DNA of 64,000 bases, taken from NCBI GenBank assembly GCA_946807835.1, contig OX327686.1, positions 14,260,001-14,324,000 on the forward strand, written 5' to 3'. Source of the stretch: Ailanthus altissimus. Lineage: Eukaryota; Streptophyta; Magnoliopsida; Sapindales; Simaroubaceae. This document shows positions 1 through 64,000 of the stretch, in pieces; position 1 is the first letter of the stretch; each line of letters opens with the position of its first letter. Both the position numbers and the translations under genes were made by a program. The notes beneath the pieces are model-generated. The model had not been told where the DNA came from. It did not search any database and saw only the letters and a list, made by a program, of their open reading frames with translations.

Positions 1-3000
1 ACATCTGGGAAGCCAATCATAGATGTTAAACTGATACAATATATTCTGGGTGGTCTAGGGTCAGAATATGATCCTATAGCTGTAATATTAATCACCAATC
101 TAAACAATACCACTCTTGAAGATGCATATGCATCCCTGCTAAGTTTTGAAAGCGGACTTAAGAGAAATGCCTCTGAAAATATTGACTATGAAGCCAATAT
201 GGCCTTCAACAGAACAAGTTAGTGGAGAGATCAATGTGGCAAAGGAAATGGAAGAAATAGAGGACCAATGCAAGGCAGAGGTTCTAGTAGAAACATAAAC
301 TTCAACAACAAGGGAAATACCACTGGAAAAAACAACAAAGGAAAAATGAAGCAACAGGGAAACAAAGATAAACCCAAAATAACATGCCAAATTTGCAACA
401 AACTTAGACATGAGGCCATAGAATGCTGGCATAGATTTAATCAAGATTTCATGTCAAAGGCAATAGATCAGCAAAATTCAGCTTATGTAGCAGCACAAGA
501 AGATGAAGAAGATTATGGTTGGTACATTGACAGTGGAGCCTCAAATCATGTTACTAACAACATTAACAATATCACTACAAGGGAAGAATATAAAGGTAAA
601 CAAGCACTTATTGTTGGCAATGGCAATAAGCTTTTTATTTCACATGTTAGTAATTGTTCACTACACATACCACACTTAAATGAAACACTTTTACTAAAAC
701 AAGTTCTATTTGTTCCCAAAATAACCAAAAATATTTTGAGTATTTCCAAACTGATGAAAGATAACAACATCACCATAGAATTTCATCATAATTTGTCTAT
801 TGTGAAGGACAAGATGCAGAAGGTACTCTTACAAGGAATCGCTAAAAAAGGTTTATACAAATTGAATGTGATATCCATGGCTGGTAGTAACCAAATTCTT
901 ATCGAAGTCAAGAACCCTAGTCCAACAGTCTCTTTGTTTGTCTCTTTGCCAGAAGTAGGTCTTCTAGGATGTGAAAAATCTGGTTAAGCCTTGTCTAGCA
1001 AGTTGTTAATTTTCCATAGGCAACTTGGTCATCCTAATAATCAAGTATTGAAGAAAGTATTGTCAACTTGTAATAAGAATATTAGTTTAAACAAATCACT
1101 AAGTTTACCATTTTGTGATGCTTGTGAAATGGGCAATAACCACAAATTAAGTTTCTTAAATTCTAAAACCTGTGCAACACATCCACTTGAGTTACTACAC
1201 ATTGATTTATGGGGTCTTGCACCACTCTTGTCTGGTAAAAGGTTCAGATACTATCTTGGTATAGTTGATAGTTTCTCAAGATATGTCTAGATTCTACCAC
1301 TGCAAACTAAATCATAAACCACTATTGCTGTGCTTCAGTTTAAAAAGTTTGCTAAAAAATAATTAAGCCAATAGATAAAAGTTATCCAAACAGACATGGA
1401 GAGGGGAGGGAGGGGGGGAGAATTTAGACAACTAGAACAGCCACTAAGAAATGATGGAGTACACCTAAAACATACTTGTCCTTATACCTCAAAGCAAAAT
1501 GGAAAGATAGAAAGAAAACATAGGCAAATTGTAGAGGTAGGACTGACTCATTTTGCATAAGCAAATATGCCCTTTAACTTCTGGTGGGAAGCATTTGAGA
1601 TTGCTGTGCACCTGATCAATATTTTTTCCACACCTGTCTTGAACAACAATACACCATATGAAAAGCTATTTGGAAAAGTACCTGATTACCATCACTTAAA
1701 AGTATTTGAGTATGCTTGTTTTCCCCCATCTAAGACCTTTAAACAAGAACAAACTAGACTTTCATACAAAAAAGTGCACCTTTATTGAATACAGTACCAA
1801 ACACAAAGGCTATAAATGTCTATTGCCATCAGGAAAAGTCTTTGTCTCTAGACATATAACTTTTAATAAATCTGAATTTCCTTATAAAATTGTGTCCTTG
1901 GGTCAAGAAAAATCATCACAACATATTGATCCTCTCATACAAAAGTCTCATATTCATCAGCCACTGCAACAAGTGCCAATGGATATCACAAATTTAAGAG
2001 TAAGACCACAAGATCCAGACCCTGCAAAAGTGTCTTCTATTCAAGGCCTTGACAACAAGTAGTACAAGAACATCACCAGTATAGTTCAACATCTACACTA
2101 CCACAATTAACATCACCATTACTGAATTAACAATCAGATCCTGTTACCCATGATCAAACATAGAGAATAGAGCCAACACACCCCATGATCACAAGATCAA
2201 AGTCAGGGATATACAAACCTAAAATTTATCTAATCTGGCAACAAAATAAAACTAGTGAAGAAGTACCAACATGTACTAAAGAAGCACTTGAAAACACAAA
2301 ATGGAGGGCATCAATGATAGAGGAGTATCATGCTCTGCTGAAGAATGAAACCTGAAATTTGGTTGAGTATAGACCTGGAATGAAAGTAATAGGGAACAAA
2401 TGGGAAAATATAAAATAAATTATAAGCCAAATGGAGAAGTGGGGAGATACAAGGTAAGGTTTGTGGCCAAAGAATTTCACCAGACAGCAGGGATTGATTA
2501 TACAGAAACATTCAGCCCAGTGGTTAAATCAGCAACAATTAAGGTAGTGATAAGTCTAGCCACAACCTTTAATTAGGATATCAGACAAATAGACATAAAC
2601 AATGCATTCTTGAATGGAAGTTTGACAGAAAGAGTGTACATGGCTCAACCAGAGGGGTTTGAAGACCAACAGCAGCCAAACTCAGTCTGCATACTTAAAA
2701 GACACTCTATAGTTTAAAGCAAGCACCTAGATCCTGGTTTGAAAGACTTAGAACAACATTGTAGCAATGGGGATTCAAAAATGCAAGGTCTAATATTTTA
2801 TTTTTCATCTCCAAAGAGGGTGATAGACTGGTCTTATTACTAGTGTATGTTGATGACATTTTGATCACTAAAAATGATGATAGCATGATCAACTCAGTCA
2901 TAACAAACCTGAATCAGGAATTCTCCCTTAAAGACCTAGGATCATTGAATTATTTCTTGGGAATAGAAGTAAAGAGGAACAAAGAAGGGATACACTTGAA

Positions 3001-3787
3001 CCAGAATAAATATGTTCTGTATATCTTGAAAAAGGTTGGCTTGTCAAACTACAAACTCTGTAAAACTTCAATGAGTGCTGATCTGAAACTATCAAAAGAA
3101 GAAAGAAAAGACTTCAATAATGTTACTCTATACAGAAGCACTATAGGTGCTCTACAATATGCAACTATCACCATGCCTAATATATCTTATAGTGTCAATA
3201 AGCTTAGTCAGTACCTTCAGAGGCCAAAGATAACTCATTGGATTAAAGAGGATTCTAAGATATCTGCAAGGGACCTCTAACCATGGTCTTTATTTCATAA
3301 GAATTGAAAAACTAGAGGTTAAAGGCTATATAGATTCAAGCTAGGCTAACAATGTAGATGACAGAAGATCCACAGGGGGCTACAATATCTACCTGTGTGG
3401 AAACTTAATCTTCTAGTGTTCAAAGAAACAAAAAGTGGTAGCTAGATCCAGCATTGAAGCAGAATACAAATCCCTTGCACATACAGGAGCTGAAATCACT
3501 TGGTTAAATTCTCTGCTCATAGAAATGCACATCAAACTGATAGCAACACCAGTCATTTGGTGTGACAATCAAGGGGCAGCTGCTCTGGCAACCAATCCAA
3601 TATTCCATGCTAGGACTAAGCACATCGAAATTGATGTGCATTTTATTCTAGATAAGATAGCAAACAATGAACTTGAAGTAAAGTTCATCTCCTCTAAAGA
3701 ACAGACAACTGATATAATGACAAAAGCCCTCACTACAGAAAGGTTCAATTACTTAAAGAATAAACTCAAAGTCACTCCAGACCTTTG
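1..3787 (+). pseudogene. Ty1/copia element A, degraded gag-pol polyprotein (5' end outside window)
   Basis: One decayed copia polyprotein, mostly in a single frame from base 1. Visible in order: C-terminal UBN2-type gag (1-220), a CCHC zinc knuckle (CQIC...H...C, about 385-430), protease motif DSGASNHVT (about 528-555), the GAG-pre-integrase region with LGHPNN and CDACEMGN (991-1150), integrase core remnants (1190-1720), reverse transcriptase with NNAFLNGSL (about 2600) and YVDDILI (about 2845), and copia RNase H (3435-3788; SSIEAEYKSLA, WCDNQGA, ADI-like end). Stops interrupt it at 220-222 and 985-987, with more around 1290-1560, and frameshifts lie near 1775 and through 2060-2840. The domain order gag-PR-IN-RT-RH is diagnostic for Ty1/copia. 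It cannot encode a working protein. The 5' LTR and gag start lie outside the window. Confidence 0.93.
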
Positions 3788-3794
3788 AGTTTGA

Positions 3795-3803
3795 TAGGGG
3801 GAG
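3795..3803 (+). other. Polypurine tract of copia element A
   Basis: The purine run AGGGGGAG sits just after the RNase H stop and just before a TGAAAATG sequence, the expected place for the plus-strand primer site of a copia element. It marks the start of the 3' LTR. Confidence 0.75.
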
Positions 3804-3804
3804 T

Positions 3805-4255
3805 TGAAAATGATCAACATTGTGTAAGGCTAAGGCCTTAGCTATATTGGAGGGAATGCACAGCTTCAAAAATGTCCTGATGGTCCAGCAATCTATTAAG
3901 GAAAATGACAAAGGAATACAGCTGCTACTCTACAATAGAAAAGTACAACATGTGGATCAATGAAATGTATTTGCAAGAATATAGGCTTTGCCAATGAGAA
4001 TCTCAACAAACTTACTAACACATGTAATCCTGTAATCATTAAAATTGCTCTCATTGCAGTATATGTAACAGAGCATATTCACATTGTATTGTTAGCTTGT
4101 AATTGTGTGACTATTCAATACAACAGAGAAGTTTCAGCAACCTTTAACTTTTCTTCCTCTTCTCTCTTGAATTCTAACTATTTGGACTTGACTAATGAGG
4201 CAACTAAAGGGCTGACTTTCCACGAAATGATGCTCCAGTGCAAGTGTATCTAAAG
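3805..4255 (+). repeat. 3' LTR of copia element A (right end approximate)
   Basis: Sequence directly downstream of the polypurine tract, starting at TG. The 5' LTR is outside the window, so the right end cannot be fixed by comparison. The length is set by analogy with the 450 bp LTR of copia element C. The small ORFs here are not thought to be genes. Confidence 0.5.
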
Positions 4256-6044
4256 TGAGATCTTTTGTTATCATATACCATTTCCTTGTATTAATCCTAA
4301 TCCATATTCCCATAGACCCACCATTCTATGACATATCATTAAAAAATAGCTCCCAACAACAACAAGAACAAATATTTTTCTATTCTTTAGTTTATAAGAA
4401 AGTAAATAAATGGTTTTTGGACCTATCTGGTTTAATTTGTATCTCTTTAAAATGCTTTCCCCTGATTTAAATTTTTTTATTATTATGTAGATGGCATTAA
4501 GGATAACTAAAGGTCTATAAGGAAGATGTATATATGTATATCTGCATCATTGTCATTAAATTCATATCATATCTACAATATTTTTGTTTTAATGATTGAT
4601 TGAGATCATATACACATAAAAAATATTTGACGGAAAGTAGCCAAAAGTTTCTCTATAATGAAACTGCATAATCGATAGTGAAGCAATTTATTTTTTTGCA
4701 GTTTGTTTTCGCATACATCAGTTCGGCCGTGCAAGAGTTTAAGCCTCTTTAAGATTGATCATGTTACTTTTACATTGCAAATAAAAGGAAATTTCAGATT
4801 TGTATCGCGTACAATGTTAGGCTGCAAGTTTCACATTTGCTCACGTTACATGTATTAGTGGTCTCTTACTCTTTGCAATCAAATTAATGAACTAAAATTT
4901 ATATCTTGATTAGAGTCGGTACTAACCCCTTGGCCAAATAAGATGATAATGTGACATATAGATGCTATACCGATTAATGTCCTCGAATTGCTATTTATTA
5001 TCTTAATATATCAATAAGGTAAACTTTGAACTGATTGTGAATTAGGTTTATAAACACATCTACATTGTTGAAGTCAGTCACAAAAAATGAATGGGTTTAT
5101 AAACACATCATCTACATTGTTGAAGTCAGTCACAAAAAATGAAAATGATCCATTAGCGGGCAGGAGCGGATAACATAACCATGATGGTTTATGTTGAGCT
5201 CATTATCTAGATGGCTCAAACAATTCGTGCAAAACCTATCTTTAAAAAGACTTAACCTAGATTTCAGATCTAGCATGTTAGATATCCAAACCCATTGACC
5301 CATGAACTTTAGAAACGAGAAGTGTAAATTATAAAGTGGGAACGAATTAAAACTTTGAATTTTTTTCAAATTTTAATTAGTTGATTATTGTTCTGCATGA
5401 AAAAAGATTTCCCACAAGTGAATGAATATCACTTAAATCATTATTCTTTAATTGATGACTCTGAAACAGATTAGAATTTTTAATTAATTTATATATAATT
5501 AAAACTTATAATTTGATGAGGATTTGTATTCATGTGGATTAGGATTTGTGCATTACAAATAAGTATGCAACCTTCTTCATAATTCATCAGGTTCATAATT
5601 CAATTCTTGGCTATTTAATACATTTAATTCATTCAATTAAAGAATATTGAGAGTATTATGCTTATCTTTGAAGCATTCCACATATCAAGTACTCTCTTTC
5701 TCAAGAAAAAAATATGGACTTAAGTGTTGGAGTGTTTTTTTATCGAAGTTTTATTTTTTTAACAAGAGAACGGTGTTCACCCGCAAATTTGAGAAGTTCT
5801 CAATAGCAAAAAAGTAAATCTATGAAATTTCAAACTTTAGAGCTTTCAATCTTATCAGAGTATTTTTTATTTATAGGAAAATGGTACTCACTCGCAAATT
5901 AAAAAAATTCTTTAAGGACAAAGAAATAAATTCGTGAAGTTGCAAATTTTGGAGCTTTCAATTTATATTAGGCCATCATCATTATCTTAAGCCACAAATG
6001 ATGCAACACCGAAACACGAGGCAACACAAAAGGCATATATAACC
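4256..6044. other. Non-coding AT-rich stretch with two diverged tandem duplications
   Basis: I see no gene. The stretch holds a two-copy repeat of about 50 bp at 5045-5144 and a more diverged duplication of about 100 bp at about 5767-5975 (each copy has a 'cgcaaatt...gagctttcaat' core). Immediately left of the TSD, about 5985-6049 is open in more than one frame and may be the edge of an interrupted host exon. Confidence 0.6.
5045..5144 (+). repeat. Tandem duplication, unit about 50 bp, two copies
   Basis: The unit begins GGTTTATAAACACATC and ends CACAAAAAATGAA. It is present twice with a 3 bp (atc) length difference. Confidence 0.9.
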
Positions 6045-6049
6045 AGGAT
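6045..6049. repeat. Target-site duplication AGGAT (left)
   Basis: AGGAT directly precedes the TGTCACGCC LTR start and is repeated at 15323-15327, directly after the right LTR. A perfect 5 bp duplication at exact LTR ends shows an intact insertion. Confidence 0.93.
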
Positions 6050-8766
6050 TGTCACGCCCCAGACCCAAAAGATCTGACACACGACATCACTTACATTCAT
6101 TCAATAATACTTAAGCATTTATTTTAATTTCTTTCAGAATTATAGCAATTGAATTATGACTGGGACAATTAGTAAACCGGAGATACGCAGAGTTTTCTCA
6201 GAGATTAACACTCTACTACGTCACCAGTAGCAACTTTGTTACCGGAAGCCCAGAATATATTCATTGCAAATTCTTACTTAAAATCAATCCATTACTACAC
6301 TTGGTGAAACTTAAACTAAATCCAACCACACAATAAAATAATACATAGGTATTTATTCACTAGGGACAAATCAAATATCTTATCCCACGTGTCCCCAAAT
6401 AAAACACTTAGCAACCTAACAACTTAGGGAACCCAAGGAACAGCAGAAGCCTTGCCAAATCCGCTATGCACACATGTACCTTATTTACCTGAAATCACCA
6501 TAAACTATAATGAGTATAAAACTCAGTAAGCATACTAATTTTTCATATATCAAATACAAATACATATATGTACACAATGCATATGTATGATATGCTGTGA
6601 TCAATCAAAATCATAATCTTATCAAATCACATATCATGTAAGCGCTTACACATTCTTTCAAAACACATAATAGGAATACCATTACTCGACTACTACTTAG
6701 TAGGACTTACATATCACATATCACATAATGAGCCAAATGTCACTCGTAGGTGACATACCGTATGAGAGGAATAGTACAAGTGAGGTCTTTAAATCACACA
6801 TATATAATGCTTATGCCCGAAGGTAAAAGCCAAACCCTCACCCTGATCATCGGTGAGTCCTCTCACATGTACCAATACGCCACCACACGAATGTGATGAC
6901 TCACACTTCCTTTAGGTACTAATAGGATCCTCCCTACATACGGAACACATAACATATACCAATCCCGAAGGAAAGGCCACACATAAAGGCTCCACAAATC
7001 ACATAAAATGCCTACTAAGTTAACAGTGAGGTCAAGTACCCTCAAATCACAAAATATTTCTCATGGACATATTACACTTCAAAAGCTTTCTTTGTTAAAC
7101 GCATCTTATTTTGGAAAGCTCACTTTCAAAAACACATGTATGTCCATGCTCAATGTCAATGCTCACATTCATAAACATATATTCACATTTCATATCAAAA
7201 TATACTTTGACATTTCATAAACATATTCTTAACCCCATTTACAAAATCATACAAAACAATTATTATGTTTATTGTGATTCCAGTAGTAAGTCTAGTATAC
7301 TTACCTCTTAACACTTTCAGCTACAAGGCTTAAATCTCCTTAACCTATCAATGGAGATTAATCCTTTCATAAGCCTCAGAATTCACACAAAATACTTTAA
7401 ATAGCTTACAAAATTATACACAATGCATTTATCACATCAAATTGGTCTAAATACTTGGTTTCTCAAAACCTATCATTTTGACCACTTACACTTAACAAAA
7501 TTTTCTAATACATCAAATGATGTTCAATTACTCCGAAATCAGAATATATCATTCTTGACTCATATATACTTCTTATATATGAATATTATATCAAAATTCC
7601 TATACAATCCATTCCATACACACCATCAAATCCAAACTACAAACCTGACAGGATCAAGATACTTACTGAACAGTATTCAATCTCCCAATTTTATAAAATC
7701 ATATACTAACTCAAAAATTATACAACTACCACATAATTACTCTTAATACATATCTCAGTCCATGATAAATATTTCTCTTCCAAATCACTGCCAAAAATAT
7801 TTTAAAACTATTTTATTCCATAACTTTAAAAATCTGTTAATCAACTACTACAATGAGCTGATACACTTTAGAAATTCATAACACTTCAACCACATTGATC
7901 CAAATTCTCAATTCCGAGTATATCATATTAGACATATAAAATTATCATATTCCACAAATTCATAATTTTTAAAGATCATTCAGCAGGTAAAAAATTATTT
8001 TCCACTGTATCATACTGTTTACACAGGAAATTTCCAGAATTCCAGGGTCATTTTGGTAAATTCACTACAAATTCAATTTCCGAGATTTTCAGTCGATTCA
8101 AAGTCTCAGATGATCCTAAACATGTCTAATTTCATATACTCAAAATTCAAAACCAGAATCGAATCACAAAAATTTATAAAATTCCTAGATCAAGAGGTTA
8201 TCCAGCAGAAATTTCATAATTCATCATGATTTATCAAACTATCTTATAGATCATCATCAATTCTCACAACATCAAACGAAATACACATCAAATCCTTAAT
8301 TATACATATTTCCAGAAATCAAAACTTAAAGAAATTAACTTAATTAATACCAATAAATTGATAATTAGTTGTGATATACCTCTAAAGATCCAAAATTCCA
8401 ATTTCTTCTTCTTTTTCTTCTTCTTCTTCTCTTTCTCTCTCCTTTATTTCTCTCTTCTCTCTCTAAAAATGGGTAGCTCGACAAAAATGAGAGAATTAGG
8501 GTTTTTAAAAGTGTATTTTTATACTAAGTGGTTAATTTTTGGTATTTACGAATTCACCCCCAAAACTTTCAAAGTATAACAATTTGGTCCCTAAAATAAT
8601 TCCAAAGTCTTGCAAATAAACCCAATACTAATAGTATATCCTTAACCTATAAAAACACTACTAATAACAATATATAAATCAAGGATCACCCACATACAAA
8701 TAAAATACGTATATTTATATATATAAATATACATATTCTTACCGGTTATGGATACTGGTTACTACA
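6050..8766 (-). repeat. 3' LTR (element orientation) of the LOG-carrying element
   Basis: 2717 bp, from TGTCACGCCCC to GGTTACTACA on the plus strand; nearly identical to 12606-15322. Differences seen by eye are single substitutions such as T6808 versus C13364. Short ORFs inside occur identically in both LTRs and are not genes. The 73-aa, phenylalanine-rich ORF near 8358 is a translated TTC-rich tract. Confidence 0.95.
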
Positions 8767-8780
8767 ATTCTCCCCTCCTT
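8767..8780 (-). other. Polypurine tract of the LOG-carrying element
   Basis: On the minus strand it reads AAGGAGGGGAGAAT, directly followed by the LTR start TGTAGTAACC. It is preceded by TTCGAGGACGAAATTC, the common 3' end of Tekay/Del chromoviruses. It fixes the element as minus strand. Confidence 0.88.
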
Positions 8781-9653
8781 ATAAGAATTTCGTCCTCGAA
8801 ATTCATAACTTAAGCACATAGATGAGGATACTTAGATCTCATTTCTTCTTCTCATTCTCAATTTTCCTTTTCAATTGTATAGTTTATTCATAAAACATTT
8901 ACAAAGCAATCTTCCTTGTATATAGGATTTGCTCATTGTGGTCCAAAATCCTAATAAATACTCATTCATATGTTAGATTATCTCTAAATTGGCTCATAGC
9001 TGAGTATACGAGAGGAGTAGGAAACATATATCCATAAAATAAACATATGACACACATTATGGACTTATAAAATTATACACACATATTTTTATTCTTTTTT
9101 TTTTTTTCCATTCGTTCAATATTTAATGGGTATCTATACACTTCACCTTTCATTCATTAAAGAATAACATAGATGTAGAATACCCATACTAATCTCTTAC
9201 ATAAAGTTCTTAACTCCTTTAAAAATTTTAATCCCTTCAACATATACTCATACGTCATAATATCATTCACTACCTTGATATCATTCAAAAAAAAAAATGT
9301 AGTATTTCTACGCAACTAAGTTGTCATTCAAATCAGAATATTGAAAGCATTATCTTAAACGATCAAAAATCAACTTCAATAAAAAGACCTTTAGTTCAAC
9401 TGATTCTTAAACTATAGATCTTAACATTATATCTCTTACTTTAACTCTTAAAAAAAATAGTCCACCTTATTGGACATCATTTTCTCATTGAGATTGACAT
9501 GTCTGCTTTTTCTAATATGCTCGATTTCAAATAGAAAAGATTCTACTAGCACAATTACTGCGATGGCAAATATGATTCTTTTAACTATTCCTTTAACGTC
9601 ATCCACGTAAAAGGAAAGGACAAAACGATTATTGATTTTCTTTCATAAAACTC
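8781..9653. other. Interior non-coding segment upstream of the 397-aa ORF
   Basis: AT-rich, no supported gene. The last 60 bases hold promoter-like sequence: AACGTCA (inverted TGACGTT, as-1-like) at about 9594-9600 and CCACGTAA at about 9603-9610, then the TATA box. Confidence 0.6.
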
Positions 9654-9662
9654 TATAAATAG
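9654..9662 (+). promoter_or_regulatory. TATA box of the 397-aa ORF
   Basis: TATAAATAG, a consensus plant TATA box 70 bp before the ATG at 9724. The spacing is like that of the LOG TATA boxes at 11449 and 60127. Confidence 0.72.
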
Positions 9663-9723
9663 CCTAAACCTCATAATCACTTTTCTAGCAATAAATAAAA
9701 CCAAATTTCTTACCATCTTCATA

Positions 9724-10917
9724 ATGAATCCCATTATCATAACTCCTCCTGTTCCTTTTTCTCCACCACAATTTTCAGACCTAATCAAAACCAGAACACT
9801 CCATTCCCGTGCCAAAGAATTCATCAGACACTACGCCATCTTAGCAGTCCAAGAACACGGCCTCACGGTTCTTGGTGGCCCTTTGTTCAACTTAGAATAC
9901 CCTTTCTTTCACCTGCACTCTTTTTTCCCATTTTCCCAATGGTCCAAACCAGTCCTTTACTTGTTATGGTACCTGTTGGATCTGTATACAATCGCCATGG
10001 AATTCCCATTACTTAGAACTCTCCAAAAATTAGAAAAATGTGATGAAGATCATCCAGCCCTGATATTTCTCCAATGGTTTTACCCAAAGACATGGTGGAT
10101 AACTAAATTTCAATACATGATTGCAAACAACACAAATGCTGCAATCCCCAGACAACATCTTTGGTCTGTCTTACTTCTCCAACGAAAGGGTATGATTGTT
10201 TCAGATCATGAAATCCATTATTACCCCACTGTCAAGGATTACCTCACTTTTACCCTTTCACTAAAGGGATCAATTAAGCTCTGGCCTGAAGAAGTAATTC
10301 AGCAAAAGAGAGAACTTGAAAGAATTCTTGCTCAGGAAAATCAAATAATTCCTCCGTCTGTTTGGATCTCCCCAGAAGATGCTGCACCTTGGGAACAAGT
10401 TGAAGCTGACTTTACAGAAGACCTGAATTTTGCCAATATACTCAAATTCCAACAAAGACAAAAATATCATCTTTCACATCTCAGAAATACAGATTACTCT
10501 ACTCATCATCACCATATCCCAAACATGACTTATTATGCCAGGTACAGACAAGCAATGGATAACCTTCACCAATGGCCTCAGCTAACTGTCCCGACAGAAC
10601 CTACCCAATCTCAGCCAGTTGTCCCGACAGAACCTACTCAATCTCAGCCAGCTGTCCCGACAGAACTTGACCAACACCAACCCAATCTTGACTTATCCCT
10701 CTTTCAAGACTCCCAACCTTATCCAACCGACACCCAAATCCAAGAGGAAGCCAGCACATCCCTCATCCAGACCAGCTCACCTGGAGAAGATCAAGATATG
10801 GTAGACCCACATTCCACTCCGCCAGAGCCCTCATTCAATGTATGGGAACAACAACTTCATAAGTTCCTCTCTCACGGATACGACACAGATGAAAGCGACC
10901 AAGGAGACTCATTTTGA
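9724..10917 (+). CDS. Unidentified 397-aa protein, retrotransposon cargo
   Basis: Intact ATG-to-stop ORF in the interior of the element, antisense to the element RNA. I do not recognise a family. The N-terminal two thirds look folded: a proline-rich start, an aromatic/hydrophobic region with a 16-residue hydrophobic run (about 77-92, VLYLLWYLLDLYTIAM), several Trp-rich stretches and a His cluster (STHHHH, about 260). Around residues 288-322 there is a short tandem repeat (VPTEPTQSQP, about 2.5 copies). The C-terminal 75 residues are acidic and Ser/Thr/Pro-rich, ending DESDQGDSF, and are probably disordered. It has its own TATA box (70 bp upstream) and an AATAAA 172 bp after the stop. The long undamaged frame in a recent insertion suggests it is under selection or newly copied. 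It could be a gag- or capsid-like accessory ORF such as the antisense 'aORFs' described in Tat-lineage elements, or a captured host gene. Neither is shown. Confidence 0.8.
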   Translation: MNPIIITPPVPFSPPQFSDLIKTRTLHSRAKEFIRHYAILAVQEHGLTVLGGPLFNLEYPFFHLHSFFPFSQWSKPVLYLLWYLLDLYTIAMEFPLLRTLQKLEKCDEDHPALIFLQWFYPKTWWITKFQYMIANNTNAAIPRQHLWSVLLLQRKGMIVSDHEIHYYPTVKDYLTFTLSLKGSIKLWPEEVIQQKRELERILAQENQIIPPSVWISPEDAAPWEQVEADFTEDLNFANILKFQQRQKYHLSHLRNTDYSTHHHHIPNMTYYARYRQAMDNLHQWPQLTVPTEPTQSQPVVPTEPTQSQPAVPTELDQHQPNLDLSLFQDSQPYPTDTQIQEEASTSLIQTSSPGEDQDMVDPHSTPPEPSFNVWEQQLHKFLSHGYDTDESDQGDSF

Positions 10918-11448
10918 CCTACATTGCTGTTTCTATTTTCACAGAAACTAGATCCGTGTTGCTCTATCACATCAAAGAGAGACCGATTACTGCTTTATCT
11001 TTATGTCAAGTATGCTTTATCTTTCTTCATATCTGCTTTTAATCTATCGGCCAAAAATTAATGTTAAGACCACAAAATCTTTGTAATTAATAAAGTTAAT
11101 TTGGCCTCATGTCCAAAGTCCAATTGTTAGCTCAAAAAGTCTTCAAGTCATTGATGTATTGTCGACCATTAGTGCCAAAATGGCTAAGTCCCTAAATCCA
11201 TGAAAATAGGCCTTTATTGACTTTTCTTAATTATCTTACCTAACTTATCACACTTCCGACACAATTTTTATCACACTTACATATCAACATATATTTATTC
11301 AAGATTTTGCGACCTATTGTCCCTTATAAAATGATAAAGTAAAACTCATTCTCTTTTTTTTTTTTTTTTTACCTCACAAGAATCCAGAAAAATATATACT
11401 TGAACATACTTACACATATGCTCCACAGCTATTATCAATTTGTTTTTC
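10918..11448. other. Intergenic segment between the two cargo ORFs
   Basis: No gene. It contains the 3' region and AATAAA of the upstream ORF and a poly-T run (about 11350-11370), then the LOG promoter. A minus-strand ORF starting at 11731 and overlapping LOG is a shadow. Confidence 0.6.
11089..11094 (+). terminator. Polyadenylation signal of the 397-aa ORF
   Basis: AATAAA, 172 bp past the stop codon, on the coding strand. Confidence 0.55.
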
Positions 11449-11456
11449 TATAAATA
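11449..11456 (+). promoter_or_regulatory. TATA box of the LOG gene
   Basis: TCTATAAATACA, 68 bp upstream of the ATG at 11517. The matching copy in element G (60127-60134) has the same TATAAATACA core and a similar distance, so the promoter appears to have travelled with the gene. Confidence 0.75.
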
Positions 11457-11516
11457 CATTATTATTGCATCCTTATACAAACTCAAAAATATTCAAAGAT
11501 TAGGGTGAGCATAACA

Positions 11517-12170
11517 ATGGAGGAAACCTCAGCTCGTCGATTCACAAACATTTGTGTCTTTTGTGGATCCAACCCTGGGAATACTGAAGAGTTTACAAAA
11601 GTTGCAGAAAATCTTGGTAAGGTATTAGCTGAGCGAAATATACATTTAGTATATGGAGGAGGTAACCGAGGGTTAATGGGGTCTGTGGCAAAAGCTGCAC
11701 ACAATAAAGGTAGTCGAGTTTTGGGTATCATTCCAAAACCTCTAGCTATTGAAAATGTTGTAGGAAAAACAATTGGGGATGAGTTACAAGTCTCATCTAT
11801 GCACGAGCGAATGGCTCAAATGCTTAGGCATGCAGATGCTTTCATAGCTCTACCAGGAGGTTTCGGGACCTTGGAGGAAATTTTTCAAATTGTCTCATGG
11901 GCACAATTACAAATCCACCAAAAACCCATTGGTTTGTTAAATGTTAATGGCTTTTACGACGGGTTGATATCTTTTCTTGACTATGCAGCGGGAACACAAT
12001 TCATCCCACTTCTAGCACGACGGATTCTTATTTCAGCTCCAACTGTTGATCAACTAATTGATCAATTACAGTCTTTTATTCCTCTGTCTAATCCAACATT
12101 GCATCAGTTAGATTGGTCTACTCATGACAGTCAGAAGAAGCGCAAAATAGACTTAAATCTCACTCCGTAG
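11517..12170 (+). CDS. LOG-like: LOG: cytokinin riboside 5'-monophosphate phosphoribohydrolase, transposon-borne
   Basis: 217-aa protein of the LOG/lysine-decarboxylase-like family, which releases active free-base cytokinin from the nucleoside 5'-monophosphate in one step; plant LOGs are cytosolic/nuclear. Visible: the Rossmann-type start NICVFCGSNPG (11-21), nucleotide-binding YGGGNRGLMG (46-55), SSMHERM (93-99) and the signature PGGFGTLEE (113-121); the Arg of HER and the last Glu of PGGxGTxxE are the catalytic residues of the family. Start chosen at ATG 11517, since upstream GTG 11505 is not a eukaryotic start and MEET matches the copy at 60187. Length fits the family (about 210-225). Plant LOG genes normally have several introns; this one has none, so it is a retrocopy. 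Odd points: HERK is HERM, and the tail reads KKRKIDLNL instead of the usual plant LOG ending. It has its own TATA box and AATAAA and is antisense to the carrier element. All key residues are present, so it may be active. Confidence 0.95.
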   Translation: MEETSARRFTNICVFCGSNPGNTEEFTKVAENLGKVLAERNIHLVYGGGNRGLMGSVAKAAHNKGSRVLGIIPKPLAIENVVGKTIGDELQVSSMHERMAQMLRHADAFIALPGGFGTLEEIFQIVSWAQLQIHQKPIGLLNVNGFYDGLISFLDYAAGTQFIPLLARRILISAPTVDQLIDQLQSFIPLSNPTLHQLDWSTHDSQKKRKIDLNLTP

Positions 12171-12216
12171 CCTCTACTGTATTTTTGTTGCTGCTATTGT
12201 TGTTGTTTTCCTTTTC

Positions 12217-12222
12217 AATAAA
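12217..12222 (+). terminator. Polyadenylation signal of the LOG gene
   Basis: AATAAA in CAATAAAAG, about 47 bp past the LOG stop codon. Confidence 0.6.
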
Positions 12223-12585
12223 AGTTGTTTCAATTGATGTCTTCAATACTCTATTTCTCTACATTTTGTCATTGAGAAAATTATCTCAATTTGCTCTACG
12301 ACATGCAAATTATCATTATAAGATATTCAACATCATTCTTACTAAGCATATTAGTCATAACTTAAAAAAAATCTAAATGGTAACATTAGATCCACAAGGT
12401 ACCATTATCCATAACAACAACAATCTTAGCAGCTCTTGGATAATGTGTCAACTTCACAAAATCATACAAAATTTAAGGAATATGTCAAACTTTTACACAA
12501 CAAAGCTACAAATACAATCCTAAGGATTTGGCATCTGCTCGGTTCCCTTGACTCGACACTTAAAAGTCTACAGAATCATATCTTA
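12223..12585. other. Element leader region (minus-strand 5' UTR), no gene
   Basis: On the minus strand this is the segment just after the primer-binding site. The string CGAGTCAAGGGAACCGAG (read from the minus strand) is typical of chromovirus leaders. No ORF of interest. Confidence 0.55.
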
Positions 12586-12597
12586 GCTCTGATACCA
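12586..12597 (-). other. Primer-binding site, initiator tRNA-Met type
   Basis: Minus strand reads TGGTATCAGAGC, the standard plant LTR-element primer site, 8 nt inside the 5' LTR (12606). It proves that the element reads leftwards, so both cargo ORFs are antisense. Confidence 0.93.
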
Positions 12598-12605
12598 ATA
12601 AAAGC

Positions 12606-15322
12606 TGTCACGCCCCAGACCCAAAAGATCTGACACACGACATCACTTACATTCATTCAATAATACTTAAGCATTTATTTTAATTTCTTTCAGAATTATA
12701 GCAATTGAATTATGACTGGGACAATTAGTAAACCGGAGATACGCAGAGTTTTCTCAGAGATTAACACTCTACTACGTCACCAGTAGCAACTTTGTTACCG
12801 GAAGCCCAGAATATATTCATTGCAAATTCTTACTTAAAATCAATCCATTACTACACTTGGTGAAACTTAAACTAAATCCAACCACACAATAAAATAATAC
12901 ATAGGTATTTATTCACTAGGGACAAATCAAATATCTTATCCCACGTGTCCCCAAATAAAACACTTAGCAACCTAACAACTTAGGGAACCCAAGGAACAGC
13001 AGAAGCCTTGCCAAATCCGCTATGCACACATGTACCTTATTTACCTGAAATCACCATAAACTATAATGAGTATAAAACTCAGTAAGCATACTAATTTTTC
13101 ATATATCAAATACAAATACATATATGTACACAATGCATATGTATGATATGCTGTGATCAATCAAAATCATAATCTTATCAAATCACATATCATGTAAGCG
13201 CTTACACATTCTTTCAAAACACATAATAGGAATACCATTACTCGACTACTACTTAGTAGGACTTACATATCACATATCACATAATGAGCCAAATGTCACT
13301 CGTAGGTGACATACCGTATGAGAGGAATAGTACAAGTGAGGTCTTTAAATCACACATATATAACGCTTATGCCCGAAGGTAAAAGCCAAACCCTCACCCT
13401 GATCATCGGTGAGTCCTCTCACATGTACCAATACGCCACCACACGAATGTGATGACTCACACTTCCTTTAGGTACCAATAGGATCCTCCCTACATACGGA
13501 ACACATAACATATACCAATCCCGAAGGAAAGGCCACACATAAAGGCTCCACAAATCACATAAAATGCCTACTAAGTTAACAGTGAGTTCAAGTACCCTCA
13601 AATCACAAAATATTTCTCATGGACATATTACACTTCAAAAGCTTTCTTTGTTAAACGCATCTTATTTTGGAAAGCTCAATTTCAAAAACACATGTATGTC
13701 CATGCTCAATGTCAATGCTCACATTCATAAACATATATTCACATTTCATATCAAAATATACTTTGACATTTCATAAACATATTCTTAACCCCATTTACAA
13801 AATCATACAAAACAATTATTATGTTTATTGTGATTCCAGTAGTAAGTCTAGTATACTTACCTCTTAACACTTTCAGCTACAAGGCTTAAATCTCCTTAAC
13901 CTATCAATGGAGATTAATCCTTTCATAAGCCTCAGAATTCACACAAAATACTTTAAATAGCTTACAAAATTATACACAATGCATTTATCACATCAAATTG
14001 GTCTAAATACTTGGTTTCTCAAAACCTATCATTTTGACCACTTACACTTAACAAAATTTTCTAATACATCAAATGATGTTCAATTACTCCGAAATCAGAA
14101 TATATCATTCTTGACTCATATATACTTCTTATATATGAATATTATATCAAAATTCCTATACAATCCATTCCATACACACCATCAAATCCAAACTACAAAC
14201 CTGACAGGATCAAGATACTTACTGAACAGTATTCAATCTCCCAATTTTATAAAATCATATACTAACTCAAAAATTATACAACTACCACATAATTACTCTT
14301 AATACATATCTAAGTCCATGATAAATATTTCTCTTCCAAATCACTGCCAAAAATATTTTAAAACTATTTTATTCCATAACTTTAAAAATCTGTTAATCAA
14401 CTACTACAATGAGCTGATACACTTTAGAAATTCATAACACTTCAACCACATTGATCCAAATTCTCAATTCCGAGTATATCATATTAGACATATAAAATTA
14501 TCATATTCCACAAATTCATAATTTTTAAAGATCATTCAGCAGGTAAAAAATTATTTTCCACTGTATCATACTGTTTACACAGGAAATTTCCAGAATTCCA
14601 GGGTCATTTTGGTAAATTCACTACAAATTCAATTTCCGAGATTTTCAGTCGATTCAAAGTCTCAGATGATCCTAAACATGTCTAATTTCATATACTCAAA
14701 ATTCAAAACCAGAATCGAATCACAAAAATTTATAAAATTCCTAGATCAAGAGGTTATCCAGCAGAAATTTCATAATTCATCATGATTTATCAAACTATCT
14801 TATAGATCATCATCAATTCTCACAACATCAAACGAAATACACATCAAATCCTTAATTATACATATTTCCAGAAATCAAAACTTAAAGAAATTAACTTAAT
14901 TAATACCAATAAATTGATAATTAGTTGTGATATACCTCTAAAGATCCAAAATTCCAATTTCTTCTTCTTTTTCTTCTTCTTCTTCTCTTTCTCTCTCCTT
15001 TATTTCTCTCTTCTCTCTCTAAAAATGGGTAGCTCGACAAAAATGAGAGAATTAGGGTTTTTAAAAGTGTATTTTTATACTAAGTGGTTAATTTTTGGTA
15101 TTTACGAATTCACCCCCAAAACTTTCAAAGTATAACAATTTGGTCCCTAAAATAATTCCAAAGTCTTGCAAATAAACCCAATACTAATAGTATATCCTTA
15201 ACCTATAAAAACACTACTAATAACAATATATAAATCAAGGATCACCCACATACAAATAAAATACGTATATTTATATATATAAATATACATATTCTTACCG
15301 GTTATGGATATTGGTTACTACA
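12606..15322 (-). repeat. 5' LTR (element orientation) of the LOG-carrying element
   Basis: 2717 bp, same length as 6050-8766 and almost identical. A TATA-like TATAAAAAT (minus strand, 15071-15079) followed by a GA-rich stretch (14963-15020) is a plausible promoter and leader start for the genomic RNA, which would run antisense through LOG. Confidence 0.95.
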
Positions 15323-15327
15323 AGGAT
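15323..15327. repeat. Target-site duplication AGGAT (right)
   Basis: Directly follows the CA end of the right LTR and pairs with 6045-6049. Confidence 0.93.
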
Positions 15328-15849
15328 GCCAAGCTTATCATCCCTCGGAATCTTCCAAAGGTCAATATAACAAGAAGGCAAATGGATAAATTCAGGCTGC
15401 TAAAATGAAAATTTCAAGTTTAAATATGCATGAAATGGCTGAAAAATCTGGGATTCTTGAGACGCCCTGCATTAAATTGCAGAAAACACATTCAACACAT
15501 GTAGTACACCAACTTCAAAATAACATATGTAGCATTGATTCAATACTAGCTTAGGGTTCAATCCTTTATTGAATTTATACATTTTCAGAAGGGTCATGGG
15601 AGGCACTACTAAACTCGTATATGTATTTAGACCGAAAATAAACTCCTGTTTGGACTTCAAAAAACATGTTATGTATCTGCTAAATATCATGTGATAAATG
15701 TTCTCTCTTTACGAAAGTTCCAAATATATATGCAAATGTTCTTCCGGGAAAAGAATTTTAATTTGCAAACTTATCAATATACTGGCAATTCATGGTTTCT
15801 TGATTTGTCTTAATGACTCTTTGACGTAGTAATAATAATAATAATAATA

Positions 15850-15891
<42 letters not shown>

Positions 15892-16088
15892 TTAACATAA
15901 GAAATTCAAACATACAAGATCATGAAGAAGTTATTATAATAACTAGATAACCATGCTGTTTTTTATTGATATATGCCATGGTTATGCTACATCTCATTAT
16001 TTATAAGCATTGCATATAACTTTTTAACCAACGATGCCTTTAAAAGAAAGAGCGTCCGTATAGTCGATCGGAAGTAAGAATATATATG
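15328..16088. other. Non-coding flank with AAT microsatellite
   Basis: The first about 80 bases stay open in frames continuing from the left flank of the insertion (stops near 15378 and 15408), so the element may have hit an exon or 3' UTR. The rest is AT-rich, without a gene, apart from a microsatellite at 15829-15889. Confidence 0.5.
15829..15889 (+). repeat. (AAT)n microsatellite
   Basis: About 20 units of AAT/TAA with one interruption (AATAGTAAT). Confidence 0.95.
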
Positions 16089-16093
16089 GTTAA

Positions 16094-17507
16094 TGTTGTG
16101 TGATTTCTATAACACAAACTAACGCAAGTGCACGTATCGCAACAAGTAATAAAGTGATAAGTAGAGTGTCGATCCCACGGGGAATTGTTATTACTTGCTA
16201 AGTACTAAAATTATGTTCTCCTATTCTTATTAAAGCTATTGGCAATTTAATGGTTTTAATATCTAAACTAACTAAACAAGAAATAATAATAATTACAAGA
16301 ATTGAGCAAGGAGAACAATTGTGATAGCACAAATACTCAGATGCCTAGGATTACAATAATCCCTCAATACTTCACTTGAATCCAACTACTCCCCTTAGAA
16401 CTATCAATATGAATGTCAACCAAGAACTCTAATATCCTCACAAGCCTCTTTTGCAGGTCAAGTGAGTATATCTCATTCAATTAACTATCTATATGTCTAT
16501 GATAATCAAATTGAAATAAGATTCATTAAGTTCAAATTCTCTAAATGGTCATATATGCCTATGAGTATATGTCTATCTCATATGAAACTCATGCTTTTAC
16601 ACCATGATCATACATCAATTTATCCATGGCCAACACAAAATTTCCTTTGTCAAGTTCATTAAGGTTCCCTAATCAATCTAATACATTTTCATGTAATTAG
16701 AAGCATTTAGCATAGAACAAATTGAACAATTCCATACCAATATGATAAATAAGGGAAAATAATCAATCCAAGCTACATATTGAGTTCACATTGTAATCCT
16801 AGCAATAAAACTTAGTTCATAATTGAAAATATAAGTTTAGAGCATCTAACAACATCATTATACATGTTGGAATCAACAACAAATACGAATTTGAAGAGAA
16901 GAAGAAATTTCCCTTGATGCAATGGTGATGTTCTTCCTCCAAAATGCAGAAATTCTTCTTCTTCCCCTTGATTTTTGCCTTTTGTTGTTGATTCTTGCTT
17001 CCAAGACCCAAATGAAGTGTTTATTTTCGTGCTTTCAACTGCCCCTTTGCTCTTCCTCCTTATTTGGCTAAACAATGGGTGTTTATATAGGTAGGGTTGC
17101 AAAAAGAGGACAAAAAAGCCCTTAAGGAGTGCCCAGAATTCAGCGCCGCGGCGCTGCGATTCAATGCCGCGGCGCTCACTTTCTGCAATTGGCGCCGCGG
17201 CGCTGAAATCCAGTGCTGCGGCGCTGCACTGTAGCAATTGGCGCCGCGGCGCTGAAATCCAGTGCTGCGGCGCTGCGCTGTAGCAAACAGTGGTACTGTA
17301 GCTACAGTACCGCTGTAGCAAGCAGTGCCTTCATTCGTATTTTTATCTCTAATGCTCCCCTTTGCGTCCGTTTTCCGGTATTTTTGCTCCGATAATGCTT
17401 CAACCTATAAAACAACATTAATACGCATAAATAGCCCAATTATTGAGATAAATTGAACAAATATCAAGTTAGGAAGATAAAATAGTTTATACAATTACGC
17501 CTTATCA
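16094..17507 (-). mobile_element. Solo LTR of a Tat/Athila-like gypsy family (copy 1)
   Basis: 1414 bp, TGTTGTGTGATTTC...CGCCTTATCA, flanked by a perfect TSD GTTAA (16089-16093 and 17508-17512). On the minus strand its 3' end carries CCCGTGGGATCGACAC, like the end of the Athila-like LTR at 52860-52919, so it reads leftwards. The same family occurs at 28311, 36916 and 42414. No internal region or second LTR. Near the left third of the LTR (17140-17285) lies a GC-rich block with GGCGCCGCGGCGCTG repeats. Confidence 0.85.
17189..17281 (+). repeat. GC-rich 48 bp tandem duplication inside solo LTR copy 1
   Basis: Two copies of a unit starting AATTGGCGCCGCGGCGCTG, almost identical, next to related units at 17140-17188. 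GCGCCGCGGCGC is self-complementary. A perfect 18 bp palindrome GTACTGTAGCTACAGTAC follows at 17293-17310. Confidence 0.88.
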
Positions 17508-17512
17508 GTTAA

Positions 17513-18779
17513 CTATCTTTTATCTTCTATCAAGAAGCGAATAAGATTTAGGGTTTTGCAGCTATATAAAAATAGCTAGGGTTTTGTTAAGATTTTGACT
17601 ATATATTGTATGTTCCTTAAGCAGCTGGTGCATAATCATCACCACCGTCGTCATCCCCATCGCCTTCCATTGATGCAGCTGGCGTCAAGTCACAACCATC
17701 ATCATCATCATCCCTATCCCTTTCATATAGTGCGTTATTAGGGTTATAAGAACACCCATAAATCTGAATGCTGTTATCATCATCAGCACCCATGATGCAC
17801 ATTGGTGATGACGAGCTAATCATAAATAGGATGTGAAGCACTTTTTTTTTAAAATTGTTATTAATGGGTACTGAACAAAGAGAGAGAAAACTATCAGAAG
17901 AATTTAACTTGGGTCAACACATGAGCAGAGGTTAACCTTAAATAAAGGGAAAAGGTGAAGCACTAGAATGGCTTGTTCTGGTTTCTGCTTGTTTCGTGGA
18001 TCTTTGAGGCAGGAGTGTGGGTTGCTCGTGATAGAAATGGCCATGTCAGGGCTTAGGTGGCAGCACCACAACCATTTCTCTATGATGCAGAATCAGTAGA
18101 ATCAATATTGATATGGTTAAAATATGTGTATTAACATGGTTAAAATATGCCTATGGTCATGATGTTTTCTTGATATATGCTGATATCGAAAAGCTACTTG
18201 TGATCTTTTTTGTTTTTAGGGGCGATAGTGGAAGAAAATATTGGGCAAGCATGTGATGCAGATGCAGATGAAGCTACTTCAAATCGTACATGAAAAATCA
18301 TCTTTTTTTTTTTGCTTTACTACTTATTCCTCCTCTAAATAAAATTTTTTTTCCTTAATTTTTTACAAATATGAGCCTTGTGGGGGTAGACTTATTTGAG
18401 AAGCTTTTCTTAATGACATTACGTATTCTGTATTCCAAATAATTTTGTAACTTGAGAATAAAAAAGTAACTTTTTCTTTAAAGTTCTGAATTAGAAATGT
18501 TAATTTGTATTTTTTTTTTTAAAAATATTAGTAAAAGAGTGTAATTTAAAATTTGCATTTGGAAAATTAAAGATAAAATAGGTCTGATTTAAACTTTTTT
18601 TTATATAAGAAGGGGAATTTGAATTCAAAATCTCCACTAAAGTAGAGGTAACTGTACTGTCAACTATTTATCATTGACTTATTAATATAAATACATTAGT
18701 TTAAATCTTTTAAAGATGTTAAAGCAATCTTTTGCTAAAAACATTATTAAAAGAATATATAAAAAAAACTGGGGATCTA
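17513..18779. other. Mostly non-coding stretch with possible host exon fragments
   Basis: AT-rich. A 77-base exon-like piece (18217-18293) follows a polypyrimidine-AG acceptor and ends in TGA; it would encode an acidic 24-residue tail (AIVEENIGQACDADADEATS...). Apart from the ORF at 17617-17841 nothing else is supported. Confidence 0.4.
17617..17841 (-). CDS. Hypothetical small acidic protein (uncertain)
   Basis: A 74-aa minus-strand ORF, not recognised. The C-terminal half is Asp-rich (runs of DDDDD and DGDDDGGDD) and ends YAPAA. Local base composition is richer in GC and in GAT/GAC triplets than its surroundings, which could mean real coding or only a low-complexity tract. An internal ATG at codon 14 or 17 is another possible start. 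It has no domain and no clear promoter; it may be the last exon of a larger gene. Confidence 0.25.
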   Translation of the reverse strand: MLHILFMISSSSPMCIMGADDDNSIQIYGCSYNPNNALYERDRDDDDDGCDLTPAASMEGDGDDDGGDDYAPAA

Positions 18780-19616
18780 TTAGGGTAGTTGGCGAGAATG
18801 AGGCTTGTATGGAGGCAACTGTTATATGAGATGAGGTTAAGGAAGTTTCTTCTCAGACTAGCATGGTTTAGAATCAACTTTCTTATTCCTGACTATCAGA
18901 GATTCAATCATGGTAAGGATTCACAGTTCCCAAGTTATGAGTCAAGAAGATTCTTCTTCTTCGGTTGTGGAGAGTTTGTCTCAGTGTAGGATGTTTTATA
19001 GAGATTCATTCTTTTCAATAGATTTTTCAAAAGCAGTTAAATTCAAATTGTCTAGGGAATCCACTATTTCAAGATTAGGGTCCTCGGATTATCTATTTGC
19101 CAATTTGGTAATAGGGCCATTAGGTGGACAAAATTTGAATATGAGATCTATTGAGGGGTCTTCGGTGGATAAAGTTTCAAAAAGTGTTTTTGTTACAAAA
19201 CCATAATCCTTCTACAGTAGAGGTTTTGGAAGCTCTAAATTCAAATAAGGATGTTAAGCCTTAGGTTGGTTTAAGTCTTGATAGTAAGGCTGTTGTGGAT
19301 AATACTTTAAGACAAACTACTTTGGAGCCATTTTCGGGCACAAGTAATTATCTATTTCAAACAAATTCAGACACATTAACTTCCTTGGTAATAAGGAGAT
19401 CTTCATGAATTACAGAGTTATCCAAATACATTAGAAAACATGCTCATGCTGCTCTTTAGTATTTTAAGCCTTTTTCTCCACGTTCTGGGTTGGCATATAA
19501 GCATAAAAGGAGATGATTCAGCTCTGGAGGAGGTTTCTTAATCCAAGAAGGCTTAATTAGATAAAAGGGTTGAACGTTTTACCAACGAGTGCTATTGAGC
19601 AGGTCTATTCACTATA

Positions 19617-20372
19617 ATGAGTCTCATTTACTGGAATGCACAAAGGATTGGAAACTCTCATGCGTTAAAGAGTTTGAGAACACTTCTCCCTGAGTGCTCT
19701 CCCCACCTAGTCTTCGTTCTTGAGACTAAGTTGTTAGGTAAAAGAACGGAAAGGGTTTGTAAGAGTTTTGGTTTTAATTCTTCTTTTCATGTGGATTGCT
19801 CTACAAGGAGTAATGGTATTTTTCTTCTCTGGAATATTCTATGGGTTATGAAGGTGGTTGGTTTTTCGAGGTTGCATATTGATATTTATGTGGTTGATAA
19901 GAAAAAGGCAGCTTGAAGGGTTATTAGGTTCTATAAGGAATCCTATTCAAAGTTAAAGATGGCATAGGTGGGATTGTTAAGACGCTTGTGCCATGGTTCA
20001 ACTTTATTTTCTATATATATTCAGGACTTTAATTAATTGTTGCCTTTACAATAAATCGAAAAGAGCTAAAGTGGTTAGAAACTTCACGGTGGAATTTTAA
20101 AATACCAGTTTCTATAGTAGAATTAGAGAAGATGGCATTTGTGGGACTTAGGTTTACATGAAAGGAACCTCGGGCAAGGATTCTATGATCCTGGAACATT
20201 TGATTTGGACCTTTGCAAATCTGTATGGCATAATATATTCCTAAATATATTTGTGCATGATCGAGATTTCTTATCATCGGATCATCAGCCTTTGCATGCT
20301 ATTCTTCATTCAGTAATGAGATTAAATAGATACAGAAGTGGTCAAAGAAGGTTTCAATTTGAACCTCTATAG
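19617..20372 (+). pseudogene. LINE endonuclease domain remnant
   Basis: Opening motif LIYWNAQRIGN and the Mg-binding LETKLL region resemble the exonuclease-endonuclease-phosphatase fold of plant L1 LINEs, which nicks the target DNA. The late SDHQPL motif lies near 20280 in another frame. Stops after codon 99 and frame changes show that it is inactive. Confidence 0.85.
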
Positions 20373-21304
20373 TTAGGGGAACTAAATTGTCAAGATATTA
20401 TTCCAAATATTTAGGCAAGACTTGGGTTTTTTTTCTTTGAAACTTGAGATTTGTTCTTATACTTTAGTCTAATTGAGGCATCATGGATGAGGTTCTATTC
20501 TTATTACGCTAAATAAGACTTGGTAGAATTTGAATCATATTTTGGGAGCTGACTCTGGAGCTGTGGATTTAGTTCTCATAAAAAAGATTGAAGCATAGAT
20601 TCAAGGGCTACTTGAAAGGGAAGAAATTTATTTATTTTAAGTGGCTCAGTCAGATTGGCTTATATGGAGGGACTAGAATTCTAAATTCTTTCACTGTAAA
20701 GTGACTGGGCATCATAGTAAAGATTATATTAAAGGAATCTTAGATGATGATAGGAAGTAGGTCGATGATCATTCAGGGATTGCAACTATTATTTACCTTT
20801 ACTTTGATAAATTATGTGGCTCTGTAGGGGTTTGTGCCGAATTTGAGATGTTTTAGAATTTGAAGCAGCAAATTTCTATTTTCGCTAAAAGCTTTTTTAA
20901 TACCTCAATATAGCTAATAAGATTAAGAAAACTCTATGTGATCTATGGCCATATAAGTCTTCGAGTTCAAATAACTTCCATGTTATTTTTTTTCAGCACT
21001 TTTGGGATGTGGTTGGTGTAGATATTCTTAATTTTTTATTTTTTAGTTTTGCATGATTGGAATTCTTTGGAGAAAGTTAATAATAAGTGGTGGTTTTTTT
21101 GCCTACGATTACTAGTCTTACTACGGCATTAGAATTTCAATCGATTAGTTTTATGCAATGTGTTATATAATATTGTCTTCAAGACGATTGCTAATCAGTT
21201 GAAATTAGTATTGCCTAAAATCATTTCTTCTTTTTAGAGTGCTTTCGTTCTTGGTTGATAGGTAACTGATAACATTATTTTTCTCTTGCAGTTATGCACT
21301 CTTT

Positions 21305-21930
21305 ATGATGGCGAAAGTTGAAGGCCTAGGATATTTTGCTTTAAAGCTTAACATATGTATAGCATATAATCTTGTAGAATCACGTTTTCTTATCTTTTTG
21401 TTAGAGAAAATAGGGTTTTCTTTGAAGTGGTGGAATCTTGTTTACAATTTTGTTTTACAGTTTGTTTTAATTTTTTGGTTATCGATAATGTTATTCCCAC
21501 TAGAGGTTTGAGATATGGTTGTCCATTATTGCCATATTTGTTTCTTTTATGAGTTGAGGGGCACTTTTTTACTTTAGCAATCTAAGTTATGTGGTTGTTT
21601 ATGTAGTTTCTCTTATGTATTGTATGACTCCAAGTGTTTCTCATCTATTTTTGTGCAGATGATTGTTTGGTATTCTATAGAGCCACGATTGATGTTTGTT
21701 TAGCTATTAGATAGTTATTAGCTACGTGTTGTGGGTTGTTGGGACAACTAATTAATTATAATAAATCAACAATCTCGTTTAGTTCAAATGTGAGGGCGGT
21801 TGTTAAACTTGCTATCCAACAAAATTTTAGATTATTTATATTTGTTGGCCATTGTAAATATCTTGGTTTGCCATCTTTTATAGGCTGTAATAAAAAGTTA
21901 GTGTTTCAAAGCATTATTGATGTAATCTAG
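21305..21930 (+). pseudogene. LINE reverse transcriptase remnant
   Basis: Contains the RT motif region GYFALKLNICIAYN...VESRF and, in a shifted frame, the catalytic ADD core followed by CLVFY (about 21655-21680), then a thumb-like LLGQLINYNKSTISFS stretch (21736 on). Several frameshifts and stops; non-functional. Confidence 0.82.
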
Positions 21931-22445
21931 AAATGACTTCAATTGTAGAAAAACGATTCTTCTCGACGAGCGGCAAATATATTCTTATTAAAGCTATAGC
22001 TCAGGTGATCCCAACATGCATGTCTATCTTTAAAGTTCTCAAGTTAATTATGAAATGCATTACATAATTGGTTTGTTCTTTTTGGTGGGGAAATAATTCA
22101 AATTATAAAAGGTTGTGTTGGCTTTAATGGTATAGTGTTTGCTCGCCTTATTCTTGAGGTGGTTTAGGGTTCATAAATTTAAGATTGTTTAATAAATATT
22201 TACTAACTAAACAATGTTAAAGATTTTTTAAGGATCTTAGCTCTTTCTAGTAGAATACTCAAGGTTAAGTATTTTCTGCACGATTATTTTCTTCAAGTTT
22301 TATCCACTAAGGGTTGTTCTTATATTTGGAATAGCTTAATGTGGGGTTTGAAGCTTCTTTGGCAAGGCATCCATTGGCGTGTTGGGATGGCAAATCTATC
22401 TCAATATTTTTTTATCCATGAGGTCCTCATCTTAGTTCCTTTTGG

Positions 22446-22567
22446 GTAATCACTCTAAGTAGAGGGCATGATTTATATAAGGTGGCTAATTTAATTCATT
22501 CAGATAGTAATCACTCTAAGTAGAGGGCATGATTTATATAAGGTGGCTAATTTAATTCATTCAGATA
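22446..22567 (+). repeat. 61 bp tandem duplication in the LINE
   Basis: Two copies of a unit running from GTAATCACTCTAAGTAGAGG to CATTCAGATA. Confidence 0.92.
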
Positions 22568-22989
22568 TTACATAGAAATTCAAGTATTGAATGAGCTTCT
22601 ATGGCTGATTAATGTTCAAATTATTGAGTCAACACTGGTTTGCAACTCTATAGCTGGTGATACATTAATTTGGAACTTCTTTAATGATGGAAAAATCTCG
22701 GTCAAGAACGATTATAAGGTGGCATTGTAGTAATTTCATTCAACAAATGCTTCTTTTTAGGCCTTTACTTATGCATCTTGGTGAATGATCCTTTGTTAGC
22801 TTCAAATTTCTCTTAAAACCAAGCATTTTATATGGAGGGCAGTTCTAAATTTCTTGCCTACTTTTTACAATTGAAATAATAGGGAGATTGAGGTTCAGGC
22901 ATAGTATCAACAGTGTAACGAGAGCCTTGAAACAAGTATGCATGCACTATGTTTCTGTAGTTACACTTCGAATGTGTTACGGATATCAA

Positions 22990-23985
22990 GCTCTTTAGTA
23001 TGACACCATTATGGAATCAATTAAGCCATAGATTTGATACCTTTTTTTTTTATTCTTTACATAGTGAAAGAAATAACTCACACCATAAGTAAGAATACAT
23101 AAAATCAACACACTAATAAAGATAAAGAAAACAAAACAATCAACGAGACATAGATATATGTAGTTTGGCCCATAAATGCCTACGTTTACGGAGGATTTAT
23201 GATTTAGCTTCTATTATTGATATAGATAACTAAGTATCGTTTTACATCATCAATGATCATACAATACCCATAGTATCTCATATAGAGTTTCTTAAATATC
23301 TATTATTGATCACTATAAATTTTCTAAGACCTATTAGTATCTTCTAATAATAGATTTCTACAAGGAATACAAGAATAGACCGAACATCTAAGCTAAAAGG
23401 ATCTATGATGTTTCTTTTATTCACTCGAGAACTAAAGAAAACATTCCCCAAAATTTACACCCTAGTTCACCATGCACTTAGTTTCTACCTAGGTTTTTTA
23501 TTCCCTCTTATAGTCTACATATTAAAACTTTAGATGCTTGTCTTTCTTCTTTTGTTAATAAGGCTTATATAGTGAATATAACACTCTTATAAACCGTAAA
23601 CGTAATTGAAATAAGAGTCCACGTATTATAGGAATCTAAAACTCCTTAAAAGTCAAAAATCCAAAGCTAAATGAACATTTGTCACGTCTGGCTTCAGGTG
23701 CCAAGTGGCGCCAGCATGAAATCAACTAGCACTGCGGCTCTGGGCATAACTATTTCTGGCATCGCAGTTTTGGCACCACAGTGCTTGGCCTTGGACAACA
23801 ATCCTTCATTTCCTTCGTTCTTTCGCATCTTTCCAAGTCTCGTTTAGCTTCTCCTAATATGTCCCATGTGTCCTTGACTTGAAGATTTTCCTCTTGGTAG
23901 TTTTCATAATTCTTTCCCATACAAGATTGTTGAATCACCAATATCCAATATGAGGTTTCGAAATACAACTATTTTTATCAGTTTG
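22990..23985 (-). mobile_element. Copia-like LTR fragment inserted in the LINE (ends approximate)
   Basis: Interrupts the LINE between its zinc-binding and RNase H parts. GATTTGATACC (about 23031-23041) resembles a reversed tRNA-Met primer site. It is followed by sequence resembling the end of plant copia LTRs (ATATATGTAGTTTGGCCC..GCCTACGTTTACGGAGG, about 23154-23201). No coding region is seen. The ends and a TSD were not established. Confidence 0.5.
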
Positions 23986-24527
23986 TGGCCGATATTAAAT
24001 GTTCAGAAGTCAACTTAAAGGTGCTTCAAGTGGTTACTAAATTTTTAGTAGGTGAGTTAGAATATTTTGTGTTCTGCTGTAGAGATTGAGTGTCCAAAAT
24101 TAGAGTTTATTTAATAGTGGCATTCCTCTTGCTGCAGCCCGTATTGTTGATCTTGCAGGAGACTTCTTGGAGGATTTTTAGCCACTATAAAATGCAGTTT
24201 CAAGAGCTTCGGACATGATAGTACAACATCTGAGTATATGGCTTCCTCTGCCCATTGATAATTGGAAGCTCAATGTCGACACAGTAGTGAATAGTTAGAA
24301 ACAACTGATTAGTTTTGTGGGGTACTTCATGATTCATCAAGTATTGTTTGGTTAGCCTTTTCTAAGTCACGTATAGGATCATGTAGCCCATTTACTGCAG
24401 AATGTTTAGCATTGCTAGAGGGAATAAAAATAATTCAAAATTATTCTCTTCTTCTCAATGTTATAGAGTTGGAGTGTTTGCATATAATTTAAGCTATTAA
24501 GGGTTGATGTTTTTCAAGTGCAAAAGG

Positions 24528-25095
24528 TGTTGGGATTTGTGCTCATGTACCATCCTAATTTTGTATGAATATTTTATTTTTATACTTATGTAATAAATGA
24601 ATATTTCATTAAATTGTTAATTATTTTTATTAAGGTAAGATGCTTGTAATATTTCAGACATTGTATTGATCTGAAGGATTTTAGATCAAGTCTAAAGAGT
24701 TAGAACCTTGTCTAAAATGGGACAAAGACTTTGGAATATGCTTGTAATGACATAGTTACAAATAGTTGCAAGCGTTGCTAAGAAATATCATTGTGTAAAT
24801 ATGTTCACAAATTAAATGTTCTTGATTTATTTCCACTGATGCAGGGTCTATCGAATAGAATCGATTAATATAGATTAGTGTATGTCTATATCTGGATAAT
24901 CTAGATGGTTAATCTTAGCAAACCATGAGCTTAGTGGAAGCTCGTATAGATATACATGTATTTAGTAAGGACTAGATACTGAACTAGACTCAATGAACAC
25001 CTCTAATAGATTTCTCATAAATCCGTCAGTGGAGGGTCTTAATCATTAAACATCACGTATGCACCTCACGTACCATTGCCATTATATTTTTTATT
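24528..25095 (+). repeat. LTR fragment related to the solo LTR at 45449-47811
   Basis: Starts TGTTGGGATTTGTGC and is homologous to the reverse complement of about 47180-47811; shared landmarks are GGTAAGATGCTTGTAAT, AATGGGACAAAGAC and AAACCATGAG..TAG..CTCGTATAGA. The two copies are in inverted orientation. It diverges after about 25040, so it is truncated or a different subfamily. Confidence 0.75.
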
Positions 25096-25113
25096 GTGAG
25101 CATTCTGCCGCAG

Positions 25114-28100
25114 ATGGTGGTTGACTTACCGTAGGCATTTGACAGTAAACAAGGAAGCCTTTAATAATGCTAGACTCCAATTGGTTTTCAATGACGCAAA
25201 GTGAGTGATTTCCCATATGCCTATATATTACTTCACCAAGATAATTACTATGAAAACACAGTAACTGTTACGATTTTCTTGATTATTTTTTTGTTAGACT
25301 TGGATCTATGATTTGGTCATTGGTGAGTTAATTTGGTGGGAATGTCAAGCTCTCTTCTATTAATAATTTTCCTCAGTAGTTTGCTTGTGATGAAAATTCA
25401 GATTTTTTTTGTTTCTTAAAAATTAATATCACAAACAATTGTTGAAGACAGATCATGTAAGCAAACTATAATTCACACATGGCTCATGTCCCCTACATAA
25501 CAATTACACAGCAATATGAAATTTTATAATATAAAATACTCTAGGATATACGACCATAAAGTACAACAAGATTTACAGGACATTCTATATACAGTCATAA
25601 ACCACAATTAGATTTACCTAACCTTCACATTACACTATTAAGAGTTTTTGGGTGAAAAGTTAAAGATTAAGAAAACATATCAGAATTCATTAGAGAGTAG
25701 TGTAGAGGTTATGATTTTCTTAGTTTTTATAATATCATATTGGTAACCGTTCTCTCTCTTTGATAGAAAAAAAAGTGTATGAAAAAGCTTAACTTGAGAC
25801 TTTGACTCTTTAATATATCCAACATTACTATAGGCTCATCAATCATAACAAAATGGGATATTGAGTTTCTATACATATATAAGCCTATACTAATAAAATT
25901 TGATAATTTTGTAAACTCATATATATCTATTAGATCACTTTTATTGAGCTCCTAATTAAATAGCCAACCCATGTACCATAAATGTTAATATGTGAGATCA
26001 CAATTAGAAAAATACAACAATCTTCCACTTGAGTCATATATGTTATTCAAATTGTTCATGGTAAAATTTAACGAGCTTAACTTTTGTTTTTTAAAAAACA
26101 AAATCTACCAGAAAAGTTTGTCCACTAATCACACTAGTATAGGATCAAAGCGATCTTCACTATACTTTTTCGCAGCTAGACCTAACAACGATCATCATAT
26201 TAGTATAATTAATAACATAGATCAAGTATGGATGTGTAACATAAAATTTTTATGTAATGTGATCTCATATTATGCCTATTTTCAATTGGTAATTCTTTAT
26301 AACTCAAAAGATTCAAACAACATACTTTTAAAACTTTACGCACAACTATAGTAAAAAGTCTATAACTTTACTTCAAAATATTCAATAAATAAAGAAACTA
26401 TAATACTTTAATCTAATTAGTAAAACAAATATATTAATAACATATATAAATATCAAAATACAAACTCCCACTATACATACATATCATTAATATAAATTAC
26501 ATCCTTATGAGCCACATGCTTATGAAACACCCTGGGTGGTAAACCCTTAATAAGCAGATCCAAAATCATGGAGTTTGTGTTGATGTTCTCAATAGACATT
26601 TGAAAACTTTAAACCTTTTTCTTGACAACTAGAAACTTAATGTCAACGTGCTTTGACTTCAATGAGCTTTTGTTATTCTTAGATTACAACTCGGCGGCCT
26701 TCTTATAACAGTTTATTTTTAATGGTCTCTCAATGCCATCGACTATACATAACCCAATAATAAATTTTCTCAGCCATATCTTTTGATTTGATGCCTCATG
26801 GCAAGTTATGAGTTCTACTTATATGATGAAAAAAGCTATAAGTGTTTACTTGACACTTTTTTTTGACATAACTCCTCAAACCAATATGAAAATATAACCT
26901 AAAGTGGATCTCTTGCTGCTGAGGCACCTAAAAAAATTAGAGGTAGAATTTGATTTTTAAATGATCAAATCTCTAATATATGAGTATATAGTCTTTAGTT
27001 CTTTGAAAATACTATATAACCCATTTTGCTGCTTTTAATGATCCATTCTCGGATTACTAAGATATCTTTCTAACATTTCAATTATGTACACAATATCCAA
27101 ATGTGTACAAACTTGTGGATACATAAGATTCTCTATTGCTGATGCATAAGGAATTTTCTCTATTTCTTCCTTCTCAATCTCGTTTTTCAGACATTGGAGC
27201 AAACTAAAATTATCACACTTATCAGTGGGTGTATCTCCTGGTGCAAAACGTTTCATGCCTATCTACTAAGCACCTTCTCGATATAACCCTTTGTGACAAT
27301 CCAAGAAATACCTCGAGTACGGTCTCGAAGAATTTGTATACCCAATATAAAGGATGCATTTCTAAAATCTTTTACTTTAAAATTACTTGAAAGAATTCTC
27401 TTGATTTCATGCAACAAGCCCATATTGATGATTATCAGTAGAATATCATCTACATATAGTACTAGGAGAATAAATTTGCTTATGCTGAACTTGAGATATA
27501 TGCATTGATTAATAGTGTTCTTCTTAAATCCAAAAGAAGTGACTCACTTGATCATTTCTAATATCATTGATGAGATATTTGCTTTAAACCATGAATGGAT
27601 TTCTTTAGCTTGCATACCAGATATTTTAAATTTTTAAATTCAAAATTCTCTGGTTACACCATATAAATTATTTCTTTAATGTTATCATTAAGAAACACTA
27701 TCTTAACATTCATTTGATGTACCTTTAATTCATAATGAGTTACAAATGTCATGATGATTCTAAAATAGTTTTTTTATTTATTGAAATTGGATAAAAAGTA
27801 TCTTTATAATAAATATCTTCCTTTTGAGTGAAACATTTGGCAACCAGACGTGTTTTATTTCAAATCCTATTTGATTTTAAATATATATTTACAACCAATC
27901 AATTTTTCCCCTTTATGCAACTAAAAAAGTTCCTAAACGCCATTATCTTTAATTGATTTCATCTCATCCTTCATAGCTTCTATTCACTTCTCTAAGTTTG
28001 AACATTATTTGACTTGACTAAAAGATGTTAGGATCATTTTTCAACTCTGTATCAAACTTATATTTTTAGAGATATATGATATAATAATATGAAATCGTAC

Positions 28101-31100
28101 TTCTCCTCTCTCTAGTTGATCTCCTTAATAACACTTATAATTGATGTTGTTGTTGTTCCTCCTTATGAATTTGAGGTGGTTCTTTATTTTGAATTGGATA
28201 TAATTGAGGTATGTCTATTATTTCTTGATTTTTCAGGTTTGCATTTTGAATAATGTTAGAAATGATAACCTGATCATTTTTAGTTGCAACAGTCAAAATA
28301 TTGACATATTTGATAAGGGCAAAATTGTCATATATTTTTTCATGATTGTATTTTGATATTTTATTGTTTTATAAGAATAGATGACTATTTATGTGCTTTA
28401 TTGTTATTTATAGGGACTTGAACAAAATTTAAAGAAAGAATGCAAAAGGAGCAAAAACAGGGACCAAAATGTAAAGTTTTCAAAATATGACTCCAGCGCC
28501 CCCGTGCCACAAGTATTTTCGCCTCAGCACTGGAATAGTGATCGAAATAGGAAAAAGACCTGTTTAAGTTGCATCTGGCGCTCTAGCGACAAATAGTCAT
28601 CGTGCCAGCGACGATCCAGCGCCCCAGCGCTATCAGCTCACCGCTCCAACGATAAAGCCATTTTCATGCAGCGCCCCAGTTACAACTGTATAGCAAGCCA
28701 GCGGTAACGCGAATCCTAGTACGACCAGAATTGAGTTTTTCAAGTTCAAATCAAACCTTATAAAAGGCTACTCGACCCCAGACGTAAAGAGAAACCAGAG
28801 AAGAACATAGGGCAAGAAAAAGAGAACTTAGAGCAATTCAAGAGCACCAAGAATCCAAAGCAACATCAATCAAAAGCAATTTGATGTCTACATCGGTTTG
28901 TGATTGCTTATATCATGTTTTATTTTTTTATTTTATTGCTGTGATTCTCTTGTGGCTATGAACTAATTTATTTTCTAGGGTTAATATTTGAACTCAATAT
29001 GTGCGCTTAAATTGCCATATCTTTTAGTATTTAAGAAACTTAGTCCTTTATTATTTAAATTACTTATGTTTAATGCTTCAATACATCTGGCCAATATATG
29101 GTGAATGAGTTGGTAATATATTGATAAACTCGGAAGAGGAATCAATATATTTAGACCTAGGTAATTTGATACATGATTATAGAGTAACATTCAATGCTAC
29201 ATATGCAAGTTTCAACTTAGGATAAGAATATACCTAGTTGGCATGTATGATCAATAAGACCTAATCTTAATGAATCTTAGTTTATTACAAGTACCATAGG
29301 AATATAGGTATTTGGTAAATTAAGGTATACTTGCATGATCTTGGAAAAGGCTTGTGAATACATTAGTGTCTTGATCAATAACAAAGACTAAGGAAGTTAA
29401 ATATTAGAAGATTAATTATTAGAAAGCATATTGAGAGATAGTATTAATCATAGGTTTTCTCTATATTGCTATCAATTAAATTTCTTTGCATTGTGTTTTT
29501 GCCTTTATATTTTATACATTCATTCTTAGATTTTTATTTATCTGAATAATTATTAGAAAGATATCATTTTAGTAATTGGTTAAAAAGAAGAAATTATCCC
29601 TGTGGGTTCGACATCCGATTTATTTAGTCCCTTTATTACTTGCATACGATAGTGTATACTTGCACTTAGTTATAAGATATAGAAATATCGCATCAATATT
29701 CCTTTTAAAACATAACCTTTCTGAGTTGGTCATTCCCACTGTAATTAACATTCTTAATGAACTTAGCATTTCCTGTCTAAAAAGAAAAGATCTATTTGAG
29801 AGATCATAAAACGTGAAACCCTTTGACCTTTCTGAATACCTTACAACGTAAGAACTAACAATTCTTAACTCTAATTTATTTTCATTAAGTTTGTGTGGTG
29901 TAGTCTCAGCAGGGCAATCCTAAACACATAAATGTCTAATGTTGGCCTTCTTTCCAATCTATAAGTCATACAGGGTTTTAACTATTATTTTGCTTGAAAC
30001 TCTATTAAGGATGTAAACTGTAATTTTTATTGCCTTTCCCCAAAGTGATTCTGGTAAAGATAAATGACTAATCATACTTCTCATTATATTCTTTAAAGTT
30101 CAATTTTATCTCTTACCTACACCATTTTGACTCAGAGTCCCTAACATAGTATATTGAGGAGCAATCCCACATTCTGCCAAGAATTTGGCAAAGGGTCTAA
30201 GAATTTGTTCACTTGATCATCATATATATCTACTATAGTATTCATTAACATGATCATATTTAACCACTTTAATTTTCTCACTAAGTTGATTTTCAACTTT
30301 GGCTTTGAAATTCTTGAAAACGTCTAAGGATTTTGACTTCTCATGGATTAAATATAGGTAACCATAATGAGAGTAATCATCCATGAAGGTGATAAAATAT
30401 TGATACCCATTCTATTAAGCTTTAGGGAATGAATAAAAAATGTTTGTATGTATCAACTTCAAGACACTAGAACTTCTATTGGCATATACTTTTTTATTTT
30501 AATGTTTGTTTGTTTTTTCTTTACATATTCCATATAAAATTTGAAGTCTGATAAATCAAGGAAATTAAGATTTCTTTCTAACGCGAGTCTTTGAATTTTT
30601 TGTTTAGAAATATGTTTTAAACGCTTGTGCTATAGCATAGATGAATTTTTATTGGTTAAGTTGCACATTGTACTATAATTACTTGCATTCAAGGTTCCAT
30701 AATCATTTGAGGCATTAATGTCTAATTTATATAGTTTATCAAAAAGAATCGGTACTAATAATATTTGATTTTAAGAACAAACTAAACTTATCACTTCTAA
30801 ATGAACAATAGTATCCAAACTTGTCCAAGGATGAAACATAAATTAAATTCCGTCTAAATGACGAAACAAAAAGTCTCTTCTAAATTCAAATACAAGCTAG
30901 AGTCTAATTATAATCTAAACAGAAATTGCCTCTATAGGTACATTATTACCATTTCTCATAAAGATGAATCTTTCAGTATTAGTTGACACTTGGCTTCTTA
31001 GAAAACCCTACATAATAACACTTATGTGAGTAGTTACACTAGTATCTACCCATCAAGTATCATTAGGTACTAAGGCTAAATTAATTGCAGAATAAAATAA

Positions 31101-34100
31101 TTGAGAATGTTTCCCTTGTTTACATGCCATGTGATGTACTTAAGATAATCATTCTTCACACGGTCAACCTTCTTGCAAAAGAATCAAGTAATCACATTAT
31201 TGTATTTTTGTTGCACCTTATGCTATAAAGTCCCACTGTTTGTAGTTTCCTTCCCCTTATTGTTCTTTTTCCAATTCCTGCTAGCAACAATATCCTGATA
31301 GGTAGTAGTTAAGTGAACATTTTCAGTTTTCTCTTATTTCAATCTCTCTTCTTCTTACATACATTAAGCAATAAGCTCAGTCAGAGTCCATTTTTCTTTC
31401 TGAGTATTGTAACTAATCTTAAATGGACTAAATTGTGTAGAAAAATAGATCAAGACTAAGTGTACAAGGATGTCATTAAACAATATTAGCTTTAATGCCC
31501 TACGTCGAGTCACAAGATTTGACATTTCTATGATGTACTCTCTTATGTTTCTTTTGCCTCTGCATGACATTGAAACAACCTTACAAAGAATAATACTTGT
31601 TTTCACCTTTTCATTACCTATGAAACGATTTACTATTTGACAAAACTCCTTAGCATTTTTCTTATTAGGTATTGCATCCTTGATGGTATCTAGATTGGAA
31701 TGTTTTATGATTATAAGACTCATGTGGTTTGAACGCTCCCATTTTTTTAATTTATAAATAGCTCTTAATCAGTAGTACTTTTATTAGATAGGGTAGAAGG
31801 TTGTTTAATCTGAATTGCATAATCTAGATTTATGCACCTGAGCATTATCATAATCTGCTATTTCTATTTTTTAAAATTTGTGCTGATAAGTATAGGAATA
31901 TTGTTCACATTTGCAGATATCGAAGATGTATTGATTGAACATATACAAAAAACAAAAACAGCTCACAATTAATTACTGAGTTCATAATTCATATATATAT
32001 ATATATGTTATAATTAACCATTGAATATATACACATAAGTGGGCCCATCACGTGACACATAGTATAACATTGATATTAAATATATAGACAAAAATAACAA
32101 CTTATAAACAGTACTCTCAAATCCATTCAATAAATATTATAAACCAGTCAATTATGTATTTCTTTGGACTGACTTATTATATGCATGGCTATAACTAAAT
32201 TTATCATATATTTATAACAACAATTTATCTTTTATCTTTTTAAAAAAATAACCTTCATTTGGGTTGATTATTTTTTTGCATAGATTTAATATGTGTACAT
32301 ACTCTAAAATAATTAAGTCTCTCTAATAGAGGTTACTTTGATAGCATATCATTTCAATTTAACCTATAATGGAATGTTAAACAAAAAGTGAAAGAAAATT
32401 TTAAAAAAACACAATTTTCCCTTCCTCGGACCAGCACAATGACACCCTTAGACTGACACTGCAGTGTCGAGTCCTTATCTTTTGGCACTATGGTTCCATG
32501 TTGTTGGCAAACGGCGCTGGGTATGTTGGGTCTCGATCTACTTTTTTTTTTTTTTAAATAGAGGAGAGAAAATGTAGATAAGAGAAAATCACCCCTAAAA
32601 TATTAATGATGTGATTTTCAGCCTCTAATCTCTTATTTATGATCCTAAATATAAATTCAACCTATAAATTTAAGAAAACTTCATAACCTCAACAAGAACA
32701 CATAATCATGGCAATTCATTATATACATTTTCTACCCTAGATAAACTTTATGAGAGAAATTATGCAATCTAGAAAAATTCAACATGTTATTCTTAATAAT
32801 CTAACATGAACTACTTTGTTACCAATTATAAGCAAACTATAATTCACACATATTTCATGTCTCCCATGCATAATAATTACAAGCAATATAAAATTTCACG
32901 GCATAAAATACTCTATGGTATATGGTCATAAACCATAACAAGATTTATAAAACCTTTGGTATACGATCATAAACTACAACAAGATTTACAGGACTTTTGG
33001 TATATGGTCATAAATTACAATAAAATTTATAGGACCTTCATGTTAAACTATCAAGATTCATATGATGAAAAGAAAAAGATTAAAAAAATATATTGGAATC
33101 CATTGGAGAGCAGTGTGAAAGTTATGGTCTTTCACATTTTCAAAATAACATATTAGTAACTGTTCTCTCTCTTTTATGGATTAAAAAGCGTAAAAATAAA
33201 ACTTAACTTGAGAATCTTAACCAAAATCTTTAATCTAATAGTGCTATAGGCTAATCATGTTGGTATGGCAAATAAAAATATTTTTGTTTATAAAAATAAA
33301 CGCAGCGGAAGCCAAATCGTCTTTTTTATAATTACATGTATAAGGATAGAAGATTACCTCAATTCCTCGTTATGACAGATCTTAAATTGAATGGCTGCAA
33401 TCTTTTCTAATATCCTCAATCTTCAAACTCAATGCGTGTGAGCACGTGGATCTTTCTTAATCTCTAAACACACTAATACCAAAATCTGAGAAAATAATAT
33501 TAATTAAATTCTTTTTTCATGTAAGGATACGTAAAAAGAATTTTTCTCTGTATGGTTGTGGTCTATTTTTCTTGTTACATACCTCCTATATATATAGAGA
33601 TCTCCATTGGGTATTTAGAATTTGATTAGGGTTAGAAAATTAGAGTTTGATTAGGATTTGAGCTAGTAGAGGGACTGTAAGACCCATGGGCTTCCTAGCT
33701 CCAACTTAAAAGGCTTAGTCCTTATTATCTCATAATACACCAATTCTTTTAAGTTAACCCCAGGCTATTCCACTAAAAACCAAGGGCTGTACTCTAGTAA
33801 CCCATGTTATAAAATAAAAGCTCATTTAATTAAAACTTCATTTAATTAAATTGGGCTGGTCTTTAGACCAATAATAACCACTTAATAATTGATGTCCATG
33901 ATTAAAGCTAGGCCCTTAAAAAAATATCTTGCCTCTTTAATTATTTGTTTGCCCATAAATCACTGAATGCTCTAATGATCACTTTTAATATATCTATATT
34001 TGTAAATAAATTTATAAATAAATATTATTCTTCAATAATTAATTTATTGAATAAACTGTGGCCACAGATTCTAATGATCAAGTACTGCAAATAGCTTAGG

Positions 34101-35220
34101 TGGACATTAATTATTAGATTTCATCTTGCAGATATATGTTCCTACAACCCATGAAATTATATCTCCAAGCTATCGAGGTTTTGACCGTTTATTTGGACCT
34201 CACTTTGTGCTAACTCAAAAGATACAATGGATGAATGTAAGTTCATTACCTGCTCGGGATTAAGATCAATTAAGCTTATTAAAGCTTTTGTAAATTAAGA
34301 TCTACGACATTTAGTTAATCAGATCAAAATTCACAGTAGTCCTATTCAATGTATCATATACACTAATTTTTCTACTCGAAGTCTCTACTTTGATGATCAA
34401 GGTAAATCATCCACTATAGGAAGCAAAAAAAGCTACAACCTTACATAATGAAATGCCTTTTTCATTAATGGTTGTGAACATGATTTAATTTATAAAGAAC
34501 TTGTGATATATACCCTCTGTATTAGTATCATATGCCTAATACATATATCACATACTTTATAAATATAAGCTTATCAATGTATGCTCAATTATATGTATGA
34601 ATAAACTTTATTAATCTTATAAAATATTATCTCACATGCTTTAAGGGCATAAATAATATTATATGTCTAACGAATAAAATAAGATATTGATTTCTATATA
34701 TATAAACTAATACCTATAAAACTTTATAATTTTGTAAACCCATATGTATGATCACTTTTATTGGGCTAATAATTAAATAGCTAGCTCATTTATAATTAAT
34801 GTTAATATATGACCCCACAATTAAGAAAATACCTATGTTTCATATGATGATGAATATCATTTTAGAAGTATAAAATTAACAAAATTTTGCAGGAGCGAGT
34901 TGCAGAGTAGAGTGGAGAAATTGGATGTTATCTTAGGAGACTTGGCAGATCTAATTGAAGTAAGTCCTTGTAACCATCTATACATAAAATCCTTCTATGA
35001 ACAAGTGGTCAAGTCCATCTCAATGCTAGTGGAATCTTTGTCACTCAAGTTAGATTTATAGCTTCTGTTCCTCCAATATCAGAGCATTCAAAGATTTCCA
35101 ATTAATTTTCAATATTAATATTTGTCTTTGATGTAGGTTGGTCTGGCTGGTGTTCTGACCCATAAGAAGGTCTTTAATTCAATTTACAGCACCATAAAAC
35201 ATGTTTTCAATCGTGAATAG
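25114..35220 (+). CDS. Unidentified host gene, last three exons (spliced, partial)
   Basis: Three exon-like segments join in phase: 25114-25200 (acceptor GCAG, donor GTGAGT), 34893-34959 (acceptor TTTTGCAG, donor GTAAGT) and 35137-35220 (acceptor ATGTAG, TAG stop at 35218-35220). The first ends two bases into a codon that the second completes. The product would contain [16 protein letters not shown], then [21 protein letters not shown] (amphipathic, coiled-coil-like), then [11 protein letters not shown] and a 16-residue tail. I do not recognise the family. The intron between the first two exons is 9.7 kb and is filled by copia element B; upstream exons would lie beyond the LINE. Splice sites and phase agree well, but this is a prediction without transcript support. 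The last exon could instead end at another donor after AAGAAG. Confidence 0.5.
25457..26015 (-). repeat. 3' LTR of copia element B
   Basis: Aligns by eye with 32829-33257 plus 34669-34833; shared landmarks are AGCAAACTATAATTCACACA, GTTCTCTCTCTTT and ATTTTGTAAAC(T/C)CATAT. Ends are accurate to about 5 bp. Confidence 0.78.
26490..28310 (-). pseudogene. Copia B: reverse transcriptase and RNase H remnants
   Basis: Minus strand. Contains [10 protein letters not shown], the catalytic RT motif (27437-27466), then the RT/RNase H linker (27035-27256; [25 protein letters not shown]) and a C-terminal end resembling the usual LPPKVFHKHV (about 26500-26560). It is interrupted by many stops and by the solo LTR at 28311. 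Not functional. Confidence 0.85.
28306..28310. repeat. TSD ATATT (left) of the solo LTR at 28311
   Basis: ATATT is repeated at 29696-29700, exactly at the other end of the solo LTR. Confidence 0.9.
28311..29695 (+). mobile_element. Solo LTR of a Tat/Athila-like gypsy family (copy 2)
   Basis: 1385 bp, TGATAAGGGC...CGCATCA, with perfect TSD ATATT. It is the plus-orientation copy; its end holds CCCTGTGGGTTCGACATCC, comparable to the 3' end of Athila-type LTRs. It is an inverted relative of 36916-38322, with which it shares nearly its whole length. A GC-rich block with AGCGCC repeats lies at 28495-28720, and a GGTGAATGAGTTGGTAATA landmark near 29100 also occurs (reversed) at 37490. Confidence 0.9.
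29810..31050 (-). pseudogene. Copia B: integrase remnant
   Basis: Minus strand. Best motif: [21 protein letters not shown] (about 30105-30170), the copia integrase region ending in the catalytic Glu context (QNGV.ER in intact copies; here GKR, so altered). Numerous stops. The nested solo LTR separates it from the RT portion. Confidence 0.8.
31364..31900 (-). pseudogene. Copia B: gag (UBN2-type) remnant
   Basis: A 119-codon open stretch (31364-31723) with the layout typical of plant copia gag: [41 protein letters not shown] and [10 protein letters not shown]. It continues upstream in broken frames. The capsid-like protein would no longer be made. Confidence 0.85.
32829..34833 (-). repeat. 5' LTR of copia element B, split by a nested LTR
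   Basis: 32829-33257 and about 34669-34833 together match the left LTR at 25457-26015. The intervening 1.4 kb is a later insertion. Confidence 0.75.
33258..34668 (-). mobile_element. Copia-type LTR nested in the 5' LTR of element B (ends approximate)
   Basis: About 1.41 kb beginning TGTTGGTATGGC, with ACGCAGCGGAAG 45 bp in, an arrangement shared with the solo LTR at 45449 (ACGCAGCGAAAG). On the minus strand this would be the LTR 3' end. Homology of the host LTR resumes at about 34669. No ORF and no clear TSD. Confidence 0.6.
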
Positions 35221-35803
35221 TCTCTTCACTCCATGGGAATAGGATGATTTTGCTATTATTGATATAAAAACGGCAGTACAGAAGAGAAGACAGATGTTTG
35301 ATACAAATACTTTCTTATTTCTACTCTTTATGTCATTGAAATACTTGCAGATGTAGTAACATACACGGTTCATATGCCAACTTTTGCAGACACGTACGAA
35401 TGGACCTTGGTAACTTATTTCCCTAAATCTAGAAGTTTTGCCTTAAAATATATCATATTTTGTCAAATAGTTATCCTTTATATGCATCCCATTGTCTCCA
35501 AATTTCTGTGCTTCACTCGTATGTTCATAACATTGTGCTTCAGTGGTGAGCTTGCATATGTATGCTGTTTATGTTTTTTTCTACAAGATGACAAAAAATT
35601 AAGTTTGAAAGGGAATTTATTTCACTTTTACTTTATTACTAGCTAATCTCTACATATGCTAATTAATAGAAATAAAGGCTTTAGATGAGCCACTCAACTT
35701 GGATGCCGAATAAGTTAAGAATAGAATCTAAGATTGAATCAGTGGTGAGTTACGGTATTTAAATGGTGCTTCTATTATGTCATCCACCGTTCTAAATAAA
35801 GTT
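34834..35803 (+). other. Unique sequence between two copia elements: host gene 3' end
   Basis: Contains the last two predicted exons of the host gene (34893-34959, 35137-35220) and about 580 bp after the stop. An exon-like acceptor-donor pair also occurs around 35389-35408. The 90-aa ORF at 35374-35646 shows no protein-like features. Confidence 0.45.
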
Positions 35804-35808
35804 GTTCA
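35804..35808. repeat. TSD GTTCA (left) of copia element C
   Basis: Matches GTTCA at 43922-43926 on the other side of the element. Confidence 0.85.
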
Positions 35809-36258
35809 TATAACAAGAGTGAAGCTATTTGGTAGCTTGGAAAATTGTTAAGAAAACAAAGAGAAAAGAATAATAGAATTTTATTAATCAAACTATGTGT
35901 TTTTCAATACAATGATTCTAAGGCGCACCTTACTATATATAGTAGCAATGTAACAAACTTATACACGTGGCATATTGTCTTTAATTTAAGCAATATCAAT
36001 ATTTAGCAGTCTAACTAACTAATAGTATTTTGGCGGGAAATATAAATAAATATATTTCATTGAGTCTTGATTGTTACTTCACTTGCCACATCAACACCTT
36101 GAGATTCCTTCAGAAACTAACATGCGACCAGTTTCTTGACTCTAATACTAAACTTCAAATCTTTTTTATGAGTTGAGATGATCTCAACAATATACTTTAT
36201 TTGCTCAAGTGAACTCTGTAGCATTAACACTTCAATAACCTTTCAATATACTTTACTA
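35809..36258 (-). repeat. 3' LTR of copia element C
   Basis: 450 bp, plus-strand TATAACAAGAGTG...CTTTACTA. Matches 42214-43921 after removal of the nested solo LTR. Confidence 0.9.
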
Positions 36259-36270
36259 TCCCCCCTTAAG
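36259..36270 (-). other. Polypurine tract of copia element C
   Basis: Minus strand CTTAAGGGGGGA directly adjoins the LTR start. Confidence 0.85.
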
Positions 36271-36271
36271 C

Positions 36272-36915
36272 TCAAGGTCGAGGGAGGACATTGAGGTTGG
36301 ACCAAAGATAAGAAAATCTATCATAAGCTAATGGTTTGGTAAGGATATCTGCAACCTGATCCACATTGGGCATATAACAAACCTCCAGCTGATTATTAGC
36401 AATTTTCTCTATAATAAAATGTACGTCCAACTCCATGTGTTTAGTGTGTGAATGAAATACTGGGTTTAAGGCAAGTGCTTGGGCATTTTGATTGTCACAC
36501 CACAGTATAGGAGTAGCAAATGATGATATTTGAAGCTCACTGAGCAAAGAAGTCATCCAAATGATTCCAGCACAAGCTGATGGCAATGCTTAATACTTTG
36601 CCTCTATACTTGACCGTGAGACCACATCTTATTTTTTTGAAGACCAGAAAATTAAGTTGTGGCCTAAATATATATAATAACCACCAATAAAACGTTTGTC
36701 AATGATATCATTACCCTAATCAGCAGCGGAGAAACTAGTAAGATGAACATCACCTGTATCAATAATTTTAAGACCATACTAAGTTGTAGCTTGTAAATAT
36801 CTTAACACCCTCTTGCACGCTTGCTAGTGTTTAAGAGTGGGAAAAGCCAAAAATTGACTAAGTTTAAGTACAGAAAAGGCAAGCTCTGGTCTAGTCAAGA
36901 TAGTATACTACAATG
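36272..36915 (-). pseudogene. Copia C: RNase H remnant
   Basis: Minus strand. The open 36272-36586 part shows IIWMTSLLSELQ, ILWCDNQNAQALALNP, HTKHMELDVHFI and DQVADILTKPL, the classic copia RNase H C-terminal half. The upstream start (EAEYR-type) is broken by stops around 36590-36620. It is separated from RT by the nested solo LTR. Confidence 0.9.
36911..36915. repeat. TSD CAATG (left) of the solo LTR at 36916
   Basis: Perfectly repeated at 38323-38327. Confidence 0.92.
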
Positions 36916-38322
36916 TGATGCGATAATTCTATATCTTAAAATTAAGTCCAAGTATAAACTATCGTATGCAAGGGACTAAATAAGTCGGATGTCGAACCCA
37001 CAGGGATAATTTCTTCTTTTTAACCAATTACTAAAATTATGTCTTCCTAATAATTATTCAGAAAAATAAAAATCTAAGAATGAATGTAAAAAATATAAAA
37101 GCAAAACACAATGCAAAGAGAATTAGGTAATAGCAATGTAGAGAAAACCTAGGATTAATACTATCCCTCAATATGCTTTTTAATGATTAATCTCTAATAT
37201 TTAACTCGCTTAGTCTTTGTTATTGATCAAGACACTAATATATTCACAAGCCTCTTCCAAGGTCATGTAAGTATACCTTAATTTACCAAATACCTATATT
37301 CCTATGGTACTTATAATAAATTAAGATTCATTAAAATTAGGTCTTATTGATCATACATGCCAATTAGGTATATTCCTATCCTAAATTGAAACTTGCATAT
37401 GCAACATTGAATGTTACTCTACAATCATGTATCAAATTACCTAGGTCTAAATATTATGATTCCTCTTCCGAGTATATCAACAATATTACCAACTCATTCA
37501 CCATATATTGGTTAGATATATTGAAGTATTAAGATCAAGTAATTTGAATATAAAAAAACTAAGTTTATTAAATATTCAAAATATATGGTAATTAAGCACA
37601 CATATTGAGTTCAAGTATTAACCCTAGAAAATAAATTTAATTCATGGCTACAAAAGAACAGCAGTAACAATAATAATAAATAATGATACAATCAATAGCA
37701 AACCAATATAAACGTCGAATTGCTCTTAATTATGTTGCCTAAGATACTCTTGATGCCGAAGAACGCCTTGAATCTCTCTCTAAAGCTGCTTCAATTAAAC
37801 TCCTATTGCTCTCCAAGACTCGTGCTCTGTATTCTTGGTATTCTTGAATGTGTCTTGGGTGCTCTAGGTTGATTTTTAAAGGCTGGGAACGAGTGGCTTT
37901 TTATAGGGGTTGATATGAGCTTGAAAATCTCAATTCTCGTTGGATTAGGACTCGCGCTACCGCTGGAGTGCTATGCAGTTGCTGTTGGGGTGACACGTGA
38001 AAAAAGCTTCACCGCTGGAGCGGTGGGATGTTAACGCTGGGGCACTGGCCTATCGTTGGTGCAGTGACAATTTGGCGCTGAGGCTCCAGATATGACTTAA
38101 ACACGTCATTTTTCTTACTTCGATCACTGTTCCAGTGCTGTGGCGATAATCCTTGTGGCGCTGGACACATACTTTAAAAAGTTTGCATTTTAGTCCCTGT
38201 TTAAATTTTATTCAAGTCCCTATAAATAACAATAAAGCACATAAATAGCCATCTTTTCTCATAAAATAATAAAATATGAAAATAAAAATATGAGAAAATA
38301 TATGACAAATTTGCCCTTATCA
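36916..38322 (-). mobile_element. Solo LTR of a Tat/Athila-like gypsy family (copy 3)
   Basis: 1407 bp, TGATGCGATA...GCCCTTATCA, TSD CAATG. Inverted and closely related to copy 2 (28311-29695); both share the GAACCCACAGGGATAATTTC block and the ATCTTTTCTCATAAA end region. Contains a GC-rich CGCTGG block at 37960-38170. Confidence 0.92.
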
Positions 38323-39074
38323 CAATGTACCTATAATTCTTCTATATAATGTTTGATCAAAAAATAACTCGTTTGTATCAGTAGTTAACTTATGACCATT
38401 TACTATAGGGGTATCACAACCTTTGCAGCCACTTATCTTAGCCCTTTAAAATAAGTCTTCTATGTATTTTGTCTGAAATAAATACAAACCATTTGATGTA
38501 GGCTTCACTTCAATACCAAGAAAGTAGTTAAACTAGCCTAGATCTTTCAAGGCAAAAGTGGAACTTAGGAACTGAATAAATTGCTTTAATAAAGAGCTAT
38601 CATGACCTGTTAATAGAATTTCATTAACATAAACAAGAACTAAGATGAGTTTATGTGAGACATTCTTAATAAACAGTGAAGTATCAGATTTACTATTAAT
38701 GAATCCTTAGAAAAAAAAAAAGCTACTTTCAATTTCTCATACCATGCTCTTAGGGCCTGCTTTAAACCATATAAGACCTTGTTAAGCTTACTCACATAAG
38801 ATAATTTTTCTAAGTCAAGAAACCTTATTAGTTGCCTCGTATAAATTACCTCAGACAAGGTGTCATTGAGGAAGGCATTATTAACATCATTTTGTCTTAT
38901 AGTCCAATAATGCATTACTGTTAAGCTGAGAATTACTCTAACAGTAAATGGTTTTATTACAGGACTAAATGTATCAAAATAGTCTATACCTAGTGTCTGC
39001 AAGAATCCCTTTGCAAAAAACCTTGCCTTGTGCTTAGCAATTGTACCATCTAGATGATATTTTGGTTTAAACAC
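38323..39074 (-). pseudogene. Copia C: reverse transcriptase remnant
   Basis: Minus strand. Open 38640-39074 carries DGTIAKHKARFFAKGF, GIDYFDTFSPV and DVNNAFLNDTLSEVIY, the N-terminal half of copia RT. The catalytic YVDD position (about 38610-38635) reads YVNE, so both catalytic Asp are lost, besides stops and frameshifts. Dead enzyme. Confidence 0.9.
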
Positions 39075-40900
39075 CTATTTACTATCTATAATCTTGAATG
39101 TTTTCGATTATGGTATAAGACACCAAGTGTTATTCCTCACGAGTGTAGAATATTCTTTCTGCATTGCTACTTTTCACTTAGGATTTTTTAAAGCTTCAAC
39201 AATTGTCATTGGCTCAGAATCTTGAGTGCTTGTTTGACACTAGTATACCTTTGGCTTTCTTATTCCAGATTTAGACCCAATTCTCATAGGTGTCTTGAGG
39301 AATATGTATCAGGTTGTGATAAATGTAATTGTGGGTTATCAGTGATTTCCTTACATTGTGGTGCAGGTTGGTAAATATGGTTATAAGTGTTAGAATATGG
39401 TAATTCTGCTTGTGGCATATGAGATAGAGTTTGGTACTTGTTTGAAGTTGAGATGGACAGGTTCTAATATGAGGATGAGTAAAATGTTTTGTCGATGTAT
39501 CAAATGCTGCTGTGGTTGATTTTATATTCTCAAAGGTAAGCATAGGTGAATATTCAAACAAAGAATGACTTTCTGAACATGAAGAAGACTTAGACAAGAA
39601 AATTTCATGATAAAGAAAATTAGACTCATTAAAACTAACATGTCTAGCAATAGAGATTCTGCCACTAGGATGCATGGACTTATACCATTTATGGCTTGTA
39701 CTGTATCCCAAGAACAAAAAACTTTTGTGTATGAAAATTTAACTTGTTTGATTGATAAGGTCTAAGATAAGGGAAACAAGCACATCCAAAGGTTTTTACA
39801 AAGGAATTATTTTGTTTTTGACAAAATGACATTTCAAATGGTGATTTGTTATTAAGAACTATTGTTGGCATTCTGTTTATTAGATAAGATATTGTACTAA
39901 AAGCATCCCACCAGAAGGATAAAGGCATAGAGGCTTGGACAAGTAGTGTTAAACCTGTTTCAACTAAATGTCTATGCTTCCTTTTTATGACTTATTTTTT
40001 ATGGTGTGTATGAAGGCAAGGATATCTAAATTGATTCTTTCTTGATTTAAGAACTGTGAAAAAGACCTGAATTCTCCTCCTCAATCATTTTGAAAAGTTT
40101 TGATGGACCTATCAAGTTGTTTTTCAACAATGACTTTATAGCTTTTAAAGATGCCAAAAGCTTCTGACTTAGTTCTCATATGGTACAACCAATTATATCT
40201 AATATGGTCATCAACAAAACTTAGATAATATTTATATCATTTTTCTGTGTGAATGGAAAATGGTCCCTAAACATCTACATAGACAAGTTCTAAAGGAAAC
40301 CTTGTTCTTATACCAGTACAAGCATAATGAAGTATATGCAGATTTCCTAGTTGGCATGCATCACAGAATTCAGTTTTAAGAACTTTATTGTTTGGAAAAC
40401 TCAGATTACAAGAGTTAAAAATAGTCTTGAGTACAGAAAGACTTGGATGTCCAAGTCTTTGATGCCAAAGATTATAATTTGAAACATTCTAGCCTTTAGA
40501 AGACTGTACATAAACATTATATGACATAGGATCCAATGACATTAGATTACATTTGAAAGACACTGAATTAGATGCACATAACTGATTCTTATTTATTTTA
40601 CAAGATGCATTTTTAGAATAGAAGGAAAACATAAAAACAGGATGAGTATCTAACAATATTTTAGCAATAAAAGAACTTGGATCACATGAAGAATCAGGTG
40701 TAAAAACCAGCCTATAAAGCCCCCTCACAGCAACACCTTTGATCAGTAGAATTCCTCTTCTTTTGTCCTTAATGTAACACATGTGAGAGAAAAATTCAAC
40801 AATAACATCATTATCAGTAACTAATTTTGAGATACTAATTAAGTTTTTTGTGATTAAAGGCACATATAGTAAATTTTTTAGAACCAGGCTATTATCAAAA
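39075..40900 (-). pseudogene. Copia C: GAG-pre-integrase and integrase remnant
   Basis: Minus strand. Segments: pre-integrase (40489-40863, ITKNLISISKLVTDN), a broken core (39930-40480), then PLSFWWDAFSTISYLINRMP (39870-39928) and GCACFPYLRPY, and the linker SGRISIARHVSFNESNF (about 39600-39680). The order matches copia integrase. Stops and frameshifts separate the pieces. Confidence 0.88.
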
Positions 40901-42190
40901 TTTGTTTTAAGCTAAGTATCACCAGTAAATAAAATTCTTAAACCTGCACCATTACCAATTATCAAATTTCATTACCTGAGAATTTAGCCTTGTTATTAAA
41001 CTTATTGATGTTGTTAGTCAAATGGTGAGTTGCCCATAAGTCAAGATACCAGTTTTGATTAATTATGTCATCTTAAAATGTTTGAGCTGCCATAAATACT
41101 GCTTTACTTGCACCAAGACCAACTGAGCAACCAGATCCATTATTATTAAACCTCTAACCATTATTCATCCCATAACTAGATTGTTCTTTAGGCTCATAGT
41201 TATTGTAGTATTTATAGTAACACTTTGATGCTGGATGACCTTGTATCTCATATATTTGACAAATCAATTTAGGTAAGGTTCCTCTGCCAAATTGATTTGA
41301 TCTTCCTAATGCTTAATTATGACCTCTTCCTCTTCTTAGATGACCTTTTCTTCCAAACATATTATGGTTTTTAGCACTATTAAAAATTTCATGACTAGGA
41401 CCACTATTTGTGTAAAACATTTGATTGATTATTATTGCCAAAGCCACTGAAACCTCTTCCATTATTGTTGTAACCTTTTTTTTTTTTACTTTTCTGTACA
41501 TAATTTGCTGTATAACCACTTTGAAGTTCATTTTTACCAGAATTTTGCAAATTTTTGCTCTCTTGTGTCAATAGTATACTATATACATCATTCAAGCTAA
41601 CCTAACAAATCTTACTTGTTATTAACACAACTACAGAGTTTGTTATTAGCAAACTCAGCTCCAAGCCCAATAATGAGATATTTAATGAATTCTTCTTCCT
41701 TGATTAGACATCCATCTATGATAAGTTCATCAACTATGTTTTTTACTTTTAAAAAATCTTCAGACATTGAGAGAGAGCTTTTGTTAACAATAGCTAACTT
41801 TCGTTTTAAATGAATAGACCTAGCCTTAGACTCAGATCAAAATTATTTTTCAACAAACAGCTATAATTCTCTCACAGATTGACTATCAATTACCAGTGAC
41901 AGAATTGAATTATGAATTATAGAAAATAGCCAACTAAGAAGTAATTGATCTTGCTTGATCTATGCTTCGAGTTCTGGATTATTTACAATATCATCTTATT
42001 GATCTGGTGCTTTTCTTGTTCCATTTATAAAGCCTTCAAGCCTGTTGCCTCGTATTACAGTAAGAACTTATGACGTCCAAACTATATAATTCGATCTTGT
42101 AAGCTTTACCGTTGATGGAAAAGTATAGTTCATGTTCATTGAAGAATTTAGATTTACCGATGATAAATTTTCTGTTGAGTTATTGGTGTT
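40901..42190 (-). pseudogene. Copia C: gag and protease remnant
   Basis: Minus strand. The zinc knuckle near 41220-41270 reads CQIY...GHPASKC, so one Cys is lost. The protease motif near 41040 reads DLWATHHLTN where family members have DSGAT-type motifs, losing the active-site context. Gln/Asn/Gly-rich gag tail at 41313-41531. The gag start lies near 42190, next to the primer site. Confidence 0.82.
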
Positions 42191-42200
42191 AGCCATTGAA

Positions 42201-42213
42201 GGCTCTGATAACA
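42201..42213 (-). other. Primer-binding site of copia element C
   Basis: Minus strand TGTTATCAGAGCC, one mismatch from the tRNA-Met site TGGTATCAGAGCC, touching the LTR end at 42214. Confidence 0.88.
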
Positions 42214-43921
42214 TATAACAAGAGTAAAGCTATTTTATAGCTAAAAACATTGTTGAGAAAATAGAGAAAAAGGAACAACAAAATTTTATTAATCAAACTA
42301 TGTGTTTTTCAATGCAATGATTTTGAGCACAGCTTATTATATATAGTAGCACTGTAACAAACTTATACACGTGGCATATTGTCATTAATTCAAGCAATAT
42401 TAGTATTTAGCAGTTGATTGTTATGCTATAGTAGCTAAACGCAAGTGCACACTATCATATCAAGTAATATAGGATTTTAAGTCCAGATATCAATCCCACA
42501 GAGACTATGCGATCTATTCTATAAATCAAGTACTAAAATTGTACTTAACTTTTATTCAGAAAACTAAAATCTGAAATTTATTTAACTAATCTAATTCTCT
42601 CAATTAACTAAACAAAGGCAAAGAGTAGAATTTACAAATAAAGATAATCTAGGGTTTTGACTCATCCCTTAGTATTTCATTAGATTCATTAACCACTTAG
42701 TTAATCCTTTAATATCAATTGTTTGGCTTAGACACTAATCTCATCACAAGCCTCTGTCGATGGTCAAGTGACTATATTACACATTTTAACAATCACTTAT
42801 ATGTCTATGGTAATCAAATCAGAATGTAATTCATTAAGATCAAGTCTAAACTATACCATACATACCACCTAGGTATATGTCTATTCTAGATGGAACTCAT
42901 AGTTGTTACCCTATGATCATGCATCAAACTACCCTAGGCTAAACACATGAATCCCTCTGTCAAGTTCATCATGGTTCCTCAATCATTCAAAATATTGATT
43001 AGGTATAATGAAAGCATTAAACACAAGATAGAATGAATCAATTGAATTTATCAAGTTCATAAATTAAAATTTAATACAATCTAAATCCATACTAGGTTTA
43101 CATAATTTAACCCTAGATAAATAATTTAGCCCATCACAAAACCAAAAGTATCAAACCAATTCATAAAGATTAACAAGAACAAGAGCATAATGATAAAGAA
43201 ATAGAATAAAAACTAATTAAAGTGACTCATTGATGTGCTTCTCCCTCAATCTTGACTTGAAGCTTAAATCTTGATCTTGGTTCTTCAATTTTTGGCTTTG
43301 ATATTTGATTTGTGTTGTGAATTCTCTCTTTAAGTTTTTGCCTCTTTTCTCTCTTTTTCTTTTAGGGTTTTTGGCCTTCTATTTATAGGTTTTTGTCATC
43401 AAAATACTGTAGAAAAATACTGTTCATGGCGCTGGGTTATGGGTGCTGCGGCGCTCGATCGCTGGCCTGGTGCCCTTTTAGTATTTTGACAGTAACTTCT
43501 TCATTTGACGTCTGATTCGCCTCCCGTTTATTCCTATACGTCCTATGTTTCGTCATGCATCTATTTATGATTAAAAATCATAATTAAATAGCCAAATAGT
43601 TATAATTTGGAGTAAAATACAAAAGTTGAGTACAAATAATAATAGTACTTTTACGCCTCTATCAGCAGTCTAACTAACTAACAGTATTTTGGCAGGAAAC
43701 ATAAATATACATATTTCATTGAGTCTTGCTTGCTACTTCACTTGCCATATCAGTACCTTAAGATTCCTTCAGAAACTAACATGAGACCAGCTTCTTTCTT
43801 GACTCTAATACTAAACTTCAAACCTTCTTTATGGGCTCAGATGATCTCAGCAATATACTTTATTAGCTCAAGTGAACTCTATAGCATTAACACTTCAATA
43901 ACCTTTCAATACACTTAAATA
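42214..43921 (-). repeat. 5' LTR of copia element C, split by a solo LTR
   Basis: 42214-42413 and 43665-43921 together give about 450 bp matching 35809-36258. Confidence 0.9.
42414..43664 (-). mobile_element. Solo LTR of a Tat/Athila-like gypsy family (copy 4, diverged)
   Basis: 1251 bp inserted in the copia C LTR, flanked by GCAG (42410-42413 and 43665-43668; AGCAG if the shared terminal A is counted). It shares CGCAAGTGCAC, CAATCCCACAGAGA, AAGTACTAAAATT and CACAAGCCTC blocks with copies 1-3, in the same order. Confidence 0.85.
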
Positions 43922-43926
43922 GTTCA
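43922..43926. repeat. TSD GTTCA (right) of copia element C
   Basis: Pairs with 35804-35808. Confidence 0.85.
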
Positions 43927-44257
43927 AACATCGTAAGTCTAAAATCATCAGCTCTAGTTTGAAGAATTACTACTTACACTCATTTCACCTATTACATATT
44001 CACTTTCCATGCAATACATGCAATATATAGTTTTCCACTGTGAAGCTCTCTGATTGAGGCTATTCTCTATACATTGCATTACAAGATGATAAATGAAACT
44101 CACATTTACATAAAAGAACATCCAAGGTTTACTAATGGACATAGAATCTTTAACATAACTGTATAAGCTCAATTTTGATAAACTATTTAGACATTAAAGT
44201 AAACAAAGTTTCAAACTGCATATATGTGATCAAATATAAAGCTATTGCTTTTGATAT
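43927..44257. other. Short unique AT-rich stretch, nothing recognised
   Basis: No ORF or repeat that I can support. The 72-aa minus-strand frame here has no protein-like signal. Confidence 0.5.
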
Positions 44258-45145
44258 TGTTCCCCCACCTTGAAAAATACCTTTGGGCCTAAAGTCTCCA
44301 TGCCCAAGAAGAATTTGAACCCTAAGGATCTAGCCAGAAAACTTCCCAAGAGACAACATCTCCCGAAGCCTACCACTCTTTACAGAACGGCTCACTACAA
44401 GGATTAGCCCATGGTGACAATCATCGTGGTAAGTCTTGGCATAGCTGAACTATTTAAGATTTGTTCAAATTCAGGGGACCGAGTCGACAGACTGCAGCAC
44501 CTGTTCGACATGACAGACCATAATGCAATAAAAACTACCCTTCAAATGCTAACTGGATTGGTTTATCTCGAAGGACATAATAAAATACAGACACCAGGAT
44601 AGAACGGTTGTATGCCGAAAACAATATAGCCATGTCACTAGAAGATCTCCTAGGAAGACCTTGAAATACATTCAAGTCAAATAGAAATTAATTATCAGAA
44701 GATCGATCCGAGCAGATCCTTATTAGCCTCATACTTAACCTAATCCACTGACGAAGATAGGTATAAGGAATATGCCGAGAATATACCCAAAATAGATGTC
44801 AGAAAGATATTTGACATGTGTCAGACACATGGCAGAAAGATATTTGACGTATTTCAGAAGCACAACAAAGGCAGAATACCCGAAAGGTCCTCTAAAGATC
44901 AGTACTATAAAAAGGAGAAAAAGACATAAAGCAGGGGATGCCAAAAATTAGAAGAATTAACACAGAGAAAAAAGGTTTTTTCCTTTCATTCTGGACACAC
45001 TTGTTACTTCCTTTTTTATCAGACTCCCCCTACCTACAGAGATTTTTTATAACTTAAGCATTGGAGAGTTTGCATCGGAACCTACTCCAACAAGATCACC
45101 ACGATAAGTTCTGCTTGTGATTTGCAGGTTCTGTCGTAGACACCA
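44258..45145 (+). repeat. Probable 5' LTR of Tat-type gypsy element E (ends approximate)
   Basis: Begins TGTTCCCCCACC. It contains a TATA box (CTATAAAAAGG, about 44906-44916) followed by typical U5-like text ending near GTCGTAGACA. The position upstream of the E gag supports this. The matching 3' LTR is outside the window, so the ends are estimates. An ORF-like stretch at 44411-44602 is not a gene. Confidence 0.6.
44906..44916 (+). promoter_or_regulatory. TATA box in the LTR of element E
   Basis: CTATAAAAAGG, a canonical LTR promoter core. Confidence 0.6.
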
Positions 45146-45448
45146 ATGAAGAGAAGACTTAGGCTCCCGCAAATAAACTAAACTAGGATAAGATCCAAGT
45201 GTTTATTTTCACAAACAAAATAAATTGAAAGCTCGTTGGCTCGAAGAACTACTTTTTTTCAGTTAATAAATTTTGGCATAATCTATGGAAATTAAGACGA
45301 AAAGCTTTGTCCAAAAAGACTAGAGGCTATGGTGGAACAGTCGTCTACTAGCAAAAATTATGTTACTAAAGAACGAGGCTTAGACCTAAACAGGAATGGA
45401 AGCTACGAAAACAAGCATGTCCCTCGGATAGAAAGCTCGTTTATGTTA

Positions 45449-47811
45449 TGATATGGTGTGTGATGTGTATAGATGTGTATAATTTTAAAAATTAAATACG
45501 CAGCGAAAGTATTCATACATGTTATACACTATATAACAAACTCAAGCATATAATCTCATGTATGATCATTCAAGCACATATATATGTATTTCACATACAT
45601 GATTTAAAACGAATTGTAATTAAATAACTTACTCGGTTTTGAAGGTAGCTTTACAATTCTTCAAGAACTCTAATCTTCAATTTGTTGAGCTCAGCTTAAA
45701 GTATTCTCTTGCACAATTCTAGTTTACAACTAAAACTGGTGGGATTGTGAAGCTAGAATGGCAGCCACGAATTTCCAGCAATGAGTTATTTTAACACTTA
45801 AAATAATTTGTCCTTATGATTTATTACTAACAAGAGATGAGAAGAATTAAGTGTTTTGTGTATTGGTCCTTACAACCCTTTGTTATGAACAATTGTTAAC
45901 CTTAGCCAACTCTTTCAACCATTTGAAAACACTTAGGAAAATGCTCTCAATTCTCTCACTCTCAATTGCCGAAACTTGCATTCTTTCTCACAAAAATTGA
46001 ACTCTTTCAATTTTGGTTTAGTGTAATAAATGATTACTTCTCTTAGTGCTCCACCACCACTTAGCCATGTTTGCCATTACAAACAATAATCAAACATATA
46101 TTTCACTCAACAAATTGATTCATCTGTATGAATCAATTGCTAGAGAGCAAATGGTAATTAATCAATGTTGAGTGGTAACACCACTACACAAGTACACCAT
46201 TTAATAATTTTTACGTGGCCAACAATATTTATTATTAATAACAAGTGCTTACTCCATTACAAAATGGTGTTTGCCACTTATTCCAATTAATAATAATAAT
46301 TTCATTAATATATAAAATATTAATAATTCAAAACTATTTTGATTATTTACATTTACCTTATATGTATTTATCAAGTAAGGTAAATAGGTAAATACATGGT
46401 AAATTATTTATGGAGCAAAATTTTGCCACTTGTCAATTTCTTATTGGTTAACAACTCTTGTAAACCAATAATGTATTTTACATTCAATTATTGACAAGTG
46501 TATAACATAAGGAACCTTAAAACATATTTTCACTTTGCTAGAATTTGTTGGAATAATTGTTCAATCCAATTCGCTGCCCCAGTGCACAACGAGTACAATT
46601 CATATTGTGAGACTCTCTAAATTCATGCCCGATTTGTCAAATGAAACTCTTTCATACGTCCGTGAACAATGTCCCACACACATGTTATGGATATTACAAA
46701 ACAGCGCATTAGACCATACAAGTTAAGGTTATAACATATTCGTATAATCCTTCTATCATAGTTATCCTATAAGAGCGGAGATTTGATCAACACCGTCAAG
46801 TCTCCACATGCTCAACCATAAACTTATCTCTATAAATGTATCTCAATAAATAATATCCGTAAACACTTTTACGATATTATTTACCCTGATTATATAACTA
46901 ATTCTCGGGTATTTCTGCTTATGGCTATAAGACTTTCTACAATACAATCTTGGAGTTTCAGGATATTTTGCTCACCCAATTGAGTTGATGGTCCCATATC
47001 TATATACACCGGACTCCATGAGCATCAGACCATACCCAACGACACCCAACGGTCAGACCATGAAAGGTATCTGACATGTGAGAACCAAAGTATGATGGAT
47101 CACTCACAAGTCCACCATAGCACTCAGGTCTAAAGACCACGAATATTACTCAACTCGAAAGATCCTCAATTGACGGCTTTATGGGATGTCTATTAGAGAT
47201 CTTTGTGAGTTTGTTAAATATTAAATCCTTACTGAATATTTGTATCTCTATACGAGTTTTTACTAAACTCATGGTTTGCTAAGACTAACTATCTGGACTA
47301 TCTGGACTATCCAGATATAAACATACACCGATCTATATATTATAAGGTCTTCACCTATCCAGATATAAACATACACCGATCTATATATTATAAGGTCTTC
47401 ACTAACAGACTCGCATTAGTGAAGATCAGGAACATTAAGTTTAAGAACATATTTGCATAACAACATTTTCTAGCACCATTTGTAACTCATTACAACTACG
47501 TCATTACTAATATATTCTTAGGTCTTTGTCCCATTTCAGATAAGGCTCTAATTCTTTAGATTTTGGTAACTCTTATAACCTGATAACTCTTATCAGTGCT
47601 AACTTTTAGCATTACTAACTCTTAACTCTGATCTAAATTCCTTTAGATCAGATCTGAACTCTTTCAGATCATAAAATGTCTAAAACATTACAAGCATCTT
47701 ACCATATATGTATATATAAAATAATTAGTGATATATTGAAATCATAATTGTATAAACATAAAGCAAATATTTATACTCAAAAGGGATGACACGTAAGCAC
47801 AAATCCCAACA
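45449..47811 (-). mobile_element. Solo LTR, 2363 bp, inserted in element E leader
   Basis: TGATATGGTG...CCCAACA with TG/CA ends and a 4 bp duplication GTTA (45445-45448 and 47812-47815). On the minus strand it begins TGTTGGGATTTGTGC, matching the fragment at 24528-25095 in inverted orientation. A 49 bp tandem duplication lies near 47309-47404. No coding region; likely a copia-type solo LTR. Confidence 0.8.
47309..47404 (+). repeat. Tandem duplication inside the 2.4 kb solo LTR
   Basis: Two copies of a unit beginning TATCCAGATATAAACATACA and ending AAGGTCTTCAC. Confidence 0.9.
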
Positions 47812-47815
47812 GTTA

Positions 47816-50800
47816 CCACCTGAAATACAGGCAAAACTAAGAACCCTGAGAAAGGAAAGAGAAGAACTGAGATAGCTCATGACTGAGTTGATCAGAAGTA
47901 AACAAAGAGAAATATGAGGGAATCTCAAGAGGAGATTCGAGAACAACCAGAACGGAGTAATAGATCAGGAACTTTGCACGATTTGGCCGAAGCAACCAAG
48001 CCAAATAGGGCAATCCCCAAGAGAGAAGAGGCAGGGACTGGAGATTTTAAGTAGGCTGTGAGAAAAGAGTTGTTTGCTGAACAACGACAACATCAATATG
48101 GAGAGTTGCGCCTAGAGAGCAAGGTCCATAATTTATAGGGGAAGTTGGAGAGCCTCTTGGCAGAGAAGAAGAAGAAAGATCAGCCTCCTATAAAGAAGAT
48201 GGAAAGGGAAAGAAGATCACCGCCGATAGAAGAGCTAAGAAACGTAGAGCTCCCGAGCGAGTTTCGACTCTCAAACCTGCCCACTTATAAGGGAGTCACC
48301 AACCTTAACCACTATGTCAACCAAATTACCGACCTGTTGTCAATTGCATGACTAAGGTAGAACTAGATGTGCAGACTCTTCATTATGAACTTAGAAGGGA
48401 CTACTTTACTCTGGTGTAGGGGCTTGGAGCAGTGCACTGTCGCCTCCTACAACGAGCTGACCGAGAAGTTTGTACAACATTTTTTAGGTTCATGTAAGGT
48501 AGTCAAAAATCTAGAGCAGTTGAAACAGATCAGACAAGGAAGGGGTGAAAGCCTTAAGAATTTCCTCCAAAGATTCCACAATGAAGTGATAGCCTCGGGA
48601 GCTTTCGACTAGCCCCTTGCCCTGAATGCCCTTACGGCTAGACTGGGGCTGGATAGATTCTGGTACTACCTGGCAGAAAACAATGTCACGAGTTACGCAA
48701 CGGTGTACAATAAAGCACCGAAGTACATATCAATAGAAGAGGGCAAGAAAGCCAAGAGATCCATTGTCGAACCATCCCAAGGATAGGTCAGGTCGAGAAA
48801 AGAAGTCAAATATAGGGGAAGAGAAGAAACCTCACCTCATCTGCAGATATACCGAAGGACGAACGATGAATACCGTCCTTTTAGAGGGGAAATATTTTTA
48901 AATGACATAATGCGTCGACAATCGAAGGAATAGTATGTCGAATAATAGGCCCAAAAATCAGAGAGACGGGCCAAATAGATTCTGCCTAGGTAACCCTCTT
49001 GGGTAGCCTCAGAGCCCGAGAAACCATAATGAACATCCAACTGGAGAGAGAAGGGTGGCTAGTGTTAAGAATTTTCTCCCTCTAGCCGTGCCACTCAAAG
49101 ACATTTACAAAGCTATTTCAAAATCGGGGGCTGTTGCACAAGAATTTCAAAGAAAAAGGAGTCGAGCGGTAACCAGACTCAAAGAAATGGTACGATATGC
49201 AAAGGAGCTCGAACACGCCACAAGGGAATGCTCTGAGTTGAGAAAAGCAAGTCGACGCCCTAATAAAGAATGGGTACCTGGAAGAGTTTGAGCTGACCAA
49301 CAGCTCACGATTGCTGAGCAGCCCAGCGGATCGAATTCTAACCACGTCATAATTATTTTAGGCGAACCCACATTGGAAGGAGAGTCAAACAAACAGCGGA
49401 AAAATTACTCCAAATACTCAATGGTGGCACACCAAGTTATGTCTAACGCTCATCTGCCCAAGAAGCCCAGGTTGCAGCAGGAAGTGCCGATCATGTTCAC
49501 AGAGGAGGACGCACAAAGAGTTATTTATCCTTATAATGATGCATTTGAGATAGAAGTACTGGTAGTAGAGGAAAATATGAATATAGTATTCATTGATCTG
49601 GGTAGCTCGGTTAACATAATCTTAAGGAGACCTTGGATGAGTTAAAAATTAAGAACCTGTACATAAAAAGGACCTAGACACTATTGCAGAGGTTCGGTGA
49701 TGGCCGTGTGATGCTGATCAGAATAATGGCCCTACCCCTCACCATAAGATAGAAGCCCCACGAGAAAAACTTGATGACCAAATCCGTGGTGGTCGATCAG
49801 CCCTTTCCATACAGAATCCTCCTCGGGCAGTCATTCATAGTGGGCACAAATGCTGGCCCTATCCATTCATTACTTAAAACTAAAATTCTCGACAGGGGAA
49901 GGATTCAGAGTAGTATCAGGGGACTAGAAGGTAGCTAAAAGTTGTTACGCAGTAACGGCAAGAAGGAAGTTCTGTATTTCTACTGTCAACCCAAGGGAAG
50001 AAGTCAGCAAATTCTCAGAGCCAGCAGGATATATGGATCAGAGCTGAGGAACTTGAAAAAGTGGTTAGGGTGGGAACCCAGTTGAAGTTAGAGGTCAAGA
50101 AAGGGTTGGTTTGGTTAGTTCATGAATTTTTAGACGTCTTCGCTTGGTCCCATGAGGACATGCCTGAGATTATTCTAAAATTGGCTTCCTACAGGCTGAC
50201 CGTTAACACCACGTCCCGACCAGTTAAGCAGAAGAGTAGAATCTTTAACTAGAAGCAGAATTAGGCTATGGCAACAGAGGTGGAGAAAATGTTGGCATTA
50301 GGTTTTATTAGGGAAGTCCATTACCCTGACTGGTTGGTCCACGTGGTAATGATGAAAAACGCCAATAGAAAGCGGAGGATATGTGTAGATTTCACCAATT
50401 TGAATAAAGCTTGTCCAAAGGATAGTTTTCCCAGCCCGAAGATTGACTAGCTCATGGATGCCACAGTTAGACATGAGCTACTGAGCTTTATGGATGCTTT
50501 CTTTAGCTATAATTAAATCCCAATGTCCCCCTACCCCCCCAACCAGGAAAAAACATTAGTTTGCACCCACTAAGGGACGTACTACTACTAGGTAATACCG
50601 TTTGGATTAAAAAATGCTGGGGCTACTTACCAAAGACTGGTAAATAAGCTATTCAAAAACTAAATCGGCAAGAATATGAAAGTCTACATGATTGGCATGA
50701 TTGCCAAGTCCATAAAGGCGGAAGACCACGTGGCTGATTTAAAATTATTTTTATGATATTAAGGAAGAACGGAATGAGGCTGAATTTGGAGAAATGTGCT

Positions 50801-51355
50801 TTTGGGGTAATGTCTGAAAAAATCTTGAGCTTCATGGTGAGCCAGAGGGGGATAGAAACCAACCCAGATAAAGTCCGAGCCATTTTGGAAATAAAGTCTT
50901 TGACTATGGTAAAAGAGATCCAGCGACTTATAGGAAGAATCGCAGCCCTGAATAGGTTTATTTTCAAAGCCACAGATAAGTACTTTACCTTCTTCCAGGC
51001 TATAAAGAGGAAGGAGAAGAATAGGCTTTACAACAGTTGAAAGCCCACCTCTCAGAACCAATGCACTTAGCTGTCCCTATACAAGGGGGAGGTATTGGTA
51101 CTGTATCTAAAAGTTTTCGAGCGGGTTGTAAGCTTAGTGTTGGCTAAAGAAGAAGAAGGGGTGTAATGAACGGTACACTATACAAGCAAAGCCTTCATCA
51201 GCCCAGAGAATCGATACCCTCTCTTTGAAAAGTTAGCTCTGGCCTTGATTGTGTATCGAAGAAAGCTACGGCAGTACTTCCAGGCATACACCATTGTTGC
51301 ACCGACTAACCTACTGCTAAGGCAAATCCTGCATAAATTGGACCTATCCGGCTGA
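47816..51355 (+). pseudogene. Tat-type gypsy element E: gag, protease, RT, RNase H remnants
   Basis: Plus strand, broken by many stops. Visible: gag with FRLSNLPTYKGVTNLNHYVNQ (about 48260-48320) and the retrotransposon-gag core (48367-48612, FVQHFLGSCK and GESLKNFLQRFHNEV, same frame across a stop); pepsin-like protease remnant (49373-49645, FIDLGSSVNI); RT (50061-51040) with PDWLVHVVMMKNANRKRRIC and DFTNLNKACPKDSFP; then the RNase H end (KALISPENRYPLFEKLALAL-like, 51180-51260) up to 51355. It is interrupted by element G, and the reading resumes at 63757. Lineage assigned from the RT motif set and the second RNase H after 63757. Confidence 0.88.
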
Positions 51356-51360
51356 CTGGT
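51356..51360. repeat. TSD CTGGT (left) of element G
   Basis: Repeated at 63752-63756, exactly at the right LTR end. Confidence 0.95.
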
Positions 51361-52919
51361 TGATGAACACATGAAAATGCATGTTGTTAAGAGATTCAAT
51401 CACCATTTAATGTCACTAATTTTAGTGTTTTCTGTATTTTTAGCTTGAAATAAAGTGTTCTCCTTAAATTGTGATTAATGAATGTTATTTGGACAGATTT
51501 AGGTAAACTGGACATAACTCTCAATGTAGAAATCGAAATGAAGAAATTCTTGAACCTGGTGCAACATGACTCAATCTTACACAAATTTGAAGAATAGTGG
51601 AAAAGCCAAATCTAATATGTTATGGGCCAAAAATTGAGATACAACAGAATCGGACTACAACTCTTACCAAGCTTGACCCAATTCATGTATTTGGACCGTA
51701 TCTCGCAAAATACGTATTCAATTGGTATAATTCTTGAAGCTGTGAATTGCTGACTTAACTATCAACAACTCGTATGTTTATGATAAAGTCCAAATCAGCC
51801 GTTATCATGGACCAAATCGCATTGCAAGTGGGTAAAATGGTTGTTGGCCAAATTCTGATGTATCTTTGGAATTTTGCTCATATCTCATTGGATACTCATC
51901 CAATTTGCATGAAATCAGTGCCTATGGAAAGAAGAGTCCAAATGCTACAACTTTCATGTCGGCTGCAGAAGCTGAATTGATCATTTACATTATCAAAAAC
52001 GTGCTGCAAATGGATACACAAGTTATTGGCTTAAAACTATTGAAGATTGATGTCATCCATGACATATGTCCATTCATTGCCTATATAAGGAGACACTTAG
52101 GACGTTTTTAACAATAGAAAAATTTCTCTCTTCTTTTATTCTCATTAACATGTATTGTAATTTAGGCTAGAGTTCCTAGCAAGGCTAAGAGATGAACTTT
52201 TATGTGTAGTAAATCTACTTCCATGCTTTGATTCGGTGTCAAGAGCTATAAATGTTGTAAGTTTGGTTTTGATTAAACTCTTATCTATTTTATTTTCTAT
52301 AATCCAGAGGTTATAATTCTCATGTCTCATATATGTTCAATCATACTTTTCTTATGTGATTCATGTTGATTTATAATTGTTACTGGTTATATTGTTTTAT
52401 ATGTTAATCTTTTACTGCAGTATTGTCAATTTGATATATTGTCGATCTTGGATAACATGTAAGGGCAATAAATGTTTGATATTCAAGTTAATCTTTTACT
52501 GCAATATTGTCAAAATGATATATTGTCGATCTTAGATAACTTGTATAAATAACATGATGTGTGTTAATGCTTGCAAAGAGTTTAACTAAATCAAATACAT
52601 GTGTTATCAAATGTGCTATATATTACATACCTTCCGATTGATTGTTTGGAATGTGAAACTTTCAGTTGAGTTATAAATATCGAATCAAAGTATAGAGTAG
52701 ATTTATAAAGCATAATTGTGATTCTCAAAGCCTTGCTTAAATCATCATAAGACATTTTCCTCAATTCATAGACAATTCTATCTCATCCGTTTAAATCAAT
52801 TAACCCTTTGCTACTGCTTTAATATTTTACTTCACTAACCTATTTTTCCAAGAGCTTCCTCGTGGGATCAACACCTCAATTTATACTGCGATAGCCGCGT
52901 TATATTTTGAGCGTAAACA
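51361..52919 (+). repeat. 5' LTR of element G
   Basis: 1559 bp, TGATGAACACATG...GAGCGTAAACA. A TATA box (TATATAAGG, 52083-52091) lies in its centre. The matching ORF-like frames in both LTRs are not genes. Confidence 0.96.
52083..52091 (+). promoter_or_regulatory. TATA box in the 5' LTR of element G
   Basis: CCTATATAAGGAGAC; also present in the 3' LTR at about 62915. Likely promoter of the genomic RNA. Confidence 0.7.
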
Positions 52920-52925
52920 AAAATT

Positions 52926-52943
52926 TGGCGCCGTTGCCAGGGA
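52926..52943 (+). other. Primer-binding site, tRNA-Asp type
   Basis: TGGCGCCGTTGCCAGGGA, six bases after the LTR end; one base off the TGGCGCCGTTGCCGGGGA form of Athila/Tat elements. Confidence 0.92.
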
Positions 52944-53785
52944 AGCACACTAAGCGAAAGTCGGTTGCGATTATAAATACTAAAGTGGTAACTTTGTATA
53001 TTTTCTTTTCTTTGTAAACTCTTAGTTTATTTCCTTTGTTGTAATTTATTTATTATTCATGGTTGGTTCTACCACCTAATTTATTTTGTTTTCTTTAGTT
53101 AATTTGTTATATTTTATATTATCTTAATGGCTGGTTTTGCCGCCTAATTAGTTTATTTTCTTTTATCTATTTATTGCACTTTTTTTTAATGGCTGGTTTT
53201 ACCGCCTAACTTTGTTCACTTTCTTTTATTTATTTATTGTACTTTATTTCTTTAGTTAATTTATTGTATTTTCTTTTTATTTTGTGGTTGGTTTTACCGC
53301 CTAACTTAGTTTCTTTATTTCGTATTGTACTCTATTTATTTATTGCACTTTTTTTTATTGTACTTTATTTTCATTTTCTTTTACGAATTTATTGCAATTT
53401 ATTTTCTTTAGTTAATATGTTGTATTTTCTTTTTATGGCCGATTCTACCGCCTAACCTTTTATTTATTTACTTATTGTATTTTCTTTTTATTATTTAATT
53501 ATTGTACTTTTTCGTATTTTATAGTCTTTTGTTTAGTTATTGTATTTATATTTCATGGTTGGTCTTACCACCTAACTTATTTCTATTTCTTGTTGTGTTT
53601 ATTCCACTTCTTAATTTTCCTTAAGCATTTCTTTCCTAAAAAAAAAAAAAAAATTAGGATGTATGCATCGACCTAGAGACAAACGAGGAAGATTTGTGAG
53701 AGAACTAGAACTAGAACTAGAACCACTCCCACAATTTGTAAGTGAAGAGAATTAACCTTCTAGTTCATCTTGTAATTCTAACACA
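52944..53785 (+). repeat. Leader of element G with six dispersed GGTTTTACCGCCTAA-type repeats
   Basis: T-rich 5' UTR. The motif (A)TGGYTGGTTYTACCGCCTAA recurs about six times (near 53060, 53127, 53191, 53284, 53436, 53555), separated by T-rich filler of 50-150 bases. A run of A (about 53639-53653) precedes a 30-codon frame (53663-53755, MHRPRDKRGRFVREL...) that ends in TAA and is in phase with gag. Confidence 0.8.
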
Positions 53786-55366
53786 ATGAGCCAACACGAA
53801 GAAAATCCCGTTAGAACTCTAAAAGATTACTTGCATCCTACTCGCACAGCCACACCATCATGCATTATATTTCCACCTAACATACCACATTCGGATTTTA
53901 AACCTAGAATGATACAACTTCTTCCCACTTTTCATGGTCTAGATAGTGAAAATCCTTATGTACATGTTAGGGAATTTGAAGAGGTAATTGCCACCTTCCA
54001 TAGCCAACCTGAAGCCATAGACACTGTTAGGCTTAAAATTTTCCCTTTTTCTTTGAAAGACAAAGCAAAGAGTTGGCTATACTCTTTGAGGCCGAGGTCT
54101 ATAGGAACTTGGGCAGAAATGACCCAAGCATTTTTCAATAAATACTTCCCACAACACAAAACTAATGGCCTGAAAAAACAAATTTCTTCATTCTCCCAAA
54201 AAGACAGTGAAACCTTATATCAAGCATGGGAAAGGTTTAAAGAGTTGCTAAATCTGTGCCCTCACCATGGGTATGAAAATTGGCGCTTGGTTAGTTATTT
54301 CTATGAGGGACTCACAATTAGAGAGCGCCAATTTGTTGAGATGATGTGTAATGGGGAGTTCCTTCACAAAGATCCTGAGGAAGCCATAGAATTCCTTAAT
54401 GACTTAGCCAAAAAAGCCCATACATGGACTGGACCTAGCATTGCTGAAAGCACAAATAGGTCACGACCCAATAGAGTTTTCCATCTTAGGGAAGAGGATA
54501 ACCTCAAAGCCCAATTAGACGTCTTAACTAGGGAGTTAGAGGCCTTGAAATCCAAAGATAGAAGGGTCACCCACACGGTTGCTAGAGTTGAGTCACACGA
54601 TGTCTGTTTTGTCTGTGGAGGAGCGGAACACTTAGCTCAGGATTGCCCCACGTATAGTGAGATGAGAGGGATATATGAGGAACAATGTAATGCCCTAGGG
54701 ATGTACAAGAAGCCTTATTCACCCTACTCTGAAACATATAATCCTAGCTGGAGAAACCACCCAAATTTCAGTTGGAAATCTGACCAACAAGCCAACAACC
54801 AATGGAAACAAGAACAACAAGCACCCAAGTCTTATGTTGCACCTCAATATAATGCACGACCAACTAGGAGTTCTTTAGAGGATACATTACAAGCATTTAT
54901 GGAGGCACAAAGTAAGACTAATCAAAAATTTGAAACAATTCTTGCACAGGTGGTGGACGAAAACAAAGAAATCAAGAGTCAAATCACAAAATTGACTAGT
55001 GCCTTAACTGTACAAGAGCGAGGTAAGTTTCCATCTCAACCTCAATCCAATCCAAAAGGACAATTCATGGCACAAGCTTCTACTTCTGATGTTCAAAATC
55101 TCAAAGAAGTCAATGCCATTACTACTCGAAGTGGTAAGATTGTAAGTGACCCTACTCCTGAAATTAACACATCTATGAGTAGTAAAGATGCCCCCCTTGA
55201 AAAAGAGGCCACAATGGAAAAAGAGCCCGAAAGTAAGTTTTCAATCCCAGTGCCTTTTCCTCAAGCTCTTCGACCGGTTGGGAAAAATTCAAAAATTCAA
55301 GGTGAGATTTTGGAACATTTGAAACAAGTTAAAATTAATCTTCCCTTGTTACATTTGATTAAGTAG
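53786..55366 (+). CDS. gag: Element G gag
   Basis: 526-codon frame from ATG 53786. Retrotransposon gag domain at about residues 50-180 (LPTFHGLDSENPYVHVREFE, LYQAWERFKELLNLCPHHG), a coiled-coil-prone part (about 235-260), a CCHC zinc knuckle CFVCGGAEHLAQDC (about 274-287), then a Gln/Pro/Ser-rich tail and the Athila-type NAITTRSGK (about 447-455). It forms the virus-like particle and binds the RNA. It ends at TAG 55364-55366, beyond which the same frame continues into protease and pol, so the stop is either a recent CAG-to-TAG change (Gln is expected from relatives) or a site for readthrough. An in-frame 30-codon segment upstream (53663) ends in TAA at 53753 and could be the lost true N terminus. 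Confidence 0.93.
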   Translation: MSQHEENPVRTLKDYLHPTRTATPSCIIFPPNIPHSDFKPRMIQLLPTFHGLDSENPYVHVREFEEVIATFHSQPEAIDTVRLKIFPFSLKDKAKSWLYSLRPRSIGTWAEMTQAFFNKYFPQHKTNGLKKQISSFSQKDSETLYQAWERFKELLNLCPHHGYENWRLVSYFYEGLTIRERQFVEMMCNGEFLHKDPEEAIEFLNDLAKKAHTWTGPSIAESTNRSRPNRVFHLREEDNLKAQLDVLTRELEALKSKDRRVTHTVARVESHDVCFVCGGAEHLAQDCPTYSEMRGIYEEQCNALGMYKKPYSPYSETYNPSWRNHPNFSWKSDQQANNQWKQEQQAPKSYVAPQYNARPTRSSLEDTLQAFMEAQSKTNQKFETILAQVVDENKEIKSQITKLTSALTVQERGKFPSQPQSNPKGQFMAQASTSDVQNLKEVNAITTRSGKIVSDPTPEINTSMSSKDAPLEKEATMEKEPESKFSIPVPFPQALRPVGKNSKIQGEILEHLKQVKINLPLLHLIK

Positions 55367-58300
55367 GTTCCAACTTATGCCAAAGTCATCAAGGATTTAT
55401 GCACTATCAAAAGAAAACACCATGTGAAGAAAACTGCATTTTTGGCAGAACAGGTAAGTGCAGTGATTGAACAAAAGACACCACCCAAGTATAAAGACCC
55501 AGGATGTCCCACAATCTCCTGCCAAATTGGGACACATGAGTTTGGTCAAGCTTTATTGGACTTAGGAGCAAGTGTAAATTTAATGCCTTATTCTATTTAC
55601 TTGCAGTTGGGACTTGGTGAGATTAAACCAACATCTGTAGTCCTACAATTAGCTGACCGATCAATCAAGAAACCACAGGGAATAGTAGAAGATGTTTTGT
55701 TGCAAATTGACAAATTTTACTATCCTGTTGATTTTCTTGTTTTAGATACTCATTCTGTTGTTAACATGGAGTCAAAAATCCCTCTTATTTTGGGGAGACC
55801 TTTTCTAGCCACTGCTAACGCTCTTATTAATTGCAGAAATGGTCTAATGAAATTATCTTTTGGGAATATGACTCTTGAGGTGAACATTTTCAACATTGGC
55901 AAACAACCACGAGAAGAAGACGAGTGCTATCATTCATATATGATAGACACACTTGTAGCGGAGGAAGCTTATAAAAATCATGGCTATGATTCTTCGAAAA
56001 ACCTTCTCAATTTTGATTTTGAAGAATTGTATTATCCTGATGTAACAACTAATGTGTTTAGTATTTTTGACTCACAGGATAAACGGACTCGATTTTGGCA
56101 GACACACTTTGAAGAGTTGCCACGAGAGAGGGAGAGACCAAAACCATCAAACCTCAAGACACCACAAGTTGAGCTTTCTCCACTGCCCAAAGGTTTGAAA
56201 CACCCATTCTTGGGACCAGGTGATACCTTTCCTATCATCATTTCTTCTGAACTTAGTGCTGAACAAGAGAAAAAATTGATAAAATTGTTAAAAGAACATA
56301 AGTCTGCACTAGGTTGGACCATAGCTGATATTAAAGGTATTTCTCCATTGATATGCTCCCATAGAATTCATTTAGAGGAAGGTTCCCAACCTCGTAGAGA
56401 CCCACAAAGAAGACTTAACCCAACAATGAAAGAAGTAGTGAAGAAAGAGGTCTTGAAACTATTAAATGCGAGTATAATCTACCCAATTTCTGATAGTCAA
56501 TGGGTAAGTCCAACTCAAGTAGTTCCTAAGAAATCTGGGGTTACTGTTGTTGAAAATGAGAATGGGATACCTGTTCCAACTAGGGTAGTAAGTGGTTGGA
56601 GAATGTGTATTGATTATAGAAAGTTAAACACAGCCACTAGGAAAGACTATTTTCCATTGCCTTTTATCGACCAAATTTTAGAACGTGTAGCTGGACATCC
56701 TTTTTATTGCTTTCTTGATGGGTATTCAGGGTATTACCAGATTGAGATAGCTATAGAAGATCAAGAAAAAACTACTTTTACATGCCCTTTTGGTACTTAT
56801 GCTTTTCGTAGAATGCAATTTGGATTATGTAATGCACCAGCTACTTTCCAGCGTTGTATGTTGAGTATTTTCTCTGATATGGTTGAAAAATGCATGGAAG
56901 TCTTTATGGATGATTTGACTGTTTTTGGTAATTCTTTTGATTTATGCCTACTTAACTTGAAATCTGTTTTGAGTAGGTGTGAAGAAAAAGGACTTGTGCT
57001 AAATTGGGAGAAATGTCATTTCATGGTATCTTCAGGAATCGTTTTAGGGCACATTGTATCTGAAAGAGGGATAGAGGTTGACAAGGCAAAAATTAAATTA
57101 ATCTCTAAATTACCTACACCTAAAACGGTAAAAGATGTCCGATCCTTTCTTGGACACGCTGGCTTTTACAGAAGGTTTATACAAAATTTTTCTGCCATAT
57201 CTAGACCATTGTGTAACCTTTTGCTAAAAGATGCAGAATTTACATGGACACAAGAGTGTGAGGAGGCATTCCGAACACTCATTGCCAAACTCACCACCGC
57301 TCCTATCATGCAATCACCGGATTGGAACCTCCCATTTGAAATTATGTGTGATGCAAGTAATTATGCTGTAGGAGCAGTTCTTGGGCAACGGATGGAGGGA
57401 AAACCCTTTGTTGTTTATTATGCTAGTAGGACTTTGAATGATGCTCAAATGAATTACACTACTACTGAAAAAGAACTATTAGCTGTTGTTTTTGCCTTAG
57501 ATAAATTTCGTTCTTATTTGATTGGTTCACCTATTGTTATTTTTACTGACCACGCAGCCCTTAAGTACCTTCTTTCTAAGAAGGATGCTAAAGCCCGTTT
57601 AATTAGGTGGATTCTTCTTTTGCAGGAATTTGATATAACCATCAAAGATAAGAAAGGCGTTGAAAATGTTGTTGCTGATCATCTATCCCGCCTTGAGTTC
57701 ACTGACTCTACTGATTTGCCACCCATTCGAGACGATTTTCCAGATGAACATCTTTTTGCTATAAGCCAAATACCTTGGTATGCACATATCGTAAATTATT
57801 TGGTTTGTGGTGAACTTCCATCTGACTGGAGTGCACAAGATAAGCGTAAGTTCTTGGTTGAGGTACGTAACTTTTATTGGGATGATCCATATCTTTTCAA
57901 ATACTGTCCTGACCAAATCATGAGACGTTGCATTCCTGAAAGTGAAGTTTCTAGTATCTTAAATTTTTGCCATAGTGCTGCTTGCGGTGGCCATTTTTCT
58001 ATGAAGAAAACAGCTGTGAAAATTTTACAGTGTGGTCTTTATTGGCCCACTTTGTTCAAAGACACTAATAATTTTTGTCGTTCCTGTCAAAGATGTCAAA
58101 AGTTAGGTGCTTTATCTCGAAGAAATATGATGCCTCTTAACCTTATTCTTGTTATCGAGATATTTGACTGTTGGGGTATTGATTTTATGGGTCCATTTCC
58201 TTCATCTTTTGGCTATCTTTACATCCTTTTAGCTGTTGACTATGTATCAAAATGGGTGGAGGCTGTAGCTTGTCGTACTAATGATAATACAACTGTGGTA

Positions 58301-59074
58301 AAATTCTTAAAAGAAAATGTGTTATCTAGGTACGGTACGCCACGTGTCATCATTAGTGACCAAGGAACACATTTTTGTAATCGTTCTTTTGAAGCTTTAA
58401 TGCGCAGGTATGGTGTTCTTCACAAAGTTTCCACTGCATACCATCCACAGACAAATGGACAAGCCGAGCTAGCAAATAGAGAGGTTAAACAGATTTTGGA
58501 AAAGACGGTTAACCCGAATCGCAAAGATTGGTCTCTACGCCTTTCTGATGCATTATGGGCATATCGTACTGCATACAAAACCATCTTAGGAATGTCCCCA
58601 TACCGGCTTGTTTATGGGAAAGCTTGCCATTTACCTGTTGAGCTAGAACATAAAGCTTATTGGGCTGTCAAAGCCCTTAACTTTGATTTGAATGCTGCAG
58701 GTCTCCAGAGAAAGTTACAATTGTCAGAAATAGAAGAGCTACGAAATGACGCATATGACAACTCTAAAATTTACAAAGCTAAAATGAAAGTAGCTCATGA
58801 TAAACAGATCTCAAGGAAACACTTTGAGCCAAATCAACGGGTCTATCTTTATGATTCTCGATTGCATTTACACCCTGGAAAGTTGAGATCTCGATGGACT
58901 GGTCCATTTATGGTAAGACATGTTTTTCCTAATGGTGCTGTTGAAATAGAAGACCCCACTGATGGACGGACTTTCAAAGTGAATGGACAGCGGCTAAAAA
59001 GCTACGTGGAAAAGGTAAACGACTCTATGTACCTAGGCGAGATCCCTCTTGTGGATCCTGTCTATCGTGATTGA
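55367..59074 (+). CDS. pol: Element G pol: protease, reverse transcriptase, RNase H, integrase
   Basis: Uninterrupted 1235-codon frame in phase with gag. Protease: [12 protein letters not shown] (about 55553-55590; Athila elements use DLGAS). [22 protein letters not shown] (about 56600-56660) and catalytic [10 protein letters not shown] (about 56900-56930). RNase [30 protein letters not shown] and [10 protein letters not shown] (57345-57575), ending VADHLSRL. Integrase: HHCC zinc finger (HSAACGGHF...CRSCQRC, 57970-58105) and the DDE core at GIDFMGPFP (about 58176), IISDQGTHF (about 58350) and [10 protein letters not shown] (about 58455). All catalytic residues are present. It lacks its own ATG, as it is normally translated from gag. 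It makes cDNA and inserts it. Apparently intact apart from the TAG upstream. Confidence 0.95.
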
Positions 59075-59322
59075 TCAGGTTCAATCTATTTGTACCATAT
59101 TTTATATTTTGTCTATATTTTATCTTTTGACTTTCTATTTTTGCTTTTATTTTTCTGCACATTTTATTTTACTTTATTTTCTTCTTTTTATTTTTTCTTC
59201 AGTGTGATTTTATTTCCCAGTCAAGTGGCGGATACGGTACTCTGTGACTATTAAAGTCGGTTTCTCTGTTCCCTAAAAACTGTCCCTCAAACTGTGCATT
59301 CATCTCTTTTCTTTCTTTCAAA
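59075..59322. other. Spacer after pol
   Basis: T-rich, no ORF. No clear TATA box for the next ORF; only a weak ACTATTAAAG near 59247. Confidence 0.5.
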
Positions 59323-59871
59323 ATGGATCGCATTCTTGCCAACCTTAAAAAACATTTTCCTTCATTTCCTCAAAATGCTCTATTTAAGATTTACAAAGCA
59401 CGGTGTGAAAGACTAAGGCTATTGATGTTGCGTAATATCCCTGTGGACCTTCGTTGGTTAATTGAAGCCAAGGTTCGGTTGTCTGGTGAGTTTGAAAATG
59501 ATTTTGTTTCTCATATGCCTGGTCTTGGAAGAAGCTCTTATGCCAAAAGGCGACGAGCAAAAAGGTTACAAGTCTGTCATAAATGTGCTCGATGGAATTG
59601 TAATCGGAGTTGTCGTTCTTTAGGATTCGTATCTAGAAATCGAGAAGACAAAATTCAGTTCATTAAGGATGGACTGAGTAAGGAGTCTTTGGATGATATC
59701 CTATTGACTATTGAGACGCATCCTTGTGGCCTCGTGCAACGTGAACTTCTCGATTTATGGAACAAATTCAAAAATGAACATCAACGGTATAGTCTCGGGA
59801 ATCTGACTCTAAAAGACCCTGTTTGCCAATTTATAAGAAAATTGGATGGGAAGCCTATCCCCGACCCATAG
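59323..59871 (+). CDS. Carlavirus/allexivirus NABP-like Cys-cluster protein in element G
   Basis: Intact 182-aa ORF between pol and LOG. Residues 66-97 hold a basic stretch GRSSYAKRRRAK followed by a Cys cluster CHKCARWNCNRSC (C85, C88, C93, C97), close in layout to the arginine-rich motif plus zinc finger of the nucleic-acid-binding proteins of carlaviruses and allexiviruses, which bind RNA and suppress RNA silencing (family knowledge). The N-terminal 60 residues are helical-looking and Leu/Arg-rich; the C-terminal third (from about 110: EDKIQFIKDGLSKESLDDIL) looks folded too. The Cys spacing is tighter than in the viral family. It occupies the place of an env-like gene. Function as an RNA-binding or defence-suppressing factor is inference. 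It could instead be an unrelated zinc-binding accessory ORF. Confidence 0.72.
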   Translation: MDRILANLKKHFPSFPQNALFKIYKARCERLRLLMLRNIPVDLRWLIEAKVRLSGEFENDFVSHMPGLGRSSYAKRRRAKRLQVCHKCARWNCNRSCRSLGFVSRNREDKIQFIKDGLSKESLDDILLTIETHPCGLVQRELLDLWNKFKNEHQRYSLGNLTLKDPVCQFIRKLDGKPIPDP

Positions 59872-60126
59872 AGGGCGTTTAAGCCGTTACTGGACGTAAA
59901 ACCAAAGGAAGATGTGAGCCACAATCACAACTACTTGTAAATACATGTGTTTTAATTTCAAACTTTATTTTATGAATAGTAGGGCTACTCATGTAGATGT
60001 CTTAAATTCAAATCTTTTTGTTCAATAATGCATGCGGGTCATTATGTTTAAATTTTTGTGTTTTATTTTTAACTCTCTTTTGACAAACTGTCGGGTTACC
60101 ATAATCATTGTTATCATTTGGCACTC
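59872..60126. other. Spacer between NABP-like ORF and LOG
   Basis: No ORF; it ends in the LOG promoter. Confidence 0.5.
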
Positions 60127-60134
60127 TATAAATA
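60127..60134 (+). promoter_or_regulatory. TATA box of the element G LOG
   Basis: CTCTATAAATACAG, 60 bp before the ATG at 60187; the same core as at 11449-11456. Confidence 0.72.
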
Positions 60135-60186
60135 CAGCACCTCAGTTTCTTCATTTTCATATATTGAGATAAAGGTGAGAGTAGAT

Positions 60187-60834
60187 ATGGAGGAAACCCA
60201 AGTTCGACAATTTCGAAATATATGTGTATTTTGTGGATCTAGTCCTGGGGAGAGTAAAGTGTTCGTAGAAGCAGCAAACAATCTAGGAAAAACATTAGCT
60301 GTAAGAAAAATTCATTTGATTTATGGAGGAGGTAGCCTTGGGCTAATGGGGTGTGTGTCAACAGCTGCACATTTAGGAGGAAGTTAAGTTTTAGGTATTA
60401 TTCCTACAGCTTTGGCCGTGGGAAACCTGACCGGGAAAACAATATGGGAAGAATTACAAGTCTCATCCATGCATGAACGTATAGCCAGAATGCTTTGCAA
60501 TGCAGACGCTTTTATTGCTTTACCAGGTGGTTTTGGTACCTTGGAAGAAATTTTTCAAATTGTCTCTTGGGCCCAACTGAATATCCACCGAAAACCCATA
60601 GGTTTGTTGAATGTTAATAACTATTTTAATTGCTTACTTTGTTTTCTTGATCAAGCTGTGGAACAGAATTTTATTTCACATTCGGCGCGACAGATCCTGG
60701 TTTCTGCTATTGAGGCGGATGAATTGATTAACAAATTACAAGCAGTTACCTACGAACCTGACCCAGCAATAACTCGGATCGATTGGTCAGTGGGCCTTAA
60801 CAAGCGAAAATTGGATCTGACACTCCGTTTGTAA
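60187..60834 (+). pseudogene. LOG-like: LOG-type cytokinin phosphoribohydrolase gene with one stop (element G)
   Basis: 215-codon, intronless LOG homologue, colinear with the copy at 11517 (about 64% identical over the first 66 residues and about 77% over the next 83, by eye). Visible: NICVFCGSSPG (11-21), YGGGSLGLMG (46-55), SSMHERI (93-99), PGGFGTLEE (113-121) and the tail NKRKLDLTLRL. Codon 67 is TAA (60385-60387), at the place of Arg67 in the other copy, so the product would lack the catalytic half. All later codons remain open, which suggests the stop is young. Start taken at ATG 60187 (MEET, as in the other copy); the in-frame ATG 60118 lies upstream of the TATA box. If the stop were read through or absent in sister copies, the enzyme would convert cytokinin nucleotides to free cytokinins. 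Confidence 0.93.
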
Positions 60835-62176
60835 ATTTTTCTTTTTATTTATTTATTTATCAGTACCATTATTTTAGTTTATATTTGCTTAAGTGTCTCT
60901 CAGGTTTGTTTCTTTCAAATAACTGGCGTTTCAGGTAATGTCTCCTATACTTTATCTCTTTCTATTTAAACATTGAGGACAATGTTTCATCTGGTTTGTG
61001 GGGAGGATAGTAGACATACTTTGCATTTTGCAAAAAAAAAAAAAAAAAAAATTGTGGTCCGACATTTGATTAAAATGGCAGAGTAAAGAGTTCATTCTTG
61101 AACTCTTGAGACGCATTCTAGGTCAAATTAGAATGGCTGAGTAAGGAGTTTTAGTACTAACTTTTGAAATGCATTTTAACTAACTTTTTGTTATTTTGTT
61201 TTATATTTCATGCATTGTCGTTTACTGCTTGTAGTCTTGGTAATTCTTGTATAAAGGAATTTGCTTTTCTGCCTAAGTATGATTTCAGAATTGTTTAGGT
61301 TGAGTCACTATTTCTATCTAGGTTACTAAAGAATGACTTCCAAAATATTTTTGAGCACAATGCTAAGCCTTGTGGTAAGATGGATGATTCAATTTATATA
61401 GCCAACAGAATTCCCATGTTTAAGTATATATTTTTCTAATCTCACATATCTTTTGTGAGTAAGTGGAAAGGTTGAGAAAATAGCTTATGAACTTTCATTG
61501 ATCCTTTGAATTGATTAATTTTTGTTTAGAATGATATTATTTGAATTAAGGGATAAGTTGGTTACATTTGTGCATAATATAATTTGGTGAGAAACCTTTG
61601 TAATGCTTCCTTGTATTCTTAAAAAAAAAAAAAAAAACACAAAAGTACCAAAAACAAGAAGAAAAAAAAAAAGAAGCAATTCAGTTTAATAAAGTCTTCA
61701 TTCAATTTTAGAAGACAAATACCTTGTAAAACAGTTTTCTCACCAAGTTATAATTGTATTATTCTCACAAGCCAATTAAAGTTCTAAAGTTGGCGTATGA
61801 TATGAATAATTGATTTTTAAACAAATAATTTTCCTATCTTCAGATCAATGTTAGTTTATATGTCTGTCCTTAAAATTGACTTTTTCTTGAGTGCTTAACT
61901 GTTTTCCAACTCCATAAGAGAAGTCCTAACCTTTTAAACAGTCATACACCTGTGAGGATATGGAGTTGAGGCTTTTACTTGGAGAAATTCTCAAGGCTAT
62001 ATCTATTGTGGTTTGTGGTTAGATGGTTATGGCTTAGTTCACACACACACAAATTATGGAAGTTGTAATTGAAAAAACCATGATAGCAACAGTGATCTCG
62101 AACTGACGTTTTGATTGAAGTGCTTAGGTAGTTTTGCATATTCTATTTACGCTTGAATTGCTAGAGACTAGCAATA
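60835..62176. other. 3' non-coding region of element G
   Basis: No ORF. It holds the sequence ACATTGAGGACAATGTTTCA (60972-60991), common ahead of the 3' LTR in Athila/Ogre-type elements, and two poly-A runs (61031-61049 and 61621-61637). Confidence 0.6.
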
Positions 62177-62192
62177 AGCTGGTTGGGGATTG
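62177..62192 (+). other. Polypurine tract of element G
   Basis: AGCTGGTTGGGGATTG, directly before the 3' LTR start. Confidence 0.7.
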
Positions 62193-63751
62193 TGATGAAC
62201 ACATGAAAATGCATGTTGTTAAGAGATTCAATCACTATTTAATGTCACTAATTTTAGTGTTTTCTGTATTTTTAGCTTGAAATAAAGTGTTCTCCTTAAA
62301 TTGTGATTAATGAATGTTATTTGGATAGGTTTAGGTAAACTGGACATAACTCTCAATGTAGAAATCGAAATGAAGAAATTCTTGAACCTGGTGCAACATG
62401 ACTCAATCTTACACAAATTTGAAGAATAGTGGAAAAGCCAAATCCAATATGTTATGGGCAAAAAAGTGAGATACAACAGAATCGGACTACAACTCTTACC
62501 CAGCTTGACCCAATTCGCGTATTTGGATCGTATCTCACAAAATACGTATTCAATTGGTATAATTCTTGAAGCTGTGAATTGCTGACTTAACTATCAACAA
62601 CTCGTATGTTTATGATAAAGTCCAAATCAGCCGTTATCATGGACCAAATCGCATTGCAAGTGGGTAAAATGGTTGTTGGCCAAATTCTGATGTATCTTTG
62701 GAATTTTGCTCATATCTCATTGGATACTCATCCAATTTGCATGAAATCAGTGCCTATGGAAAGAAGAGTCAAAATGCTACAACTTTCATGTCGGCTGCAG
62801 AAGCTGAATTGATCATTTACATTATCAAAAACGTGCTGCAAATGGATACACAAGTTATTGGCTTAAAACTATTGAAGATTGATGTCATCCATGACATATG
62901 TCCATTCATTGCCTATATAAGGAGACACTTAGGACGTTTTTAACAATAGAAAAATTTCTCTCTTCTTTTATTCTCATTAACATGTATTGTAATTTAGGCT
63001 AGAGTTCCTAGCAAGGCTAAGAGATGAACTTTTATGTGTAGTAAATCTACTTCCATGCTTTGATTCGGTGTCAAGAGCTATAAATGTTGTAAGTTTGGTT
63101 TTGATTAAACTCTTATCTATTTTATTTTCTATAATCCAGAGGTTATAATTCTCATGTCTCATATATGTTCAGTCATGCTTTTCTTATGTGATTCATGTTG
63201 ATTTATAATTGTTACTGGTTATATTGTTTTATATGTTAATCTTTTACTGCAGTATTGTCAATTTGATATATTGTCGATCTTGGATAACATGTAAGGGCAA
63301 TAAATGTTTGATATTCAAGTTAATCTTTTACTGCAATATTGTCAAAATGATATATTGTCGATCTTAGATAACTTGTATAAATAACATGATGTGTGTTAAT
63401 GCTTGCAAAGAGTTTAACTAAATCAAATACATGTGTTATTAAATGTGCTATATATTACATACCTTCCGATTGATTGTTTGGAATGTGAAACTTTCAGTTG
63501 AGTTATAAATATCGAATCAAAGTATAGAGTAGATTTATAAAGCATAATTGTGATTCTCAAAGCCTTGCTTAAATCATCATAAGACATTTTCCTCAATTCA
63601 TAGACAATTCTATCTCATCCGTTTAAATCAATTAACCATTTGCTACTGCTTTAATATTTTATTTCACTAACCTATTTTGCCAAGAGCTTCCTCGTAGGAT
63701 CGACACCTCAATCTATACTGCGATAGCCGCGTTATATTTTGAGCGTAAACA
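62193..63751 (+). repeat. 3' LTR of element G
   Basis: 1559 bp, colinear with 51361-52919. Confidence 0.96.
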
Positions 63752-63756
63752 CTGGT
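63752..63756. repeat. TSD CTGGT (right) of element G
   Basis: Pairs with 51356-51360. Confidence 0.95.
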
Positions 63757-64000
63757 TAAATGGGCCATGAAGTTGAGCGAGTTCGACATCCATTATAAAC
63801 CCCCAACAACTATCAAGGGGCAGGTCTTGGCCAACTTTATAGCCGAATGCACCTGCGAGTCGATAGGGTTCGAAGAGATAGGGACCAAAGCCACCGACCC
63901 CATTTTAAAAAAATGACTACTCTACATTGATGGAGTATCCAACCTATAAGGAAATGGAGTGTGGATCGTTCTAGTAAGCCCTGAAGGAGATAAGGTCAGC
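63757..64000 (+). pseudogene. Element E continues: RNase H end and second RNase H start
   Basis: Continues the frame that stops at 51355: KWAMKLSEFDIHYKPPTTIK and QVLANFIAEC, then LLYIDGVSNL and GVWIVLVSPEGD, the start of the second RNase H of Tat-lineage elements. Two stops (about 63914 and 63950) show decay. It continues beyond the window. Confidence 0.88.

Follow-up and report, generated by a model that had tools for sequence, protein, structure and literature searches.

Two LOG-like genes, LOG A and LOG B, were found in two different LTR retrotransposons (elements 1 and 2) within the window, which is the whole 64,000-nt stretch of DNA analysed. Compared with two Arabidopsis and nine prokaryotic LOGs, the data give good support to a single capture, after which the gene was transferred or retained. 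From the sequences we consider it probable that a LOG gene was captured once by a lineage of LTR retrotransposons, was kept there as an accessory gene and came to lie in antisense orientation in a second element. The positions of all features are given in Table 1.

Table 1 Features of the two LOG-like genes and of their carrier elements (positions in the window)
Feature	Position	Strand	Remarks
Element 1 target-site duplication AGGAT	6045–6049 and 15323–15327		flanks LTR pair
Element 1 3' LTR	6050–8766	-	99.78% identical to 12606–15322
Element 1 polypurine tract AAGGAGGGGAGAAT	8767–8780	-	beside left LTR
397-aa ORF	9724–10917	+	intact; next to LOG A; antisense within element 1
TATAAATACA	11449–11458	+	68 bp before ATG of LOG A
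LOG-like ORF A (LOG A)	11517–12170	+	intact (217 aa); in antisense orientation within element 1
LOG A 3' flank	12203–12276	+	similar to 60906–60977; AATAAA, where LOG B has AATAAC
Element 1 primer-binding site TGGTATCAGAGC	12586–12597	-	8 bases from LTR; initiator tRNA-Met type
Element 1 5' LTR	12606–15322	-	paired with 6050–8766
Element 2 target-site duplication CTGGT	51356–51360 (left) and 63752–63756 (right)		flanks LTR pair
Element 2 5' LTR	51361–52919	+	98.65% identical to 62193–63751; 21 mismatches in 1559
Element 2 primer-binding site TGGCGCCGTTGCC	52926–52938	+	tRNA-Asp type
Element 2 gag ORF	53786–55366	+	Retrotrans_gag
Element 2 pol ORF	55424–59074	+	RT, RNase H and integrase above cut-off; aspartyl protease below cut-off
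182-aa ORF of element 2	59323–59871	+	between pol and LOG B; similarity to Viral_NABP (PF05515) and Carla_C4 (PF01623)
TATAAATACA	60127–60136	+	60 bp before ATG of LOG B
LOG-like ORF B (LOG B)	60187–60834	+	215 codons and final stop; in-frame stop at codon 67
LOG B 3' flank	60906–60977	+	resembles LOG A 3' flank
Element 2 polypurine-like stretch GGTTGGGGATTG	62181–62192	+	precedes 3' LTR
Element 2 3' LTR	62193–63751	+	paired with 51361–52919

Homology of LOG A and LOG B

An earlier reading of the sequence alone (the sequence-only reading) had placed a second LOG gene at the position of LOG B, colinear with LOG A. The homologue is indeed present and coincides exactly with an ORF on the plus strand. 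The two proteins share 133 of 215 aligned residues (61.9%) with one 2-residue gap, and both begin with the identical sequence ATGGAGGAAACC. At the DNA level, identity is 72.9% over 543 columns, starting 20 bp before the ATGs. LOG B is not an intact gene, however, and due to its single in-frame stop a full-length protein is not expected from the present copy. Similarity of LOG A and LOG B by chance is ruled out by the alignment and the trees.

Both LOG A and the part of LOG B after the stop (60412–60831) belong to the profile families PF03641 (Lysine_decarbox) and TIGR00730. With PF03641, LOG A scored 134.5 bits against a cut-off of 27, and the profile search with the LOG B part yielded 111.4 bits (E 4.5e-32). 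The TIGR00730 scores were 184 and 103 bits, respectively, with a cut-off of 96.35. Scores for the NF058542 equivalog (cytokinin-activating LOG) were 124.5 bits for LOG A and 57.6 bits for the LOG B part and fall below the required 300 bits; this counts for little, the model having been run on the element LOGs only.

The homology to plant type-I LOGs (cytokinin riboside 5'-monophosphate phosphoribohydrolases) covers residues 6–201 and 2–200 of LOG A. LOG A matched PDB entries 2a33 (E 7.3e-63) and 1ydh (E 1.2e-55), which carry the PDB name lysine decarboxylase-like and which we take to be AtLOG3 (At2g37210) and At5g11950, respectively. Identity values of LOG A and LOG B to plant LOGs range from 44.7–52.8%. 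Like the plant proteins, both feature the motifs YGGGxxGLMG and PGGxGTxEE and 27 of 30 invariant positions. They differ from them in lying within LTR elements, in the absence of introns, which plant LOGs have, in the loss of the K of MHxRK and of two glutamates, and in their C-terminal tail.

Carrier elements

Element 2, the carrier of LOG B, has the LTR pair, target-site duplication, primer-binding site, polypurine tract, gag and pol of an LTR retrotransposon. It is a candidate Athila-like element. With Athila-type elements it shares the tRNA-Asp-type primer site, gag, the pol order RT–RNase H–integrase and an extra coding region between pol and the 3' LTR. In contrast to the Athila type, what this extra region encodes is a LOG together with an NABP-like protein, and nothing envelope-like was detected among the ORFs of at least 120 aa. 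The gag and pol of element 2 (53786–59074) share one reading frame, interrupted at codon 527 by a single stop that could be either a regulated junction or a lesion. Between the primer site and gag (52989–53596) lie diverged repeats with a unit of about 74 bp, five of them at 53022–53471.

The LTRs of element 1 differ by 6 mismatches in 2718 aligned positions, the alignment extending one base past the listed ends. When read on the minus strand, the primer-binding site lies beside the right LTR and the polypurine tract beside the left one. Element 1 is therefore oriented on the minus strand, opposite to both LOG A and the 397-aa ORF. Neither gag nor pol was detected in element 1, although a decayed remnant of them may be present; the minus strand of its interior has only five stop-free stretches of at least 50 codons (52–110 codons). 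Element 1 resembles the gag/pol-less LARD-like LTR elements in its long near-identical LTRs, target-site duplication, primer-binding site and polypurine tract. Antisense extra ORFs also occur in plant Ty3/gypsy elements. Unlike LARD-like elements, element 1 holds an intact LOG with a relative in another element.

The tRNA types are presumed, TGGCGCCGTTGCC being assigned to tRNA-Asp and TGGTATCAGAGC to initiator tRNA-Met. The claimed differences between the two carriers in LTRs, primer sites (tRNA-Asp versus tRNA-Met) and gene content were all found. An Athila-like nature of element 1 is not supported, its primer site being of the tRNA-Met type instead of the tRNA-Asp type of Athila.

Phylogenetic analysis

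One copy each of LOG A and LOG B, both from the window, was compared with two plant LOGs (AtLOG3 and AtLOG8 of Arabidopsis) and nine prokaryotic LOGs, a set that holds no LOG of the host. A tree of six sequences comprised LOG A, LOG B, AtLOG3, AtLOG8, the Pseudomonas aeruginosa LOG and YvdD. In a tree of 13 sequences, seven further prokaryotic LOGs (L001–L007) were added. LOG A and LOG B cluster together, as would follow from the common source proposed by the sequence-only reading, in a set whose plant members are those of Arabidopsis only. Their clade was found in 99% of 200 bootstraps with six sequences and obtained SH-aLRT/UFBoot values of 98.6/100 with 13 sequences. With the alignment trimmed by 8 leading and 25 trailing columns, the values were 99.2/100.

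With six sequences, AU tests of the five topologies that separate LOG A from LOG B yielded 0.0212, 0.0124, 1.5e-8 and, for two of them, values below 1e-60. In the SH test, three of six alternative topologies were not rejected (0.20, 0.30 and 0.30). Nesting of LOG A and LOG B together beside AtLOG3 obtained an AU value of 0.0042 with six sequences and of 0.073 with 13, the latter not being a rejection. With 13 sequences, the pairing of LOG A with AtLOG3 and LOG B with AtLOG8 was rejected (AU 1e-10). Placing LOG A or LOG B alone with the plant LOGs yielded AU values of 0.0039 and 0.0031, respectively; the SH values of 0.11 each did not reject these placements.

Shared residues and C-terminal tail

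The 11 other LOGs are identical to one another in 30 columns, of which LOG A and LOG B keep the same 27 residues and lose the same three. In both, one E has become N and Q replaces the last E of (E/D)ExxE; the K of MHxRK has become M in LOG A and I in LOG B. This K and this last E occur in all 11 other LOGs. We infer that the loss of residues of such constancy argues against a normal host enzyme as the source. PGGxGTxEE is present as PGGFGTLEE in both proteins, including its second E, the residue that differs between PDB entries 5zbj and 5zbk. In the 133 columns in which AtLOG3 and AtLOG8 agree, 24 departures are common to LOG A and LOG B. Fifteen of these states are also absent from the two bacterial LOGs, and nine match the state of at least one of them and may be ancestral. 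Further departures were observed in LOG A only (14), in LOG B only (8) and in both with different residues (14).

At the C-terminus, KRK is followed by IDLNLTP in LOG A and by LDLTLRL in LOG B, which gives a common tail KRK-(I/L)DLxL. This tail was not found near the end of any of the 11 other LOGs as used, one of which has an internal LSLIL. Only five of the 11 are C-terminally complete (L002–L005 and L007); AtLOG3 and AtLOG8 lack the last 10 and 16 residues, respectively, and the P. aeruginosa LOG, YvdD, L006 and L001 are partial. Under the EAR definition (LxLxL or DLNxxP), the C-terminal patterns are IDLNL and DLNLTP in LOG A and LDLTL in LOG B. We take the tail to be a putative nuclear signal with an EAR-type corepressor motif.

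Flanking DNA

A related upstream region had been claimed for the two genes. This holds for TATAAATACA at positions -68 and -60 and for the start ATGGAGGAAACC; beyond the TATA block the regions are weakly alike, with 36 of 1000 dinucleotide shuffles scoring as high as the upstream alignment. Two further copies of TATAAATACA lie at 18686 (plus strand) and 53541 (minus strand) of the window.

A blastn alignment of the 3' flanks spans 74 columns at 71.6% identity (E 2e-4); it starts 32 bases downstream of the LOG A stop and 71 bases downstream of the LOG B stop. None of 1000 dinucleotide shuffles reached the score of 41 (maximum 33). The blastn list also holds a 22-base match on the reverse strand (E 7e-4), which we take to be AT-rich noise. 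The blastn value is therefore weak by itself, and it is the shuffles and the colinear placement of the flanks that carry the argument. The shared non-coding DNA on the 3' side points to a transferred unit that extended beyond the coding sequence. The LOG B flank lies within the interior of element 2 and reaches CATTGAGGACAATGTTT at about 60971. CATTGAGGACAATGTTT is presumably a motif that recurs close to the 3' end in Athila-like elements, in which case element 1 would have received its cassette from an element of that type.

Divergence and timing

Between LOG A and LOG B, dN is 0.26–0.28 and dS 0.87–1.27 (three methods). Over 214 codons, 27%, 21% and 45% of the first, second and third positions differ, respectively. 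The excess at third positions is significant (p 1.3e-7), and the first two positions together account for about half of the differences. Divergence within the LTR pairs is 0.2% in element 1 and 1.3% in element 2. Both pairs are thus far younger than the LOG divergence, so that LOG A and LOG B split long before either insertion. A single capture would mean that the reading frame was kept for that long inside elements. With separate captures of host paralogues, the same dN and dS values would instead record evolution in the host. The shared losses and the shared flank lead us to favour a frame kept within elements; LOG A is intact and LOG B has one in-frame stop only, though dS is near 1.

Origin of the element LOGs

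The favoured course of events would begin with a single capture of an intronless LOG coding sequence by an LTR-retrotransposon lineage, which would have kept it as an accessory gene 3' of pol, equipped with a TATA box and a 3' flank of its own. Later, the same cassette would have come to lie, antisense, inside an unrelated element in which gag and pol are undetected. The donor would have been Athila-like and the element without gag and pol the recipient. Selection would have acted while the LOG resided in elements, and its protein would act in the host cell. One origin instead of a chance double capture, as proposed by the sequence-only reading, agrees with the sister position in three trees, the AU tests, the three lost residues, the tail and the 3' flank. 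It is qualified by the SH value of 0.11 for mild separations. Against a single capture stand the AU value of 0.073 for LOG A and LOG B nested beside AtLOG3 and the SH values of 0.11 and 0.20–0.30 for the milder alternatives, together with the weak upstream similarity, the broken LOG B, the single copy of each gene and the restriction to two plant LOGs.

In a rival course of events, two captures would have drawn on a single host LOG paralogue, or on a family of processed LOG copies, that already bore the altered residues, the tail and the 3' flank, and both element genes would be passengers by chance. A comparison set without a host LOG and a LOG B that is already broken are compatible with this. 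We nevertheless consider it unlikely: the changes affect positions invariant in all 11 other LOGs, whose sources include plants and an archaeon; the 3' flank of LOG B is interior to its element; and an intact LOG A and a LOG B with a single stop are found at a dS near 1. LTR elements are known to capture host genes, and LOG A and LOG B might stem from two different host LOGs that are alike merely by the conservation of LOGs. The SH value of 0.11 for either gene alone with the plant LOGs is compatible with such an origin, whereas AU values of 1e-10 (LOG A with AtLOG3, LOG B with AtLOG8) and of 0.003–0.004 for the looser forms, the common residue losses and the common flank make it highly improbable.

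Horizontal transfer from a prokaryote is suggested by an identity of LOG A to the P. aeruginosa LOG of 46.2%, compared to 48.5% and 44.7% to AtLOG3 and AtLOG8, and by the nine of 24 common departures that match a bacterial state. A search of genome_contigs with six narrow peptide patterns (38 matched stretches) yielded a single locus, at 46% identity, and the best identity was 47.5% among 15 listed of 186 plasmid records. An AtLOG3 fragment yielded a best value of 49.4% among 15 listed of 202 plasmid records. Matches were also found in 22 phage records (36.0–42.6% identity among the five listed). For LOG A, the 397-aa ORF and pol, three, one and two pattern-matched stretches, respectively, were found in viral_contigs and none was confirmed; two degenerate DNA patterns had no match there. 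LOG A, LOG B and the plant LOGs are split from the nine prokaryotic LOGs at 100/100. With this split and no close relative found among the prokaryotic records searched, a prokaryotic origin is judged very unlikely.

Possible function of the element LOGs

The structure of LOG A predicted without an alignment is poor (mean pLDDT 48.2) and therefore unfit for judging the active site. In a Foldseek search with this model, the best 10 of 54 matches (E up to 0.001) were LOG or LOG-like chains, with 2a33 in first place. Enzymatic activity is uncertain; we favour a selected, altered LOG as an accessory gene. Being antisense to its LTRs, LOG A would need its own promoter, and the TATA upstream of both genes and the AATAAA 3' of LOG A suggest transcription from one. 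Most likely, the LOG would raise or alter cytokinin signalling where the element is active. It could be a modified phosphoribohydrolase that raises free cytokinin, for which we see about equal chances either way. Alternatively, the lost invariant charged residues and the tail would suggest a non-enzymatic nuclear regulator.

Neighbouring ORFs

The 182-aa ORF beside LOG B matched PF05515 (E 1.8e-8) and PF01623 (E 8.9e-6), both above cut-off. It features the run KRRRAKR followed by a cysteine cluster with the spacing CX2CX4CX3C. In both family matches, the basic run and the cysteines, it resembles the nucleic-acid-binding cysteine-rich proteins of carlaviruses. It differs from them in its encoding by a retrotransposon and in the CX2CX4CX3C spacing. 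In viral_contigs, seven pattern-matched stretches yielded no confirmed relative of this ORF, and no relative at E up to 1 was found in PDB. Carlavirus proteins of this kind are transcription regulators or silencing suppressors. By analogy, the NABP-like ORF and LOG B would be compatible with a host-manipulating module, which we regard as a lead only.

A wider reading is that plant LTR retrotransposons took over LOG as a host-manipulation gene, with altered conserved residues and a nuclear tail that recruits corepressors, which spread between unrelated element families and in one of them was paired with a zinc-finger regulator of RNA-virus type. We put this forward tentatively, as conceivable but rather doubtful. 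Host genes captured by plant LTR elements are generally regarded as passengers picked up by accident. If the reading holds, a constrained captured gene with the same altered residues in two unrelated carriers and, in one of these, with a virus-like neighbour would instead point to selected, host-acting genes, and the gene in question would act on a hormone controlling cell division.

For the 397-aa ORF beside LOG A, no Pfam or NCBIfam match and no PDB relative at E up to 1 was found, and its predicted structure (mean pLDDT 37.8) is too low in confidence for use. CTATAAATAG was observed about 70 bp before its ATG, an arrangement that resembles the upstream regions of the LOGs. Fragments of copia-type pol (RVT_2, Pol_BBD and SH3_retrovirus) were observed at 268–3280 (plus strand) and 38640–39717 (minus strand), indicating that several retroelements are present within the window.
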